Below are positions 1 through 64,000 of a stretch of DNA of 64,000 nucleotides, piece by piece (position 1 is the first letter of the stretch; every line of letters starts with the position of its first letter). The notes below the pieces were generated by a model. It worked only from the letters and a program-made list of their open reading frames with translations. It was not told the origin of the DNA and ran no database searches. The stretch comes from Marinobacterium lutimaris. GTDB taxonomy: Bacteria; Pseudomonadota; Gammaproteobacteria; Pseudomonadales; Balneatricaceae. The stretch spans positions 434,001-498,000 of the forward strand of contig NZ_FNVQ01000002.1 in the NCBI RefSeq assembly GCF_900108065.1, read 5' to 3'. The position numbers and the translations under genes are program-made.

Positions 1-305
1 TTCTGCTGACGCTGGTATTAACGGAAACGGTCACCAATAACGCAGCCGCCGCATTGGCATTCCCCATCGCCCTCTCCACCGCCCAGTCATTTGGCGCAGA
101 TCCCATGCCCTTCATCATGGCCGTAGCCTACGGCGCCAGCGCCTGCTTTCTAATCCCGTTCGGTTATCAGACTCACCTGATGGTTTATTCACCAGGTCGT
201 TACCGCTTATCTGATTATTTGAAAACAGGTTTGCCGGTGAGCCTGCTGTACAGCGCAACGGTGCTTATTCTGACGCCGATGGTGTTTCCGTTTGACGCGC
301 TTTAA
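1..305 (+). CDS. SLC13/DASS-family permease, C-terminal end (partial)
   Basis: Only the last ~100 codons are present; the reading frame is open from the left edge and stops at 305. The visible part starts with a T-E-T-V-T-N-N-A-A-A-A stretch, typical of the second substrate/sodium-binding loop of SLC13-type dicarboxylate/sulfate permeases (CitT/YfbS group). Two hydrophobic membrane segments follow, and the family-like G-Y-Q-T-H-L-M-V-Y-S-P-G-x-Y motif lies between them. It would act in the inner membrane as a sodium-coupled anion importer; the substrate cannot be told. Its stop overlaps the stop of the convergent kpsC by 4 bp, so there is no room for a terminator between them. Confidence 0.8.
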   Translation, partial: LLTLVLTETVTNNAAAALAFPIALSTAQSFGADPMPFIMAVAYGASACFLIPFGYQTHLMVYSPGRYRLSDYLKTGLPVSLLYSATVLILTPMVFPFDAL

Positions 306-2281
306 ACCCGTTTCCGAATCCGGCGCCAGACGTGAGTTCTGAGTGCTGTTTTCCTCTTCTCCTGGCGCTGCCGTTGTAGGATATCCACAGCGGTTTCAGC
401 ATTAATCTGATCCCCGCTGTCTGGGTCCACATATAACGGATATTGAATCAGCGTCGCCGCTACCAGTTCATCCAGCGACCCTTTACGGGTACGACGCGGA
501 CAGGCGACATGATCCTGGGTCAGTCCCCAACCGGCATAGAACGGTAGGCCCCAGGTATGAACCGGGATGTCTCGCAACAAGGCTTCAAAGCCTGTCAGCG
601 AGGTCAGGGTATGCACCTCATCCACCTGTTCAAGCAGATCAGGCATCGCCAGATCTCTCACTTCCAGATCGAAATACTCCTGCCCAGGCACTTCTCCCTT
701 GCGGGCACCTTCCAGCACATCCGGGTGGGGTTTATAGATGATATAGGCATCCGGACAACACTCTCGGACTGCCTGGAGCAACTCAAGATTGGTCTGCAGC
801 TTGGGCGAGCCGGTACGTATGGAGGCATCGGTTTCAACCTGTCCTGGCACCAGCACAATTCTGCGATCTTTCGGCAGACTCAATCGGTGCTGGTTGCCCA
901 CGTTGTACTTGGACAACTTCAGCTCAACAAGACGCTGCCTTAATGCCGCAGCCCGCTGCAACAGATCCGGCGAGAACTCGTCATGCTCGAGCATCTGCTC
1001 AAGATCACTGGCAGCGGATGCATCGTAGTAGATCCCCCGTGAATCCATCACCAGCGACAGCGGATCGATCAGGTCCACCCCCAGGCCCACGGAACGGACA
1101 AATCCATCCTCCATTCGCCAGAGCTCTTGCCCTCCCTTCTGGCAGTGGGCAATCAGATCCGAATCCAGCTTGGAGGCCCAGGCCAACACCTTAGGTGCTG
1201 CAACTTCCGAAGCATTCTGCTTCCACTCAACCTTTGCACCCGGCCCGAGAAAGCGTCCGATAAACGCCCGCTTCCAGCCCGCGAAATCGACAGCATCCCA
1301 GTCACCTGCAAACCTGTCCCGCGCCCTCTTCTGATCCGCGATCAGCGCAACCGTGTCCTCAAACCCACAACGCCGCCCGGTGTAGGGGTTGATATAGCGG
1401 CAGTACTGCAGATAAGCAGCATGAAATACGGCTTCAAGACTGCGTGAAACACTTCGCCGATTTGAGGCCTGCCGATCAGACGTAAGCCCCCAACCCGCAT
1501 AGAACGGCATGCCAAAGCAGTGCACTGTCCTGCCCGCCAGCAGCGCCTCAAAACCGAACTGACTGGTCACTACATAGACACGATCTACAAGATCCAGTAA
1601 TGCCCAGGGATTCAAGTCATCCCCTATCAAGCGGCAGCCCAAGGCGCTCGCCTGCTCCAGCAGGTGCCCCTGCTTTTTGCCAGCAATCACATCCGGATGC
1701 ACCTTAACCAGCACGTCAGCACCCGGGTTTTCGGCAACAGCCGCATTAAGCATCTGGCTGAAGGAGGCTGCGCTGGCCAAGCCGTACTCTATGGAGGCAT
1801 CACCCGCTGTTTGATCCACGACCAAGACATTGGACTGCTTGGTTTCCAGTTTAGCCGGCGGTCGATCTGGCGCGTGGTTATATTTGGAGAGGCGATAGCG
1901 CTTCAACATATCGATGCAATCACCAGCCCTCTGCAGTTGAATCGGGTCCAGCGCCTGCTCGCGTATCAGCGTTTCAAGATCGGAGGGACGAGTGGCATCG
2001 TAATAGATACCACTACGGTCAACGATAAGACTATGGAGAGGAGCGCCGTCAACCCCCAGTCCAAGAGAGCGCAAAAAACCGTCTTCCAACGAAATGAAGG
2101 GTACGCCCAGTTTGCCGGCATACTCTCTGGCCCTGCTCGCACTGGGCTTTAAGCCCCAGCCTGCGATATGTGTGAACCTACAAAACTTTGTCCACGCAGA
2201 TATACGTGCGCAGGGCGCCTCAAGAAACTCGGCCAGCCAGGGTGTCTGGCCCAGTCCCTTTACCATGAAACCTACTCGCAT
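302..2281 (-). CDS. kpsC: KpsC-type capsule polysaccharide protein (dual Kdo transferase)
   Basis: 659 residues, close to E. coli KpsC (~675). The protein is an internal duplication: an LEDGFLRS-LGLGVD block at residues ~65-79 recurs as MEDGFVRS-VGLGVD at ~390-403, each followed by DxRGIYYDA-like motifs, an HPDV motif and an F/W-G-x-PFYAGWGLT motif (~256-267 and again ~590). In the family the two modules are beta-Kdo transferases that, with KpsS, build the poly-Kdo linker on a lipid acceptor at the inner face of the cytoplasmic membrane. It is the last gene of the capsule block and lies 2 bp downstream of the PhyH-family gene. Assignment is strong; acceptor identity here is open because the locus also encodes an unusual lipid synthase. 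Confidence 0.93.
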   Translation of the reverse strand: MRVGFMVKGLGQTPWLAEFLEAPCARISAWTKFCRFTHIAGWGLKPSASRAREYAGKLGVPFISLEDGFLRSLGLGVDGAPLHSLIVDRSGIYYDATRPSDLETLIREQALDPIQLQRAGDCIDMLKRYRLSKYNHAPDRPPAKLETKQSNVLVVDQTAGDASIEYGLASAASFSQMLNAAVAENPGADVLVKVHPDVIAGKKQGHLLEQASALGCRLIGDDLNPWALLDLVDRVYVVTSQFGFEALLAGRTVHCFGMPFYAGWGLTSDRQASNRRSVSRSLEAVFHAAYLQYCRYINPYTGRRCGFEDTVALIADQKRARDRFAGDWDAVDFAGWKRAFIGRFLGPGAKVEWKQNASEVAAPKVLAWASKLDSDLIAHCQKGGQELWRMEDGFVRSVGLGVDLIDPLSLVMDSRGIYYDASAASDLEQMLEHDEFSPDLLQRAAALRQRLVELKLSKYNVGNQHRLSLPKDRRIVLVPGQVETDASIRTGSPKLQTNLELLQAVRECCPDAYIIYKPHPDVLEGARKGEVPGQEYFDLEVRDLAMPDLLEQVDEVHTLTSLTGFEALLRDIPVHTWGLPFYAGWGLTQDHVACPRRTRKGSLDELVAATLIQYPLYVDPDSGDQINAETAVDILQRQRQEKRKTALRTHVWRRIRKRV

Positions 2282-2283
2282 AC

Positions 2284-3333
2284 TCAGTTAACGCAATCTC
2301 GATCAAAAGATCCTGTCTGGTTGCGCTGGGTACCTGCCGCGATTTTCTTGGGATCCTGGCTTTCCAGCTCTCGCTGCCAGACCTTTTCAAACAACCAGGC
2401 CGTCGCTCGAGGAAAAGGGGTGAACAGCGGATTAAAGGGATTATCCCGGGACTGCATCCAGATAGTCATACGCCGACTGGGCTGTTCCGCGACGCCACGG
2501 CGATGGAATCCATAGACGTTTCCAATCAACAGCGTATTTGCCGGCACATGCAGCGCCTGCGGCTTGAATCCCATTTCAACCAAGTCTGCCTCACTAGCAC
2601 GGAATGAGCCGTCCCAATAACGTCCCGGCTGTCGTCTTTCACCCTGCTTGGAAGCTTCCAGACTTTCACGGTATTCCCACTTCAAACGCCGCCAGGTCAG
2701 GCGGTGAGAGCCCGGCACATACACATGAGGCCCGTTGCGATTATCCGCTGCATCGATAAATAGCCAGCCTTTTACGCAGGGGTGAAAAGTATCGGTATGA
2801 AAATCCCTTTGCGGGTCCGGCTGAGGAACCACATTGGCGTGGTTGCAGAGGTTCTCGATGAAGAAAAACGGCGGCCGGTTCTTCGATGAAGCCCAACGCA
2901 TCAACCTATCCAGTCGCGAGCCATCCGTAAACGCACTAATGGCCGGCAGGTCTGCGCGTTTATCCTGGGTCAGAAAGGCACGCTGGGTCAGTGTAGTTCC
3001 CTCAACGAACTCACGGATCAATCCCTGATAGCCCTCTGCTTCCGACTTCAGGCGAGCAAACTGCTCAGGCTCGAGAAAGTTCTTTTTGAGGATATAACCA
3101 TTACGTAGAAAAGCCCGTCGATCCTCATTCGCCACCAATGGGGCCAACAGCAACAGACGGAAGCGGAAAAGCCCCTGAGACACCACGACGCGGGCTACAT
3201 GTAGCCCGCAGCGATTAAGCCAGTAACTGCCGATGATCGGGTTTTGCTTAAAGCTTTTTGCCCAGGTAAAAAGCTCGATGAACCAGTACGGGTAACGCAA
3301 AACGCGACCGATTACCGACTTTGCTTGCTGCAT
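2284..3333 (-). CDS. Phytanoyl-CoA dioxygenase (PhyH) family protein
   Basis: 349 residues. A non-heme Fe(II)/2-oxoglutarate oxygenase core is visible: H179-x-D181 in the DFHTDTFHP segment, distal His277, and Arg287/288 as candidate 2-oxoglutarate-binding residue. The N-terminal ~65 residues are basic and partly hydrophobic, so membrane association is possible. The family hydroxylates lipids, small molecules or sugars; the substrate here is unknown. It sits between pgm and kpsC on the same strand with only 2 bp to kpsC, so it is probably co-transcribed with capsule genes and may tailor the capsule sugar or its lipid (inference). Confidence 0.82.
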   Translation of the reverse strand: MQQAKSVIGRVLRYPYWFIELFTWAKSFKQNPIIGSYWLNRCGLHVARVVVSQGLFRFRLLLLAPLVANEDRRAFLRNGYILKKNFLEPEQFARLKSEAEGYQGLIREFVEGTTLTQRAFLTQDKRADLPAISAFTDGSRLDRLMRWASSKNRPPFFFIENLCNHANVVPQPDPQRDFHTDTFHPCVKGWLFIDAADNRNGPHVYVPGSHRLTWRRLKWEYRESLEASKQGERRQPGRYWDGSFRASEADLVEMGFKPQALHVPANTLLIGNVYGFHRRGVAEQPSRRMTIWMQSRDNPFNPLFTPFPRATAWLFEKVWQRELESQDPKKIAAGTQRNQTGSFDRDCVN

Positions 3334-3433
3334 TCCTCTCTCCAGGAAGCCAATCGAAGATAACTACGCTCCGCTCTTCACCTCACGATGCAAAACCAGA
3401 GCGCATAACACAAAGCACACTATAGGCAGCGCC

Positions 3434-5008
3434 TCACCCTACCAGCAGCTGCGCTTCGCTGAGGATAGCTTCCAGGTGCGTTTCATCCTTAAAGCTTTCT
3501 GCATAGACCTTGCACAGGTCCTCAGTGCCACTGGGGCGTGCCGCAAACCAACCATTCTCAGTAACGACTTTAAGCCCACCGATTGCAGCTCCGTTACCCG
3601 GAGCTTCGGTAAAGCAGCCGATAATTGGATCGCCCGCCAAAGTGTCAGCCTTGACATCCTCGGATGTCAGCGCTTTCAGCTTCGCTTTCTGCTCAGCAGT
3701 GGCCGGACTGTCGATGCGTTTATAGACCGGCGCACCGTAACGCTGGGTCAGCTCCGCATAATACTGAGACGGCGTTTTCCCGGTTACAGCGAGGATCTCC
3801 GCCGCCAGCAGACAAAGGATAATACCGTCCTTATCTGTGCTCCACGCCTTGCCATCGCGAGTCAGGAAACTGGCACCGGCACTCTCTTCACCACCGAAAG
3901 CAAGTTTACCGCCATGCAGACCAGGCACAAACCACTTAAAGCCCACCGGTACCTCATAAAGCTCCCGCTGCTGACCTGCGACAACCCGGTCGATCATTGA
4001 GGAAGATACCAGGGTTTTACCGATTGCCAGGCCCGATGACCACTGGGGCCGGTGCGAGAGCAGATAATCGATACACACAGCGAGGTAATGGTTGGGATTC
4101 ATCAGCCCGCCGGCGTCAACGATACCATGACGATCCGCGTCGGGATCGTTACCGAATGCGAGATCAAAGCGCTCACGAATCTTCAGCAGGTTAGCCATCG
4201 CCGCTGTACTGGAGCAATCCATGCGAATCTTGCCATCGTGATCCGGCGGCATGAACCCGAAATCCGGCGATTGCTCACGGTTAACTACTTCGACATCAAG
4301 GCCAAACTTCGCCGCTATCGCATCCCAGCTTGCCAGCGAGGTACCGCCCATCGGGTCGACACCGATGTGAATATCGGCCGCCTTTATCGCGTCCATATCA
4401 ATGACTGACGCCAGTGCCGCCACATACTCGCCCACATAATCGTACTGCTCAGCTTTCTGCCGAGCCTCATCGAATGGCAGACGCTGGATACCCTCAAGAC
4501 CCGATTGCAGCAACTCGTTAGCACGCTTCTCGATCCAACCGGTTACCGCAGCGTCCGCAGGTCCACCGTCAGGAGTGTTATACTTGATGCCACCATCTTC
4601 AGGCGGGTTATGGGATGGTGTAATAATCAGACCATCCGCCAAATCTGCAGATCGGCCTTCATTCCACGCCAGGATGGCACGGGAAACCAGCGGTGTCGGT
4701 GTAAAGCCGCCCTCCGCATCGACCATCACACGCACATCGTTAGCTACCAGCACCGAAAGCGCCGTTTCGAACGCTGGTTGAGACAGTGCGTGGGTATCCA
4801 TGCCGATAAACAGAGGGCCAGAGATACCCTGTTCCTGACGGTAATCCACCGTTGCCTGGCTGATAGCCAAAATATGAGCTTCATTAAAGGTCGATTTTAA
4901 GGCCGAACCACGGTGGCCGGAGGTACCGAAGCTTACGCGCTCCGAAGGTTCATTGGGGTCAGTCTTCGACTGAAAATAAGCGGGAGTCAGCGCTGGAATC
5001 AATTCCAC
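3434..5008 (-). CDS. pgm: Phosphoglucomutase, alpha-D-glucose specific
   Basis: Interconverts glucose-6-phosphate and glucose-1-phosphate, the RfbA substrate. 524 residues align through their length with E. coli Pgm (546), only the extreme N-terminus being shorter. Visible motifs: FGTSGHRG (~28-34), phosphoserine loop TPSHNPPEDGG with Ser132, metal loop D288-P-D290-A-D292-R-H, sugar-binding GGEESAGAS (~366-374) and C-terminal RPSGTED. The start is GTG at 5008, chosen because AAGGTG lies about 6 nt upstream and no ATG occurs before an in-frame stop at 5030-5032. Placed inside the capsule block, it likely supplies dTDP-rhamnose synthesis. Confidence 0.95.
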   Translation of the reverse strand: MELIPALTPAYFQSKTDPNEPSERVSFGTSGHRGSALKSTFNEAHILAISQATVDYRQEQGISGPLFIGMDTHALSQPAFETALSVLVANDVRVMVDAEGGFTPTPLVSRAILAWNEGRSADLADGLIITPSHNPPEDGGIKYNTPDGGPADAAVTGWIEKRANELLQSGLEGIQRLPFDEARQKAEQYDYVGEYVAALASVIDMDAIKAADIHIGVDPMGGTSLASWDAIAAKFGLDVEVVNREQSPDFGFMPPDHDGKIRMDCSSTAAMANLLKIRERFDLAFGNDPDADRHGIVDAGGLMNPNHYLAVCIDYLLSHRPQWSSGLAIGKTLVSSSMIDRVVAGQQRELYEVPVGFKWFVPGLHGGKLAFGGEESAGASFLTRDGKAWSTDKDGIILCLLAAEILAVTGKTPSQYYAELTQRYGAPVYKRIDSPATAEQKAKLKALTSEDVKADTLAGDPIIGCFTEAPGNGAAIGGLKVVTENGWFAARPSGTEDLCKVYAESFKDETHLEAILSEAQLLVG

Positions 5009-5200
5009 AACAACACCTTTAATTCTGAATTAAACAGGACACAGATATCGCCAGCGTCCCATGGGGTTAACGCTTGGTCAAATATATCGAGGCAGCAGCC
5101 CTCTTAAAGGAAGACCTCATAAGTACACGGACCAGAACATAAACAATGGAGAGTGCCCCCTATGTTGACCTGTCAGGCAACCTATCAGCGGCCTGAACAG

Positions 5201-6112
5201 CTAATCAGACATTAGCTTCCTGGCGTGCGTCAGCAAAGTTTGGCGGCGATTCGAATCGTTACCAAGCTCGATAATAGCTTTGGCCCAGACTTCAGGCTCC
5301 ATCGGCAGCAACAAACCATTCTGTTCATGTTGCACAAGCGACTGGTATACGGGATGGTCGGCGTAGATACCCACTGCACCTGCGTGAGTGATGTCATAAA
5401 ACTTGGTCGCGGAACGTGCCTGATTGAACGAGCTAGGTAGCAGTGGGGCAAGGCCCACAGCACGTCCCGGCCGGCTCACCAGGGACTTGTAGGCTGTCCA
5501 GCTCATCGGCTGAAGAATATGGACACGAGGCAAATGGGAAAACAGTTTACGAATTTCGGCATTGCCGATCAGCTCGAAACTGAAGGATGCGTCCCGCTGC
5601 AGCACCTCCTCTACCACGGGCAACAGCCAACGGATCTCCTTCATATGCGAGGCGGAACCATGATAGAAAAAGGTATTTTGAGGAAGGCAGTCTGTATAGG
5701 AAGACTGCGGCTTCAATACGCGCGGTCTCCAATCTGCATACTTGTCGGCCAGCCATTGGTTTGATACCCAAAGTTCCGCATTCATTTTGCGCAACCAGGT
5801 TTTATGGCGTGTCGCAAGGCGATAGAGTTTCCAGCGGTAACGAAGAAGCAGCCCCTGGTGCGCGCTGAGGTCGAAAAGGTCATCATCCATGAAAAAGACC
5901 AAGCGCCCGAGCGAAGCGCGGTGCTTCTCGACCCAGAGTCGCCATTGGGGAGTCAGGTAGCGGACAAACACGAGATCCATACCCTGCTCAACGCTAATCG
6001 AATCAACAGGCGCATTCAGGCTGCAAGAGCGCGCAGCCCCCCCCTCAAGTAGAGGCTTAACGAAGTAGTCACTGCTGGGGTTTTCGCCCTGCTCAACCAG
6101 AAGCCAGGTCAT
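5201..6112 (-). CDS. Glycosyltransferase, GT-B fold (GT1/GT4-like)
   Basis: 303 residues, shorter than usual GT4 enzymes (~370-400). A C-terminal nucleotide-sugar site is recognisable around residues 235-270 (KFYDITHAGAVGIYAD then an NGLLL segment), as in group 1 transferases. An FFMDDD acidic cluster occurs at ~73-78. It lies 7 bp after the GT2 gene and reads the same way, so it belongs to the capsule repeat-unit assembly genes. Cytosolic or membrane-peripheral. Sugar donor and linkage cannot be predicted. Confidence 0.75.
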   Translation of the reverse strand: MTWLLVEQGENPSSDYFVKPLLEGGAARSCSLNAPVDSISVEQGMDLVFVRYLTPQWRLWVEKHRASLGRLVFFMDDDLFDLSAHQGLLLRYRWKLYRLATRHKTWLRKMNAELWVSNQWLADKYADWRPRVLKPQSSYTDCLPQNTFFYHGSASHMKEIRWLLPVVEEVLQRDASFSFELIGNAEIRKLFSHLPRVHILQPMSWTAYKSLVSRPGRAVGLAPLLPSSFNQARSATKFYDITHAGAVGIYADHPVYQSLVQHEQNGLLLPMEPEVWAKAIIELGNDSNRRQTLLTHARKLMSD

Positions 6113-6119
6113 TCACGCA

Positions 6120-8159
6120 CTACCAAGGCCAGTCAATACGCGGATACTTGCCAATAGTGAAGTCGGGCTTTGCATAGTTAAGGTTCGGGTTATAAAAGGG
6201 GTCCCGTTCAATCACGTCGGCCCAGCGTTCGCGCATGTACTGTACCTCCCTTTTAGCCCGCGCCTGTTTTTCAGGGTTATCATCCTTGCCCCGCGATACC
6301 GATTCATGATGATAAAGCTCCGCATAAGGGGTATATACCACTCGATAGCCAGCTTCACGAATACGCAAACAAAAGTCGACATCATTAAAGGCTACGGTCA
6401 GATTCTGCTCATCCAGGCCACCTAACTCTCGATATAAGTTGCGGGTTGTCAAAAGACAGGCTGCCGTAACGGCTGACAGTTCCTGCGGCAAAATCGAGCG
6501 GTTCATATAGCCCGGATCATCCGCTTCGAGCATGCCGTGCAGGTGATTGGCACATCCGCCAGGGCCAATCACATCACCCGCATGCTGAACCCGGCCATCA
6601 CTGAAATACAACCTGGCCCCGACAGCCCCTACACCGGGTTGCAACAGGTGGGAAACCATTTCATCCAGCCAGTCAGGGCTGATCACTTCAGTATCATTAT
6701 TGAGCATACAGACCAGATCACCCTCAGCATGCTCTACTGCAAAATTATTGATTGCTGAGAAATTGAACGGACGATCATAAGCCAGGACCCTAACCCGTGA
6801 ATCTGACGACAATGCCGTCATATACGCCAGCGTATCTGCGCAGCTGCTCTGATTATCGAGAATCAGCACTTCATAATTAAGCCAGGTGGTTTTCTCCAGT
6901 ATACTGTTCACGCAGGGCTGCAAAAAATGCAACATATCACGAGTGGGGATGATAATGCTGACCTTTGGCCGCAGAGTTGGTAAACCGTAGCACGCCCTCA
7001 CTTGATCACGACCATCACGGATCACCTGGGCATCAATGTTGTGACGTTCCAAGTGCGCACTTAGCTGCTCAGGACAGGCCTTAGAGCTCTCACCGGTCTG
7101 ATGCCAGAGTACAGCCGGAATATGCCGGATCTGTTCCTCGTTCGAAAAGTTGCCTACCTCCAGTACTAACTCGTAGGCCCTAGGCATGTAGCCCAAGCGA
7201 TCACGGACGGCTGCCAGTTCCGAGGCCTTAATAAATACACAATCACCCACGTAATGACTCGCACGCTGCAGTTCTGGTGACCAATCCGGCTTGAAGTTAG
7301 GGTCGCAGGGTATTTCATTGTTCTGTAAATAGGCATGATCAGAATAAATCAGTTTGGCATCCGGGTATTTATTTGCCTCAATCAACATCCATGCCAATGC
7401 CCAGGGCTCCAGCCTGTGACCAGGCTGTATAAAGAGCACCCACCCATCCGAGTCGCCAACAGGCCAATGATCATCTTCTTCGGTTAGCACGTGAACGGAG
7501 GTTCGTAGTCCAATTTGATCTCTTACAGAATTACGTAAACTGTTAAATACTGGCTTGAGTGTCAAATCTTGCCCTTGCCCTTGCCCTTCCCGCTCGCCAA
7601 ATTGGCGTGCATCGACCAGCACCGGAACAGCAGCTTGATCTAACCTATTGTGGCTCAGGTATTGGTCCAGACGACGTTTAACATCATCTGCACACGACCA
7701 GTAGTGTGCTCGCCACTCTTTATAGTCGGGCGCAGGAAAGTGGTAGCGTAGGCTTCCAAGTAAACGATAGACACTGAACGGATTCGAAAGCACCTTGCGC
7801 CAGCTAAGCTTCAGGCGTTCAGCTTGAGCGACTTCCACTTTCGGTAACATCGCGAAAATACGGCGCCCCAACCAGTACCAGGCAACCGGCCCAGAAACAA
7901 CCTGCAGATCAAAACTCTCTGTAGATAATGGGCCATGCTCATATTCAGCCTCAATGCTCAAGCTATGGGAAGCTTTCGGGCGGGGCAGCAGTTCAAATAC
8001 ACGCCCTTTAAAGCTGGCCGGAAGAGGAATTCGACGCTCATAGGTAGCAAACTGGATCACGGCCCAAACATTAATAGTTGTGTAGTTTGCAGGCAGGTGG
8101 GCATCGATCAGATACCAGCGATCGGTGCTGTAAGTATCGTGGGATAATTTATTCATCAA
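6120..8159 (-). CDS. Large glycosyltransferase family 2 protein
   Basis: 679 residues. The C-terminal half (~398-640) is a clear GT2 GT-A domain: VSIIIPTRD at ~400, ILDNQSS, then MLNNDTE with the catalytic-type D489, and an acceptor segment with VAFNDVDFCLRIREAGYR. The part at ~180-390 resembles a second, degenerate GT2-like module (a YSDHAYL segment). This layout is common in rhamnosyl- or other sugar transferases of O-antigen and capsule loci. A run of Gly-Gln pairs at ~192-197 is encoded by a short hexanucleotide repeat near 7569-7590. ATG at 8159 or 8156 can both serve as start. Confidence 0.85.
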   Translation of the reverse strand: MMNKLSHDTYSTDRWYLIDAHLPANYTTINVWAVIQFATYERRIPLPASFKGRVFELLPRPKASHSLSIEAEYEHGPLSTESFDLQVVSGPVAWYWLGRRIFAMLPKVEVAQAERLKLSWRKVLSNPFSVYRLLGSLRYHFPAPDYKEWRAHYWSCADDVKRRLDQYLSHNRLDQAAVPVLVDARQFGEREGQGQGQDLTLKPVFNSLRNSVRDQIGLRTSVHVLTEEDDHWPVGDSDGWVLFIQPGHRLEPWALAWMLIEANKYPDAKLIYSDHAYLQNNEIPCDPNFKPDWSPELQRASHYVGDCVFIKASELAAVRDRLGYMPRAYELVLEVGNFSNEEQIRHIPAVLWHQTGESSKACPEQLSAHLERHNIDAQVIRDGRDQVRACYGLPTLRPKVSIIIPTRDMLHFLQPCVNSILEKTTWLNYEVLILDNQSSCADTLAYMTALSSDSRVRVLAYDRPFNFSAINNFAVEHAEGDLVCMLNNDTEVISPDWLDEMVSHLLQPGVGAVGARLYFSDGRVQHAGDVIGPGGCANHLHGMLEADDPGYMNRSILPQELSAVTAACLLTTRNLYRELGGLDEQNLTVAFNDVDFCLRIREAGYRVVYTPYAELYHHESVSRGKDDNPEKQARAKREVQYMRERWADVIERDPFYNPNLNYAKPDFTIGKYPRIDWPW

Positions 8160-8234
8160 GTGGCAGTTATAAAGCTTTTAGCAAGGGAGGTTACTTTTTT
8201 GGTTAGTGAGCAGCACCACAAAACGGACTTGTCA

Positions 8235-9338
8235 TTACGCAACCACCACCTCTTGCTGACCCAGGATCTGTTCTGTTTCAGCAACACGAACAGAAACCGT
8301 AACACCTGCCCCCAAAGGTTTGGTAAAGTTATAACGAAAACCGACGTAGCCTTGCCGTGGAGGTGACAGGTGCAACAAGCCAGGACGGAGCTCATTGGCT
8401 TCTAGCGTGGCCAATTTAAGCCCCTCCGCCAAGATCTCTACCTGTACCGCTTTCTCCCCTTGCGCATACCACGCCCAACCTCTAACACCTTTAGAAGTAA
8501 CCTCTTGAATAGCTCCGTGTACGTACGGTAAGCCTTGCACAGACAACTTAAGGCGCTGATGGTAGAGTACAACTACTCGTTGGTAGAGCGTAATATCTTG
8601 GCTGTTAAGTAGCTCCATTTCCTGCAACTGCTCCACAGGCAATTGATAGGTCTTATCCGTTTCTCTACGCCCCTTATTCAACGCCCGAGATTCAATTGCC
8701 ATACCATAAAAGGAATTCAATTGCGACAGACCAACCTCATAGTCTTCCGTTAAACCGATAAATCCTAAGGCTTCAAGGGGGATACCCTGAAGCATCTTGG
8801 ACTGACGATTAATAAACTGTGGCTTACGATAAAAGGAAGGCAAGTCACCTTCATAGTCGTTGTGACGCACAAAATGATTATATTCGGAAATAACCCTTTG
8901 AATAGGTTCACGACAAAAGGTTATAGACTGACGTAAACCCAACAGGTAAACATATTTATTAACAGGAACGTGACCGCTTAGAAAACATATCCCAAATTCA
9001 CTTAACCCTGCTTGTAGGCCAAGGTAATCTTCATTTGGATAAATGTGTTTTTTCACTAATAATGAAGTTTCTTCAGAACTGGCCGAATAGTCATAACAAA
9101 CATTTTGGAAGCCAAAATAATCTTCCGCAGCTTTTCGAAAGCTTGTACCGGCTGTTTTTGGTATATGTATAAAGAATAATGGTTTTTCTCTTGACTCAAA
9201 AGAAAACTTATTTATAGAAATTTGAACTTTAGCCAATAATTTTCGCTCTCTATCAGTCAAAGGTGAAACATAAGCCTCTTGTGAAATTCGCTGTATATCA
9301 AGACCTTTTTTTTTCGTTCGTACAAATCGCTTAATCAC
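8235..9338 (-). CDS. Sulfotransferase-family protein with C-terminal GWAW-type domain
   Basis: 367 residues. N-terminal PAPS-binding loop HIPKTAGTS (58-66, Lys61) and a 3'-phosphate motif CREPIQRVIS (142-151) mark a Sulfotransfer_2-like P-loop domain that would move sulfate from PAPS to a glycan. Residues ~270-367 form a separate beta-rich module with a GVRGWAWY motif, a type seen attached to surface-glycan enzymes. The start is GTG at 9338 with only a weak upstream GAG. Codons 9-11 are an uninterrupted A9 run (minus strand), a possible slippage site. The gene is AT-rich compared with the housekeeping genes in this window. It lies in the capsule block between two glycosyltransferases. Confidence 0.75.
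   Translation of the reverse strand: MIKRFVRTKKKGLDIQRISQEAYVSPLTDRERKLLAKVQISINKFSFESREKPLFFIHIPKTAGTSFRKAAEDYFGFQNVCYDYSASSEETSLLVKKHIYPNEDYLGLQAGLSEFGICFLSGHVPVNKYVYLLGLRQSITFCREPIQRVISEYNHFVRHNDYEGDLPSFYRKPQFINRQSKMLQGIPLEALGFIGLTEDYEVGLSQLNSFYGMAIESRALNKGRRETDKTYQLPVEQLQEMELLNSQDITLYQRVVVLYHQRLKLSVQGLPYVHGAIQEVTSKGVRGWAWYAQGEKAVQVEILAEGLKLATLEANELRPGLLHLSPPRQGYVGFRYNFTKPLGAGVTVSVRVAETEQILGQQEVVVA
9306..9314 (-). repeat. A9 homopolymer in the start of the sulfotransferase gene
   Basis: Nine consecutive T on the plus strand, i.e. A9 in codons 9-11 of the minus-strand gene. A one-base change would frameshift the protein before its PAPS loop. There is no alternative ATG between the run and the catalytic motif. 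Confidence 0.6.
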
Positions 9339-9881
9339 AACGTAAAAATCTCAAAATCAAAAACCTAAATATAAAAAACCAGATATATTGCTTTATTATT
9401 CCTATATAATAACACTAGAAATACTTTATTTTTATCGGCAGCCTCGCTGATCCAATAAAAACACGCTCTGATTTAGATTAATATAATTTAAATACCAATT
9501 AAATCATCGAAATAAAAAGCACCTTCAGGGAGTATATATGCATATCAAAATTTATAATTTAGTAATATCTAGATGCACCGAAATACTCCCCCTCCAAACC
9601 AAAAATCCTATCGACAACGAACGCTCTCAGCCACGCCAGTATAATAATCTACAAAGATTGAAAATACTCTATAAATTTTCTAACCGTTTTCTTAAAACAT
9701 TACTCTGTTACTCGTGAGTTTACCGTTGCGATTTAACAATTCGACGATTCGAATTTTTTGTACCATAGGCGTTCAGGCGAAGGAACTTTTATATTTAAGG
9801 TGCAGCATAGCCTATCAAGAGCACATAGTTTTAAATTTTAAGAGACCAATTAATAACCCAGACTATATTATTTCCATAGGA
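9339..9881. other. AT-rich intergenic region within the capsule block
   Basis: 543 bp without a gene I can recognise, markedly AT-rich, lying between the sulfotransferase and the next minus-strand glycosyltransferase. It presumably carries the promoter of the downstream minus-strand genes, but I see no convincing -35/-10 pair. The only coding signal is a 59-codon plus-strand reading frame at 9538-9717, listed separately. Confidence 0.6.
9538..9717 (+). CDS. Possible small ORF with good ribosome binding site (doubtful)
   Basis: 59 codons from ATG at 9538 to TGA at 9715-9717. An AGGGAG motif lies 5-6 nt upstream of the ATG. The peptide is basic and has no recognisable motif, signal peptide or clear membrane segment. 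It runs opposite to all neighbouring genes in an AT-rich stretch where chance open frames are less likely to be long but start/SD matches are common. It may be spurious or a remnant. Confidence 0.2.
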   Translation: MHIKIYNLVISRCTEILPLQTKNPIDNERSQPRQYNNLQRLKILYKFSNRFLKTLLCYS

Positions 9882-10787
9882 CTAGAAAACCTCAGAGTAT
9901 TTATCTGGCAACACAAAATATCGATCTTTTAATTCTCTTTGTATAGATTTATCAACTTGATAAAACTTTTGTTTTTTTGAAGCAGGCCCCAGTGCTGCAG
10001 AATTTTCAACAATACTTCTCTGAGCATTGGACGCTATATCATTAGCAACTTCTACGTCCAAAATTACTTCATCTTCTCTATTGTCGAATTTTGAAAAAAC
10101 CGCACGTATTTCTTCATCGTCCCATAGCCATCGTTTCGCACCAGTTCCATCCGGGTGTCTTTCACGATCCCATTCGATACTTCTTAGAGTTTTCTGGCGT
10201 TCAAGGCGAACATTCAAATCAAAATCTTTCAAATGGAGCAATAGCAAGTCGGATTTAATCGTAGGAAACGCAGTTGACGAATGAAATCCCTGTCCTAGGC
10301 TATTCGGCTTCCGGTTTATAATTGGTTTACACATGGCTGCGCTAAATGAACAATATCGTCTTTGGGTAAGGATTTTTTCATCGTGTTTTAGTTCAGCTTC
10401 ACGAGAAAGCTTCTGGACCAAGTTAAAACCAATAGGCGACATACTTTCTTCCCTATTACGGCGAAAATAATCAACTAAACCAGTGTATTTATCTGGATCA
10501 GCCACCATAATCTCGTCTGCGTCACAGTAAATGACCACATCGTAATATTGAAGCATAGCCTGCATTATTCTAGTCACTGATCTAGCTCGACGAATTTCAT
10601 TCATTCCCTTTTCACGAGGCAAGCGCATTCGACTGATTTTTTCATTTAAGCCATTTAAAGAAAAATCATCAGAACCATGATCTAAAACCAATAAATTTTC
10701 GAAACCAACCTGCTTAGAGTAATAATCAACCCATTTATGTATGAAATAGCTTTCATTATAGACCATAGTCATTACTAAAACATTCAC
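9882..10787 (-). CDS. Glycosyltransferase family 2/92-like protein
   Basis: About 301 residues. The N-terminus reads as a GT-A donor site: MTMVYNESYF...W, then LVLDHGSDD, and a metal-binding D-A-D-E motif (~89-92) after VVIYC. This matches the Glyco_tranf_2_4/GT92-like group, used for polysaccharide decoration. A longer frame starts at TTG 10802, but GTG at 10787 is preferred because GGGAG sits 8 nt upstream of it (10796-10800). The gene is AT-rich like its neighbours, and lies between sulfotransferase-like genes on the same strand. Confidence 0.72.
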   Translation of the reverse strand: MNVLVMTMVYNESYFIHKWVDYYSKQVGFENLLVLDHGSDDFSLNGLNEKISRMRLPREKGMNEIRRARSVTRIMQAMLQYYDVVIYCDADEIMVADPDKYTGLVDYFRRNREESMSPIGFNLVQKLSREAELKHDEKILTQRRYCSFSAAMCKPIINRKPNSLGQGFHSSTAFPTIKSDLLLLHLKDFDLNVRLERQKTLRSIEWDRERHPDGTGAKRWLWDDEEIRAVFSKFDNREDEVILDVEVANDIASNAQRSIVENSAALGPASKKQKFYQVDKSIQRELKDRYFVLPDKYSEVF

Positions 10788-10860
10788 GCCCTTAGCTCCC
10801 AAACAGAAATAAATATTAAAATCAGTAAATTAAATATTAATTTTTATGAAAAACTCACAA

Positions 10861-12126
10861 TCACTTACCTATCAATCTTTCATAAACCTTTCTTAGTCCT
10901 GGAGCATTTGGGTTGACTTTAAGTCCAACTTCAACAAGTTTTTTCGCTTTATTAAAATCACCACTTTTTTCCAACGCAATAGCAAGCTCACGAAAAACCA
11001 CTGGAGGGGCTACATTATCTTTATCTAGAACATTATTTAGCGCTGACGATACATAGGACTCTGACTCAGATGTAACAGACTGATTTGGCGATGCGGCTCC
11101 AGATATATAGTAGCGTACGGCATCAATAAGCTTCGCAACAATTTCAGCCTGAGGATTATTACCTACCATATCTTGCAAAACTTTACTAACATTTCCAGAT
11201 TGTGATCTTGCGATTTCAATAATATCTTTCTCTGAACGTATAGCAAAATCTATTTCCGAAAGTTCTTCCTGAAAACTATAATTTATTCGATTTTCTATCC
11301 ATAATTTGTCTCCCAAATTTTTAGCAAGTATAGGTTCGACAAGTTCCTTATGAAACTTAAGCTTTGACCCTCCGATAGCACGAAGCGCACTAATCAGCCT
11401 ATTATTATCACGTGTCGCGCCTTTATAAGATCCGTAACCTGGTCCGTACTTCCGATAGACATACATCAAAGATGTTGCTTCGAGAGATAAGCTTTCATTA
11501 ACACGAACCACCTCTTCCTTGGAAATATTTTCTCCTAGCCGATACGCAATATCTAGTACCACATCACCTTCATGGAATAGCTTCTTATCAAAGGGAATAA
11601 GTGTTACATTTTCCTCGCCAAATACTTGATCATATACTTCGAATCTAGATCTATACTGCGGATACACTCTGTTAAGGTCTAAGAATCCAATACCGCCTTT
11701 TACCATTTGTTGGAAAGCGCTTTCCATATACGATGCAGGAGTTCTGACATAAGCATAAACTTTAAAATCATCAAAATATGGTTCGAAGAATTCCTTTAAC
11801 CTGCGCACCCTGTCTATACCACCGGGATGAGATAGGTCCTCTGCCGATATCATCACATTATTCTTAGTAGAGCTTCGAATCTGACTTAACAATAGATCCT
11901 TGTACTCAGTCCTCAGTGCTCGTATATCCTCTAAAGAACGCCCTGCCTTTATATTTCCATGATAATTCTCTGGATTTTCCCAAAAAAGAGTTGCGAAGAA
12001 CCCCGAATGATTCGGCGAGCCTAAGTTCAAATATTCTAGATCTTTGAACTTTGCTGAACAAAATGTTTCCTGGATAGAAGAAGATCCAGTTTTATGCATT
12101 CCTATATGTATTACAAGACGTTTCAT
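10861..12126 (-). CDS. Sulfotransferase-like P-loop protein with C-terminal TPR-like tail
   Basis: 421 residues. It starts with KRLVIHIGMHKTGSSSIQ, whose HxGxxKTGSSS loop with Lys12 matches the PAPS 5'-phosphosulfate loop. A YVRTPASYMESAF segment (R128, S136) fits the 3'-phosphate motif. The last ~45 residues form a helix-turn-helix pair of TPR type. A role in sulfating the capsule glycan is likely but not certain, since this subfamily is poorly characterised. It is related to the next gene (12209-13219), with which it shares the N-terminal loop almost word for word. AT-rich codon use suggests import. Confidence 0.7.
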   Translation of the reverse strand: MKRLVIHIGMHKTGSSSIQETFCSAKFKDLEYLNLGSPNHSGFFATLFWENPENYHGNIKAGRSLEDIRALRTEYKDLLLSQIRSSTKNNVMISAEDLSHPGGIDRVRRLKEFFEPYFDDFKVYAYVRTPASYMESAFQQMVKGGIGFLDLNRVYPQYRSRFEVYDQVFGEENVTLIPFDKKLFHEGDVVLDIAYRLGENISKEEVVRVNESLSLEATSLMYVYRKYGPGYGSYKGATRDNNRLISALRAIGGSKLKFHKELVEPILAKNLGDKLWIENRINYSFQEELSEIDFAIRSEKDIIEIARSQSGNVSKVLQDMVGNNPQAEIVAKLIDAVRYYISGAASPNQSVTSESESYVSSALNNVLDKDNVAPPVVFRELAIALEKSGDFNKAKKLVEVGLKVNPNAPGLRKVYERLIGK

Positions 12127-12208
12127 TTTTAAACTCAGAATATTATTAAAAAAGGCAAACTAATTCTTACATTCTCATGAATTCTGACGCCACACCCATC
12201 TAATATTA

Positions 12209-13219
12209 CTAATCTTCATTCATTTTACTTTTAAGCAACTCAATTTCTTTATATAAATGATAAATAACCTTAAACAAAGCACGATTAGTATCCAATGGAG
12301 TTGAACTATAATCTTTATATTTTAGCGTAGTCAGATCAAAACGGGCCTGACCGCTCGCCTCAAAAATCTTATTAATTTTATCAACCTCGCCCTGACACTG
12401 TTCTACATAACTGGCCACATCACTTTCAACTGGTAGAAGTTTGTTATAGGGCTGAGACTTTTGCATTTTTTCGTAAAGTCCAGCCTCTTTAAGCAACGGT
12501 TCAAGCTCATCAGGCAAGATCGCCCCTTCAGCCATTGAGTTATGGTATGCAAACAGGGCCATCGCGGCCGGGGGCGGAGTGTCATTTTCACGTAAAGACG
12601 GAATGTCACCCGTTTTCAAGCTAAGCACATTAGCGACGAAGTGAGCGCTGACATCCTGAATATCATCAAAATTGTAGAAACATGCCTCGTCAGCGAAACT
12701 GCTCCATCCTTCAAGCTTAGGCGTGACGACGTAAGGTTTTCGCCGTACCCAATTGCGAAAAGGTTGTATCGGGCCTGAGTTGATCTTATGTTTGATGCCC
12801 CACTGTAAATAAGCCGATAGTATCCAGCTATCCGGCCTCCGAATATAACCGATAATTTGAATATCGTAACGGTCCCGAAGTGCGTTAAGCGCTGGCTCGA
12901 CGTTTTCAATACAGTCGAAAAGTGATTCGTTTGACCATATCAACGTATGTAGGTCAGGGGGTAACTTGTCCGCCGCATACTGTAGCACATGAGCTAGCTC
13001 GCGATTGGCCTGCGCCCTGTCCATACAGGTATACCGCTCCCAGCCATCGACAACATGCCAGTCGTACTGAGCAACCGGTAAGGACAGATGTTCAAGCATT
13101 AGCCCAAGGTATTTGATGCCGTGCTGTTCCAGCGTTGGGCGCGCCACCCGCAGGGTTTTCTGGATGGAGGAGCTTCCAGTCTTGCCCATTCCGACATGGA
13201 TAATCAGTTTCCGTTTCAT
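12209..13219 (-). CDS. Sulfotransferase-like P-loop protein
   Basis: 336 residues from ATG at 13219. The N-terminus KRKLIIHVGMGKTGSSSIQ has the PAPS loop (Lys13), and a GYIRRPDSWILSAY segment resembles the 3'-phosphate motif. The frame stays open for 55 codons upstream, but that part overlaps the end of the 937-residue glycosyltransferase and has no family character. ATG 13219 starts 4 bp after that gene's TGA and puts the P-loop in the usual place. It is probably translationally coupled to the glycosyltransferase and related to the gene at 10861-12126. Confidence 0.72.
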   Translation of the reverse strand: MKRKLIIHVGMGKTGSSSIQKTLRVARPTLEQHGIKYLGLMLEHLSLPVAQYDWHVVDGWERYTCMDRAQANRELAHVLQYAADKLPPDLHTLIWSNESLFDCIENVEPALNALRDRYDIQIIGYIRRPDSWILSAYLQWGIKHKINSGPIQPFRNWVRRKPYVVTPKLEGWSSFADEACFYNFDDIQDVSAHFVANVLSLKTGDIPSLRENDTPPPAAMALFAYHNSMAEGAILPDELEPLLKEAGLYEKMQKSQPYNKLLPVESDVASYVEQCQGEVDKINKIFEASGQARFDLTTLKYKDYSSTPLDTNRALFKVIYHLYKEIELLKSKMNED

Positions 13220-13223
13220 CGCG

Positions 13224-16037
13224 TCACCATTTTGTTCCGGCTGTGTAAACCCGCTGGACTTCGTATCCCGCTTCCATAGCCAACTGTGGAAGAATGCGCT
13301 CAAAAGCATGCAGAATAGAGCCGTCGTAAGGAATCGGCTCGGGTAAGTCGAATGTATGGGATGCCCATTGTGTGATCGCCTCAATAGCTGATACCCGCGC
13401 CCAAAACATGGTGCCCAACGGGAAATGTCTGTAATTTGGCCAGCGCGACTGGTTAAGTGGTTCCAGAAGCTGCTCTATGTATTGGCCGTTCTTACCTTCA
13501 TCTGGAAGATGGTTGTCTTCCGCGAAGATCAAACCAACGCGTTCATTATTAAACTTGTCCAGAATTTCTCGTGCGGCACTGGGTGAACCTAGAAGGTTAT
13601 GCGCTAAATAACGCCTCCAGCGATCACCAACACCGTCGGCATTATCAGCCGATTTCTTGGTGTGAAAATGGCCCATCAATTCGTATCGCCCAAAGATCTC
13701 TTCACAGAACTGACGATGGAAGGGATAAACGTCCCGGCCGCTATTATCCACTTTGCGCAAGTGCATCGTGCCAGAGACACTGCCTTTCAACAGCTCGATT
13801 TGTTCCTCGGTTAGCTCTGGGACATGGGTTACAAACAGATCGACGTCATGCTCTGCCAGTACCTGGAAGTAAGTACAGAATCTCGGGATGAGGTCGGCAA
13901 AGTAGATGTGAAATTGCAGAGCAATTCTGCCACGAAAAGTAGCAGACTCGCAGGTGCCCGATAGCAGATGCACAGGCATCATATCGACTGTAGTAGTCAT
14001 TGCCTTTTCTACAAGCTCGGGGAAGGCGATCGCCTTTTCCTGGTATTCATCCAATACGCTCTGTATGTCGGACCCTGGGAACGGCTTAGCCTGCGCAATC
14101 CCCTTGTACAGCAGGCTGAGAAAATGCTCTGCCCGGCTTTCCCGTCCAAAGAAAGACAATCCATAGAAGTCGGGATCGAATCGCTCGCGGAATATCTCAC
14201 TTTCTACTGCACGACGGATCGCAGTCTTGCGGGTAATTGACTCTTCCAAGTCTTCGATCAACTTGTCTATGTAGCTGTCAAAGTCTAACTCCCGCTGGCA
14301 TATCCGAGCATTACTACCATCTCGACGAACAAGGTAATCAAACTGTTCAGCGACCTTGTAAGCCAGATCGCGCGGATCACCATAGTCGCCGAGCACAGCA
14401 CGTGCTGCGTGCTCTTCAACAAAATCGGCAATTCCACTAGCGTCTCGGAACGCGCCTATGCCGCAGTCAGCATTGAGGGCATCAACCGCAACGTTGGGAA
14501 AAGGATCTAGCCGGGAGGTCAGCAGAAAGAGGTCAGCGTCATTAAGTGCTGCCCCAACGTCATGCACCGATCCAGGAAAGTGCACCCTATCCTCGATACC
14601 TGCACGATGAATGTAAGCATCTAGCCAGACGCTGACGGAGGTATCGCTCTCGTCGTAACCTCCACCAAGCCAGACAAATTGCAGACGCTCCGCTCGTTTA
14701 TCACCCTTTTTGTACAGTGCTTGCTGCAGCGAGTGGCAAGTCTCTAGAAACCAGTCGACGCCTTTTCGTGGCTGTATGTGCCCAGCGCCAACTACGAGCA
14801 GATCGTCCTCGGACAGAGCGAGATGAGACCTGAGCGACCAGTCATCGTCTTCTTCATGCGACTGAAAGCCGAGATAGCCTTGCGGCTGGATTCGCAAGTG
14901 TCGAGGGGCATGCTTCACTCCCCCAGCCTTTTCGAGTTCGCGCAGGCCCGAGCGCGCCAAACTCTCCGCCGGATAGACGACTAGGTCCGAAGTGAGCAGC
15001 ATCCGGGCTACCTTTCCAACCGGGCGAGTATATTCAGCGTATTCATGCAAGAGACTTACGGTTGGCAGGCCAAGAGAAGCCGCGGCGTCCGCCATGTCGA
15101 TGGACTCGACGGAATTCAAGAGCACTGCGGAGAGGTCATGACGCTCGCGCAGACGTTCAAGACAATAGGTCAATGCGCCAATACCGTTCACACCAGGCGC
15201 ATCAAGATGGGCAACACCTGCCTCGATAAACTTGGAACGCAAGGCACCGCCACGTAGAGTAGCCGTGATAACGTTGTATTTTCGGGACAAACGCCTCGCC
15301 ACTTCCAACGCTACAGCCGGAGCACCCGTTGCCGTGGCATCATGACTGACCACCAGCAACGTAGACTTTAGATTGTCTGGTTCGACTCCACCTTCGGTAA
15401 AAATCGTATCCACATCGAGCCAGCCAACACGTCCTTCCCGAAGCCCATGCCTAATAAAGTGGTGTAGTGAATTTATGGGAGCACTAGCGATATCCTGATA
15501 TATCGTTTCATAAAGCGTTTGGTCAAACAGCCCCTCGATATATGCTCTGCCGTGTTCGGAAACCTCAAGAAGATCTTTAATCCATTGATGCACGTGCTTT
15601 CGGTCGTAGTCATTCCCAATCACACCATTTTCAAGCATAAGGTCAAACAACTCAGTTCCGAGAACAGACCCCGAGGGCTTCGGGTACTCTATCTCTTCAC
15701 CGCTCTCTATCCCCGGCTCGACTCGCTCAGTTATTGCAAGCTGCTCTGCACAGCCTGTCCTTCCTTCGTGACGCCCATAACGAAGAAAGTGAACTAACGG
15801 ATTGTTGCTGTTGCTCCGGACGTCGGGATATGCCTCTAGATAAAAACCAGAGTCAAACCAACCGGCGACCACAAGCGGGTGCTTTTCGTAATGCTGCAGA
15901 AAGTGCTCAATGGGATCATCGACATTTTTTGGTAAAGTCTTGGCATATACTGTCCAGTCAACACCACTTTTTTCCAAAATTTTATAATGAGCCCATGAAT
16001 TATCTCGTTTGACAAATTTTCCTATCAATTTTTTCAT
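13224..16037 (-). CDS. Multidomain glycosyltransferase: GT4 plus rhamnan synthesis F (RgpF) domain
   Basis: 937 residues with three parts. Residues ~59-93 and ~170-204 are two copies of a short module ending in NP/SLxHFxRxGxxEGR, common at the N-terminus of very large surface-glycan transferases. Residues ~225-600 form a GT-B enzyme of GT4 type (LLVVSHDATATGAP start, GAGHIQPRKGVDWF, DLFLLTSRLDPFPNVAVDAL with the donor-site Glu/Asp region). Residues ~685-937 match the RgpF domain (HIYFADLIP, NSGRDVYPF, HTKKS, FAEDNHLP, FPLGTMFWAR). The protein probably adds two linkages to a rhamnose-containing chain. It overlaps the following epimerase gene by 4 bp. Confidence 0.85.
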   Translation of the reverse strand: MKKLIGKFVKRDNSWAHYKILEKSGVDWTVYAKTLPKNVDDPIEHFLQHYEKHPLVVAGWFDSGFYLEAYPDVRSNSNNPLVHFLRYGRHEGRTGCAEQLAITERVEPGIESGEEIEYPKPSGSVLGTELFDLMLENGVIGNDYDRKHVHQWIKDLLEVSEHGRAYIEGLFDQTLYETIYQDIASAPINSLHHFIRHGLREGRVGWLDVDTIFTEGGVEPDNLKSTLLVVSHDATATGAPAVALEVARRLSRKYNVITATLRGGALRSKFIEAGVAHLDAPGVNGIGALTYCLERLRERHDLSAVLLNSVESIDMADAAASLGLPTVSLLHEYAEYTRPVGKVARMLLTSDLVVYPAESLARSGLRELEKAGGVKHAPRHLRIQPQGYLGFQSHEEDDDWSLRSHLALSEDDLLVVGAGHIQPRKGVDWFLETCHSLQQALYKKGDKRAERLQFVWLGGGYDESDTSVSVWLDAYIHRAGIEDRVHFPGSVHDVGAALNDADLFLLTSRLDPFPNVAVDALNADCGIGAFRDASGIADFVEEHAARAVLGDYGDPRDLAYKVAEQFDYLVRRDGSNARICQRELDFDSYIDKLIEDLEESITRKTAIRRAVESEIFRERFDPDFYGLSFFGRESRAEHFLSLLYKGIAQAKPFPGSDIQSVLDEYQEKAIAFPELVEKAMTTTVDMMPVHLLSGTCESATFRGRIALQFHIYFADLIPRFCTYFQVLAEHDVDLFVTHVPELTEEQIELLKGSVSGTMHLRKVDNSGRDVYPFHRQFCEEIFGRYELMGHFHTKKSADNADGVGDRWRRYLAHNLLGSPSAAREILDKFNNERVGLIFAEDNHLPDEGKNGQYIEQLLEPLNQSRWPNYRHFPLGTMFWARVSAIEAITQWASHTFDLPEPIPYDGSILHAFERILPQLAMEAGYEVQRVYTAGTKW

Positions 16038-16918
16038 ACAACTACCTTTGAAAGCTTGTCATAAAGATATTCTTTTGCCGAAGGCCCACCAATCGCTAAA
16101 CCAAATGAGTCGTGAAAGCGTTGAACCGAAACACTACTTGTCACAACATCACCCTCGCTGGGTGTGCCGACAACGATTTCCGCACCGGGAAGCAAGTTTT
16201 TAGTTATATCGACAAGTTCTTGTAGATTCACAGGTACACCGTACCCGATATTGTAAATTCCAGGCAAAGAACGATCTATCATAGTTACCAAAGCACGCGC
16301 CATTTCTGGGGCATAAATATAATCACGACATGCAGCAGGGTGATAATGCGCGAAGAACGGCTCTTTGCGTGACACATGATCAATCAAAACATCAACTAAG
16401 CCGTGAGTAGGATGATCCTCATTCCCAAAAGGATTCGTTACTCTAGCACATGTATAAGTAATATCTTTTTCGTGTGCAAATTGCTGGAATAGGGCTTCTT
16501 CTACCACTTTCATTCTGCCGTACCAAGATTGAGGGGACACGGGGTCACACTCAACACTTGGCCGCCCCGGTGCTTCTCCATATACGGTACCAGCTGAGGA
16601 TATTTGCAAAAAAGCAGCTGGAGGCCTTTGACGTAAAAGCCTCAATACCCGCTGCATAGCGGCCCAAAATTCATTCATAGCACCATTCAGGTCATCCTCA
16701 AAATTTCTAGGTTTAAGGCCACCCAGGGCATTAACAACGATAGAAGAGCTATCAAGAGCAGAAAGAATCTCCTCCTCATCCTCGAATGTATATATTGAGT
16801 TACTACCCTCCCTACCTGTTCGCGCAACTCCTGACCACGGTCTTCCTTGACGATCCAGCTCACGTGCTATATTAGAGCCTATGAAGCCTGTCGCACCTAA
16901 AAGTAGTATCTTTTTCAC
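16034..16918 (-). CDS. NAD-dependent epimerase/dehydratase
   Basis: Short-chain extended SDR that would modify a nucleotide sugar. Rossmann motif GATGFIG (8-14), QISSAGTVYGE (catalytic Ser/Thr region) and YGRMK (YxxxK) are visible. ATG at 16957 would add 13 residues without family character and overlap rfbC by 20 bp. GTG at 16918 gives the typical MKKILLLGATGFIG start and lies 19 bp after the rfbC stop, so it is preferred, with some doubt. Which sugar it acts on (4-epimerase or dehydratase) is not clear. It follows rfbC in the operon, suggesting it makes a second activated sugar. Confidence 0.78.
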   Translation of the reverse strand: MKKILLLGATGFIGSNIARELDRQGRPWSGVARTGREGSNSIYTFEDEEEILSALDSSSIVVNALGGLKPRNFEDDLNGAMNEFWAAMQRVLRLLRQRPPAAFLQISSAGTVYGEAPGRPSVECDPVSPQSWYGRMKVVEEALFQQFAHEKDITYTCARVTNPFGNEDHPTHGLVDVLIDHVSRKEPFFAHYHPAACRDYIYAPEMARALVTMIDRSLPGIYNIGYGVPVNLQELVDITKNLLPGAEIVVGTPSEGDVVTSSVSVQRFHDSFGLAIGGPSAKEYLYDKLSKVVV

Positions 16919-16937
16919 AAACTTGGTTCTCTGTTTA

Positions 16938-17486
16938 TCAACTAAACTTGCGGGCATCCTTCAGACTTTGACCCGCCGAGTCTTTTTCTGATAACGCTGG
17001 ATAAAAGCCTGAAACAATAGGCCAATCTATTGCAAGCACTGGGTCATCCCAGCGAATACAATACTCATCACCAGGATTGTAATAGTCGGTACACTTATAT
17101 TGGAATTCAGCCTCTTGACTGATCACATAAAAACCGTGAGCAAACCCCGGTGGCAGCCAGAGAAACTGTTTATTGGCATCACTTAAATGCACACCCACCC
17201 AATTTCCAAAAGTCGGACTATTTTCCCTCATATCTACAGCCACGTCATAGACTTCACCTTTGGTGACGCGAACTAACTTGCCTTGGGGTTTATCCAACTG
17301 ATAATGCAAGCCCCGCAAGATTCCCTGTTTAGACTTACTATGATTATCTTGAACGAAGGTATAATTTCCGCAGTGCCGTTCAAACTCAGACTGCCGAAAA
17401 GTTTCCATAAAGAAGCCACGATCATCACCAAAAACCTTGGGCGTGATCAGGATCACATCAGGAATGGCTAATGGCTCAAACTCCAT
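16938..17486 (-). CDS. rfbC: dTDP-4-dehydrorhamnose 3,5-epimerase
   Basis: Third step of dTDP-L-rhamnose synthesis. 182 residues from ATG 17486, the usual family size. Family motifs: [23 protein letters not shown] near the start, GILRGLHYQ with the catalytic His, [32 protein letters not shown] at 17495 would add three residues, but AGGTGG 5 nt before the ATG favours 17486. It overlaps the end of rfbA by 11 bp, so the two are translationally coupled. Confidence 0.95.
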
Positions 17487-18363
17487 TTTCACCACCTGCT
17501 TCTTTGACCACTTTTAAAATATATTGGCCATAGTGTGTCTTTTTAAGCTGCTCACCTTGTTCCTGAAGCGCCTTTTTAGTAAGCCAACCATTATGAAAAC
17601 CAATTTCTTCAAGGCAAGCTACTTTAAGGCCTTGACGGTGCTCAATGGTTTGTACGTAACTACTGGCTTCAAGCAGGCTATCGTGTGTGCCCGTGTCAAG
17701 CCACGCAAAACCGCGACCGAGGCGTTCTACATGAAGATCACCGCGCTCAAGATACGCATTATTGACACTAGTAATTTCCAGCTCACCACGCTCTGAAGGC
17801 CTGACATTTTTAGCGATTTCAACTACATCATTGTCGTAAAAATAGAGACCGGTCACTGCGTAATTCGATTTTGGCTTTTCAGGCTTTTCTTCAATTGAAA
17901 CTGCTTTTCCAGCCTCATCAAATTCCACCACACCAAAACGCTCAGGGTCATTCACCATATAACCAAATACAGTTGCACCTTTCTTTTGTTCACCAGCACG
18001 TTTCAACTGCTCAGAAAAATGCTGACCATGGAAGATATTGTCACCCAATACTAAGCATACTGAATCATCTCCAATGAATTCTTCGCCGATAATAAAGGCC
18101 TGAGCTAACCCATCTGGGCTTGGCTGTTCAGCATATTCAAAGCGAACGCCAAACTGTTCACCCTCTCCCAGTAAACGCTGGTAATGAGGTAGATCTTCTG
18201 GTGTCGAAATTACAAGTATTTCCTGGATACCTGCCAACATAAGTACTGAGACAGGGTAGTAGATCATCGGCTTGTCATAAACAGGGAGTAGCTGTTTTGA
18301 AACGCCTTTAGTGATTGGATGCAGGCGAGTACCAGAACCACCAGCCAAAATAATTCCCTTCAT
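17476..18363 (-). CDS. rfbA: Glucose-1-phosphate thymidylyltransferase
   Basis: Makes dTDP-glucose from dTTP and glucose-1-phosphate, first step of the rhamnose pathway. 295 residues, standard length. [27 protein letters not shown]-type nucleotide-binding start at residues 8-33, VLGDNIF metal motif and [20 protein letters not shown] segment are clear. It overlaps rfbD by 4 bp (ATGA) and rfbC by 11 bp. Confidence 0.96.
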
Positions 18364-19283
18364 GATTTCTCCAAATATTCAGTCAATGTAAGTGCTAACT
18401 GGTCTTGCCAGCTGGGCAATGAGAGCCCAAAAGTGCTTTGTATTTTTTTTAAATCAAGCCGTGAGTTCAAAGGCCGTTTAGCTGGGGTAGGATAATCACC
18501 GGTCGGTATAGGATTAACATTACTAAGTTCAAGTGCGAGTATCTTTCCTTTTGCTGCTGCAAGCCTAAAAATCGATTGCGCGAAATCATACCAACTAGTT
18601 TCACCAGTGGGTGACAGATGATAAATACCGGAAGCCACAGTTTCACATTCTGCCTCCTGCACTTCTCGATAATTACGGCAGGAGACTATTTTACAGACGG
18701 CAACCGCAGTGACACCGGCTATTAGCCGTGCGGGTGTTGGTGCTCCGATTTGGTCCGCAACAACATTCAAACTGTTTTTCACTTCGGCTAAACGAAGCAT
18801 CGTTTTCAGAAAATTGTTGCCACGAGCACTGTAAACCCAACTTGTACGAAAAATTAGATACCTACACCCGCTGGCCGCAATTGCCTCATCACCTTCCAGC
18901 TTAGTTTTTCCATAAACCCCTAAAGGGCCCGTAGGAGCTACTTCACTGAAAGGTGTATCACCAATACCTGGATAGACATAATCAGATGAGTAGTGCACTA
19001 GCCAGATACCTTTGGCATGAGCATACTCGGCCAACTGAGCAGGCAACTCCATATTTAATCTCCGAGCTTTTTCCGGCTCGGACTCGGCCCTATCAACAGC
19101 GGTATAGGCACAAGCGTTAACAATCAAGTCGGGCTTATGAATTTTTAAATATTCATCAACAGCCAACGGGTCTTCCAAGTCCAGCTCTTGACGCGTCGGC
19201 ACCTTTATTTGCCCAAAGAGTGCCAATGACCGACAAAGTTCGTAACCAACCTGACCCGTGCTGCCTGTTATGAGAATATTCAT
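18360..19283 (-). CDS. rfbD: dTDP-4-dehydrorhamnose reductase
   Basis: Last step, reducing dTDP-4-keto-L-rhamnose with NAD(P)H. 307 residues. Rossmann start [23 protein letters not shown] active-site segment, and YGKTKLEGD (YxxxK) are visible; PTPARLIA and [10 protein letters not shown] near the C-terminus are family hallmarks. It overlaps rfbB and rfbA by 4 bp each (ATGA junctions). Confidence 0.95.
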
Positions 19284-20371
19284 TTAGATATCCCTAGGCG
19301 CTCCCCCTGATAACTACCATTCTGAACACGCTTCCACCACTCTTCGTTATCCAAGTACCATTGGACTGTTTTGCGCAAACCGGTTTCGAAAGTTTCTTGT
19401 GGTTTCCAGCCTAGCTCTCGTTCAATTTTTCCGGCATCAATGGCATAGCGCACATCGTGACCTGGGCGGTCGGTTACGTAGGTAATGAGGTCGCGGTAGC
19501 TTTCTTTCTGGGGGACTAATTTCTGCAAAGTATCGCAGAGCGTATGAACCACTTCGATATTCTGTTTTTCGTTGTGGCCACCGATATTGTAGGTATCGCC
19601 TATATCCCCATTTTGCGCCACCAGTATCAGCGCGCGGGCATGGTCTTCAACATACAGCCAGTCTCGAATCTGTTTACCGTCACCATATACGGGAAGGGGC
19701 TTTCCTGCGAGGGCATTGAGGATCATCAGTGGGATAAGTTTTTCAGGAAAATGGTACGGGCCGTAATTGTTGCTACAGTTTGTCACCAGGGTTGGCAAGC
19801 CATAGGTACGCTGCCAAGCACGGACCAAATGGTCTGAACTGGCCTTGCTGGCAGAATAAGGGCTGCTTGGCGCATAAGCTGTTGTCTCAGTGAACAAAGG
19901 AAGCTCATCGCCGGTGAACTCATCCGGGTGAGGTAGGTCTCCGTAAACTTCATCTGTTGATATGTGGTGGAAACGAAAAGCTTCGGCTCTATCTGGCGCC
20001 CACTCTTTCAAGCTATTCCAATAGTTACGAACAGCTTCCAGCAGTACGCACGTACCAACGATATTGGTTTGAATAAACTCTGCGGGCCCATCAATGGACC
20101 TATCCACATGGCTTTCAGCTGCCAAGTGCATAACGATATCTGGTTCGTGGTCGGATAGTGCCTTCTGCATCGCTACCGGATCACCGATATCCGCATGAAT
20201 AAAGGTATACCGGGGATTCTGCTCAATACTGGAAAGAGACTCAAGATTGCCCGCGTAGGTTAACTTATCGACGTTAACGACTTTGTGGTTACTGTGATTA
20301 ATAAGCTCACGTACAACGGCCGAACCGATAAAGCCGGCACCACCGGTCACAAAAAAGGTTTTTTGAACCAT
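19280..20371 (-). CDS. rfbB: dTDP-glucose 4,6-dehydratase
   Basis: Second step of dTDP-L-rhamnose synthesis, NAD-dependent. 363 residues from ATG 20371. GGAGFIGS (10-17), STDEVYGDL with the Asp-Glu catalytic pair, and [10 protein letters not shown] (YxxxK) are present. The frame extends to 20398, but AAGGAG lies 5 nt upstream of ATG 20371, which gives the standard N-terminus. First gene of the rfbBDAC order, 25 nt downstream of an ops element. Confidence 0.96.
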
Positions 20372-20395
20372 AACAACTCCTTGACTAATCTCAGG

Positions 20396-20407
20396 CACGC
20401 TACCGCC
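20396..20407 (-). promoter_or_regulatory. ops element (RfaH recruitment site)
   Basis: The minus strand reads GGCGGTAGCGTG, the ops (operon polarity suppressor) core of enterobacterial capsule, O-antigen and haemolysin operons. It lies 24 nt before the rfbB ATG and upstream of ~20 kb of polysaccharide genes. In the known systems a paused RNA polymerase recruits RfaH here, which suppresses Rho-dependent polarity over long operons. A short CTCC-GGAG hairpin lies just upstream, but no full JUMPstart consensus is recognised. Confidence 0.8.
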
Positions 20408-20493
20408 CGGTCGCGCTATCCTCCCTAACGGAGAGCAACCTCAAACCGCACTTAGCTTCGCCGGTAAACCGACTCTATTCTCAAATTCAACTT

Positions 20494-20530
20494 AAAGGTT
20501 TTGGCCCTATCATCACTTACCAAAACCTTT
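20494..20530. repeat. 11-bp perfect inverted repeat between kpsE and rfbB
   Basis: AAAGGTTTTGG at 20494-20504 is matched by CCAAAACCTTT at 20520-20530 with a 15-nt loop. It starts 7 bp after the kpsE stop. No T-run follows on either strand, so it is not a classical terminator; it may be an mRNA 3'-end stabiliser or an attenuation site between the kps and rfb segments. Confidence 0.65.
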
Positions 20531-20536
20531 AGAAAC

Positions 20537-21637
20537 CTAATCTTTGTGATCTTTCACGATCAACACCAGCATCTGTAGGATCAGCCCTGCCAGCAAAGCG
20601 ATAATCGCGAACACCACTGTGTTGTAGAGCCTACGCGGCTCTACTGAATATTCCGGCAAAGTCGGGCTCTGCAGCACAGATACCTGCTTGAGCTTACGTG
20701 CTGCTTCAATACGCGTATTTTCCAGTGCCATTAAGGCGCCTGAGTAGCTTTCTTGAGCAAACTGGGTACTTAGTTCAAGCGTTTGGTATTCGGACGAAAC
20801 TACGTTCAATGCACCACCTGACTGCTGGGCCATCCGAGCTCGTTCGAGGCTGATTTGTTGAATCAACGCCTTGATTTCAGCTTCGACGCGCTGTACTTCT
20901 GGTGAGCGCTGGCTCTGGTAGCTCAAGAGTGCCGTCTTTTTAGCTCTGAGATTAGCTAGTTGGGATTCGAGACTGGCTACTACCGCGTTGATACTTTCGA
21001 CCGTACCTGTCGGTGATACCAGACCGTTCTCATTCTGGTACTCAATCAACTTCTGGCGCGCCTTATCAAACTGTTTCGCCTGATTAGCGACCTGCTTCTC
21101 CAGAAAACGAACCTGTTCTTCTGCAAGCCTCTGCCCCATGAGGTTCATGTGCCGCTCACCTTCACTCAGCAGGAAAGTCGCTAATGAATGTGCCATTTCA
21201 GGATCAAAAGCGACCACCTTGACGCGAAGTACGCCAGCATAGGAGTCCAGTTCAACAGATACGCGTTTCAAAAAGTACTCATGCAGCTCTTCAATCGTCA
21301 CATCTGCCGCTGACAGCGCCGAGAAAAAATCGATACCGCTCTGCGTATAGTGGCCACGCAGATCAAGAGCTGCATCTGCTTTACGCAACATATCCACTGA
21401 CAACAAGTAGTCACGCAGCAATAGCATGTCACCACTATTGCCCCCAGTACCACTAAGCAATGACTGGAAGCTTAGTGTTGGCGCCGCGATCTGCGGACTT
21501 TCCAACACGATATTAGCTTCTGATACATAGCGGTCACTGGCCCAAATCCCCCAGTAAAACGCCATGAAGACTATCGATAACAGGCAGACAAACCAGTAAG
21601 GGTATTTCTTGATGAGCTGTTTAGTGTCCGTTTTCAT
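20537..21637 (-). CDS. kpsE: Capsule export inner-membrane protein KpsE
   Basis: 366 residues, PCP-3/Wzz-like. One membrane segment near residues 14-33 (YWFVCLLSIVFMAFYWGIWA), a long periplasmic part with coiled coil at ~165-290, a P-rich stretch before the second membrane segment at ~340-360, and a short basic tail. In group 2 capsule systems KpsE bridges the KpsMT transporter and the outer-membrane KpsD. It overlaps kpsT by 4 bp. Confidence 0.92.
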   Translation of the reverse strand: MKTDTKQLIKKYPYWFVCLLSIVFMAFYWGIWASDRYVSEANIVLESPQIAAPTLSFQSLLSGTGGNSGDMLLLRDYLLSVDMLRKADAALDLRGHYTQSGIDFFSALSAADVTIEELHEYFLKRVSVELDSYAGVLRVKVVAFDPEMAHSLATFLLSEGERHMNLMGQRLAEEQVRFLEKQVANQAKQFDKARQKLIEYQNENGLVSPTGTVESINAVVASLESQLANLRAKKTALLSYQSQRSPEVQRVEAEIKALIQQISLERARMAQQSGGALNVVSSEYQTLELSTQFAQESYSGALMALENTRIEAARKLKQVSVLQSPTLPEYSVEPRRLYNTVVFAIIALLAGLILQMLVLIVKDHKD

Positions 21638-22320
21638 CCCTTTTCGCTACCCTTATCTTTCTTACCGCTACTCTGATGATATGCATCGATAGCTTCGTTA
21701 ATGTCGTCAAACCAGATCGCTTGTCCCTGGTTGAGCCAAATGCCGGATTGACACAAATCTTTCAAAATCCCCTCTGAGTGGGACACCATGATGATGCTTG
21801 CTTTTCCTATCCGGTCACTAAACGCCTTGGTAGCCTTCGCCCTGAAGGCCCTGTCACCGACAGCTGTCGCCTCATCCGATAAATAGACATCGAAGTCGAA
21901 TGCAAGCGAAAGGCCGAAATTCAGCCTTGATCGCATACCTGAGGAGTAGCTCCTTACTGGCTCATCAAAGGCTTGCCCTATCTCTGCAAATTCCTCGACT
22001 CGCGCGACGATATTGTCAATATCATCTCGGCTGCCGTGAACACGAGCGACAAAGCGCACATTCTGCCGCCCGGTCATAGATCCTTGCAGCCCGCCGCCAA
22101 GGCCGATTGGCCATGAGATACGGCTGTCAGTGGCAATCCGGCCCCGATCAGGGCTATCCATCCCCCCTATCAATCGCAACAGCGTGGATTTGCCTGCGCC
22201 GTTGCGGCCAACAAGTCCCACGCTGACATTGCTGGGGATTTCGATATTTACATCTTTGAGCACCCAGTCACTTCCATGGTGGTTGTGATAGCGCTTGTAG
22301 AGGTTTTCCACTTTTATCAT
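21634..22320 (-). CDS. kpsT: Capsule ABC transporter ATP-binding protein KpsT
   Basis: 228 residues. Walker A GRNGAGKST (38-46), signature-like YSSGMRSRLNFGLSLAF and Walker B with DVYLSDEATAVGD. The SGMRSRL form of the signature is characteristic of polysaccharide exporters (KpsT/Wzt/BexA). It drives export of finished capsule glycolipid across the inner membrane with KpsM. ATGA overlaps with both kpsM and kpsE. Confidence 0.95.
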   Translation of the reverse strand: MIKVENLYKRYHNHHGSDWVLKDVNIEIPSNVSVGLVGRNGAGKSTLLRLIGGMDSPDRGRIATDSRISWPIGLGGGLQGSMTGRQNVRFVARVHGSRDDIDNIVARVEEFAEIGQAFDEPVRSYSSGMRSRLNFGLSLAFDFDVYLSDEATAVGDRAFRAKATKAFSDRIGKASIIMVSHSEGILKDLCQSGIWLNQGQAIWFDDINEAIDAYHQSSGKKDKGSEKG

Positions 22321-23108
22321 TGCCGCTTTAACCTCAACTCAAAGCGAACATGCAGCATTAGGCCCAAGGTGATCATCGCTAAAGCCCAATACCAGAGATA
22401 CAGTAGACTGGTGCCATGCACCGGTCTGTAAAGGGGGAAGAATGTTGCACGCAGGGTTTCCAGACCGTGCACGATGGGGTTCCACATCACATAGACCAGC
22501 AGATCATGGGGCACAAAATTCAGAGGAACGATCACACCCGAGATAATCAGCAAAGGCATGGAAATAATACGTAGAATCTTACCTATCTCCGGAACCAGCC
22601 CCGCGAGTGCAGAAAATACAAGGCCTGCACCTAACCCCAGGCACCAGAGCGAAAACCAGGCTCCGAGCGCAGCCAAAGGCTCCGCAGGCACAAGATCGAC
22701 ATCCAGAAGCGTACCTACCACAATAAACAGAATAAAAACAAAGGATCTAAGCAGCCCCTCCAGATAACATCGCACGAAAACTGGATCAATTGGCTTTACC
22801 TGCCGGTAGGAAAACAACCCTTTATTCGCGTCAATGGCCCCGATGGGGCGCATCATGTTTTCCCGCACTAGGTAGAAGCCAAACAGGCCGGTAATCATCC
22901 AGGGGATAAGTTCTGCACCATCAATATGGCGCATATTGCCCATGATCACGGTACGGATGAGAACCATCACCACAATCATCGCAATCGGTTCAAACAGCAT
23001 CCAGAACCAGGCCATACGGTCAGCCATGGTCCGGGCAAGCGCTTCTCGGATAAACATGGCGTGCCAGACCGAGCGGGTGACCTGCCAGGGTGTTCTTGTA
23101 CTCTGCAC
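22317..23108 (-). CDS. kpsM: Capsule ABC transporter permease KpsM
   Basis: 263 residues with six predicted membrane segments and an N-terminal amphipathic part, typical of ABC-2 polysaccharide permeases (KpsM/BexB). The segment GLFSYRQVKPIDPVFVR and the C-terminal MWNPIVHGLETLR match the family. It forms the inner-membrane channel with KpsT. The gene starts 66 bp after kpsD and overlaps kpsT by 4 bp. Confidence 0.94.
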   Translation of the reverse strand: MQSTRTPWQVTRSVWHAMFIREALARTMADRMAWFWMLFEPIAMIVVMVLIRTVIMGNMRHIDGAELIPWMITGLFGFYLVRENMMRPIGAIDANKGLFSYRQVKPIDPVFVRCYLEGLLRSFVFILFIVVGTLLDVDLVPAEPLAALGAWFSLWCLGLGAGLVFSALAGLVPEIGKILRIISMPLLIISGVIVPLNFVPHDLLVYVMWNPIVHGLETLRATFFPLYRPVHGTSLLYLWYWALAMITLGLMLHVRFELRLKRQ

Positions 23109-23174
23109 GCATAGACCTCATGCGAAAATAAGGCGGGCAAGGCCCGCCGGGAAGATCAGACTAGCATCAAGCGA

Positions 23175-24887
23175 TTAAAGGTCGAGTGCGACCTTCGTCG
23201 CCACAGCAATCTGGTATACGATCTGGCTGATGCTGGTGGCCAACTGCAGGTTCTTGGTCGGCACTAGCGGCAGCACCAAAACTTCGTCACCGGGTTTCAA
23301 AGTGACATCTTCAGCCTTGCGCAGTTCACCGTTCATACGTACCACCAGGATATTCTCGTCATCAGCGTGCTGACTAAAGCCGCCGGAGCTTTCGATGTAA
23401 TCCATCACGGTCAGCCCCTGTTTGTAGACCATAGACTGAGGTACCAAAACCTCTCCGCTGACCAGGATAGAGTCCCTGTACTCAGGCAGCGTAATGATGT
23501 CGCCATCCTGCAGGCGGATATTGCTGATTTGATCGTCATGGGAGACCACCAACCGGCCGTTAGGCTCAACCTCTGAGGCGCGGGCTACAAAATTGCCGAT
23601 CAGCTCCGCTTCCTTGATGCGAATATCTGCTTCTTCAGGTGTAGAGGAAGGCGCAGACAGGTAGTTGGTTTCCAGACGACGCAGGCTGTCTTTAAGTGCT
23701 TCTTTCTGCTGCTCGGCCACGGAGAGCCTGCGAAGTGAGATGCTGCGGGTATCGGTTAACTCCTGCGGGACTGCGATGGCATCAAGCAGTTCCTGTAACC
23801 TTGCGTCTTTTGGCAACGCATAGCGAGAAGGCCCGTAGAAGCTACCTTCCAGTTGAACAACGATGGTCTCGTCGCGCTGATCCGAGCTGAATAGAACCTC
23901 GTCGCCGCTGCGTAGCGCCTGCTGAGACAGTTCCTCAACTGGCAGGTACACAGAAATAGGCCTGTTTTTACGATTACCACGTAGAAGCACATGAGACACG
24001 TCGGATTTGGTGCGTGCCAGTGCCAGCAATTCACTGCCAGTCATTTGATTAGGCTGGAGTTCGTAGCGGTAGTCACGTTCAACGTCGCCTGTAACTACGA
24101 CAGCCGGCCCGCGTTCGGAGATCACGATGGTGTCGCCGTCACGAAACTGTGGCGTCGGCATTTTGCCGTTCAGCAGGAAGTCATAGAGATCTGCCGTAGC
24201 GATTATCTCGTTGTTGCGCTTAACGATGATGTTACGGTAGCTGCCGAGACGGCTGTCGATACCACCAGCCTGATCGATAAAATAGAGCAGTGAGTCAGTC
24301 GGCGTACCCGCATAGCGGCCAGGGTGTTCAACATACCCTGTGACGAAAACCGCAACCGGCTGCACACCCTGGAGGTTGGTGTAAACTTGGACCCCTTCGG
24401 GATAAACCGATTTAACGGCCGATGTTACCTTCGAGTTCAGCTCACCGTTGGTGCTGCCCTGAACTTTTACAGGACCAATACCCGGGATAAAGATATTGCC
24501 CTGGGCATCGACCGGTAGAATCCGTTCGATCTCTACTGCACCCCATACCCTGAGCGTGACCTGATCGCCGGGTACGAGACGATAGGTGGTATTGAGGCCA
24601 TCGGCCCGGACGCCGCTAAAGCCACCATTAAACAGGTGACTGCCAAAGGGCTCTACGAGCTCCATACCAGCTTCAGAGCGCATCTGGCCTGGAGCTTTGC
24701 TGTAACGGGCGGTTTGCCAATCAGTGCGGGACTGCTGCTCTTCGATGGTCTGCGGTACCGGTTGCGCCTGTTCCATCCCGGGCAGAATACCGGTGCTATC
24801 TATGCCTATCGCCTGCACCTGGCTGGTCAGGGTCAATGCACCCAGGCCCAGCAGAATCGGGCGGAATAATGCTTTGATCTGTTTCAT
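23175..24887 (-). CDS. kpsD: Polysaccharide export protein KpsD/Wza-like
   Basis: 570 residues from ATG 24887, close to KpsD (~558). A signal peptide MKQIKALFRPILLGLGALTL...VQA precedes the mature part; there is no lipobox. A Poly_export domain at ~95-180 (YRLVPGDQVTLRVWG) is followed by SLBB-type beta-grasp repeats. The frame stays open to 24947, but that would overlap the lipoprotein gene and displace the signal peptide, so ATG 24887 is chosen. It acts in the periplasm/outer membrane as the exit channel component. Confidence 0.9.
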   Translation of the reverse strand: MKQIKALFRPILLGLGALTLTSQVQAIGIDSTGILPGMEQAQPVPQTIEEQQSRTDWQTARYSKAPGQMRSEAGMELVEPFGSHLFNGGFSGVRADGLNTTYRLVPGDQVTLRVWGAVEIERILPVDAQGNIFIPGIGPVKVQGSTNGELNSKVTSAVKSVYPEGVQVYTNLQGVQPVAVFVTGYVEHPGRYAGTPTDSLLYFIDQAGGIDSRLGSYRNIIVKRNNEIIATADLYDFLLNGKMPTPQFRDGDTIVISERGPAVVVTGDVERDYRYELQPNQMTGSELLALARTKSDVSHVLLRGNRKNRPISVYLPVEELSQQALRSGDEVLFSSDQRDETIVVQLEGSFYGPSRYALPKDARLQELLDAIAVPQELTDTRSISLRRLSVAEQQKEALKDSLRRLETNYLSAPSSTPEEADIRIKEAELIGNFVARASEVEPNGRLVVSHDDQISNIRLQDGDIITLPEYRDSILVSGEVLVPQSMVYKQGLTVMDYIESSGGFSQHADDENILVVRMNGELRKAEDVTLKPGDEVLVLPLVPTKNLQLATSISQIVYQIAVATKVALDL

Positions 24888-24901
24888 ACGAAGTACCGGG
24901 T

Positions 24902-25306
24902 TTATTGGGCTTTGAGCAGTTGAGTAACCGGACGTACCGCCACCCACTGGTTATTTTGCTGACAGGCGATGGCGACCCTGGCCGATTGAGCAGCTGGGAT
25001 TACCTGTAGACGGAGGCATTCACGCCCGGACCCGGCATAGTACTGACTCTGCACGATCACATCGGCATGACTGCCCCAGGGCGTCTGGTCAAAATAAGCA
25101 GAGGCCTGCTCGGCGGAGTTATTAAAGAACTGCTGCAATTCAGGGTTGAGGTAGTTGGGCTCTGCCGCTTCGGCCTGCCAATGGGAGCCAGAGGGCACAG
25201 TGGATGTTTGCGCGCAACCGGCTAGCGAGCCGACACAGAACAGAGCTGCCAGCAGCCGTGACTTGCTGCTAAAGAAAGGGGTCTGCATACCTACAGATAA
25301 CTCCAT
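24902..25306 (-). CDS. Small lipoprotein preceding kpsD
   Basis: 134 residues. Signal peptide with lipobox L-A-G-C (Cys31 from the first ATG); a second in-frame ATG at 25288 would give a shorter, more usual signal. The mature part (~100 residues) has three further cysteines and no family I recognise. It lies 14 bp upstream of kpsD on the same strand. KpsD here lacks a lipid anchor, so this lipoprotein may be an export accessory factor (inference). Confidence 0.72.
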   Translation of the reverse strand: MELSVGMQTPFFSSKSRLLAALFCVGSLAGCAQTSTVPSGSHWQAEAAEPNYLNPELQQFFNNSAEQASAYFDQTPWGSHADVIVQSQYYAGSGRECLRLQVIPAAQSARVAIACQQNNQWVAVRPVTQLLKAQ

Positions 25307-25434
25307 TTATGCCCGCCAAAAAAGGCATATCAAATCCTTTGAGGCGTGCATGTTAACGTTTTCAGCTGGTACCAGCCAGTCGGCCGGAACTCTTACTGCG
25401 CTTAATCTACGTTTACGGGCATCCACCGATGGAA

Positions 25435-26754
25435 TCAGGATGCCTTCCTCTGCAATAGCAGAGCTTCAAGGGTAAAATCGATCTGGGCTTCAGTGTGTTC
25501 GCTGCAGACAAAGAAGCGCAAACGCGCGCTCTTTTCTGGCACCGCCGGATACAAGATCGGCTGTACATTTATACCCTGCTTCAACAGCTCAACAGATTGA
25601 CGCGTCGCAACCAGTGAACTTCCACTTATTACCGGCACCACCGCCCGGCCTATACTTTCCCCCACATCGAAACCCGCGGCCTTTGCCTGGACGGCAAGAT
25701 ATTCTGAATTTTTCTGCAGCGCCCGGACCCGTTCGGGCTCAGCATGCATTATCCGAAGCGACTCTATCGCCGCAGCTGCGACACTGGCGGGCATACCGAC
25801 ACTGTACAGGAAGCCCGGCGCAAAATGGCGCAGCATATCAATCAGCGGCTGACAGCCTGCGATATAGCCGCCACAGCCAGACAGATTCTTGCTCAGCGTA
25901 CCCATCCAGATATCGACACGGTTCGGGTCGATGCCAGCATGCTCGTGACTACCTAGCCCCTTCTCCCCCAGGACACCAAGTGCATGAGCCTCATCCACCA
26001 TCAGCCAGCATTCATGGGTCTCTTTCAGTTCAATCAGGCCCGCCAGGTCGGGCGCATCGCCATCCATGCTGTAAAGGCCTTCGACAACGATCAACACCCG
26101 TTCGAACTGATGACGATTTTGCTGCAAAAGCTTTTCAAGATGATTAAGGTCGTTATGACGGAATGCCATACGCCGGGCACCGGATAACTGAGAACCCATC
26201 AGGCTGCTGTTGTGGATGTACTCATCATGCAGCACCAGATCCCGGCTACCCATCAGATAACCTATCACGGTTACGTTGGTCGCATGACCGCTAACGAACG
26301 CAAGCGCGTCATCAGCCTGATAGACCTGTGCCAGTGCCTGCTCCAACTCCCGATGAATCGGACGCTCGCCTGATACCATCCGACTGGCGGAAACCGAAGT
26401 GCCGTATTTCGCTGCAGCCTGCTGGGCTGCGGCGATCACACGCGGATCACCGGACAGCCCCAGGTAGTTGTAGCTGGCGAAGTTGATACACTCGCGGCCA
26501 TCAATAATGGCTGTGGCGCCGGAACAGCCCTCATGCACTCGGAAAAACGGATCTTCAACCCCCAGTTTCTGCGCACTTTCGCGCATGATGTTCAGCTGCT
26601 GCCAGCCAGGGTGCTGACAAAAATCGGTGCGCCGATTAGGTGTTGACGCACCCGTCATCAGGCTGCCACTGCTCGCCTTGCGGTCATTGCGTTTTAGTTT
26701 GCGCTGAACAGATTGTTCGATCAGACGCTGCTTCATCGATTGCGCGACTTTCAA
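25435..26754 (-). CDS. Alpha-oxoamine synthase (BioF/KBL/SPT family, RkpG-like)
   Basis: 439 residues, PLP-dependent. Visible: substrate-site D-EYIHNSSLMG-SQLSGA (~176-192), VEGLYSMDGD, D254-E-A-H257, and the PLP lysine Lys289 in TLSKNLSGCGG. These enzymes join an acyl thioester to an amino acid with loss of CO2, giving an alpha-amino ketone. The gene overlaps the stop of the giant PKS by 4 bp (ATGA), so the PKS-bound acyl chain is the likely acyl donor. The same PKS/oxoamine synthase pairing occurs in the rhizobial rkp capsule locus. BioF itself is unlikely, since no other biotin genes are near. The amino acid used is unknown. Confidence 0.85.
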   Translation of the reverse strand: MKVAQSMKQRLIEQSVQRKLKRNDRKASSGSLMTGASTPNRRTDFCQHPGWQQLNIMRESAQKLGVEDPFFRVHEGCSGATAIIDGRECINFASYNYLGLSGDPRVIAAAQQAAAKYGTSVSASRMVSGERPIHRELEQALAQVYQADDALAFVSGHATNVTVIGYLMGSRDLVLHDEYIHNSSLMGSQLSGARRMAFRHNDLNHLEKLLQQNRHQFERVLIVVEGLYSMDGDAPDLAGLIELKETHECWLMVDEAHALGVLGEKGLGSHEHAGIDPNRVDIWMGTLSKNLSGCGGYIAGCQPLIDMLRHFAPGFLYSVGMPASVAAAAIESLRIMHAEPERVRALQKNSEYLAVQAKAAGFDVGESIGRAVVPVISGSSLVATRQSVELLKQGINVQPILYPAVPEKSARLRFFVCSEHTEAQIDFTLEALLLQRKAS

Positions 26755-29700
26755 CTACCTTTTACCTCCTTTTCACTCACGCCGTGCTGAGCAGCAATCT
26801 GGGCATGTGTTACATCATCACTGTCGTCATGCTCACCGCTGATACGCTCCTGCAGCTTAACGGATAGCTTCGCAATGGTCGGAGACTCACTGATCGCCAT
26901 CGCCGGCAGTTGCACACCGAAGCGATCCTCTATCGCAGTGATCAGCTCGACGCCCATCAGCGAGTCAAAGCCCAGGTCATAGACCGACTGTTCGGGATTG
27001 ATCTGATCCGCGGATAGCATCAGGATCTGCCCAAGGCTCTGCTTCAGCTCCTCAGCAATCCTGACCAGCTGTTCCTCTGGCTCCAAACTCAGTAGTTCTG
27101 CCAGCAGGTCCCCACCCTTGTCACCGCTATCACTGCCGTCATGACTGCGAGCAATCAACTGGTAACGTGCAGCATTCGCCTTGGGAAGGAAGCGCGCGAG
27201 TGCCGACCAATCAAACTCCATTACACCCAGCAGCGACTGGTTCTGCAATAGCATCTGCTCCAATACTGCCAAAGCACGGGCCGTGGTAAGCGCGTCGCCA
27301 CCCATGCGAGACTGCAGTGCCTGCTTAATCTGGGTATTGCGGGCCAGGTAGCCGGCATCATCAATCGCGCCCCAGCGCACACAGGTTGCTGCCAGTCCCT
27401 GAGCTTTGCGCAGGTGCGTCAGCGCCTCCAGAGCCAGGTTCGCGGCTACGTAGTTCGCCTGACCCGGGTTACCGAACAGAGTCGTAGCCGAAGAGAACAT
27501 CAGGAATAGCTCAATCGGCTTATCCACTGTCAGTTCATGCAGGTACTGGGCACCAAAAGCCTTGGCTCCCAAAACCTGCGAGATCTGCTCGTCGCTCATG
27601 TTTTCTACCAGGCCGTCGGCAAAGACGGTGGCGGCATGCACCACACCGGCAAGAGACGGCTGCTGTTGCTCGATAAGCTCCAGCGTTTCTTGCAGAAGGG
27701 CCTTATCTGATACATCACAGGCATAAGCCTGAACGTCAACGCCCTGATCAGATAGCTGAGCGATAATCTCAGCCTCGCCGCCTTCAGCCTTACCTCGGCG
27801 ACTGAGCAGGGCCAGGTGGCGTACACCCTTTTCAACAAGCCACTGAGCCGTACGCAGACCAAAGCCACCGAGGCCGCCGGTCACCAGGAAGGTTTTATCG
27901 GCCGACAGCTTCAGGCTCTCCAGTTGCTGCAGCGGCGGCTGCGAAGCGTCAGGAAGCCGCGGGTAGTTAACCACGACCTTGCCGATCTGCTTAGCCTGTT
28001 GCATATAGCGGAACGCATCGACCACATTAGATGCGGCAAACGCCGTATACGGCAGCGGGTAGAGTTCACCCTCTTCAAACAGGGCCATCATCTCCCGGAA
28101 CAGCGTCCGGGTCAGTGTCGGATGAACCTTCATCAACTGGTCAGAATCGATGCCGAAATAGCTGATGTTATTGCGGAACGGACGCAGGCCTATTGCCGTG
28201 TTCTCGTAGAAGTCGCGTTTGCCCAACTCAAGGAAGCGACCGAAGGGGCGCAACACTCGCAAGTTCTGATTAACCGCTTCCCCCGCCAGGGAGTTGAGCA
28301 CCACATCCACACCCTGCCCGTCGGTATCGGCAAGAATCTCTTCTGCAAAGGTGTGGCTGCGCGAATCATAAATCGCGTCGATGCCCAGCAGGCGCACCAC
28401 ATCCCGTTTGCTGGCAGAACCGACTGTGGTGAAGATTTCAGCGCCCATCAGGCGACCGATCTGGATAGCGGCAAGGCCCACCCCACCGGCGGCGCCATGA
28501 ATCAGCAGTCGCTCACCGGGCTGCAGCCGCGCCAGATGTTTGAGCGCGTAGTACACGGTGAAGAAAGTGGTCGGAATCGTCGCTGCCGCTTCAAAGCTGA
28601 TATCGGCGGGAAGGTGCGCCAGGGTTTCAGCCCCGGTCACCATCTGAGTGCTGAAGCTGGCGGAGCCAAAGCCAACCACCTTGTCACCAGGACGGAAGTC
28701 GGTTACGCCAGCGCCCACCGATGTGACGATACCGGCAAACTCAAGCCCCATGGCTGGGCCAGAGAAACCGTTCTCGATCGCCTCATCAGCCAACAAGCCA
28801 AGCGCGTACATCACATCGCGGAAGTTAAGCCCGGTAGCCTTGACCTCAACGGCTACCTCTTCATCCCCTGGCAGCGCCAGTTCACGAGGCTTCCAACGCA
28901 GATTCTTCAACTGTCCAGGCTGATCAAACCCAAGAGTAAAGCTCTGATTCGGTTCGCCACTATCCTCTCGCTCGGCCGGTTTAGCGTGCATCAAACGCGG
29001 CACGTATCGCTCACCGGCAGCAACGAGATATTGCTCATCCTCATCAACCGAACAGCTCAAAGCCTGCTCAAAGGCAGCCGCATCAATCTCAGCGGGATCA
29101 GCAGGCAGATCGATCAACTGCAGAGGCAACGCTGTTTCATTCATCAGGGTGCGAACAAAGCCCCAGACAGCGGTCTGGCTGATAACCTGTTCGCTCTGCG
29201 GTAGCGCTTGCGGAGTTAGCTGAGCCGCACCCACGCCGGCCGTAATTACTGTCAGACGAATCGCTTCATCCTTGGCATCAAGCGATTTCACCAGGTCACG
29301 GATCTCTGCACAGCGCTTTGTCGTCTGCTCTGGCGAGCCTTCGGACCAAGCCCCTGCCAACAGAACAACCTGCGTCGTTTGTGACGAATCTACCTCTTCG
29401 GAAAGCTGACCCAGCAGATCATCGGAACTGGAAAATGCCTGCGCCCTTTCGCAGTGAGATAGCAGCTCGTCGCTCAATGCCTGAGCGGTCTGATCGGTCA
29501 ACACCAGCAACCGCGCCGGCTCACCCGAATCATCGACCTCTACTTCCAGCGGCTGCGACGCCGCCAGCAGGAAGGCACTGCCCGGCTGCTCAGGATCTTC
29601 CAGTTGCTGCGCAATTTCATAGCCAAGACCGGAGAGCAAGCGGGTCCAATGGGCGACGCCTGGCTGCAGGCTGCCCTCCTGCTCCAGCAGATCAGACGCT

Positions 29701-32700
29701 GCACTTGAAAGCTGCTCCAGCCAGAACGCCTGGGGCAGCCCCATCAGCATGACCTGCGCTCCCGTCCGGAGTTTCGTGCGCAACTGCTGCAGCAACTGAC
29801 GCACCTCGGACGGGCGCATAAAGTCCAGATGGATAATAACCAGGTCCAGCAAACCCAACTCAGCGGGCAGAGTCTGTTTATCCCAGTGCAGCGCCTGCAG
29901 CTGTTCAGGGTTATGAAGCTGGGCACGCGCCTCTGTAACGGCGGCCGACGAACTGCTCAGGAAGCAGAGCTCTGCATTAACGCCTTTGATCTGCGCTGCC
30001 AGCGACGGTGTCAGGATCATCTCTCCTGCGCATACTTCCGCCATCGCCAGACGCTGGCCCGGCTGCAGATCCTGTAGCTGTGCGTGCAACTGCTCAGCCA
30101 GCAGATCACGGAATACGGCTTCTCGGGCCGGTTCATAGCGTGCGCGGTAGGTTTCACTCCAGGCTCGTTCGGTTAATTCCGGCAATGAGCCGGTCTGGTG
30201 CAACCATTCGGACAGGTGCAAACCAAAACGACCCACCGCATGCACAGGCCCAAAGGCTTCAGGATACTCACGCAACAGCAGTTCCCACAGGCCAGCCAAG
30301 TCGACTTCCGGCGGTTCAGGAACAATCAGGTCACCTGCTTCGTTTTCGGCCAGCATTCCCTGTTTGATGGCCATTTCTGCCCAGCGCTTCTGCTGGTCAC
30401 CCAACTGAGCCAGACGCACAGGTTTCTCGCTGACCCCATGCTCGAGTCCAGCCAGCACCAGGGTATCCAACAGCGGCTCGACTTCGGTGATCATCCGGTC
30501 TTCGGATTGATCGGCAAAAAACGGTGCTAACGCCTGCAATAAAGCGGTGTGGTTCACCGCAGAGGGAACCTGTGGCAGCGGCAGCGGCAGCAACGGCATA
30601 TCCAGTTTGGAAATAGCCAGTGACTGCTGTTTACGTAACGGCACCGCCTTGAAACGGACGCCGGTCAGCACTGCAACCGCTTCACCCTCGGCATCGAAGA
30701 GCTCAACTTCGGCCAGAAGCGAATGCGGCGAACGGCGCACCAGCCGCACCCGAACCAGCGCAGGAATGACGCCTATATTCGCCCGGCTAAATTGGAGGCG
30801 TTCAATCTGAACCGGCACATAACCGAAGCCGCCACGGTTTTTTTCCTGAGCCAACAGCGGGATAAATAGCTGGAAAGCTGTATCCAGGATACCGGGGTGC
30901 AACAGCAAGCCATCATGGGTCTGCTTGATCTCTTCAGTAGGCTGGTAACGGCCGATAACGGTGTCGCCGTCGACCCAGCCTTCGCTGACGCCCTGGAACG
31001 CAGGACCATAATCCAGGCCGATATGGGACGCCGCGGACAGATGCTGCTCACGATTAAAGTCTGCTGCCCGTTCCGGTATTCCTGGTCCCTGACGATCCAG
31101 GAGGCGGCCGGCGCTACCGGCAAACCAACGTGCCTTAACGTGATTCTGCCACTCGCCTTCATGAGCGTATGGGCGTGCTTTGATGCGCAGCTTGCCGCTC
31201 ACTTCTTCGAGGCTAGTGCTCACTACCTTGGTAGTGCCCGCCTCCAGCAGCATCGGCGCCTGGATTTCGAGGCCTTCGATATCGATCCAAGCCGCGTCGG
31301 ATTCATGCTCAAGCAGGTGCTGTTCAATAGCGGCCAGCGCGAGCTCCGCATAACCGGCACCCGGGAATACAACGCCATCACCCACCACATGATCCGCCAG
31401 CCAGGGCTGGCGTCCGGTATCCAGCTGCGACTCCCATATTCCGGGCTGATGCGGCAACGTATAACCAAGCAGCGGGTGACGATAGTGACGCGACAACAGG
31501 CCCAGAGACTCAGTGCTGTCTGGCTTCCAGTAAGGCTGTTTCTGCCAGGGGTAGTCCGGCAGCGCGACAGCCTTGCCCTGCACCGGGAACCAGGCGCTTT
31601 CATCGATTTTCGCGCCGCTCAGAATCAACTCAGCCAGGGCTCTTTCAAGCTCCTCTGCGCCATCCTGACCACGAGACAGGGTTGCAATCACCTGGCCCTG
31701 AAGATCTTCGGCCCGCAGGCATTCATTGAGGTAAGTGCGCAATACGGGATGTGCACCAATTTCAATGAATGTCCGCTGACCCTTTTCGAGGCAATTCGAT
31801 ATCGCCTTTTCAAACAGCACCGGCTGGCGGATATTGCGCCACCAGTATTCAGCATCCAGAGATTTACCGCCCAGCTCCTCACCAGTCACCGTGGAGATAA
31901 ACGGAATTTCACTGTCGCCCGGCTGCAATCCGGCCAACGCCTCTTTCAGGCCGGTTTCGATCGGATCCATACAGGGGCTGTGGAATGCGTAATTCAGGCT
32001 CAAGCGTTTGAAGCGAACGCTCTGCTCCCTTAAACGGGTTTCGATCAGCTCGAGTTGAGCGGGCTCGCCGGCCAGCGTAGAGCCTTTCGCACTGTTGACG
32101 CCAGCAACGGCAACGCGGTCGCATTCAAGCTCAGCGATCAGATCATTAAGGCTCTGCTCGTCCAGTGCGACGGCGGTCATTTCACCACTGCCCGCAGTTT
32201 GTCCCTGGTAGTGACTGCGGATACAAATGACGCGCGCGGCCTGCTCCAGCGTCAGCGCGCCCGAGGCCCAGGCTGCAGCCACTTCACCGACGCTGTGGCC
32301 GGTCACGGCTACGGGCTTGATGCCCTGATCGCGCAGATAACGGGTCACCGCAACCTGAAGCGCGAACAGCGCCGGCTGCGCCAGCTCGGTCAGATCATAG
32401 CAGTCAGCTTCCTGAGGCTCTCCGAGTAGTTTTTCTACGTCGCATATATCAGAGTACTGCTTGATCAGCGCGTTAACTTCCGCGACGGTCTCGCGGACCT
32501 GGCTCGACTGTTCCAACAGCTGCCGGCCCATACCCGCCCACTGACAGCCGTTTCCGGAGTAGACCCAAACGCTGCCCTGCTCCTGCAGCTGCCTGCGTCC
32601 GCTGAATACACCCGAGTTCTCTTCATCCTTCGCAAAGGCCCTCAGCGCAGCTGCGGCACGTTCCTTATCCCTGGCCCAGAGCAACAATGCCTGTTCATGC

Positions 32701-34154
32701 TGTTCACGGCGGAAACGGGCACTCCAGCACAGGTTATAAAGACTCGCCGCATGAGCAGAAGCCAGCTGATCGGCGGTGCGCTCAGCCATCACCTTCAGCG
32801 CATCCGCGTTACGAGCGGTAAGAATCAGCGGCAGATCGCGGCCTGGCTCATGATCCGCTTCACTGATTTCAGATGCCTCCGGCGGGCTTTGCAAAATCAC
32901 GTGAGCATTGGCACCGCCAAAACCGAAGGAGTTAACGCCAATGGTTAACTGGCCGGTTTTAGGCAGTTCCAGAGTTTCGGTGACGGCTTCTATGTTCCAT
33001 TCATCGAAACGGATATTTGGGTTCGGCTTGCGCAAGCCAATGGTCGCCGGCACCTGGCGGTTATGAATCGACAGCAGCGCCTTGGCAAGGCCTGCTACGC
33101 CGGATGCGGTTTCCAGATGCCCGAGGTTGCTTTTGACGGAGCCTATTTTCAGCGGCTTGGTGCGCTGACGGGCCAGGGCCTCACTGATAGCCCGCGTCTC
33201 TATGGGGTCTCCCACAGAGGTGCCGGTACCATGGGCCTCGATATAATCGATCTGGTCCGGCTCCAGCCCTGCACGCTCACAGGCTTTGCGCATCAGCGCT
33301 ATCTGTGCATCCGGGTTGGGGACGGTAATCCCCGATTTATAGCCATCGGTATTGACAGCGGTTGCCGCTACGACGGCAATAATAGGATCACCGTCGGCAA
33401 CCGCTTTGTCGTAATCCTTGAGTAAGAAGACGCCACCGCCCTCGGAACGGACATAACCGTTGCCATCCTCATCCCAGACTTTGCAGCGCCCATCCGGAGA
33501 GAGCATGGTCGCCTTGGAGAAGATCATGAAGCCGTAGGGGTGCAGATGCAGACTGATCCCGCCGGTCAGAGCCAGGTCACTTTCACCGCTCAGGATCGAC
33601 TGACACGCCTGGTGAAAAGCCACCATAGACGAGGAACAGGCCGTATCCATTGAGACACTGGGGCCCTTCAGGTCAAACAGATAAGAAATTCGGTTGGAGG
33701 CGATACTGGAAGCGGTACCTGTACCGGTATTGGCATCGATGGCGCTGAAGTCATCGGCGAAACGGTAGGCGTAATCGACGGAAGCGATACCCATGAATAC
33801 ACCGGTATTGCTGCCACGCAGAGTGGAGGGCGCAATACAGGCGCGCTCCATCGCTTCCCAGCTCATCTCCAGCAGCAGGCGCTGCTGCGGGTCCATATGG
33901 GTCACTTCACGCGGAGACAGACCAAAAAATGCCGCGTCGAAACCGCTCACATCACCGAGGGATCCCGCCGCAAAGGTATAACTGCTACCCGGGTGTTTTT
34001 TATCTGGATGTTTCCATGCGTCCTTACTCCAGCGACTCTCATGGACTTCTGTCACCAGGTCACGTTTTTCGAGCAGGGCTTCCCAAAGGCTTTCAGTGTT
34101 GTCGCAGCTAGGCAAACGCAGTGAGCAACCGATAACAGCAATTCGCTTGTCCAT
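26751..34154 (-). CDS. Highly reducing type I polyketide/fatty acid synthase (RkpA-like)
   Basis: 2467 residues. Domains in order: KS 1-425 (DTACSSS, Cys173; EAHGTGT, His308; SNLGHLE, His346); AT ~525-840 (GHSVGE, Ser621; YAFH at 722-725); DH ~890-1170 (His922, Asp1091); ~1200-1600 a methyltransferase-like region without a proper SAM GxGxG loop; ER ~1805-2120 (GAAGGVGLAAIQ); KR ~2140-2330 (TGGLGGFG, YVAAN); ACP ~2375-2445 (GFDSLM, Ser2398). No thioesterase. KS-AT-DH-ER-KR-ACP is the set needed to build a saturated chain iteratively. It likely makes the fatty acyl part of the capsule lipid. The SD before ATG 34154 is weak. It is followed by the oxoamine synthase in an ATGA overlap. Confidence 0.92.
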   Translation of the reverse strand: MDKRIAVIGCSLRLPSCDNTESLWEALLEKRDLVTEVHESRWSKDAWKHPDKKHPGSSYTFAAGSLGDVSGFDAAFFGLSPREVTHMDPQQRLLLEMSWEAMERACIAPSTLRGSNTGVFMGIASVDYAYRFADDFSAIDANTGTGTASSIASNRISYLFDLKGPSVSMDTACSSSMVAFHQACQSILSGESDLALTGGISLHLHPYGFMIFSKATMLSPDGRCKVWDEDGNGYVRSEGGGVFLLKDYDKAVADGDPIIAVVAATAVNTDGYKSGITVPNPDAQIALMRKACERAGLEPDQIDYIEAHGTGTSVGDPIETRAISEALARQRTKPLKIGSVKSNLGHLETASGVAGLAKALLSIHNRQVPATIGLRKPNPNIRFDEWNIEAVTETLELPKTGQLTIGVNSFGFGGANAHVILQSPPEASEISEADHEPGRDLPLILTARNADALKVMAERTADQLASAHAASLYNLCWSARFRREQHEQALLLWARDKERAAAALRAFAKDEENSGVFSGRRQLQEQGSVWVYSGNGCQWAGMGRQLLEQSSQVRETVAEVNALIKQYSDICDVEKLLGEPQEADCYDLTELAQPALFALQVAVTRYLRDQGIKPVAVTGHSVGEVAAAWASGALTLEQAARVICIRSHYQGQTAGSGEMTAVALDEQSLNDLIAELECDRVAVAGVNSAKGSTLAGEPAQLELIETRLREQSVRFKRLSLNYAFHSPCMDPIETGLKEALAGLQPGDSEIPFISTVTGEELGGKSLDAEYWWRNIRQPVLFEKAISNCLEKGQRTFIEIGAHPVLRTYLNECLRAEDLQGQVIATLSRGQDGAEELERALAELILSGAKIDESAWFPVQGKAVALPDYPWQKQPYWKPDSTESLGLLSRHYRHPLLGYTLPHQPGIWESQLDTGRQPWLADHVVGDGVVFPGAGYAELALAAIEQHLLEHESDAAWIDIEGLEIQAPMLLEAGTTKVVSTSLEEVSGKLRIKARPYAHEGEWQNHVKARWFAGSAGRLLDRQGPGIPERAADFNREQHLSAASHIGLDYGPAFQGVSEGWVDGDTVIGRYQPTEEIKQTHDGLLLHPGILDTAFQLFIPLLAQEKNRGGFGYVPVQIERLQFSRANIGVIPALVRVRLVRRSPHSLLAEVELFDAEGEAVAVLTGVRFKAVPLRKQQSLAISKLDMPLLPLPLPQVPSAVNHTALLQALAPFFADQSEDRMITEVEPLLDTLVLAGLEHGVSEKPVRLAQLGDQQKRWAEMAIKQGMLAENEAGDLIVPEPPEVDLAGLWELLLREYPEAFGPVHAVGRFGLHLSEWLHQTGSLPELTERAWSETYRARYEPAREAVFRDLLAEQLHAQLQDLQPGQRLAMAEVCAGEMILTPSLAAQIKGVNAELCFLSSSSAAVTEARAQLHNPEQLQALHWDKQTLPAELGLLDLVIIHLDFMRPSEVRQLLQQLRTKLRTGAQVMLMGLPQAFWLEQLSSAASDLLEQEGSLQPGVAHWTRLLSGLGYEIAQQLEDPEQPGSAFLLAASQPLEVEVDDSGEPARLLVLTDQTAQALSDELLSHCERAQAFSSSDDLLGQLSEEVDSSQTTQVVLLAGAWSEGSPEQTTKRCAEIRDLVKSLDAKDEAIRLTVITAGVGAAQLTPQALPQSEQVISQTAVWGFVRTLMNETALPLQLIDLPADPAEIDAAAFEQALSCSVDEDEQYLVAAGERYVPRLMHAKPAEREDSGEPNQSFTLGFDQPGQLKNLRWKPRELALPGDEEVAVEVKATGLNFRDVMYALGLLADEAIENGFSGPAMGLEFAGIVTSVGAGVTDFRPGDKVVGFGSASFSTQMVTGAETLAHLPADISFEAAATIPTTFFTVYYALKHLARLQPGERLLIHGAAGGVGLAAIQIGRLMGAEIFTTVGSASKRDVVRLLGIDAIYDSRSHTFAEEILADTDGQGVDVVLNSLAGEAVNQNLRVLRPFGRFLELGKRDFYENTAIGLRPFRNNISYFGIDSDQLMKVHPTLTRTLFREMMALFEEGELYPLPYTAFAASNVVDAFRYMQQAKQIGKVVVNYPRLPDASQPPLQQLESLKLSADKTFLVTGGLGGFGLRTAQWLVEKGVRHLALLSRRGKAEGGEAEIIAQLSDQGVDVQAYACDVSDKALLQETLELIEQQQPSLAGVVHAATVFADGLVENMSDEQISQVLGAKAFGAQYLHELTVDKPIELFLMFSSATTLFGNPGQANYVAANLALEALTHLRKAQGLAATCVRWGAIDDAGYLARNTQIKQALQSRMGGDALTTARALAVLEQMLLQNQSLLGVMEFDWSALARFLPKANAARYQLIARSHDGSDSGDKGGDLLAELLSLEPEEQLVRIAEELKQSLGQILMLSADQINPEQSVYDLGFDSLMGVELITAIEDRFGVQLPAMAISESPTIAKLSVKLQERISGEHDDSDDVTHAQIAAQHGVSEKEVKGS

Positions 34155-34227
34155 CTATGTGTACAGTCCCGAGTCTAACTTCTTCGCAGTGTAACGCCGC
34201 ATAGTAGCAAATATACATACATCGTGT

Positions 34228-35742
34228 TTATAGACGACGGCGCTCTTTTATAATTTCCAGCCAACGGCATGCAAGATGCTCAGCCGCAAGCGTTTCAGTG
34301 CCCGGTTTTGTATCCACCCCGGCACCATTCGATCGGTCCGTAGACCAGATCAACCAGGGGGTATCCGGGCAGGGTTCGCCGAAACTCTGATACACATCGG
34401 CCATGATCGGTACGTGGTCACCATACCAGCACAAGGAGCCCCCACGGTCAGAACTTGCGACCGCTGCGGTTAACTCTGCGACCATCTCGTCAGCATGACG
34501 CAGGTGCCCAAGATAAACCGTCAAATCGTCGACAGGGCCTTGCGGCGGGTTTGTGTAGACCGCCTCCGCGAGCCCAGGTTCAGGCTGTTCGAGATGCAGA
34601 GGGCCATGATTTTCCATGGTGATCACAAAAATGAACAGCGGCTTATCAGACCCTGCCAGCAGCTCGCTGACCTTTTTCGTAACGGCGAGATCACCTGTGT
34701 ACTGACCGCAGCGATCGGCCTGATCAAAAGCCCTGATATCAATGAACTCATCAAACCCCAGCGCCGGCAACACCCGGTCGCGTTGATAAAAGTGCGCCAT
34801 GTAAGGGTGAACACAGACGGTCCTGTAGCCTTGAGCCCTGAGGTGCGAAGCCAGCGAAGAGACCGGAGTCTTCACCAGACGGCGATAGGGGTTGTAGCGA
34901 AAGATACCCATGGCACCTTCCGAAAGCCCGGTCAGAACCGAAGCTTCTGTACGCACCGTATTGGCGCCCCAGGCGGGAACGGAAAGCTGTCCACTGACAA
35001 CAGCCTCGGATACGCACTGATCCCAGTTTTCCAATACAGACGGTGCCACAAAGGGATAAGACTGACGAGGATCGAAAAAAGACTCACTCTGAACCAGCAC
35101 CAGGTTTGGCAGGCTGCCACCCTGCTTAAAAACCGGAAACTCGGACGCGGGTTCAGGAAGCTTTCTACCTCTCGCCAGCCAGTATTCAGCCAGGTGAGCA
35201 TGCAGCAGGGAGATCAGGCCAGCCGACTTCATATCCTCGACAGGCTGCAGGGCCAGCCGCGGCCTGATCAACCAGGCTATGCCTGCAGCAATGAAGGAGA
35301 TTGCCAAAGCCGACAGAGCAAGCTGCCACCAGGTAAGCAGCCCGTGGAACGATGGCTCCAGCCAGAAGAACAACCCGATTGCCAGAGCTCCGGCAGCCAG
35401 AAGCAGCAGCGTTTTTATAACGCCGAAAAAAGGGATATAGAGCCGGGGATGACGGATAGCGTCGGTAAAATACTCAAAATCCTGGAGAATGAAGGGCTCT
35501 TGTAGCGAGGTAAACTTGGCGTGGTTCACCGCAATCAGAACGCCGTGCAGAATCACCACCAGACTGACCGAGAAATAGAGCCTCTGACTCAACAGGCAAG
35601 CTGCTCCAAACCAGGCCAGCCACCAGGCCAAACCGCTCAGCACAGCATAAATACCCGGCAACCGCGGCTTGGCACCGACAGGGCTCACCAGGGCCCCCAT
35701 CAACAGCGAAATAACCAGACCTGAAACAACTACTATCAACAT
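34228..35742 (-). CDS. LtaS-like membrane sulfatase/phosphotransferase-fold protein
   Basis: 504 residues. About five N-terminal membrane segments (to ~160), then an alkaline phosphatase/sulfatase-superfamily domain facing the periplasm: VQSESFFD (Glu220 metal ligand), ANTVRTEAS (Thr265, catalytic nucleophile position), ITMENHGP and GDHVPIM. Relatives (LtaS, MdoB, EptA-type) transfer glycerol-phosphate or phosphoethanolamine from phospholipids. Here it may decorate the lipid or the capsule. It lies 6 bp after the SDR gene and 73 bp before the PKS. A similarly placed membrane protein occurs in rkp loci; orthology is not proven. Confidence 0.82.
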   Translation of the reverse strand: MLIVVVSGLVISLLMGALVSPVGAKPRLPGIYAVLSGLAWWLAWFGAACLLSQRLYFSVSLVVILHGVLIAVNHAKFTSLQEPFILQDFEYFTDAIRHPRLYIPFFGVIKTLLLLAAGALAIGLFFWLEPSFHGLLTWWQLALSALAISFIAAGIAWLIRPRLALQPVEDMKSAGLISLLHAHLAEYWLARGRKLPEPASEFPVFKQGGSLPNLVLVQSESFFDPRQSYPFVAPSVLENWDQCVSEAVVSGQLSVPAWGANTVRTEASVLTGLSEGAMGIFRYNPYRRLVKTPVSSLASHLRAQGYRTVCVHPYMAHFYQRDRVLPALGFDEFIDIRAFDQADRCGQYTGDLAVTKKVSELLAGSDKPLFIFVITMENHGPLHLEQPEPGLAEAVYTNPPQGPVDDLTVYLGHLRHADEMVAELTAAVASSDRGGSLCWYGDHVPIMADVYQSFGEPCPDTPWLIWSTDRSNGAGVDTKPGTETLAAEHLACRWLEIIKERRRL

Positions 35743-35748
35743 CGCGTA

Positions 35749-36507
35749 TCAGCCACCGAACCCCATCAACCGCAAAATCCGGTGTGACAGAGCCGCAGGC
35801 AGTACCGCCAGCCACCAGGTCCCCCAGTTCAGCGGGAAGGGAAAGCTGACCCGCGCACGACGGCGTTCTACTCTGGTGCGGATGAAACCTGCGGCACGCT
35901 CAGGCTTCCACAGAAAGGGCTTAGGTCCTGGCATTGCATCACACATGGCAGAACTGACATAACCCGGCATCACAACAGTGACCGAGACACCACTGCCGTT
36001 GAGCCAGCCTCGCAGCCCCTCTCCGTAGGCTTTCACGGCCGCCTTGCTGCCACTGTAGGCGGGCGTCACCGGCAAACCGAACCAGGCCGCCAGCGAACTG
36101 AGCAATACCAGTTGTCCACGGCCCTTCTGTTTCATCGCCAGCGCCAGCCGATGTACCAGATAAAAGGTTGAGCGCACATTTAACTCAAGCAGCTGTTCCG
36201 TTGCCTCCCAACTCTCACCCGCCTGATAGGGGCCCGTGTTGATATTCATCCCTGCATTGGCGAATACCAGGTCTGGAACCGAATCATTGAGGGTTTCATC
36301 CAGCCACTGTTCAAGAGCCGTTCTATCAGACAGATCGAGCGCCACGACGCTGACCTCAGCTCCCTGGCTCCGACATTTCTCCGCAACCTGCCCAAGTACC
36401 CCTGCGTTACGTCCCTGCAATATCAGCTGCGTGTCTTTTGTGGCGTATTCAAGAGCCAGGGCGCTACCGATGGAGCCCGTGGCCCCGGTTATCAATATCT
36501 TCGTCAT
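35749..36507 (-). CDS. Short-chain dehydrogenase/reductase (RkpH-like)
   Basis: 252 residues, classical SDR: TGATGSIG (7-14), NAG (84-86), Asn110, Ser138 and Y151-SGS-K155. The ~50 C-terminal residues are basic then hydrophobic (FPLNWGTWWLAVLPAALS), suggesting membrane contact, as in 3-ketosphinganine reductases. With an oxoamine synthase in the same operon, reduction of the alpha-amino ketone to an amino alcohol is the natural prediction. Overlaps kpsS by 4 bp. Confidence 0.85.
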   Translation of the reverse strand: MTKILITGATGSIGSALALEYATKDTQLILQGRNAGVLGQVAEKCRSQGAEVSVVALDLSDRTALEQWLDETLNDSVPDLVFANAGMNINTGPYQAGESWEATEQLLELNVRSTFYLVHRLALAMKQKGRGQLVLLSSLAAWFGLPVTPAYSGSKAAVKAYGEGLRGWLNGSGVSVTVVMPGYVSSAMCDAMPGPKPFLWKPERAAGFIRTRVERRRARVSFPFPLNWGTWWLAVLPAALSHRILRLMGFGG

Positions 36508-37766
36508 AGCGGGCAGGCCCTTAATAGGTTTTCAAGCGGCTGGTTTTCAGCGCAAAGCACCTTGGCGGCATTGGCGACGGCCATCTCGATCCCGTCAAAA
36601 CAGTAAAAGCCGCCATTAATCTGCGTGACATGCACAACAACCTTACGAAAGGCTTCAAACAACTCTTTATCGGGTTCACCAGCCTCACGCCAAAAACTGT
36701 CGATCCCCTGCTGCCAGGTCAGGCCTGGCAGATTGTAGATCGGGTCACTCAGGCACAGGGTTGGACGTTCCAGCCCCAGTGACACCATACCCACCGTACT
36801 GTTGACGGTCACCGTTCCGACGGAAAACTTGATCGCCTTTTCCAGGTTACCGGTCTCTATGTACTCCACCCGGTCATAAACACCAAAGCGTTTGGCCAGC
36901 AGCGCGATCTGCCCCGGGTAATCCACCAGGCCCATATCCAGCGGATGATTCTTGATCAGCAGGCGTGATTTACCCGGCGCATTCCGCGCGAAGGACTCGA
37001 GAATATACTCCATCGCCTGTTGCATATCGTCGAAACGGGAGTGATCGCGGATCTGCGCGTCCGTATTCAGCTGCAGTGGCAGTATAAAGAAGGGAAAATC
37101 GTCCGCTTCCTGACAGAGACGATCGATCAGCACGGCATCGCGCTTACGCCAGAAGCGCAGCCGCGCAAAGCGGTAGATATACCCCGCATATTCAACCGGC
37201 GCGGTAATCGGCGAATGGGTCTGATAGCGCGGATTCAAAACCAGATTCAGCATGCCCGCAACGTGATAGATCACGTCATAGCCGGAGCGCTTACGAAAAG
37301 CCGAATGGAATTTTTTCGCTTTTTCTTCTGGCCGGTCACGCAGATAGACAGCGGCTGCCCGGAACCAGTCTGGATCCCGGGGTAGCAGCGAGTGGCCGTT
37401 TACCCCTTCGCGTTCGAGAGTAACCCAAAAAGGACGAAAGTAGCCTTCCTCGAACACATGGGTACGGATACCAAAACGCTCGGCTCTTTCCACGGCGGGA
37501 CGATGCACGGGCCTGCGGTCACCAAACAGAATTTGATCCGTGATTCCCCAGCGTCGCCAAAGAGTTTCTATAAATGCAGGCAGTTGCTCCAGAGAGCCGC
37601 GAAAATGGGCGGAGTTACCCCGAGGCATCCAGTACGCCAGGTCACCGGCATTAAAGTTCACCTTATAGACCTTATGACCGCAGGCTTCTAAAGCATCCGC
37701 CAGACGAGCGAAAAATGGCGAAGCAACACCCTGCAACATCAAAAATGAACGCGTCTTTACTGCCAA
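36504..37766 (-). CDS. kpsS: KpsS-type capsule polysaccharide protein (Kdo transferase, RkpJ-like)
   Basis: 420 residues (E. coli KpsS ~389). Family hallmarks: LMLQGVASPFFARLADAL at the start, VFEEGYFRPFWVTLEREGVNGHS, LPLQLNTDAQIRDHS, IKNHPLDMG and NSTVGMVSLGLERPTLC. KpsS adds the first beta-Kdo to the lipid acceptor and KpsC extends it; both act at the cytosolic face of the inner membrane. It is the first gene of the long minus-strand cluster, with its promoter in the 415-bp gap facing dctP. Confidence 0.92.
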   Translation of the reverse strand: MAVKTRSFLMLQGVASPFFARLADALEACGHKVYKVNFNAGDLAYWMPRGNSAHFRGSLEQLPAFIETLWRRWGITDQILFGDRRPVHRPAVERAERFGIRTHVFEEGYFRPFWVTLEREGVNGHSLLPRDPDWFRAAAVYLRDRPEEKAKKFHSAFRKRSGYDVIYHVAGMLNLVLNPRYQTHSPITAPVEYAGYIYRFARLRFWRKRDAVLIDRLCQEADDFPFFILPLQLNTDAQIRDHSRFDDMQQAMEYILESFARNAPGKSRLLIKNHPLDMGLVDYPGQIALLAKRFGVYDRVEYIETGNLEKAIKFSVGTVTVNSTVGMVSLGLERPTLCLSDPIYNLPGLTWQQGIDSFWREAGEPDKELFEAFRKVVVHVTQINGGFYCFDGIEMAVANAAKVLCAENQPLENLLRACPL

Positions 37767-37826
37767 CTTAATTTCAGTCCCTGAGTGATGCCCGAGTGAA
37801 AACCGGAGCGCATCCTATCACGTTGC

Positions 37827-37873
37827 CCATATTATATGGAGACAACGCCCCCCGGTTGAATCCCTTTCAACCG
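37827..37873 (-). promoter_or_regulatory. Putative promoter and palindrome upstream of kpsS
   Basis: On the minus strand a perfect TATAAT (complement of 37831-37836, inside CCATATTATATGG) lies ~65 bp before the kpsS ATG. No good -35 is found at 16-18 bp. Instead an 8-bp perfect inverted repeat CGGTTGAA-N5-TTCAACCG occupies 37853-37873, centred ~30 bp upstream of the -10. This is the usual place for an activator at a promoter with a poor -35. The rest of the 37767-38181 gap shows nothing I can name. Confidence 0.5.
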
Positions 37874-38181
37874 CTGCGCTGCAGCTGCATTTCATTCTGC
37901 TGAGCAACCATTATCCACCTGTTTCCACAAAAAGCCGCACAGCGCTTTTGATGGAGGGCAAGCTTCATACATCTGGCTGCAATTTGCCGAGGTATTCGGG
38001 GGCAAAATAGAGACGGAGTGGAACTAAAGACTAAGGATCCCTCTACCAGAGCCAGTATCCCGCCGCTAACGCTTTACGCACGGCACCAGCTACGGCATAT
38101 TGTTGCCCCCCGCCCACAGTTAAGAAGCTCAACGGCTTCCCGTGGACCCCAAGACAAAAGAAGATCGAAAAGGACGCCCCG

Positions 38182-39192
38182 ATGCTGAAAAGACGCACCC
38201 TGCTGGCAGCCGCCGCCTCCTGCCTGCTGCTGAGCCCGCTTGCGCACGCCGAATACAAAGCCGAATACACCGTTTCCACCGTACTTCCAGCTGCCTTCCC
38301 CTGGGGCCAGGCTGCCGAAAAGTGGGTTGAGCTGGTAAATGAGCGCTCCGAAGGGCGCATCAACATGAAGATCTACAGCAACTCCCAGCTGGTTTCCGGC
38401 GATCAGACCAAAGAGTTCTCCGCCATGCGCTCTGGCCTGATCGATATGGCCGTGGGTTCCACCATCAACTGGTCACCGCAGGTGCCGGAACTCAACCTGT
38501 TCTCCCTGCCGTTCCTGATGCCGGACTACGCAGCGATCGATGCGATCACCCAGAGCGAAACCGGTGACAAGATCTTCAGCGCCATCGAAAAGCGCGGCGT
38601 AACTCCGCTGGCCTGGGGCGAAAACGGCTTCCGCGAGCTGTCCAACTCCAAGATCGCTATCGACCAGCCGGAAGACCTCAAGGGCCTGAAGATCCGCGTG
38701 GTCGGGTCTCCGCTGTTCCAGGACACCTTCTCTACGCTGGGTGCCAACCCGACCCAGATGAGCTGGGCCGACGCCAAGCCTGCGCTGACTACCGGCGCCG
38801 TTGATGGCCAGGAAAACCCGGTTGCCGTGTTCGACGTGGCGCGTATCGACCAGGTTGGCCAGACCTACCTGACCCGCTGGCACTACATGGCTGACCCGCT
38901 GGTCTTTGGCGTCAGCACCCGCGTATGGCGTACCTTCTCACCGGAAGATCAGGCCCTGCTGAAGCAGGCCGCTATCGATGCCGGCAAGTGGGAAATCGAA
39001 AAGTCCCGCGGTGAAGTGGCAGAGACCCTGGAAAAGATCCGCGAGCGCGGCGTTGAGGTGATCGACCTGACACCGGAACAGCACGCAGCGTTTGTCGAAG
39101 CGACCCAACCGGTCTATGAAAACTGGGCTCCGAAGATCGGTGAAGATCTGGTCAAGGAAGCGCAGGACGCGGTCGCTAACCGCAACAAGTAA
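38182..39192 (+). CDS. dctP: TRAP transporter substrate-binding protein DctP
   Basis: 336 residues. Signal peptide MLKRRTLLAAAASCLLLSPLAHA, then a DctP-family solute receptor: GAxxxxRELSNSK, EDLKGLKIRVVGSPLFQDTFSTLGANPTQMSWAD (with the Arg that binds the substrate carboxylate) and ALTTGAVDGQENP. It binds an organic acid in the periplasm for DctQM. AAGGA lies 8 nt before the ATG. A large palindromic element after the stop separates it from dctQ, which probably lets it be made in excess. Exact substrate unknown. Confidence 0.94.
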   Translation: MLKRRTLLAAAASCLLLSPLAHAEYKAEYTVSTVLPAAFPWGQAAEKWVELVNERSEGRINMKIYSNSQLVSGDQTKEFSAMRSGLIDMAVGSTINWSPQVPELNLFSLPFLMPDYAAIDAITQSETGDKIFSAIEKRGVTPLAWGENGFRELSNSKIAIDQPEDLKGLKIRVVGSPLFQDTFSTLGANPTQMSWADAKPALTTGAVDGQENPVAVFDVARIDQVGQTYLTRWHYMADPLVFGVSTRVWRTFSPEDQALLKQAAIDAGKWEIEKSRGEVAETLEKIRERGVEVIDLTPEQHAAFVEATQPVYENWAPKIGEDLVKEAQDAVANRNK

Positions 39193-39193
39193 T

Positions 39194-39389
39194 CAGGCTA
39201 TTGAAAAACTATCTACGTTGCCGGAAGCAGCGTTAAAAACAGGCTCACAGGCTTTGCCTGAACGCACTTTAGTGCGGCCCCATAGGGGCGAGCGGAGCGA
39301 GTAATATGCTCATTTAGTTTACTAAACTCCGCTTTTTCGCCTGTTTTTGCCTTGCTCCGGCTGCCTCGATAACGCTTTTCAACAGCCTG
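39194..39389. repeat. 196-bp palindromic element between dctP and dctQ
   Basis: Two 51-nt arms (39194-39244 and 39339-39389) are imperfect inverted copies, both bounded by CAGGCT and AAAAACAGGC. The 94-nt centre holds nested hairpins: CGCACT-TT-AGTGCG (39263-39276), GCCCC-ATA-GGGGC, AGCGGAG...CTCCGCT and TTTAGT-TT-ACTAAA. It begins 1 bp after the dctP stop. It looks like an interspersed palindromic repeat that acts as mRNA stabiliser or partial terminator in the operon. Confidence 0.8.
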
Positions 39390-39458
39390 AGGGTACTTTT
39401 AAACTGATCCCTGCCCGCCCGTTTTAACGCGGCGGGCATTTTCCTTTCTGGAGTTTAC

Positions 39459-39956
39459 ATGTCATCCAGACCGCCAAAGGCCCGACCGGAACGTTTCCTG
39501 GCCGCGCTGGCACTGACTGTCATTTGTATTATCAGCCTCGGTAACGTGGTGGTGCGTTACGCCACCGATGCATCCTTTGCCTTTACCGAGGAGTTCTCCG
39601 TATTCCTGCTGGTAGTCGTTACCTTTGCCGGCGCCGCGGCTGCCGCCAGGGATAATCAGCACATACGTATCGAGCTGATCGAGCACCATGTGCCGCGCTC
39701 ACTGCTGCCAGCGCTCTACCTGCTGCAATGGGCGGCAGGCATTGCCGTGCTCGGCGCCGCCACCTGGTACGGCTACACCTTCGCGATGGAAGAGTACGAG
39801 TGGGATTCACTTTCCCCCGGTCTTGGCCTGCCGAACTGGATCTACGTAGCCTGGCTGCCGATCCTGACGCTGGCGATCATGATCCGCTCGACTCAAAGCC
39901 TGATCGACCGACTGAAAGGCCGTTCACCGGATAGCGGAGATCACCATGACGCCTGA
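39459..39956 (+). CDS. dctQ: TRAP transporter small permease DctQ
   Basis: 165 residues with four membrane segments, standard for DctQ. EEFSVFLLVVVTFAGAAAAARDNQHIRIELIEHHVP is the conserved E-x-x-x-F...G...A...HIR core. TTTCTGGAG supplies the ribosome binding site. It overlaps dctM by 11 bp. Confidence 0.92.
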   Translation: MSSRPPKARPERFLAALALTVICIISLGNVVVRYATDASFAFTEEFSVFLLVVVTFAGAAAAARDNQHIRIELIEHHVPRSLLPALYLLQWAAGIAVLGAATWYGYTFAMEEYEWDSLSPGLGLPNWIYVAWLPILTLAIMIRSTQSLIDRLKGRSPDSGDHHDA

Positions 39957-41250
39957 TATTCTGATGATTGGCGGCTTCCTGCTCGCCCTGCTCCTCGGCG
40001 CCCCGGTAGCGATCTCCCTCGGTATAGGCGGCATGATTGGCATCCTCTCCGGCCTGTCGCCGGATATGCTCGCCACCCTCGGCACCAACACTTACAACAG
40101 CGTGGCCAAGTACCCTCTGATCGCGATCCCGCTGTTTATCCTCACCGGCCTGATCTTTGAGTACGCCGGCGTCGCTGCGAGCCTGGTGCGCTTTGCCCAG
40201 GCGCTGATCGGTCCGCGCCACGGCGGCCTGGCAGTGGTTGTCGTACTGGTCTGCCTGATCATGGGCGGCATGAGCGGCTCCGGCCCCGCTGATGCGGCCG
40301 CCGTCGCCATGGTAATGCTGCCGAGCATGAAACGCGCCGGTTATCCACAGCCGTTCTCGGCCTCCTTGATCGCCGCATCCTCATCCACTGCGATCCTGAT
40401 TCCGCCGTCGATTGCGCTGATCCTCTACTCCATCGTGGTACCGGGCGTGGATCTGCGCGCACTGTTTGCCGCCGGTCTGATTCCTGGTGTCTTGGCAGGT
40501 CTTTCCCTGCTGATCCCCGCCTGGCTGCTGGCCCGCCGCTACGGCTGGGAAGATCCGAAAAACACCGAACGCCCGCCGTTGGGCGAAAGCTTTAAACAGG
40601 CGATCCCCGCCCTTTTCGCGCCGGTGCTGATACTGGGCGGGCTGCGTTCCGGCCTGTTTACGCCCACTGAAGCAGCCGTTGTTGCCGTGGCCTACGGCGT
40701 TGTCGTCGGTACGCTGATTTACCGCAAGCTGACCCTGAAGGATCTCTGGCGCCTGATGGGCGAAGCGGGAATCACCTCCGGCATCGTTATGTTCATCATC
40801 GCCCTGGCCGGCATCTTCGCCTGGGCCGGCACTACCCTGGGCACCTTCCGTCATCTAGCCGAGGCGATGCTGTCGCTGTCGGAAAACGGCTGGGTTCTGC
40901 TGGGGCTTGTGATGCTGCTGGTTCTGCTGGCGGGAATGCTGCTGGATGCGATCTCGATCTATCTGATCCTGATCCCGATCCTGCTGCCGCTGATGCAACA
41001 CTTCGGCTGGAACCCGGTCTGGTTCGGTATCCTGCTGGCGATGAACATCGCCATCGGCCAGTTCACCCCTCCAGTGGCGGTGAACCTGATGGTGACCACG
41101 CGAATCGCGAATATACGACTGGAACAAACCCTGGGCTGGACACTGATCTTCGTTGCGTCCATGGCGGCGAGTCTGCTGCTGGTGATGCTGGTACCGGGGC
41201 TTGCGCTCTGGCTGCCGGAGAAGCTGGGGTATGTAGTGGGGGCCTGGTAG
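39946..41250 (+). CDS. dctM: TRAP transporter large permease DctM
   Basis: 434 residues, about twelve membrane segments. Conserved GMSGSGPADAAAVAMVMLPSMKRAGY, SSSTAILIPPSIALILY, GLFTPTEAAVVAVAYG and QFTPPVAVNLMV motifs identify the DctM sodium-coupled subunit. It overlaps dctQ by 11 bp and ends the operon; no regulator pair (DctB/D) is present in the window. Confidence 0.94.
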   Translation: MTPDILMIGGFLLALLLGAPVAISLGIGGMIGILSGLSPDMLATLGTNTYNSVAKYPLIAIPLFILTGLIFEYAGVAASLVRFAQALIGPRHGGLAVVVVLVCLIMGGMSGSGPADAAAVAMVMLPSMKRAGYPQPFSASLIAASSSTAILIPPSIALILYSIVVPGVDLRALFAAGLIPGVLAGLSLLIPAWLLARRYGWEDPKNTERPPLGESFKQAIPALFAPVLILGGLRSGLFTPTEAAVVAVAYGVVVGTLIYRKLTLKDLWRLMGEAGITSGIVMFIIALAGIFAWAGTTLGTFRHLAEAMLSLSENGWVLLGLVMLLVLLAGMLLDAISIYLILIPILLPLMQHFGWNPVWFGILLAMNIAIGQFTPPVAVNLMVTTRIANIRLEQTLGWTLIFVASMAASLLLVMLVPGLALWLPEKLGYVVGAW

Positions 41251-41334
41251 GCCCTCCTTCCCTCACTCCCGCTGGCTTTGGATGGAACTCCCGACTAGGG
41301 AATAGGTGAACGCTAACGGTGGTAAATTTCCTGA

Positions 41335-41570
41335 TTAGCACATTTCCAAGCGCCGGTTTCGACTGCTGTCGAGCCAAGGGACTTGTGCGGACAAGTCCCT
41401 TAGCGATCCCAAACCGCCCCTACGCCTTGGTCGGCTACGCCGACTTCCCTGTGCTTCTCGCCTGAAAGAGCGGGAAGGGAAACTCGCAGCGTTGCTGCTC
41501 AAACAGCCCTTCCCTTTTTCTCTTTCAGCCTGTGATGCTCGGCTGCGACAAAGGGGACAGATTAGTGCGC
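41335..41570. repeat. Cluster of strong palindromes downstream of dctM
   Basis: The 456-bp gap 41251-41706 has no gene. It carries an 11-bp perfect hairpin AAGGGACTTGT-GCGG-ACAAGTCCCTT (41376-41401), GTCGGC-TAC-GCCGAC (~41429-41443), and a large cruciform: CTGAAAGAG (41462-41470) with CTCTTTCAG (41520-41528), GGGAAGGG (41472-41479) with CCCTTCCC (41507-41514), and GCAGC-GTT-GCTGC at the tip. A GGGGACAGATTA string near 41552 resembles sequences associated with REP/RAYT elements. No transposase is present. Confidence 0.7.
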
Positions 41571-41620
41571 TCAGCCAGCATGAGACATCGAGCCTCGTTA
41601 TCAAAAAGTCTTGAGAAACG

Positions 41621-41658
41621 AAAAACGGCCAGCCCCGGAAAGGACTGGCCGTTTTTTT
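41621..41658. terminator. Bidirectional intrinsic terminator between dctM and pntB
   Basis: Stem CGGCCAG (41626-41632) / CTGGCCG (41645-41651) with a 12-nt loop, followed by T7 on the plus strand and by T5 on the minus strand. It can end both dctPQM and pntAB transcripts; it lies 49 bp past the pntB stop. Confidence 0.9.
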
Positions 41659-41706
41659 CAGGCCTAATCACGCGGAAGCGGATTAGCGCCCCCAACTGGC
41701 TAGCGA

Positions 41707-43110
41707 TCAGCCATTCAAGATCTTGAGGATAGAATCCACACTGTCCTTGGCATCGCCGAACAACATACGAGTGTTGTCCTTGTAGAACAGCGGGTTATCC
41801 ACACCGGCGTAACCGGTGCTCATGCCACGCTTGAGGACGATGGTCGTCTTGCCTTTCCAGGGCTCCAGCACCGGCATGCCGGCGATCGGGCTGTCCGGAA
41901 CTTCCTGGGCGGCGGGGTTGACGATGTCGTTGGCGCCGATGACCACGGAGACATCCACATTCGGGAAGTCTTCATTGATTTCGTCCATTTCATAGACGAT
42001 ATCGTAAGGCACCTTGGCTTCCGCCAGCAGTACGTTCATATGGCCCGGCATACGACCCGCAACCGGGTGGATACCGAAGCGCACATTGACGCCCTTGTCG
42101 CGCAGCTTCTTGCTGATCTCGAACACGGTGTGCTGAGCCTGGGCCACGGCCATGCCGTAACCGGGCAGGATCATCACTTCCTTGGCGTTCACCAGCATAT
42201 CGGCGGCTTCGTCGGCCTCGATCGGCTTGATATCCTCTTCGCTGCCTGCAGCGCCCGCAGAGGCGGAACCGCCACTGCTCTTGTTGCCAAAGCCGCCGAG
42301 AATTACGTTGAGGAACTTGCGGTTCATCGCCTTGCACATGATGTAGCTGAGAATCGCACCGCTCGAGCCCACCAGCGCACCAACCACGATCAGGAGGTCG
42401 TTGCCGAGCATGAAGCCCATGGCAGCAGCCGCCCAGCCGGAGTAGCTGTTAAGCATGGAAACCACCACCGGCATATCGGCACCGCCGATCGCAACCACCA
42501 TATGCACGCCGAAGATCAGCGCGATGATGGTCATCGCCACCAGCCAGGTAATACCGCCGTCCGGCGATGCGGCCACGTACTCCACACCAAACCAGATCGC
42601 CAGCACGCCGAGCCCGAGGTTGAACAGGTGACGTCCCGGCAGCTGCAGCGGTTTACCGCTGATCTTGGCAGCGAGCTTCAGATAGGCACAAACCGAGCCG
42701 GAGAAGGTCAGCGCACCGATCAGAATACCGATATAGGTTTCCGATGCGTGAATTGCCTGCTCCACACTGCTGAGGCTCACGCCATGATCCAGTGCGTTGG
42801 CCCAGCCGACAAAGACGGCCGCCAGGCCTACCAGGCTGTGCAGAATAGCCACCAGTTCCGGCATCTGGGTCATCTCGACCCGCTTGGCCAGAATCCAGCC
42901 GATAATGCCGCCGACGACGATACCGCCGATCAGGAACACCTGGTTCTCGGTAACCAGGCCGACAATAGTAACCAGCACGGCGAGGCCCATGCCCAGCATG
43001 CCGTAGAAGTTGCCGCGACGGGCCGTTTCCTGGTGGCTCAAGCCGCCCAGCGCCATGATGAACAGGGCGCTGGAGGCGATGTATGAAACTGTGATGATGC
43101 CTGAGTTCAT
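41707..43110 (-). CDS. pntB: NAD(P) transhydrogenase subunit beta
   Basis: 467 residues (E. coli 462). N-terminal ~265 residues are membrane-spanning (domain II); the C-terminal ~180 form the NADP(H)-binding domain III, with [16 protein letters not shown] and [31 protein letters not shown]. With PntA it couples the proton gradient to reduction of NADP by NADH. It starts 11 bp after pntA and ends before a bidirectional terminator. Confidence 0.96.
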
Positions 43111-43121
43111 GAGTCGGCCCC

Positions 43122-44684
43122 TTATTTCCTGAACATCCGCAGCATGCGCTGGGTGACGGCAAAGCCGCCGACGATGTTGATACTGGTGATAAACACCGCC
43201 AGCGTCGCCAGAATCACCACCAGCGGACTGTCGCTGGATATCTGTATCAGGGCGCCGATAACGATGATGCTACTGATGGCGTTGGTCACACTCATCAGCG
43301 GCGTATGCAGCGAGTGAGACACACCCCAGATCACCATGTAACCGATAAAGCAGGAGAGCACGAACACGGTCAAATGACCGAGGAACTCAGGCGGTGCCAC
43401 AGAGCCAAGACCAAACAGGGCAAGGCCCGACAGCGCCAGCGGCACCAGGAACGCCAGCGGGTGCGCTTTTTTCTGCTCGGCCTTTTCCAGCTCCGCCTTG
43501 GACTTGATGCCGACATCTTCCTTCGGCGCCAGCGAAATGCGCGGTGCGGGTGGCGGCCAGGTGACCTCGCCCTCTTTCACCACGGTGGCGCCACGGATCA
43601 CTTCGTCTTCCATGTTGACGACAATCTCGCCGTTCTTCTCAGGGCAGAGATCGGTCAGCAGGTGACGCAGGTTGGTGGCGTAAAGCTGACTGGCCTGGGC
43701 CGCCAGACGGCTCGGCAGGTTGGTGTAACCGATCAGGGTCACGCCGTGCTTGACCACCACCTTGTTGGCTTCGGTCAGCTTGCAGTTACCGCCCGCTTCC
43801 GCCGCCAGGTCGACAATCACGCTGCCCGGCTTCATGTTGGCTACCATGCGTTCGGTAATCAGCTCAGGCGCCGGCTTGCCCGGGATCAACGCGGTGGTGA
43901 TGATGATATCCACTTCCGCCGCCTGGGCCGCGAACAGATCCATCTCCGCCTTGATAAACTCGGGGCTCATGGTCTTGGCGTAACCGCCAGTGCCAGCACC
44001 ATCCTCATCCGGGAAATCGAGCATGAGGAATTCGGCATCCATACTCTCGACCTGCTCTTTAACCTCAGGACGAGTATCGAAGGCACGCACGATGGCGCCC
44101 ATGCTTTTCGCCGCACCGATGGCTGCAAGACCGGCCACACCGGCACCGATCACCAGCACTTTGGCCGGCGGTACCTTACCTGCAGCGGTAATCTGCCCGG
44201 TGAAGAAACGACCAAAGTGCTGCGCCGCTTCCACCACCGCACGGTAACCGGCGATGTTGGCCATGGAGCTCAGCGCGTCCATCTTCTGGGCACGGGAGAT
44301 ACGCGGCACGGAGTCCACCGCCAGTGCGGTCACACCGTGCTTGGACAGATCCTGCAGCATCTCGGGGTTCATGGCCGGGTACATGAAGCTGATCAGCGTC
44401 TGCCCCTTGCCCAGCAGCTCAACGCCGTAAAAGCCGAGCTCCGGGTGTTCCTTGGGCGGACGCACCTTCATGATGATGTCTGAGGTTTTCCACAGCTCGC
44501 GGGGGTCTTCGACAATCTCGACACCGACAGCGCGATACTGCTCGTCATCGAAGTTGGCGGCAGCACCGGCCTGGGTCTCAATGGCAAGAGAGAAACCCAG
44601 CTTGTGCAGCTGAGTGGCGACTTCAGGCGTCAACGCTACGCGGCGTTCGCCCTCTTCCACCTCTCTGGGGATGCCTATTTTCAT
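43122..44684 (-). CDS. pntA: NAD(P) transhydrogenase subunit alpha
   Basis: 520 residues, undivided as in E. coli (510). It starts [21 protein letters not shown], carries the NAD-binding [20 protein letters not shown] region and the [16 protein letters not shown] loop, then four C-terminal membrane segments (~400-515). AGGAGA lies ~9 nt upstream of ATG. Partner of the following pntB. Confidence 0.96.
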
Positions 44685-44862
44685 TATTCTAGCTCTCCTG
44701 TTTATCTAAACGGGGGATATCATCGATAAACAAAACGATGTCGTTAAAGGATTAAGTTAAGGGTTAAGTTAAGAATCCAGTTATAGGAAGCTGCGACCAG
44801 GTCAGTGACGTTACCGAAACGTTATAGCCTGATGCCTGGCTCCCCTTTCATAAATTGAACTT

Positions 44863-47487
44863 TCAACCCGTATTTCTCATACCTGTTGCTATACCCGTCA
44901 TGGTCACCATCAACGCAAAGTCGACGGCCTCACCGGGTTTATTTCTGTCTCTCAACAGTAGCTCTGCCTGCAGGTAATGGAGCGGGTCGATATAGGTTTT
45001 TCGGACTTCAAACGACTCCCGAACTGCTCGCTTATCCTGTAGTAAAACCTCACATTTTCTTAACCGCTTAATCAGGTTCTGGCACTGTCGCAGCCGTTCT
45101 ATAAGGCGCTCCCCCAGATCACTGAATTGCGGATCAACCAGTCGCTGCTGATAATAATGAGCAATTCCAGGGTCCGCTTTAGCCAAAACCATCTCCAACA
45201 TGTCTACATACGACTTAAAGAAGGGCCAATCGCTTAACATCTGCTCTAAATCCCGCTGATGACCCGAACTCATCGCCTCATCTATCGCTTTATCACTGCC
45301 CAGCCAGGCAGGCAGATTTAACCGGATCTGGGTCCAGGCGAAGATCCAGGGGATCGCCCTGAGGCTTTCGACACCGCCATCCACCTTGCGCTTGGAGGGG
45401 CGACTGCCCAGTGGCAGTTTAGCCAGCTCTTTCTCCGGCGTGATCTGACGGAAATAGGGCACGAAGTCTGGCTCTTCCCAGACAAACTGCCGATAGAGCC
45501 CGTGCGCCGTCTCTGCCATTTCATCCATCAACCGACGCCATTCGGGTTTCGGCTCCGGCGCGGGCACCAGACTCGCCTCCAGCACCGAGCTTGCGTACAG
45601 CTCCAGGCTGCGCACGGCGATATCGCTCATACCGAACTTATAGCGGATCATCTCGCCCTGTTCGGTTACGCGCAGGCGGCCAGCCACCGAACCCGGCGGC
45701 TGGGCGAGAATGGCGCGATGACTGGGGCCGCCGCCGCGACCGACGGTGCCACCACGACCATGAAACAGTGTCAGGGTAAAACCCATCTCCCGGCAGAGAC
45801 GGGTCAACGCCTCCTGGGCACGATACTGGCCCCAGGCCGCCGCCAGCGCGCCAGCATCCTTGGAGGAATCGGAGTAACCGATCATCACTTCCTGGTGGTT
45901 CTGGGTGTAATGGCGGTACCAGCCGATATCGAACAGCTGCGCCATACAGGGCTCGGCGTTATTAAGGTCGGCCAGGGTTTCGAACAGCGGTACGATGCGC
46001 ATCGGAAAGGCGACGCCGCACTCCTGCAGCAATAACGCCACCGCCAGCACATCCGAGGGCGCCGACGCCATGGAGATCACGTAGCTGCCGAGTACCTCCG
46101 GGCTCTGCCGGGCTATCACCTCGCAGGTGTCGATCACCTCTCGCGTCTCGGCACTGGGCTGCCACTCTTTCGGTAACAGCGGCCGCTTGCTGTTCAGCTC
46201 CCGCATCAGGAACGCCTGCTTGTCCTCTTCGCTCCAGTCGCGGTAGCTGCCGAGGCCGTAATAACGGGTCACCTCATCCAGCGCATCGGCGTGGCGCTCG
46301 GAGCTCTGGCGGATATCGAGACGCACCAGGCCCAGCCCGAAACAGGCAAGACGACGCAGGGTGTCGCGCAGCAGACTGTCCGCCAGATCCGCCATACCGC
46401 AGGCGCGCAGCGAACGGTCGCAGAGCAGCAGCGGCTCGCGCAGCTCGGCATTGAGCCGGTAAACATCCACCGGCTCGCGCCAGCCCAGCTTCAGGCACTC
46501 TTCGGTCCAGCGGCGGGTGTTCTCCAGCCGGGTGCGCACACCACGCAGCAGCTTGCGGTAAGGCTCATCGCACTCGCCGACCTCGGCCCAGAGTTCATCA
46601 CTGGCGCGAGTCATGGAGAGCTGCTGCAACAGCTGGCCGATATCCTTGAGGAACAGATCCGCCGCCATCCAGCGCGACAGCCAGAGCACCTCGGCGGTGA
46701 CCGCCGCGGTGACATTGGGATTGCCGTCACGATCGCCGCCCATCCAGGAGGCAAAGCTGATCGGCGATGCATCGACCGGCAGGCGTTGGTCCGAGACACG
46801 TTCCAGTTCACGGTCGAAGTTACGCAGAAAACGGGGCACCGCCTCCCAAAGGGAGTTTTCGATCACCGCAAAACCCCACTTCGCCTCATCCACCGGCGAG
46901 GGCCGATTGCTGCGGATTTCCGGCGTGTGCCAGGCTTCGCTGACTAGCTGGCGCAGGCGCTCTTTCTGGTTAATCGCGGTAGGGCTCGACGGATGCAGTC
47001 CTTCCATGGACTCCAGGCAGCGCGCCATGCTGTCGTACTTCTGGATAAAGGTGCGTCGGTTGACCTCGGTGGGGTGAGCGGTCAGCACCAGCTCGATCTT
47101 CAGGTCCGCCGCTTTCTCTACCAGTTGGGCGGGCGAGATATCCTGCTGCAGTATGGCGTCGAACACCCGGTTCAGCGCATAGGGGTCAGGCTCATCGGTC
47201 TCCGGATGGCGGTAACAGCGGACCCGGTCGACCTCTTCGGCCAGGTTGGAGAGGCTGAGAAACTGGCTGAACGCCCGCGCCACAGGCACCAGCTGTTCAT
47301 CGTCAATATGTTCGATCAGATTGAGAAGCGGCCTTCCCCACTGGCAGTCACCGGAGTTCTTGGAACTCTCCCGGATGCTCTCAATTTTCTGAAAAACCGC
47401 TTCCCCCTGATCGTTTCTGATCGCTTCACCCAGAAACTGACCAAGAAGGTTGATGTTCTTACGTAGAGGCTCGGCAAGGTTATCCAT
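44863..47487 (-). CDS. ppc: Phosphoenolpyruvate carboxylase
   Basis: 874 residues from ATG 47487 (E. coli 883). It converts PEP and bicarbonate to oxaloacetate to refill the TCA cycle. Catalytic markers: VLTAHPTEVNRRT (His), GYSDSSKDAG (Lys), FHGRGGTVGRGGGPSH, and the C-terminal MRNTG end that forms the active/allosteric site. The frame is open to 47631, but those 48 codons have no homology to the family and MDNLAEPLRKNINLLGQFLGE is the normal N-terminus. Confidence 0.96.
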   Translation of the reverse strand: MDNLAEPLRKNINLLGQFLGEAIRNDQGEAVFQKIESIRESSKNSGDCQWGRPLLNLIEHIDDEQLVPVARAFSQFLSLSNLAEEVDRVRCYRHPETDEPDPYALNRVFDAILQQDISPAQLVEKAADLKIELVLTAHPTEVNRRTFIQKYDSMARCLESMEGLHPSSPTAINQKERLRQLVSEAWHTPEIRSNRPSPVDEAKWGFAVIENSLWEAVPRFLRNFDRELERVSDQRLPVDASPISFASWMGGDRDGNPNVTAAVTAEVLWLSRWMAADLFLKDIGQLLQQLSMTRASDELWAEVGECDEPYRKLLRGVRTRLENTRRWTEECLKLGWREPVDVYRLNAELREPLLLCDRSLRACGMADLADSLLRDTLRRLACFGLGLVRLDIRQSSERHADALDEVTRYYGLGSYRDWSEEDKQAFLMRELNSKRPLLPKEWQPSAETREVIDTCEVIARQSPEVLGSYVISMASAPSDVLAVALLLQECGVAFPMRIVPLFETLADLNNAEPCMAQLFDIGWYRHYTQNHQEVMIGYSDSSKDAGALAAAWGQYRAQEALTRLCREMGFTLTLFHGRGGTVGRGGGPSHRAILAQPPGSVAGRLRVTEQGEMIRYKFGMSDIAVRSLELYASSVLEASLVPAPEPKPEWRRLMDEMAETAHGLYRQFVWEEPDFVPYFRQITPEKELAKLPLGSRPSKRKVDGGVESLRAIPWIFAWTQIRLNLPAWLGSDKAIDEAMSSGHQRDLEQMLSDWPFFKSYVDMLEMVLAKADPGIAHYYQQRLVDPQFSDLGERLIERLRQCQNLIKRLRKCEVLLQDKRAVRESFEVRKTYIDPLHYLQAELLLRDRNKPGEAVDFALMVTMTGIATGMRNTG

Positions 47488-47753
47488 GGGTACATCTCTA
47501 CTGTTTATTATTGTGTTGGTTATGCAGGGCGATCTGGCCGCAGGCTTCGACTCCAGGCTTTGACGCTGGGCAGGTAGACTGGATACAGACCGGCAAAAGG
47601 ACCGCCACGGCCAGCTATCAGCTGCAACCAAAGGGAAGAAAAGGGATAAAAATCAAAGTGCTGGGCGAAGGTCTCTCAAACATCACTATCAAAACAGCGA
47701 TATCAAAGCAGCTATATCAAAAATAGCTCAGGCCCCCACCCAGCAGGCATCGA

Positions 47754-48593
47754 TCAGACAACGCTCTGATGGCGCTCGATGCAGGTTTTAAGTACTTCGT
47801 CAGGATCCTTTTTCCACCAGTTCTCGGCAGAAAAGATCTCGACCTCGCACTTGCCGTTAAAGCCCGCCTCTTCGACCCAGCCACGGATCTTCTTCAGATC
47901 GATAACGCCGTCACCCATCATGCCGCGATCCAGCAGCAGATCCTGGGTCGGTACCATCCAGTCACAGACGTGATAGCCAAACAGCTTGCCGCTGCGGCCG
48001 GCACGCATGATCTGCTCGCGCAGCTCCGGATCCCACCAGACGTGGTAAACATCCACAGCAACACCGACGCCTTCGCCCAGGCGGTCGCACATATCCAGCG
48101 CCTGCTTGAGGGTGTTCACACAGGCGCGGTCCGCGGCGTACATCGGGTGCAGGGGCTCGATCGCCAGTGGCATATTACAGCTCAGCGCGTACTCCTGGAT
48201 CGAACGCATGCCGTCGAGCACCTGCTCGCGGGCGCCTTCCAGGTCACGGGAGCCCTCCGGCAAACCGCCAACCACCAGCACCAGGCTGCGTGAGCCCAGC
48301 GCCACCGCTTCATCGATGGCGCGGCAGTTATCATCGATCGCCGCCTGACGACCGCGGGCATCCGCCGCCGGGAACATACCGCCACGACAGAGTGCTGACA
48401 CGGTCAGCCCCGCATCGCGAATCAGTTTGGCGGACTTTTCCAGGCCGCAATCGGCTACCTGATCGCGCCAGGGGCTGATATCGACAATCCCGTGACGGGC
48501 GCAGCCATCGATAATCTGCTCAAGGTTCCAGCGCTGACGCACGGTCGCGGTATTGAGCGAGAGGTTTTCCATATCATTGGAGAAGTCGCGCAT
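47754..48593 (-). CDS. Sugar phosphate isomerase/epimerase (xylose isomerase-like TIM barrel)
   Basis: 279 residues of the AP_endonuc_2 / IolE-like fold. Metal-binding candidates are seen in AIEPLHPMY (Glu), VAVDVYHVWWDP (Asp/His), YHVCDW and GKCEVEIFS (Glu). It likely isomerises or epimerises a keto-sugar or sugar acid. It lies 3 bp after the DUF993 gene and belongs to the minus-strand catabolic operon. Substrate unknown. Confidence 0.85.
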   Translation of the reverse strand: MRDFSNDMENLSLNTATVRQRWNLEQIIDGCARHGIVDISPWRDQVADCGLEKSAKLIRDAGLTVSALCRGGMFPAADARGRQAAIDDNCRAIDEAVALGSRSLVLVVGGLPEGSRDLEGAREQVLDGMRSIQEYALSCNMPLAIEPLHPMYAADRACVNTLKQALDMCDRLGEGVGVAVDVYHVWWDPELREQIMRAGRSGKLFGYHVCDWMVPTQDLLLDRGMMGDGVIDLKKIRGWVEEAGFNGKCEVEIFSAENWWKKDPDEVLKTCIERHQSVV

Positions 48594-48596
48594 CGT

Positions 48597-49763
48597 TTAT
48601 CCCTCCACACCGTAGGTCGCCAGCACGTTGCGCATGCGCGCCACGGCCAGATCCGGGTTGGTCAGCAGGCCGGCCTGATCGGCCAGGCGGAAGAGTTCAC
48701 TCAGGTGCTGCACGGACCGGGTGCTCTGCTGCCCGCCAATCATGCTGAAATGGTTCTGGTGTCCGTTCAGGTAGGCCATGAACACCACGCCGGTCTTATA
48801 GAAGCGGGTCGGCGCCTGGAAGATATGGCGTGACAGCGGCACGGTGGGCGTCAGGATATCGTGGTAAGTCGCCAGGTCGCCTTTACCCAGCGCCTGCAGC
48901 GCAGAGCTGGCCGCTGGTGCGATGGCATCGAAGATCCCCAGCAGCGCATGGGAGTGGCCCTGCTCATCCCCTTCGATCAGCTCGGCGTAGTTGAAGTCGT
49001 CACCGGTGTACATCAGCACGCCCTCGGGCAGGCGGCGACGCATGGAGATCTCTTTATCCTTGTCCAGCAGAGAGATCTTGATGCCATCCACCTTGTCGGC
49101 GTGCTCTTCGATAATCCCCAGACAGACATCCATCGCCGCCTCATGATCATCCTTGCCCCAGTAACCGTTCAGCGCCGGGTCGAACATTTCGCCCAGCCAG
49201 TGCAGTACCACCGGCTCTTTCGCCTGGGACAGGATGCGGCCATACACCCTGGCGTAATCTTCCGGTGAGCGGGCGCAGGCCGCCAGTGCACGGCTGGCCA
49301 TGATGATCAGCTTGCCGCCCAGGCCTTCGATATATTCCATCTGGGTTTCATAGGCGCGGATCACATCATCAACGCTGACATCCGGCCCCGGTTGCAGGTG
49401 ATCGGTTCCGCAGCCGCAGGCGACCAGAGCGCCCGGGAAATCGCTGGCAGCATCCAGAGAGCGACGGATCAGCTCCTTGGCGCCCTCCCAGTCCAGTCCC
49501 ATACCGCGCTGCGCGGTATCCATCGCCTCGGCAACGCCCAGGCCCAATTTCCAGAGGTACTGGCGATAAGCGATGGTGGCATCCCAGTCCACGGCCGCTT
49601 CCAGCCAGGGAGAACAGTCACGCAGCGGATCGGCAACAACGTGGGCGGCGGAGTAAGCAATGCGGGGCAATGGAGCGTCGATCTGCTGGGCAAACTCACG
49701 CTGTACGCTTAACCGGTAGCGCTCGGTGCCGCCGGCAGCGACGGGCAGAATCAATTCAGACAT
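48597..49763 (-). CDS. DUF993 / dihydrodipicolinate synthase-like protein
   Basis: 388 residues from ATG 49763. TIM-barrel protein of the DHDPS superfamily-related DUF993 group; segments such as GCGTDHL, EPVVLHWLGEMFDPALNGYWG, VDGIKISLLD (a Lys at the Schiff-base-like position) and VLMYTGDDFNY are seen. By analogy it may be an aldolase/lyase or retro-aldol enzyme on a sugar-acid, but no activity can be given. The frame extends to 49862 without family character. Sandwiched between oxidoreductase and isomerase genes. Confidence 0.8.
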   Translation of the reverse strand: MSELILPVAAGGTERYRLSVQREFAQQIDAPLPRIAYSAAHVVADPLRDCSPWLEAAVDWDATIAYRQYLWKLGLGVAEAMDTAQRGMGLDWEGAKELIRRSLDAASDFPGALVACGCGTDHLQPGPDVSVDDVIRAYETQMEYIEGLGGKLIIMASRALAACARSPEDYARVYGRILSQAKEPVVLHWLGEMFDPALNGYWGKDDHEAAMDVCLGIIEEHADKVDGIKISLLDKDKEISMRRRLPEGVLMYTGDDFNYAELIEGDEQGHSHALLGIFDAIAPAASSALQALGKGDLATYHDILTPTVPLSRHIFQAPTRFYKTGVVFMAYLNGHQNHFSMIGGQQSTRSVQHLSELFRLADQAGLLTNPDLAVARMRNVLATYGVEG

Positions 49764-49789
49764 AAGGATCACTCTGTTTTTATTTGCAG

Positions 49790-49972
49790 AAACCGGGCAT
49801 CCCCTGACGCTGACAAACGCTGAGTGGCGGTGCTTATGCACCGGCTCCCGATACCGATACATAAGGGGAGCCCGGTTTGGGTGATAAAAAGCGGCATGAA
49901 TGCAGCCGGGGGAAGGAGCAGCAGGTGAAGGCGTTCATCGGGGGTGCGAGGCGTATGTTCACCCCACCTGCT
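49790..49972. repeat. Nested inverted repeats between two catabolic genes
   Basis: AAACCGGGC (49790-49798) pairs with GCCCGGTTT (49870-49878), enclosing GGTGC-TTAT-GCACC and a GGCTCCC/GGGGAGCC pair. A second pair, GCAGGTG/CACCTGC with inner GGGGTG/CACCCC, lies at ~49920-49972. They sit in the 227-bp gap between the Gfo/Idh gene and DUF993. No T-run, so probably mRNA processing or stabilising structures rather than a full stop. Confidence 0.6.
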
Positions 49973-49990
49973 TCCGGCTACAGTGCCGAA

Positions 49991-51142
49991 TTAAACCTCG
50001 AGTACCGGCACGTCGAGCCAGCGGCGCTCTTCCCAGCTTTTCAGACCCAGCTCGGCCAGCTGCACGCCGCGGGCACCGGCCAGCAGGTCGTATTCCCAGG
50101 CACCACCTTCGAGCACGTGACGGATGTAGTCTTCCCACTGCACCTTGAAGCCGTTGTCGTAGTGCATGTTGTCTGGCACTTCGACCCAGTCGTTCATGAA
50201 GTCCATGGTCTGTGGCTCATCTGGGTTCCAGACCGGTTTCGGGGTGTTGACCCGGCTCTGGGTACGGCAGGTGTGCAGACCAGCCACGGCGGAACCGAGG
50301 GTGCCGTCTACATGGAAGGTCACCAGGTCATCGCGACGGACACGGGTGCACCAGGAGCTGTTGATCTGGGCGATGATGCCGCCCTCCAGTTCGAAGGTTG
50401 CGTACGCTGCATCATCGGCAGTGGCTTCATAGGGCTGGCCCTTCTCATCCCAACGCTTGGGAATATGAGTCGCGCCCAGGCAGCTGACCGCTTTCACCGG
50501 TGCAATGACGTTATCGAGCACGTAGCGCCAGTGGCAGAGCATATCCAGGATCATGCCGCCACCATCCTGCTTGCGGTAGTTCCAGCTCGGACGCTGCGCC
50601 GCCTGCCAGTCACCCTCGAAGACCCAGTAACCGAACTCGGCACGCACCGACAGGATTTCACCGAAGAAACCGTTGTCACGCAGCGCTTTCAGCTTCATCA
50701 GACCCGGCAGGGACAGCTTGTCATGTACGACGCCGTTACAAACGCCTTTCTCTTTGGCGTAGCGGGCCAGCTCCAGAGCCACTTCAAGCTTTTCCGCCGT
50801 CGGCTTTTCACAGTAAACCGCTTTACCTGCATCCATCGCCTTTTTGAGCAGGCCCGCACGCAGCTGAGTTGAAGCCGCATCGAAGAAGATCTTGTCATCC
50901 GGGTTGGCAAGGGCTGCATCCAGATCGGTGGTCCAGCGCTCTACACCATGCTTTTTCGCCAGACGTTCAATCTTGTCGGCATCGCGGCCGACGATGATGA
51001 TATCCGGCACAGCGCGGTCGCCATTGGAGAGAACGACACCACCCTGGTCACGAATTGCCAGCACCGAGCGGATCAGATGCTGATTCATACCCATGCGACC
51101 AGTGACACCGTGCATGATGATTCCAAGTCTTACGTCAGCCAT
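49991..51142 (-). CDS. Gfo/Idh/MocA family oxidoreductase
   Basis: 383 residues. N-terminal nucleotide-binding Rossmann part (IIMHGVTGRMG) and the typical CEKPTAEKLEVAL (EKP motif) of glucose-fructose oxidoreductase/inositol dehydrogenase enzymes. Likely oxidises a sugar or cyclitol with NAD(P). AGAGGT lies ~7 nt upstream of ATG. First gene of the minus-strand operon, facing tctC across a regulated divergent promoter region. Confidence 0.9.
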   Translation of the reverse strand: MADVRLGIIMHGVTGRMGMNQHLIRSVLAIRDQGGVVLSNGDRAVPDIIIVGRDADKIERLAKKHGVERWTTDLDAALANPDDKIFFDAASTQLRAGLLKKAMDAGKAVYCEKPTAEKLEVALELARYAKEKGVCNGVVHDKLSLPGLMKLKALRDNGFFGEILSVRAEFGYWVFEGDWQAAQRPSWNYRKQDGGGMILDMLCHWRYVLDNVIAPVKAVSCLGATHIPKRWDEKGQPYEATADDAAYATFELEGGIIAQINSSWCTRVRRDDLVTFHVDGTLGSAVAGLHTCRTQSRVNTPKPVWNPDEPQTMDFMNDWVEVPDNMHYDNGFKVQWEDYIRHVLEGGAWEYDLLAGARGVQLAELGLKSWEERRWLDVPVLEV

Positions 51143-51285
51143 TGTGCTACCTCTTGTTTTTGTTTTCGCCCGCGGCCGGGCAGATCAAGTTGTTCCATCC
51201 AAAGGGGCTGAGCGGTCAGCCGGCGTGCCAACCTGTCCCGTGGCAATGTGCCCTTCAGATCTATGCCTATCCGGCCAAAACCTAT

Positions 51286-51301
51286 GTAACCGTCTAGATA
51301 C
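51286..51301. promoter_or_regulatory. Operator-like palindrome O3 (degenerate copy)
   Basis: GTAACCGTCTAGATAC on the plus strand; its complement matches the perfect copy at 51534-51549 at 12 of 16 positions, including the outer GTA and GTTAC ends. It lies just past the -10 of the minus-strand promoter, i.e. over its expected start of transcription. Confidence 0.5.
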
Positions 51302-51307
51302 TTACGA

Positions 51308-51336
51308 ATCCTAGTAGCGGCTTTTTTCGAAGTCAA
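51308..51336 (-). promoter_or_regulatory. Sigma70-type promoter of the Gfo/Idh operon
   Basis: On the minus strand TTGACT (complement of 51331-51336), a 17-nt spacer and TAGGAT (complement of 51308-51313). It points to the oxidoreductase gene ~165 bp downstream and is flanked by palindrome copies at 51344-51359 and 51286-51301. Confidence 0.65.
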
Positions 51337-51343
51337 CACATAT

Positions 51344-51359
51344 GTAACTAAATAGTTAT
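51344..51359. promoter_or_regulatory. Operator-like palindrome O2
   Basis: GTAACTAAATAGTTAT, the same 6-4-6 layout as O1 with one change in the outer base. It lies 7 bp upstream of the -35 box of the minus-strand promoter. Confidence 0.6.
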
Positions 51360-51501
51360 TTATGGATTAAAGAAGAACCTTGAAATCGTAAAAATTAAAT
51401 ATAAGCTGTTGTTTTAAATTGATATATTGCGGACAAACCGGGGTATTAACGTTTAGTGAACGTAGGTAAATGGTTGAAGGTGAGGCTCAGAAAACGAACA
51501 A

Positions 51502-51530
51502 TTGACAAGAAAAATCCTCGCTGCTAGCCT
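51502..51530 (+). promoter_or_regulatory. Sigma70-type promoter of the tctCBA operon
   Basis: TTGACA at 51502-51507, 17-nt spacer, TAGCCT at 51525-51530. Perfect -35, weak -10. Followed at 4 bp by a perfect palindrome. The predicted transcript has a ~300-nt leader before tctC. Confidence 0.65.
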
Positions 51531-51533
51531 CAG

Positions 51534-51549
51534 GTAACTATAAAGTTAC
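51534..51549. promoter_or_regulatory. Operator-like perfect palindrome O1
   Basis: GTAACT-ATAA-AGTTAC, a perfect 6-4-6 palindrome placed over the expected +1 of the tct promoter, where a bound repressor would block transcription. The TetR protein encoded after tctA is the natural candidate. Confidence 0.65.
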
Positions 51550-51840
51550 AAACAAGCATAAGAACGATGAAACTTTCACTGACCCCAAAGACTAACCGGT
51601 GGCTGAGCAGCTACTGCCACCCGGGCAATACCAGGCTATGCAATTCACCTGCGGGCAATGACTTGTATGGCCAGGCAGGCGACCGCTTCAACGCAGGTCG
51701 GGTCGACTGCGCGTTCTTATCCTTCCTTCAGCTTTTCCAACAACACTCCAGGCCCTGGCTACCCCTTCTCAGGCGACGCTGAACCTGGAGCCCCAAAAGC
51801 AATAATCAAAGTTAAAAGAAAAATAAGACTGGAGATTATG
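51550..51840 (+). other. Long leader of the tctC transcript
   Basis: About 290 nt between the operator and the tctC ATG. An open frame from 51567 to 51782 exists but has no Shine-Dalgarno sequence or family features. I see no recognisable riboswitch or terminator. Confidence 0.4.
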
Positions 51841-52872
51841 ATGCGACCGATAAAAACCACGCTTAAAAGCTGTCTTATCGCAACAACCCTGGTCAGCACT
51901 TGCGCCTTCGCTCAAGGATGGACACCAGAAAAACCGATCAACATTATCGTGCCCTGGGGAGCCGGTGGCTCAACCGACCAGGTCACCCGCATCACCGCCC
52001 CTCTGCTGGAGAAAGGACTTGGCCAGAGCATCGTTGTGGTCAACCAGCCGGGCGCCTCGGGCGCTATAGGCACCCGGGAAACCCTGCTGGCGAAAAAGGA
52101 CGGTTACACCTGGACCGCCAACGCCATCGCCAATAACGCCAACTACTCCATCAATGGATTGATTGAGGGTACGGATATCGATGACTGGCATATCTACCTC
52201 TCGGTGGCCAACGTGCCGGTGGTCAGCGTGCCCTCCTCCAGCGAGTTCAATGACTTCGGCGAACTGCTGGCCGCCTTCAAGGAGCGCGGCGAAAATATTA
52301 CCGTCGCCACCGCCGGGGGCGTCTCTTCCGGTGGCACGGCGATCTCTTCAATCAGCGATGCGGGCGGTTTCAAATACCGCATGATCACTTACCCCGGCGG
52401 CAACCCGGCGGTCATTGCTGCAGCCCGCGGCGAAGCGATGGTGACCACCCAGCTGGCGGTATCCCAGGCGGAGATGATTCGCGGTGGCCGCCTCAAGCCC
52501 CTGGCCGTACTCAGCGATCAGCCACTGATGATCGAAGGCACCGATCCTATCCCGCCGATCACCAACTGGCTGCCGGACTTCCCCATCGCACCGGACTACT
52601 TCGGCGTGTTTATCCCCAAGGATGCACCGCAAGAGGTAATTGCCGCCATGGATAAGGTCTGGGAAGAACAGGTGATGCATTCACCGGAGCTGGAGAAGTA
52701 TGCCCGCCACCAGGGTGCCATCTTCGATCCCTCCTACGGTGATGAAGCGCGCCGCCGCGCCATGCCGAGCGTTATCGAGAACGCCTGCGCCTATGTGGCC
52801 CGTGGCGAAGCCGTTATCGATCCCAAAGAGATCGGTATCGACTGCGAAAAACACGCTGAAGTATCCAACTGA
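51841..52872 (+). CDS. tctC: Tripartite tricarboxylate transporter substrate-binding protein TctC
   Basis: 343 residues. Signal peptide MRPIKTTLKSCLIATTLVSTCAFA, then the Bug/TctC fold: PINIIVPWGAGGSTDQVTRI, VVNQPGASGAIGT, the two substrate loops. GGAG 6 nt before ATG 51841 fixes the start over the ATG just before it (spacing 3) and over the longer open frame from 51658. It delivers a carboxylated substrate to TctAB. Its cluster suggests a sugar acid rather than citrate (inference). Confidence 0.92.
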   Translation: MRPIKTTLKSCLIATTLVSTCAFAQGWTPEKPINIIVPWGAGGSTDQVTRITAPLLEKGLGQSIVVVNQPGASGAIGTRETLLAKKDGYTWTANAIANNANYSINGLIEGTDIDDWHIYLSVANVPVVSVPSSSEFNDFGELLAAFKERGENITVATAGGVSSGGTAISSISDAGGFKYRMITYPGGNPAVIAAARGEAMVTTQLAVSQAEMIRGGRLKPLAVLSDQPLMIEGTDPIPPITNWLPDFPIAPDYFGVFIPKDAPQEVIAAMDKVWEEQVMHSPELEKYARHQGAIFDPSYGDEARRRAMPSVIENACAYVARGEAVIDPKEIGIDCEKHAEVSN

Positions 52873-52934
52873 CATCCCGGCTGCTCAGTGGGTTCGCCCG
52901 CTGAGCAGCCTGTCATGTTCAAGGCAAGCAGATC

Positions 52935-53453
52935 ATGAAAAACAACAGCAGACTTATAGTGTCCGATCTCTTTATCGGCGCGGTTTTCCTCGTTCTGGGG
53001 CTTATCGTCTTCTATAGCGCGTGGAATATGCCAAGACTGGAATCCAGGGGCGTACCCGGATACGCCATCCCCGGTCTGGTTCCGATGATACTGGGCGCAG
53101 GTCTCGCGCTTTGCGGCTTTCTCCTCAGTCTGCGCTCGATCCGGTCCGGCGACCTGTCGGCGCACTTCAGAAGCCTGGAGATCCCGGCCCTGTTTCGCAG
53201 CAACGAAATGCGCCGTTTACTGACCATGCTGGCCCTGGCGCTGTTTTACACCCTGGGTCTGGTCGGCCGGCTTCCGTTCTGGATAGCCACGGCTCTGTTC
53301 ACCTTTGCGGTCATTTTCATCTTCGAGTACTTCATCTCCGACAAACAGCATGGCCTGGCGCGCTGCGTGACTCTGGCCGCTATCGAAGGGGTGTTGGTAG
53401 GCATCGCGATCACCTGGATATTCCAGGATGGTTTTCTCGTTCGCTTGCCCTGA
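52935..53453 (+). CDS. tctB: Tripartite tricarboxylate transporter small subunit TctB
   Basis: 172 residues, four membrane segments as usual for TctB. Start MKNNSRLIVSDLFIGAVFLVLG, SRGVPGYAIPGLVPMILG motif at ~35-54. Between tctC and tctA; 62 bp after tctC. Confidence 0.88.
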   Translation: MKNNSRLIVSDLFIGAVFLVLGLIVFYSAWNMPRLESRGVPGYAIPGLVPMILGAGLALCGFLLSLRSIRSGDLSAHFRSLEIPALFRSNEMRRLLTMLALALFYTLGLVGRLPFWIATALFTFAVIFIFEYFISDKQHGLARCVTLAAIEGVLVGIAITWIFQDGFLVRLP

Positions 53454-53476
53454 GAAATTAGAGAGGAGAGCTGGTT

Positions 53477-55027
53477 ATGCTGTTTTCTGAAGGATTGGTA
53501 ATGCTGGGTGACGGCATAAGTCATTTAATGACCCTGTCCAACCTGTTCACCATTGCCTGGGCAACACTGCTGGGGATCATCATCGGCATGCTGCCGGGTC
53601 TCACCGCGACCATGGGGGTCGCGCTGCTGGTCACCCTGACCTATAACATGCCCGGTGATCAGGCGATTCTTTCGCTGATCTGCATGTATGTCGGTGCTAT
53701 TTACGGCGGCAGCCGCAGCGCCATTCTGCTTAACATTCCGGGTACGCCAGCCAGCGCCGCCACCAGCCTCGATGGCCATCCGCTGGCCAAAAAGGGCCTG
53801 GCGGGATACGCCATGGGCCTGGCGACCACCAGCTCGGCGATCGGCACGGTGGTTGGCATCTTCTGCCTGGCACTGCTGGCACCGATGCTGTCCGAGCTAG
53901 CCTTCGACTTCGGTTCCTACGAGTTTTTCTGGCTCGCAGCCTTTGGCGTGGTGATCTGCGGCAAGCTGACGTCACCCACCGATGCCCTCAAAGGTTATAT
54001 TTCAGGGATACTCGGTCTTCTGGTTGCCATGATCGGCATGGAAAGCCTGCAGGCTTATCAGCGCTTCACCTTCGATATGCCGGAGCTGTCCGGTGGCGTG
54101 GGTATTATTCCCGCCATGGTCGGCGCCTTCGGTTTTGCCGAAATTCTGACGGTGATGCGTAATCGCAAAGACTCCCAGGTGATCACCTCAAAAGACCGGG
54201 TCATCCCGCGCTTCATTGATATCTGGCGTTACCGCCGCACCATCTTCCGCTCCGGCATCATCGGCACCCTGGTGGGCATCATCCCCGGCGTCGGTGAAGA
54301 TATCGGCAGCTGGGCTTCCTATGCTGCCGCCCGCCGCGCCAGCAAGGAGAAAGAGAAGTTCGGCGACGGCTCCTATGAAGGCCTCACCGCGGCGGAAACC
54401 GGCAACAGCGCCGTTATTCCAGGCGCGATGATTCCGGTACTGACCCTGGCAATTCCCGGCTCCACCTCGGCGGCGGTACTGATCGCGGCGATGTTTATCC
54501 ATGACATCCAACCCGGTCCTACGCTGATGATCCAGAACCCGAGCTTTCTCTACCAGGTTATCGCGATGCTGCTGTTTACCACCATCGCCATCACCGCCTA
54601 CGGCCTTTCAATGAGCAAGCTGCTGATAAAGGTACTGTCCATCCCCCGAGAAAAGCTGATGCCGATCGTTTACATACTCTGTGTGGTGGGCCCCTTTGCA
54701 ATTACCCAGCGCATGTTTGATGTCTACGTGATGATATTCTTCGGGATCGCCGGCTTTATTCTGCGTGAGCTGAAATTCCCTATGGCGCCGATCGTCCTGG
54801 GTATTATTCTGGGTACTTTGCTTGATACAAACCTGCGTCGAGGCCTGATGCTGACTGGCGGTGACCCTGCGCCTTTCTTTACTCGACCTATAAGTATGGT
54901 ACTATGCGCGGTCACTTTTTTAGCTATACTTTTAAGTATCCCGCTATTCAGAAAAATGGTCGCTTCTCTTTTCGCATCCATCGGTTTATATCGAGCGCCG
55001 GTTAAAACTGCCGATAAACCCAGCTAA
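53477..55027 (+). CDS. tctA: Tripartite tricarboxylate transporter large permease TctA
   Basis: 516 residues, about twelve membrane segments. Hallmarks GMLPGLTATMGVALL, YVGAIYGGSRSAILLNIPGTPASAATSLDGHPLAKKG and GIIPGVGEDIGSWASYAAARR. AGAGGAGAG precedes ATG 53477. Forms the sodium/proton-coupled channel. Confidence 0.94.
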   Translation: MLFSEGLVMLGDGISHLMTLSNLFTIAWATLLGIIIGMLPGLTATMGVALLVTLTYNMPGDQAILSLICMYVGAIYGGSRSAILLNIPGTPASAATSLDGHPLAKKGLAGYAMGLATTSSAIGTVVGIFCLALLAPMLSELAFDFGSYEFFWLAAFGVVICGKLTSPTDALKGYISGILGLLVAMIGMESLQAYQRFTFDMPELSGGVGIIPAMVGAFGFAEILTVMRNRKDSQVITSKDRVIPRFIDIWRYRRTIFRSGIIGTLVGIIPGVGEDIGSWASYAAARRASKEKEKFGDGSYEGLTAAETGNSAVIPGAMIPVLTLAIPGSTSAAVLIAAMFIHDIQPGPTLMIQNPSFLYQVIAMLLFTTIAITAYGLSMSKLLIKVLSIPREKLMPIVYILCVVGPFAITQRMFDVYVMIFFGIAGFILRELKFPMAPIVLGIILGTLLDTNLRRGLMLTGGDPAPFFTRPISMVLCAVTFLAILLSIPLFRKMVASLFASIGLYRAPVKTADKPS

Positions 55028-55048
55028 CTTTGAAATGGTGTCCACCTA

Positions 55049-55684
55049 ATGGTCCGTAAACGTAACCCAGAAGCCACTAAACAACAGATTCTTAACGCAG
55101 CGCATGAAGAATTCTGCGAGCGAGGGTTTGATGGAGCGCGGGTGGATAGCATTGCCAAAAACGCAGAAGCGAACAAGCGGCTTATTTACCATTACTTCGG
55201 CAACAAAGAGGATCTGTATCGTGCGGTACTGGCCGACGCCTACCGGACGATACGCCAGGGGGAACGGGAGCTCAGCCTCGAGCAGTACCCGCCGGTTGAG
55301 GCGATGGACAGGCTGGTGCGCTTCACCTTCCGTCACTTCTACCAGAACCCCTGGTTCCTCAAGCTGCTGACGACCGAAAACCTGCATAACGCGCGTTTTC
55401 TCAAAACGCTGCCGGAGATCAAGGATCAGCACTCACCACTGGTATCCCAGATTCGGGAGATTATTCAGCGCGGCGCTGCAGAAAAGATATTTAGAAACGA
55501 CGTGGACCCTATCCAGCTTTATATATCTATTGCAGCACTCGGCTACTTTTATCTGGCAAACGCACAGACACTTTCCTTTATTTTTGATGTAGACCTACTC
55601 AGCCTGCACAATATTCAGGAAAGAGAAGCGCATGCAGTAACAATGGTTCTCGATTATCTGAGATACAAACAGCCTTCTCAGTGA
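55049..55684 (+). CDS. TetR/AcrR family transcriptional regulator
   Basis: 211 residues. N-terminal HTH at ~10-57 (QQILNAAHEEFCERGFDGARVDSIA then LIYHYFGNKEDLYRAVL). The C-terminal ligand domain resembles TetR_C of the RutR/YcdC type (FHY, PWFLKLLTTEN). It starts 21 bp after tctA and is likely in the same transcript. It probably represses the divergent promoters that carry the GTAACT-N4-AGTTAC palindromes (inference from location). Confidence 0.88.
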   Translation: MVRKRNPEATKQQILNAAHEEFCERGFDGARVDSIAKNAEANKRLIYHYFGNKEDLYRAVLADAYRTIRQGERELSLEQYPPVEAMDRLVRFTFRHFYQNPWFLKLLTTENLHNARFLKTLPEIKDQHSPLVSQIREIIQRGAAEKIFRNDVDPIQLYISIAALGYFYLANAQTLSFIFDVDLLSLHNIQEREAHAVTMVLDYLRYKQPSQ

Positions 55685-55751
55685 TCATCGAACTTACTTT
55701 AATAATATAAAAAACAGACATCTCCGCACGACCTATATAACGTAAAAAATA

Positions 55752-55815
55752 AGACTTAAGTCTATATAAGTTCGCTCCTCCTGAGTGCAGAGCACTCAGG
55801 ACAGCCCCCCCCCCC
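55752..55815. repeat. Palindrome, hairpin and C11 tract between tetR and glycerate kinase
   Basis: AGACTTAAGTCT (55752-55763) is a perfect 12-bp palindrome. TCCTGAGTGC-AGA-GCACTCAGGA (55779-55801) is a 10-bp hairpin with 3-nt loop. It is followed by C11 (55805-55815) and T4. The hairpin could end the tetR transcript; the C-run is a slippage-prone tract ~100 bp before the kinase start. Confidence 0.6.
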
Positions 55816-55913
55816 TTTTCTTCTCAAGTCCTCTTCAGGGCCATACTGCGCCTGGGCACATAGCAAGTAGAAGAAGAGGCAGACCAATAAATAGACCTAT
55901 AAAGAGCAGAGAG

Positions 55914-57056
55914 ATGAAAATAGTTATCGCACCCGACTCGTTCAAGGAAAGCCTGAGCGCCTCAGAGGCCGCGTCCCTGATTGCCGAGGGTATAGCCCCG
56001 CTGCTCAGCCACGCGGAACTGATCCAGTTGCCGGTCGCCGATGGCGGCGAAGGTACCAGCGAAGCGCTGGTGAACGCCACCGGCGGCCAGTGGTTTTCAG
56101 CCCAGGTAAGCGACCCCTTGGGCCGCCTGATCGTGGCCCGCTGGGCACTGCTTGGCGATGGCGAGACCGCTGTTATCGATGCTGCCGCTGCATCGGGGCT
56201 GGATCTTCTGGCGCCGGAATCCCGTAACCCCTGGCTGACTACAACCCGGGGCACCGGCGAGCTGATCCTGGCCGCTCTCGACCAGGGTGCCAAGCGCTTT
56301 ATTATTGGCCTTGGCGGCAGCGCCACCAACGATGCCGGCGCCGGTATGCTTCAGGCTCTCGGCGCCAGGCTGCTCGACCAACAGGGCCAGGAGCTGCAAC
56401 CCGGCGGCGGTGCGCTATCAGGGTTGGCACAGATAGACCTGAGCGACTTCGATCCGCGCCTGCAGCAGGCCAGCTTTGAGATCGCCTGCGATGTAGATAA
56501 CCCGCTCATCGGGGAAAACGGTGCCTCGGCTATTTTCGGACCGCAGAAAGGCGCTGATCCCCAAATGGTGCGCGCCCTGGACACCAACCTGGGCCACTTC
56601 GGCCAACTTGTCGAACGCACGCTGGATAAACAGGTCATCAACGCCCCGGGCGCCGGCGCTGCCGGCGGTCTCGGCGCGGCCTTTCTCGCCTGTTTCAACG
56701 CCAGCCTGAAAAGTGGCGTCGATATCGTGCTGGACGCCGTGAATATCGAGCACCACCTGGGTGACGCTCAGCTGGTGATTACCGGTGAGGGTAGGATCGA
56801 CGGTCAGTCATTGAGGGGCAAGACCCCGATCGGCGTGGCGCGACGCGCCCAAAAATACGGCGTCCCCGTCGTGGCACTGGCCGGCTCCGTGGGCAGGGAT
56901 ATCGATGCGGTCTACGATGAGGGAATTACCACGGTGTTCAGCATCGTACCGGGCGTCTGCAGCCTGGATGAAGCCCTGAAACAGGGGCCGGATAACCTCA
57001 GGTTCGCCGCCGAGAGCCTGGCCAGGATGTTAAAGCTGTCGGGTAACCTCCCTTAA
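55914..57056 (+). CDS. Glycerate kinase (GarK/GlxK type)
   Basis: 380 residues, usual length. MKIVIAPDSFKESLSASEAA start, LPVADGGEGTSEAL, GTGELILAALDQG, FIIGLGGSATNDAGAGMLQALG and TGEGRIDGQSLRGKTPIGVARRA identify the glycerate kinase I family, which phosphorylates D-glycerate (to 2-phosphoglycerate in GarK). ATG 55914 is preferred to the open frame from 55785, which crosses the C11 tract. With the neighbouring dehydrogenase, isomerase and DUF993 genes it suggests a pathway ending in glycerate. Confidence 0.93.
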   Translation: MKIVIAPDSFKESLSASEAASLIAEGIAPLLSHAELIQLPVADGGEGTSEALVNATGGQWFSAQVSDPLGRLIVARWALLGDGETAVIDAAAASGLDLLAPESRNPWLTTTRGTGELILAALDQGAKRFIIGLGGSATNDAGAGMLQALGARLLDQQGQELQPGGGALSGLAQIDLSDFDPRLQQASFEIACDVDNPLIGENGASAIFGPQKGADPQMVRALDTNLGHFGQLVERTLDKQVINAPGAGAAGGLGAAFLACFNASLKSGVDIVLDAVNIEHHLGDAQLVITGEGRIDGQSLRGKTPIGVARRAQKYGVPVVALAGSVGRDIDAVYDEGITTVFSIVPGVCSLDEALKQGPDNLRFAAESLARMLKLSGNLP

Positions 57057-57121
57057 TATCCTTAATGACTTCCCTTGGCGAAAAGGGCTGGACCTGGCCA
57101 GCCCTCGGCTCTGCAAGCGAT

Positions 57122-57158
57122 CTGATCAAAGCGGCTGATCAAAGCACCTGATCAAAGC
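57122..57158 (+). repeat. Three 13-bp tandem repeats CTGATCAAAGC
   Basis: CTGATCAAAGC occurs at 57122, 57135 and 57148, spaced exactly 13 bp. Each contains the palindrome TGATCA. It lies ~110 bp before the DUF2946 gene, and follows a GGGCTGG/CCAGCCC hairpin after the glycerate kinase gene. Could be a regulator binding array. Confidence 0.7.
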
Positions 57159-57266
57159 GTAAAACTGCATCCAAAGTAAGACTTTTCTTTAAGTGGATGA
57201 ACTCATCCCTCTATTAGCGTAGCCTTGCTCCTGCCTGCATTCTGCTGTTGATCCCCTGTTGAGTTA

Positions 57267-57653
57267 ATGTTTCTCCGCCGCCGTCATCTACTTCGTCCCT
57301 CTGCCTGGCTTGCGCTATTTGCGCTGGTGCTGCTGCTTGTCGCGCCGCTATACAGCCAGCTAAGCCGGGGACTGGCATCCGATCCTGCCCGGCATCACTC
57401 GGTTAACTCACATGGGTCGCACGGGGCTGGCCAGCATCAGCATAGCGACTGGAGCCAGGCCTGCGGCTACTGCTCGCTGATCCAGCATTTCCCGTTTCTT
57501 GATATCGCAACCCCGGCGTTAAGCCGTTCGGTGATTATCCCCACCGCACTGCTGATCGCGGCACTCTGTGGCGGATATGCGGGATATATCCGCTTCTGGC
57601 ATGCACTCAAGCGCGCGCCTCCTCTCAAGTCTCCGACGTTCAACCACTATTAA
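57267..57653 (+). CDS. DUF2946 family protein
   Basis: 128 residues. Hydrophobic N-terminus (WLALFALVLLLVAPLYS), a His-rich stretch (residues ~42-60), then ACGYCSLIQHFPF with the paired cysteines of DUF2946, and a second membrane segment. The family is found next to PepSY proteins, TonB receptors and copper/iron uptake genes; metal handling is plausible from the His/Cys content. No strong SD before the ATG. 24 bp before the PepSY gene. Confidence 0.78.
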   Translation: MFLRRRHLLRPSAWLALFALVLLLVAPLYSQLSRGLASDPARHHSVNSHGSHGAGQHQHSDWSQACGYCSLIQHFPFLDIATPALSRSVIIPTALLIAALCGGYAGYIRFWHALKRAPPLKSPTFNHY

Positions 57654-57677
57654 TTCATTGTTTTTCGGAGATTTAAG

Positions 57678-58979
57678 ATGTCCCGCAAGGATTCCGGCCA
57701 GGCTGGCGGCCGCGCCACGCCTGTCTCTTCCCAGCGCACGCTGCTGGATCTGCTCACCCGGCTTCATCTCTATATCGGTCTGTTTATCGGACCATTAATT
57801 CTGATCGCCGCACTCACCGGCGTCATTTACGTGCTGACGCCCGAGATAGAGGATGGGCTCTACAGCGAGCAGCTCACCACAGGCAATACCGGGCCCGCCA
57901 AACCACTGGCGGAGCAGATCCGCGCCGCCCAGCAGTTTATCCACAGCGACGAGCTGCCGATGGCTGTGCGCCCCGCTCCCACACCGGGCGAAACCACAAG
58001 GGTTATTTTCAAGGACCCAGCCAAGGACTCTAACCGGGGTATTTTTATTGACCCTGCGAACCTCGAGATCAAAGGCGATCTGGATGTGTACGGCACCAGC
58101 GGTATTCTGCCGTTTCGTATCGCCATCGACTTTTTTCACCGCCATCTGCTGCTGGGCCACTACGGCAGGATCTACAGCGAAGTGGCCGCTTCCTGGATGT
58201 GGATCGGCGCGCTCACCGGCTGCATCCTCTGGTTCGTGCGTTACCGCCGCGCCCGCAAGGTGGAGCCGGTGCGCCACAAACACAACCTGATAGGCCTGTG
58301 GATCGCCCTCGGCATGCTGTTCTTCTCCGCCACCGGGCTTACCTGGTCCAACTGGGCCGGTGAGCGGATCAACATAGTGCGCCAGCAGCTCAACTGGGTG
58401 ACCCCGTCGGTTAACCGCACACTGGCCGAACCGGCCAGCAATAATCTGGCTTCTGTGGATATGTTCGACACGACGCTGCAACTGGCCCGTGAAAACGGCA
58501 TCGTGGCGAACAAGCTGGAGATCAGGCCTGCGATGAGTGCGAACCAGAGCTGGTCCGTGGCAGAGATCGACCGCGCCTGGCCGACCCAGGTGGATGCGGT
58601 GTCCGTCGATCCCGCCACACTGAGCGTGATCGACGCGGCCAGGTTTGCCGACTACCCACTGGTAGCCAAGATGATCCGCTGGGGGATAGATGCCCATATG
58701 GGAGTGCTGTTCGGTCTGCCTAACCGTCTGCTACTGGCGGCCTTTGGCTGCGCCTTGATCGTGCTGATCATCTACGGTTATCGCCTCTGGTGGCGTCACC
58801 GCAGCCAGCGTAAAACACTGATGATCGAATCCTGGCTGCAGCTCCCCTGGCCCACCCGCGCCCGGTTACTGATGGTGGTCGCCCTGCTGTCGGCGTTTAT
58901 GCCGCTGCTGGGGATCAGCCTGATCGGCTTTGTGATGATCGATTACTTCCGCTGGCGTTACCTGGCACGCACAGCCTGA
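57678..58979 (+). CDS. PepSY-associated transmembrane protein (PiuB-like)
   Basis: 433 residues with four main membrane segments (~33-55, ~165-185, ~200-220, ~345-370, with a further C-terminal pair). LHLYIGLFIGPLILIAALTGVIYVLTPEIE and FFHRHLLLGHYGRIYSEVAASWMWIGALTGCILW are the PepSY_TM motifs with conserved His. Members are often ferric-siderophore reductases or iron-uptake accessories. Operon with DUF2946. Confidence 0.87.
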   Translation: MSRKDSGQAGGRATPVSSQRTLLDLLTRLHLYIGLFIGPLILIAALTGVIYVLTPEIEDGLYSEQLTTGNTGPAKPLAEQIRAAQQFIHSDELPMAVRPAPTPGETTRVIFKDPAKDSNRGIFIDPANLEIKGDLDVYGTSGILPFRIAIDFFHRHLLLGHYGRIYSEVAASWMWIGALTGCILWFVRYRRARKVEPVRHKHNLIGLWIALGMLFFSATGLTWSNWAGERINIVRQQLNWVTPSVNRTLAEPASNNLASVDMFDTTLQLARENGIVANKLEIRPAMSANQSWSVAEIDRAWPTQVDAVSVDPATLSVIDAARFADYPLVAKMIRWGIDAHMGVLFGLPNRLLLAAFGCALIVLIIYGYRLWWRHRSQRKTLMIESWLQLPWPTRARLLMVVALLSAFMPLLGISLIGFVMIDYFRWRYLARTA

Positions 58980-59051
58980 AACAGCTCCTGGAAGTAACTC
59001 GCCTGCAGGCGATCAAAAGGGATCGTCTGCAGGCTCTTACCGATTTAGCGC

Positions 59052-59684
59052 TTAAGCCTGCAAGCGCTCGATCAACGCCTGCTGGTACTCCGGCAGTTTT
59101 GAGCGGGAGATAGCCTGAAACGCCAGCGGCGTCAGGTAGGTCATGCCGGCATGCAGCGCACTGGCCTTCATCGGCAGGAACACATCCTCAAGCTTTACGC
59201 CGATTCTGCCGGACTCCCCATAGGTCGTGCTGCCGCCCGCCGCGGTGGTGACCAGCAGCATCTCCTTGCCCTGCCAGAGCCCTGGCCCCACGCTGCCCCA
59301 GACATCGTTGAGGTAGGCTTTCATCATCGGCGCGACATTGAACCAGTGGGTCGGGAACATAAACACGACACGATCGACGCCACGCATGATCTCCTTCTCT
59401 TTCGCTGCATCGATGGCGCGGGTATCAAAGCCATAGAGCGTTTCCAGGTTACGCACCTGCACTCCGGCCACCTGCTCAGCCGCTTGCTGCAACCCTTTTG
59501 TCATCACCGATCTTTCCGGATAGGGATGCGACACGATCGCCAGCGTCTTGATATCGGTTTTGTACGGTTGCGCTCCCTCTGTTGGACCGTCCGTTAACGG
59601 CGTTGCGCCAGCTGATGCCCCTTTCGCTGTCAGCAGCCCCGCAGCGCCTGCCAGCCCGGCCTGAAGTAGATAGCGTCGTTTCAT
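59052..59684 (-). CDS. Tat-exported flavodoxin-fold NAD(P)H oxidoreductase
   Basis: 210 residues. Signal MKRRYLLQAGLAGAAGLLTAKGASA contains a twin-arginine start (KRRYLLQ), followed by a Flavodoxin_2 domain of the KefF/MdaB/NQO type: IVSHPYPERSV, FMFPTHWFNVAPMMKAYLNDVW, and TTAAGGSTTYG. Most relatives are cytosolic quinone reductases, so export would be unusual; flavin-loaded folding would fit Tat. Stands alone on the minus strand. Confidence 0.8.
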   Translation of the reverse strand: MKRRYLLQAGLAGAAGLLTAKGASAGATPLTDGPTEGAQPYKTDIKTLAIVSHPYPERSVMTKGLQQAAEQVAGVQVRNLETLYGFDTRAIDAAKEKEIMRGVDRVVFMFPTHWFNVAPMMKAYLNDVWGSVGPGLWQGKEMLLVTTAAGGSTTYGESGRIGVKLEDVFLPMKASALHAGMTYLTPLAFQAISRSKLPEYQQALIERLQA

Positions 59685-59905
59685 CCTGTGCTCCTTTCCT
59701 GACGATATTTAAAAGCCATTCCGTGTAGCAGACCACAAACTGGCGCCGATGATTAATAAGCCCGGCAGCTTTCAGCTATGAAGAGGAGTGAAAAGCCCGG
59801 AAAAGAGCTCTACTCCCAGCTATAACCAAAACAAAGGCACGACTGGCCTTGCCCGGTTTTTCACTCTATAGTCGTACGGAGTTACCGTACATAAAGGTGT
59901 ATTTC

Positions 59906-60178
59906 ATGGACACAATCAGCGTGAACAAATTCAGAGATAATCTGAAAACTGTTGTAGAAGAGGTCGTTAGCCGCCACGAGCCGCTAAAAGTGACTCGCCG
60001 CGCCGGTGAAGCTTTCGTTGTAATGAGCGCCGATGACTGGGAACGGGAGCAGGAAACCCTGCACGTCCTGCAGAGCCAGAGCCTGATGCAACAGATTGCC
60101 GACTCCTTGGAAACCCACACCCGTGGCCAGGGCTACACACCGACCGAAGAGCAGATGAATGAGATCACTGGTCTTTGA
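59906..60178 (+). CDS. yefM: Antitoxin, Phd/YefM family
   Basis: 90 residues from ATG 59906 (AAGGTG ~7 nt upstream; the frame is open from 59849). MDTISVNKFRDNLKTVVEEV and PLKVTRRAGEAFVVMSADDWE are the YefM DNA-binding core; the C-terminus would wrap the toxin. Overlaps the toxin gene by 20 bp. Such pairs repress their own promoter. Confidence 0.93.
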   Translation: MDTISVNKFRDNLKTVVEEVVSRHEPLKVTRRAGEAFVVMSADDWEREQETLHVLQSQSLMQQIADSLETHTRGQGYTPTEEQMNEITGL

Positions 60179-60431
60179 GGGCAATACCTGGGAAGCGTAT
60201 GAGACCATGCGCGAAAAGGACAAACGACTGCACAAGGCGCTCTGTAAATTACTCAGGGAAATGCTCCGCTCCGAAGATCCTTCATCTGGCCTGGGTAAGC
60301 CCGAGGCCCTCAAACACAACCTCTCAGGCCTATGGTCAAAGCGGATCTCGCAGCAAGACCGTTTGATATTCCGCTTCGATGATCATGCCATCTATATCTT
60401 CGCTATCGGCGGGCACTACGACCAGCATTAA
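60159..60431 (+). CDS. yoeB: mRNA interferase toxin YoeB/Txe
   Basis: 90 residues, RelE fold. GKPEALKHNLSGLWSKRISQQDRLIF and the C-terminal GGHYDQH preserve the YoeB catalytic Glu, Arg and His. It cuts mRNA in the ribosome A site when free of YefM. ATG 60159 lies inside the yefM gene. Confidence 0.94.
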   Translation: MRSLVFEGNTWEAYETMREKDKRLHKALCKLLREMLRSEDPSSGLGKPEALKHNLSGLWSKRISQQDRLIFRFDDHAIYIFAIGGHYDQH

Positions 60432-60456
60432 CGAAAGACAGATAATTTAAGAACGC

Positions 60457-60482
60457 AAAAAAGCCCCGAAGGGCTTTTAATT
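60457..60482. terminator. Intrinsic terminator between yoeB and folD
   Basis: AAAAGCCC-CGAA-GGGCTTTT (60459-60478) with A/T runs on both sides, so it can act on both strands, for the yefM-yoeB and the folD transcripts. Confidence 0.88.
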
Positions 60483-60513
60483 AAGTACTGGGATCAGGCG
60501 TTAAGCCTGAACC

Positions 60514-61380
60514 TCAGGCGGCTTCCATCGCCTCGCAGGCTTCCAGGGTATTCTGCAGCAGACAGGCGATGGTCATCGGACCTGCGCCACCCGGCACTGG
60601 TGTGATGGCAGCGACTTTTGCCCGCGCCGCTTCAAAGTCCACATCGCCGGTCAGCTTGCCATTCGCCAGGCGGTTGATACCCACATCGATCACTACGGCG
60701 CCCTGCTTCAGCCATTCGCCCTTGATGAAGTTGGGGATACCCACGGCGGCAATCACGATATCGGCGTCGGCCAGTTCGGCGGGCAGGTCCTGGGTTTTGG
60801 AGTGGCAGACGGTGACGGTGGCACGTTCCATCAGCAGCTCCAGCGCCACCGGGCGACCCACGATGTTGGATGCACCGACGACCACCGCCTTTTTACCCAT
60901 GGGATCGATACCGTAGGCCTTGAGCAGACGCATGCAGCCGTAAGGTGTGCAGGGGCGCAGAGTAGGCGCCTTGCCGGCCAGACGACCCAGGTTGTAGGGG
61001 TGGAAGCCATCCACATCCTTTTTCGGATCGATGCGCTCGATCACTGACTGAACGTCGATCTGCTTCGGCAGCGGCAGCTGTACCAGTATGCCGTGAATCT
61101 CCGCATCGGCGTTGAGTTCATCGATCAGTGCGAGCAGGTCGCCCTGCGTTGTTTCCACGTCCATGCGATAGCTGCGTGAAACGAACCCAACCTCTTCACA
61201 GGCCTTCACTTTGCTACCCACATAGACCTTGGAGGCAGGGTCTTCACCGATCAGGACTACGGCCAGGCCCGGGGCGGGAAGGCCCTTTTCGCTGCGCAGT
61301 TTCACCTGTTCGGCGATCTCTTTACGTAGATTGGCCGCAACGGCCTTGCCGTCGATCAGCTGTGCTGTATCCACATTCAT
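60514..61380 (-). CDS. folD: Bifunctional methylene-THF dehydrogenase/cyclohydrolase
   Basis: 288 residues. [13 protein letters not shown] (catalytic Lys), [39 protein letters not shown] and [10 protein letters not shown] motifs. Converts methylene-THF to formyl-THF with NADP. It follows glxBCD on the same strand after a 115-bp gap with a hairpin, an arrangement that suits disposal of one-carbon units from methylamine or methylglutamate. Confidence 0.96.
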
Positions 61381-61410
61381 CTCCTGAAGGTCTTTGTAAT
61401 TGGGGTACTG

Positions 61411-61465
61411 GCAGGCCCTCCCCTGTTTAACCAGTTAATAGTTACCGGTTAAGGGGAGAGCCCTG
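61411..61465. repeat. Long imperfect inverted repeat between glxD and folD
   Basis: Arms around CCTCCCCTGTTTAACCAG and CCGGTTAAGGGGAGAG with a ~10-nt AT loop. No T-run. Possibly a stabilising hairpin or attenuator ahead of folD. Confidence 0.5.
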
Positions 61466-61495
61466 CGCTTAGGTATGCGGTAAAGCGTTTTGAGC

Positions 61496-62824
61496 TTAGA
61501 AACCCTGGCCGGGAATCCAGGTAGTGCCGGCCAGCGGAACGCGGGCCATGGCGGCGGATTCGACAGTCAGTGCGACAAGATCTTCCGGCTCCAGGTTGCG
61601 CAGATCGTTCTTGCCGCAGGCGCGGGCCAGAGTCTGGGCTTCCAGCGTCAGCACGCGCAGGTAGTTGGCCAGGCGATGCCCCGCCTTCACCGGATCAAGG
61701 CGCTTCATCAGCTCCGGATCCTGGGTGGAGATACCGGCCGGATCCTTGCCTTCCTGGTAGTCGTCGTAGAAGCCCGCGGCGGAACCGATCTTCTTGAACT
61801 CTTCCGCGTACTTCGGATCGTTACAGCCCAGGGCAATCAGCGCCGCGGTACCGATAGCCACAGCATCAGCGCCCAGCGCCATGCACTTGGCCACGTCGGC
61901 GCCGTTACGGATACCGCCGGAGACGATCAGCTGTACCTTGCGGTGCATGCCCATCTCCTGCAGCGCCTGAACCGCCTGCGGAATAGCCGCCAGGGTCGGA
62001 ATGCCGACATGCTCGATGAACACGTCCTGGGTTGCGGCAGTACCGCCCTGCATGCCGTCGACGACGATGACGTCGGCACCAGCTTTAACGGCCAGTTTCA
62101 CGTCGTAGTAGGTACGGGTCGCGCCCACCTTGATGTAGATCGGCACCTGCCAGTCTGTGATCTCGCGCAGCTCCAGAATCTTGATCGCCAGGTCGTCCGG
62201 GCCGGTCCAGTCCGGGTGACGGCAGGCGGAACGCTGGTCGATGCCTTTCGGCAGGGTACGCATCTGGGCGACACGGTCGGTGATCTTCTGGCCCAGTAGC
62301 ATACCGCCGCCACCCGGCTTGGCGCCCTGACCGAGCACCACCTCGATGGCGTCGGCCTTGCGCAGGTCGTCCGGGTTCATGCCGTAGCGGGACGGCAGGT
62401 ACTGATACACCAGCTTCTTGGACTGACCACGCTCTTCCGGGGTCATACCGCCGTCACCAGTGGTGGTGGAGGTACCCACTTCAGAGGCACCACGTCCGAG
62501 GGCTTCCTTGGCGTTGGCGGAGAGTGCGCCAAAGCTCATGCCTGCGATGGTGATCGGGATATCCAGCTTGATCGGTTTCTTGGCGAACCGGTCACCGAGC
62601 ACCACCGAGGTGTTGCACTTCTCGCGGTAGCCTTCCAGCGGGTAGCGGGACATGCTCGCACCGAGGAACAGCAGATCGTCAAAGTGCGGCAGCTTGCGCT
62701 TGGCGCCAAAGCCGCGGATGTCATAGATGCCGGTGTCGGCCGCGCGGCGGATCTCATCCATGGTGGTGCGGTCGAAAGTTGCCGATTCACGCAGCCCGCC
62801 GTTGTAGTTGCTATCGTTGCTCAT
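61496..62824 (-). CDS. glxD: FMN-binding glutamate synthase-like protein (GlxD / N-methylglutamate synthase subunit C)
   Basis: 442 residues corresponding to the central FMN/Fe-S part of GltB. ITIAGMSFGALSANAKEALGRGA, GDGGMTPEERG, LGQGAKPGGGGML, VVDGMQGGTAA and SGGIRNGADVAKCMALGADAVAIGTAAL are seen. The glutaminase and GXGXG parts are separate genes upstream, the split form of GlxBCD and MgsABC. In methylotrophs the latter form N-methylglutamate from methylamine and glutamate. Which of the two is meant here cannot be decided without the genes beyond the right edge. Confidence 0.88.
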   Translation of the reverse strand: MSNDSNYNGGLRESATFDRTTMDEIRRAADTGIYDIRGFGAKRKLPHFDDLLFLGASMSRYPLEGYREKCNTSVVLGDRFAKKPIKLDIPITIAGMSFGALSANAKEALGRGASEVGTSTTTGDGGMTPEERGQSKKLVYQYLPSRYGMNPDDLRKADAIEVVLGQGAKPGGGGMLLGQKITDRVAQMRTLPKGIDQRSACRHPDWTGPDDLAIKILELREITDWQVPIYIKVGATRTYYDVKLAVKAGADVIVVDGMQGGTAATQDVFIEHVGIPTLAAIPQAVQALQEMGMHRKVQLIVSGGIRNGADVAKCMALGADAVAIGTAALIALGCNDPKYAEEFKKIGSAAGFYDDYQEGKDPAGISTQDPELMKRLDPVKAGHRLANYLRVLTLEAQTLARACGKNDLRNLEPEDLVALTVESAAMARVPLAGTTWIPGQGF

Positions 62825-62847
62825 GATTTATTCCTCTCGCAGACTGA

Positions 62848-63540
62848 TCAGTAGGCTGAAACGTTGTCAACTTTGAAGTTGTACAACTGACGGGCTGAGC
62901 CGTAGCGCTTGAAGCTGGCCGGGTCTTCATCGACGCCGGCGCGGTTCAGCAGATCGGTCAGTTCCGCGATGTGCTCGTCGCGCATCTCCTTCTCGATGCA
63001 GTCGGCGCCCAGGGACTTCACCGTGCCCTTCACGTAGATATGCACCTCGTAGAGGGAATCACCCAGGGCTTCGCCGGCATCGCCGCAAACCACCAGGCTG
63101 CCCGCCTGAGCCATAAAGCAGCTCATGTGACCGACGTTGCCCTTAACGACGATATCCACACCCTTCATGGAGATGCCGCAGCGCGCGCCGGCATTACCTT
63201 CGATCACCAGCAGACCGCCATGGGCGGTGGCGCCGGCCGCCTGGGAGGCATCGCCCTTTACTCGCACGGTGCCGGACATCATGTTTTCCGCCACACCCTG
63301 GCCCACGTTGCCGTGGATGGTGACATGGGCTTTCTTGTTCATACCGGCGCAGAAGTAGCCGGCGTGGCCCTTGATATCCACCGACAGGTTCTGGTCGATA
63401 CCGCAGGCGATATTGTGCTGGCCCTTGGGGTTAAGCACTTCGAATTCACGCTCAACGCATTCCGGGGACTGGTCATGCAGCGCCTGGTTCAGATCGCGTA
63501 CCGTAGCTTCGGTCAGGTCATAAGTTTTCATCGTCATCAC
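62848..63540 (-). CDS. glxC: GXGXG-motif glutamate synthase-like subunit (GlxC / MgsB)
   Basis: 230 residues forming a right-handed beta helix with repeated G-x-x-G-x-G patterns (GHAGYFCAGMN, GNVGQGVAENMMSGTVRVKGDAS, GNAGARCGISMKGVDIVVKGNVGHMS, GDAGEALGDS). Equals the C-terminal part of GltB. Sits between glxB and glxD with short spacers (3 and 23 bp). Confidence 0.88.
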   Translation of the reverse strand: MMTMKTYDLTEATVRDLNQALHDQSPECVEREFEVLNPKGQHNIACGIDQNLSVDIKGHAGYFCAGMNKKAHVTIHGNVGQGVAENMMSGTVRVKGDASQAAGATAHGGLLVIEGNAGARCGISMKGVDIVVKGNVGHMSCFMAQAGSLVVCGDAGEALGDSLYEVHIYVKGTVKSLGADCIEKEMRDEHIAELTDLLNRAGVDEDPASFKRYGSARQLYNFKVDNVSAY

Positions 63541-63543
63541 TCC

Positions 63544-64000
63544 TCAGGCACTGCGTTCCCAGACATAGAAGGTCGCCGGTTCCGGCTCCCACACCTTGGC
63601 GTTCTCGATACCCGGCAAGGTAGTCAGCGCCTGGTATTCGGAAGCCATCGCCACGTAGTCGTCGGTCTCTGCCAGCACCGCAGGTTTGCAGGCGATCGGG
63701 TCACGCATCACGGCGAAGCCGTCGCGGGTGCCGATGGTGAAGGTGAAGAAGCCGTCCAGGTCTTCCAGCGCATGCTCCAGCGCGGTTTTCAGGCTGTCGC
63801 CCTGACGCAGGCGCCAGGTCAGGTAACCGGCCGCCACTTCGGAGTCGTTCTCTGTCTCGAACTCGATCCCTTCGCGCTTGAGGTTTTCACGCAGACGGTT
63901 GTGGTTGGACAGGGAGCCGTTATGCACCAGGCACAGGTCCATGCCGGTGGAGAACGGGTGACTGCCTTCCATGGTCACCGCTGATTCGGTAGCCATGCGG
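63544..64000 (-). CDS. glxB: Class II glutamine amidotransferase domain protein (GlxB / MgsA), partial
   Basis: Runs off the right edge; about 152 C-terminal residues are seen, usual size being ~300. TMEGSHPFSTGMDLCLVHNGSLSNHNRLRENL and DSEVAAGYLTWRL are the class II GATase (PurF/GltB glutaminase) motifs; the N-terminal nucleophile Cys lies outside the window. It releases ammonia from glutamine or, in MgsA, handles methylammonium transfer. Confidence 0.85.
   Translation of the reverse strand, partial: RMATESAVTMEGSHPFSTGMDLCLVHNGSLSNHNRLRENLKREGIEFETENDSEVAAGYLTWRLRQGDSLKTALEHALEDLDGFFTFTIGTRDGFAVMRDPIACKPAVLAETDDYVAMASEYQALTTLPGIENAKVWEPEPATFYVWERSA

Follow-up and report, generated by a model that had tools for sequence, protein, structure and literature searches.

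In Escherichia coli, KpsS attaches Kdo to the glycerol headgroup of (lyso-)phosphatidylglycerol (PG), and a review credits the rkp-1 region of S. meliloti with a part in the synthesis of 'a specific lipid carrier', according to the sections of the literature drawn on here (PMC3908369, PMC4881576, PMC13410964, PMC5507470, PMC2945791, PMC7902896, PMC8227245, PMC12220298, PMC2864759, PMC11041684, PMC7694667, PMC9386255, PMC11766843, PMC10752968). These sections state that rkp-1 mutants have a K polysaccharide deficiency and that poly-Kdo secretion requires the region, while the product of rkp-1 and of the wcb genes is named only as a 'lipid carrier'. In Pseudomonas fluorescens MYb115, SgaA and SgaB are needed for the formation of C24-C28 sphinganines, and SgaB is a serine palmitoyltransferase (SPT) with an almost exclusive preference for L-Ser, compared with Ala and Gly (Peters et al. 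2025, PMC12134224). In the parts of that paper drawn on, reduction by the SDR SgaC is only proposed, FUM13 and SphF are listed as homologues of ketosphinganine reductase, lipids heavier by 154 Da are proposed from their mass to be 'most likely' phosphoglycerol sphingolipids, and induction of sgaAB raised the sphinganines and not phosphoglycerol sphingolipids 4 and 5. SgaABC is presented there as a secondary-metabolite cluster, and the terms 'capsul', 'rkp' and 'LtaS' have no occurrence in the main text of PMC12134224. The gene set and the chemistry by which a PKS and an alpha-oxoamine synthase (AOS) yield sphinganine are already known from rkp, wcb and, since 2025, SgaAB; what is new here is the link between PKS/AOS sphingolipids and the Kps capsule. 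Among the open-licence literature matches listed, no paper makes a connection between sphingoid lipids and capsule anchoring, which is not proof of absence.

The stretch of Marinobacterium lutimaris DNA analysed here (64,000 nucleotides; the window) carries such a gene set inside a Kps locus (Table 1). The first-pass annotation had described kpsS, SDR, LtaS-like, PKS and AOS genes running in a single direction, with 4-bp overlaps at the kpsS/SDR and PKS/AOS joints and a PKS devoid of a thioesterase. All of this was borne out: the ORFs lie where it had placed them, their Pfam identities agree, both overlaps are present in the sequence, and Pfam finds no thioesterase match in the PKS. The window combines in one region a PKS, an AOS, an SDR, an LtaS-like protein (RkpI/WcbQ) and a KpsS (RkpJ), the set that defines rkp-1/wcb, and its complete reducing PKS without a thioesterase adjoins an AOS, as in the SgaABC pathway. 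Linkage of the module genes might also reflect mere joint inheritance. The PhyH dioxygenase beside KpsC was considered as a sphingoid hydroxylase of the lipid module and rejected, its closest kin seen (62%) adjoining KpsC in a stretch that lacks an AOS; since PhyH genes occur in capsule loci both with and without an AOS, it probably lies outside the module.

Table 1. Features of the Kps locus in the Marinobacterium lutimaris window
Feature	Position	Strand	Basis and remarks
kpsS / rkpJ-like beta-Kdo transferase, 420 aa, TTG start	36504..37766	-	Pfam PF05159 Capsule_synth, 256.1 bits
SDR in rkpH position, proposed 3-ketosphinganine reductase, 252 aa	35749..36507	-	Pfam adh_short, 113.8 bits
LtaS-like membrane phosphoglycerol-transferase-fold protein, rkpI kin, 504 aa	34228..35742	-	Pfam Sulfatase, 108.3 bits
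Iterative-type PKS, KS-AT-DH-(degenerate MT-like)-ER-KR-ACP, rkpA-like, 2467 aa	26751..34154	-	Pfam
AOS, rkpG-like, 439 aa, TTG start	25435..26754	-	Pfam Aminotran_1_2, 163.5 bits
Small protein with 17-kDa common-antigen domain, probable lipoprotein	24902..25306	-	PF16587; kin in loci L007, L041, L051
KpsD-like outer-membrane export protein	23175..24947	-	Pfam Poly_export, SLBB
KpsM-like permease	22317..23108	-	Pfam ABC2_membrane; NCBIfam KpsM 116.8 bits (cut-off 300)
KpsT-like ATPase	21634..22320	-	Pfam ABC_tran
KpsE-like chain co-polymerase	20537..21637	-	No Pfam match; named by position and by kin beside KpsT in L007, L041, L051, L084
PhyH dioxygenase, adjoins KpsC	2284..3333	-	Recurs in capsule loci with AOS (L004, L145-L147) and without AOS (L156)
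KpsC, distal end of the same locus	302..2281	-	Capsule_synth, three stretches

With slightly better than even confidence, the five genes are read as an rkp-1/wcb-type capsule-lipid module, in which phosphoglycerol sphinganine would be the acceptor of KpsS and the capsule would carry a sphingoid anchor. The PKS would assemble malonyl units into a long saturated acyl chain carried on its own ACP, and the AOS would release this chain through decarboxylative condensation with L-serine to give 3-ketosphinganine, two steps assigned by analogy with the relative SgaAB, for which they have been shown; the SDR would then reduce 3-ketosphinganine to sphinganine. We infer that the LtaS-like enzyme would move phosphoglycerol from PG, the predicted donor, onto sphinganine to form a lyso-PG look-alike, to which the KpsS subfamily would add the first beta-Kdo before KpsC extends the linker and KpsMTED export the chain on its sphingoid anchor. 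Chain synthesis by the PKS, release by the AOS and reduction by the SDR had been proposed in the first-pass annotation and are well supported by SgaAB, a PKS/AOS pair of homologous type, by the AOS-RkpG clade and by an ACP-AOS fusion in Planktothrix. For its further proposal, that the lipid would be the KpsS acceptor or capsule anchor, the basis is gene linkage, the KpsS clade and Novosphingobium loci. The same annotation gave the LtaS-like protein no role and had the new lipid replace lyso-PG; if that protein adds phosphoglycerol, the product would imitate lyso-PG rather than depart from it.

Recurrence of the genes elsewhere indicates that the set is not a chance assembly, as 80 loci fetched by AOS relatedness contained a PKS in 78 cases, an SDR in 71 and an LtaS-like gene in 68. 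KpsS was present in 30 of the 80, and in many others the stored flank ends about where KpsS would lie. Gene order is SDR-LtaS-PKS-AOS in Halomonadaceae loci, and in other loci the set is joined by genes for an N-formyltransferase, a GNAT protein or a hydroxylase. Within 10 kb, kin of the SDR and of LtaS are both absent from an Achromobacter locus (L071) and a Burkholderia locus (L081), and Acidisoma has an AOS without a PKS. Two Novosphingobium plasmid loci contain a hydroxylase, SDR, LtaS and KpsS, with no PKS or AOS within the stretch.

Among KpsS rows from the genome draws, in which a genome was called AOS-positive at a threshold of E 1e-100 or 1e-90, all 16 AOS-positive KpsS fell inside one clade (support 98/92) and all 20 AOS-negative ones outside it; two AOS-positive genomes tested after the tree was built also had their KpsS on the AOS-positive side. 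The window KpsS (NCBIfam NF050054, 253.9 bits, under the curated cut-off of 600) did not group with the KpsS of AOS-negative genomes, including E. coli, and falls in the other clade, together with those of Acidisoma and the two Novosphingobium plasmid loci. This clade also holds sphingomonad KpsS and one row with no AOS on the Cupriavidus plasmid (L198) examined. On these sequences, the KpsS subfamily tracks the AOS or a sphingolipid-making host family. Such tracking speaks against the possibility, which we consider fairly unlikely, that the module makes free outer-membrane sphingolipids (sphinganine and phosphoglycerol sphinganine) alongside a capsule carried on ordinary lyso-PG. SgaAB products were indeed found as free lipids in the parts of PMC12134224 drawn on, and KpsS is missing from 7 of 25 AOS-positive genomes, implying that PKS-AOS pairs also serve other ends. 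The placement of the module in the same operon or region as kpsS argues against this reading, however, as do the capsule phenotypes described for rkp-1 mutants and the absence of SDR or LtaS kin (E 1e-6) from all 10 AOS-negative KpsS stretches of 12-20 kb.

The capsule-anchor reading further involves the LtaS-like protein, whose counterpart in S. meliloti is RkpI (28% identity over 441 aa, E 1.5e-27). RkpI was missing from the rhizobial genes rkpA/G/H/J named in the first-pass annotation. The closest solved relative by sequence is GacH, followed by LtaP and LtaS, and an AlphaFold2 model (pLDDT 86.2) has LtaP, GacH, MCR-1 and LtaS as its best Foldseek matches. The QSES, T262, NHGP and GDH positions are invariant in 22 of 22 aligned rows, so that the protein has the fold, nucleophile Thr and metal-ligand motifs of LtaS, LtaP and GacH; the roles of these residues are presumed from LtaS. 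Enzymes of the EptA/MCR-1 kind use phosphatidylethanolamine as donor. From its EptA/MCR-1-like architecture, the modelled active site is probably periplasmic, which is a real difficulty for the capsule-lipid model given that KpsS works at the cytoplasmic face. It is also a point in favour of another arrangement, in our view unlikely, in which the capsule is still anchored by the sphingoid and the LtaS-like enzyme works once export is complete, adding phosphoglycerol to the glycan or exported lipid, and KpsS takes bare or N-formylated sphinganine. GacH itself acts on a streptococcal polysaccharide, and a glycan role has been suggested for WcbQ with reference to the GacH work, in the section of PMC11766843 drawn on. 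No LtaS-like gene was found in 8 of 13 genomes with both AOS and KpsS (order draw; several genomes 70-88% complete; 5 candidates scored per genome), so that the phosphoglycerol step is not universal; weaker LtaS-like matches occur in the AOS-negative genomes G304 and G446. In all 8 of the LtaS-less genomes a formyltransferase-type gene lies directly 3' of the AOS, which would fit a product with an amine group, and KpsS from LtaS-positive and LtaS-negative loci mostly occupy different subclades, with S. meliloti and Shinella as exceptions. Against action after export, phosphoglycerol sphingolipids probably exist in the SgaAB strain, as far as the parts of PMC12134224 drawn on report, and LtaS is kept with SDR and KpsS in the Novosphingobium loci that lack PKS-AOS, suggesting a lipid rather than a serotype role.

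For the earlier steps of the capsule-anchor pathway, Pfam recognises KS, AT, DH, ER, KR and ACP domains in the PKS, of which mycocerosic acid synthase is the nearest solved relative by sequence. The catalytic residues examined in KS, AT, DH, KR and ACP and the cofactor motifs of ER and KR are kept in 14 of 14 aligned synthases, Asp replacing Gly in the DH motif HxxxGxxxxP of the window PKS. The MT-like stretch (residues 1373-1465) reaches 22 bits against a Pfam cut-off of 27 and in the alignment lacks the GxGxG motif, part of which is kept in the L008 synthase; an unbranched chain is thus expected, and methyl-branching by the window PKS was judged unlikely. The sponge swf synthases were set aside as kin, as their authors separate swf from RkpA/WcbR in the portion of their work drawn on. 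The window SDR corresponds to RkpH by family and position only, no match to the S. meliloti SDR being found at E 1e-5. The AOS, its TTG start preceded by GGAGG, belongs to a 42-row clade (support 100/99) with RkpG of S. meliloti (L003), a Pseudomonas plasmid AOS, PKS-fused AOSs and the betaproteobacterial L071, L081 and L085. The phylogeny called for in the first-pass annotation accordingly places, in its AOS part, the window enzyme with RkpG and not with BioF, KBL or SPT, the outgroups being 5 BioF/KBL rows and one SPT on long branches. In Planktothrix, the AOS is fused behind the ACP of the PKS. In the M. lutimaris genome, the sole other match to the window AOS shares 36% identity with it and clusters with BioF, and no canonical SPT lies above the model cut-off, the SPT model adding two weak matches of 24-26 bits. 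It is highly improbable that the AOS condenses an amino acid other than serine, or takes a short acyl chain, and yields an amino ketone or 1-deoxy-type amine instead of sphinganine: its specificity is not readable from sequence here, and curated SPT models NF047599, NF047600 and NF047603 leave it under cut-off (294.7/500, 295.1/640 and 236.1/670 bits) while BioF scores higher (358.9 bits, cut-off 426.45), but the best solved relative is an SPT (3a2b), the PKS has a full reducing set, and the PKS-linked SgaB strongly prefers L-Ser in the parts of PMC12134224 drawn on.

If the product of the module is phosphoglycerol sphinganine, the identity of the rkp-1/wcb lipid carrier would be answered for the capsules of symbionts and pathogens, the PKS sphingolipids of 2025 would gain a cellular role, and sphingolipids would form a second anchor class for Kps capsules beside PG, with the KpsS clade predicting the anchor as a sequence test. 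The evidence seems evenly poised on a broader proposition, namely that a sphingolipid, and not a glycerophospholipid, anchors a large class of Gram-negative capsules, those of Halomonadaceae, rhizobia, Burkholderiales, some Pseudomonas and sphingomonads. Sphinganine would come from PKS/AOS or, in sphingomonads, from an ordinary SPT, the phosphoglycerol head would be added by RkpI/WcbQ, and a dedicated KpsS subfamily would glycosylate it, with the amine N-formylated or N-acylated or the base hydroxylated in other lineages; on this view, the PKS sphingolipids described as secondary metabolites would be precursors of capsule anchors.

Fungal fumonisin (Fum1/Fum8/Fum13) and sphingofungin (SphB/SphA/SphF) pathways also combine a reducing PKS, an AOS and an SDR; unlike the proposed capsule lipid, their products are secondary metabolites, and we know of no phosphoglycerol or glycan step in them. 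The E. coli group 2/3 capsule shares the KpsS/KpsC Kdo transferases and KpsMTED export in the sections drawn on, whereas an E. coli plasmid stretch (L200) has no PKS, AOS, SDR or LtaS kin and a KpsS outside the clade of the window. SgaA, SgaB and SgaC are of the same enzyme types as in the window, a PKS, an AOS and an SDR giving sphinganines. The Pseudomonas pair compared by sequence, from a plasmid (L004), is 56% (AOS) and 47% (PKS) identical to the window proteins and is part of a Kps locus that also holds LtaS, SDR and KpsS; judging by its locus tags, the MYb115 locus may have space for four genes between its AOS and SDR genes, which would match the count in L004. A draw of genome family f173, probably not Pseudomonadaceae, in search of an MYb115-type locus gave 0 of 37, and in a second plasmid search the record of L004 itself was the sole Pseudomonas among the matches listed. 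For wcb (Burkholderia/Cobetia/Halomonas), where the comparison runs through published descriptions and related loci and not through the named wcb proteins, the parts of the literature drawn on assign Cobetia wcbPQRT, beside kpsS, to 'lipid carrier biosynthesis', give WcbQ the annotation LTA synthase, and name WcbR and WcbQ in Halomonas piscis. For S. meliloti 1021, a 'phospholipid anchor' was reported (Fraysse 2005, through a citing paper), a description that fits ordinary PG as well as the phosphoglycerol sphinganine model. The rkp-1 region (L003) has sequence counterparts of the window PKS, AOS, LtaS-like protein and KpsS, an SDR counterpart by annotation and position, and the same 4-bp PKS/AOS overlap. 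Its export and sugar genes lie in rkp-3 according to the sections drawn on, with one export gene beside the module, whereas the Marinobacterium module sits within a single Kps locus with kpsS first.

The kpsS, SDR, LtaS-like, PKS and alpha-oxoamine synthase (AOS) genes are window ORFs lying where the first-pass annotation had placed them, all on the minus strand, with the domains it had stated for all five proteins (Pfam, NCBIfam). The overlaps it had claimed at the kpsS/SDR and PKS/AOS joints are also present (-4 bp each), with spacings of +6 bp at SDR/LtaS-like and +73 bp at LtaS-like/PKS. On the 3' side of AOS, a gene for a 17-kDa-antigen-type protein is followed by KpsD-, KpsM-, KpsT-, and KpsE-like genes; further 3' are dTDP-rhamnose genes and glycosyltransferases, with PhyH and KpsC far downstream. 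The adjoining PhyH/KpsC pair is seen again in L004 (a Pseudomonas plasmid locus) and L156; in L145-L147 the two genes are close to one another. These loci include some with and some without AOS. The window capsule may be sulfated, as suggested by a Sulfotransfer_2 ORF and by a second ORF with 25% identity to one in locus L038 that appears sulfotransferase-like by eye, without a Pfam match. The genome comprises 5.57 Mb in 21 contigs, and Marinobacterium mangrovicola, the closest named relative among the matches listed, has the same gene block (AOS, 93%).

Features of the window and of compared loci
Feature	Location	Strand	Remark
KpsC	window 302-2281		adjoins PhyH
PhyH dioxygenase	window 2284-3333		adjoins KpsC
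Glycan-specific part	window 8001-12126		GC only 38-39%
Sulfotransfer_2 ORF	window 8235-9338		Pfam match
Distant kin of L038 ORF	window 10861-12126		
AOS	window 25435-26754	-	
PKS	window 26751-34154	-	
LtaS-like	window 34228-35742	-	
SDR	window 35749-36507	-	
kpsS	window 36504-37766	-	
TRAP transporter operon	window 38182-41250	+	adjoins kpsS end of locus
LpxC-like deacetylase	L179 15036-15962		between PKS and AOS
LpxC-like deacetylase	L197 26178-27092		between PKS and AOS
LpxC-like deacetylase	L145 10695-11567		near KpsS
AOS of Cobetia amphilecti	L083 9902-11344		no PKS in locus; type I secretion and RTX genes adjacent

The reading we favour, by a modest margin over its negation, is that the module makes a phosphoglycerol sphinganine serving as both KpsS acceptor and capsule anchor. 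The LtaS-like protein would put a phosphoglycerol head on sphinganine, and the product would present KpsS with a glycerol-phosphate end equal to that of (lyso-)PG, which E. coli KpsS glycosylates according to the source passage. The anchor proposed by the first-pass annotation, still unproven, gains support from the KpsS clade and from loci without PKS. A passage on S. meliloti 1021 reports a "phospholipid anchor", which fits PG and phosphoglycerol sphinganine alike; beyond this passage, no lipid-end analysis of such capsules was found in the open-licence papers searched.

Among 293 genomes drawn at order level, KpsS (E<=1e-30) was detected in 34, 13 with AOS (E<=1e-100) and 21 without, one of the latter (G449) being 73% complete and belonging to a genus whose other KpsS-positive members have AOS. 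In a KpsS tree of 58 rows, a 36-row clade (98/92) holds all 32 rows from AOS-positive loci, its other four rows being two from Novosphingobium, Acidisoma (AOS in locus), and the AOS-negative Cupriavidus plasmid L198. The remaining 22 rows, including the E. coli plasmid KpsS, are all AOS-negative, a label that for plasmid rows L198, L200, and L201 covers the fetched stretch only. Among genome-draw rows, 16/16 AOS-positive ones fall inside the clade and 20/20 AOS-negative ones outside, with G191, G350, G388, and G449 having given no locus for the tree. Re-checking of AOS-negative G009, G116, and G145 revealed AOS kin of merely 28-38%, and the KpsS of two AOS-positive genomes tested after the tree (G647, G678) also fell on the AOS-positive side. 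The AOS-negative label requires 2 changes on the tree vs 18.2 in shuffles, and part of the association may reflect linked inheritance. A quick tree gave the split a support of 94, not starred.

One alternative is that the module supplies free sphingolipids. Across 25 distinct AOS-positive genomes from two draws (E<=1e-100 and E<=1e-90), 18 contain a full-length KpsS and seven (G004, G092, G396, G461, G513, G604, and G621) do not, so that the link between the PKS-AOS pair and capsule is not obligatory. In L190, from G092, AOS lies inside a 1120-aa open frame; in L005 and L006 (Planktothrix and Streptomyces), AOS is fused to PKS and the stretch has no annotated kps genes.

Loci with part of the module look as expected of an SDR-LtaS-KpsS part that acts on a sphingoid base irrespective of its source. 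Of the three Novosphingobium plasmid records that include KpsS, two were examined. Both have KpsS together with genes for a sterol-desaturase-family protein, an SDR, and an LTA synthase (27-28% to the window protein, 30-35% to RkpI); neither PKS nor AOS was found in either stretch. A plasmid search for AOS kin at E 1e-80 gave 15 records, none from this genus. These strains presumably possess a canonical SPT. Acidisoma combines LTA synthase and KpsS with hydroxylase-AOS-SDR, with no PKS found in the stretch, and in Pseudomaricurvus L008 SDR and KpsS flank a fatty-acid hydroxylase gene. The family of Novosphingobium makes sphingolipids, Sphingomonas being the member cited for this.

At E<=1e-100, the LtaS-like gene occurs in 5/293 order-draw genomes, all AOS- and KpsS-positive; weaker matches occur in two AOS-negative genomes, G304 (1.7e-58) and G446 (1.9e-24). 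It was not found in 8 of the 13 genomes with AOS and KpsS, and since five candidates were scored per genome and several of the eight are incomplete (70-88%), some absences may be false. All eight have a Formyl_trans_N-type gene directly downstream of AOS (called by Pfam in three, as tblastn kin in the others); G074 has both LtaS and formyltransferase. Such genes stand beside AOS in L134-L141, L144-L147, and L163 and beside SDR in L073, capsule loci mostly without LtaS kin, and GNAT genes adjoin the module in L004, L038, and L197. Formyl- and N-acetyltransferases act on amines and thus fit an amine product, or could alternatively serve amino sugars. The AOS-negative L156 has a formyltransferase fragment match ~9 kb from its KpsS.

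The best solved relatives of the LtaS-like protein by sequence are GacH (E 3e-12), LtaP, and LtaS, and its AlphaFold2 model (22 rows, pLDDT 86.2) best matches LtaP, GacH, MCR-1, and LtaS. QSES, Thr262, NHGP, and GDH are invariant in 22/22 aligned rows. Ahead of the catalytic domain lie about five hydrophobic helices, an arrangement shared with EptA and MCR-1. The active site is therefore probably periplasmic, which is awkward for product use by cytoplasmic KpsS. Either the product lipid would cross the membrane to reach KpsS, as the phosphoglycerol-sphinganine acceptor would demand, or the enzyme works after export, an alternative that the probable periplasmic site favours.

The sphinganine half of the earlier proposal is by now published chemistry for a relative. 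Peters et al. 2025 (PMC12134224) showed that the C24-C28 sphinganines of P. fluorescens require both SgaA (PKS) and SgaB (AOS); they proposed the SDR SgaC as ketosphinganine reductase, took +154-Da lipids to be "most likely" phosphoglycerol sphingolipids, and counted 6,101 homologous clusters, Burkholderia predominating. The main text of that paper has 0 occurrences each of "capsul", "rkp", and "LtaS". A further alternative is use of another amino acid or a short acyl chain; purified SgaB condensed L-Ser with acyl-CoA and hardly used Ala and Gly (PMC12134224). All catalytic residues examined in the window PKS are present, Asp replacing Gly in the DH motif. Its AT reads YAFH, malonyl-type by the usual motif rules. 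In Planktothrix, ACP precedes AOS within a single polypeptide, indicating that AOS receives its chain from PKS. An LpxC-like deacetylase gene separates PKS and AOS in Caballeronia/Paraburkholderia.

The AOS phylogeny (48 rows), suggested earlier as a check of the rhizobial likeness, unites the window AOS and RkpG (S. meliloti rkp-1 locus, L003) in a 42-row clade (100/99) with L004, betaproteobacterial, and fused Planktothrix and Streptomyces AOSs; outside are five BioF/KBL-type rows and one SPT, on long outgroup branches (tool warning). Among the best 80 of at least 554 relatives from an AOS-profile scan of named genomes, PKS accompanies AOS in 78, SDR in 71, LtaS-like in 68, and KpsS in 30, under-counts given flanks of <=10 kb. 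L073 and L083 are without PKS; L071 (Achromobacter) and L081 (Burkholderia) have PKS and AOS, with no SDR or LtaS kin found within the flanks.

On S. meliloti pSymB the order is PKS, AOS, SDR, and KpsS, with counterparts of the window at 35-40% (PKS), 48% (AOS), and 39% (KpsS); the unannotated gap before KpsS contains a 512-aa open frame with 28% identity over 441 aa to the LtaS-like protein. The window SDR has no match in this locus at E 1e-5, where the gene is an SDR by annotation; this and the LtaS absences from incomplete genomes slightly weaken the phosphoglycerol-sphinganine reading and slightly strengthen those of free sphingolipids and of a different amino acid or short chain. The rkp likeness is borne out: by these matches rkpA/G/H/I/J are the same five genes by family and position, placing RkpI, for which Kiss reportedly found no homology in 1997, in the LtaS fold by sequence. 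In Cobetia, the wcbPQRT operon has been assigned a role in making a lipid carrier ("probably fatty acids"), and WcbQ bears an LTA synthase annotation. The gene set is thus of the known rkp-1/wcb kind, and what is new here is the role proposed for its LtaS-like protein.
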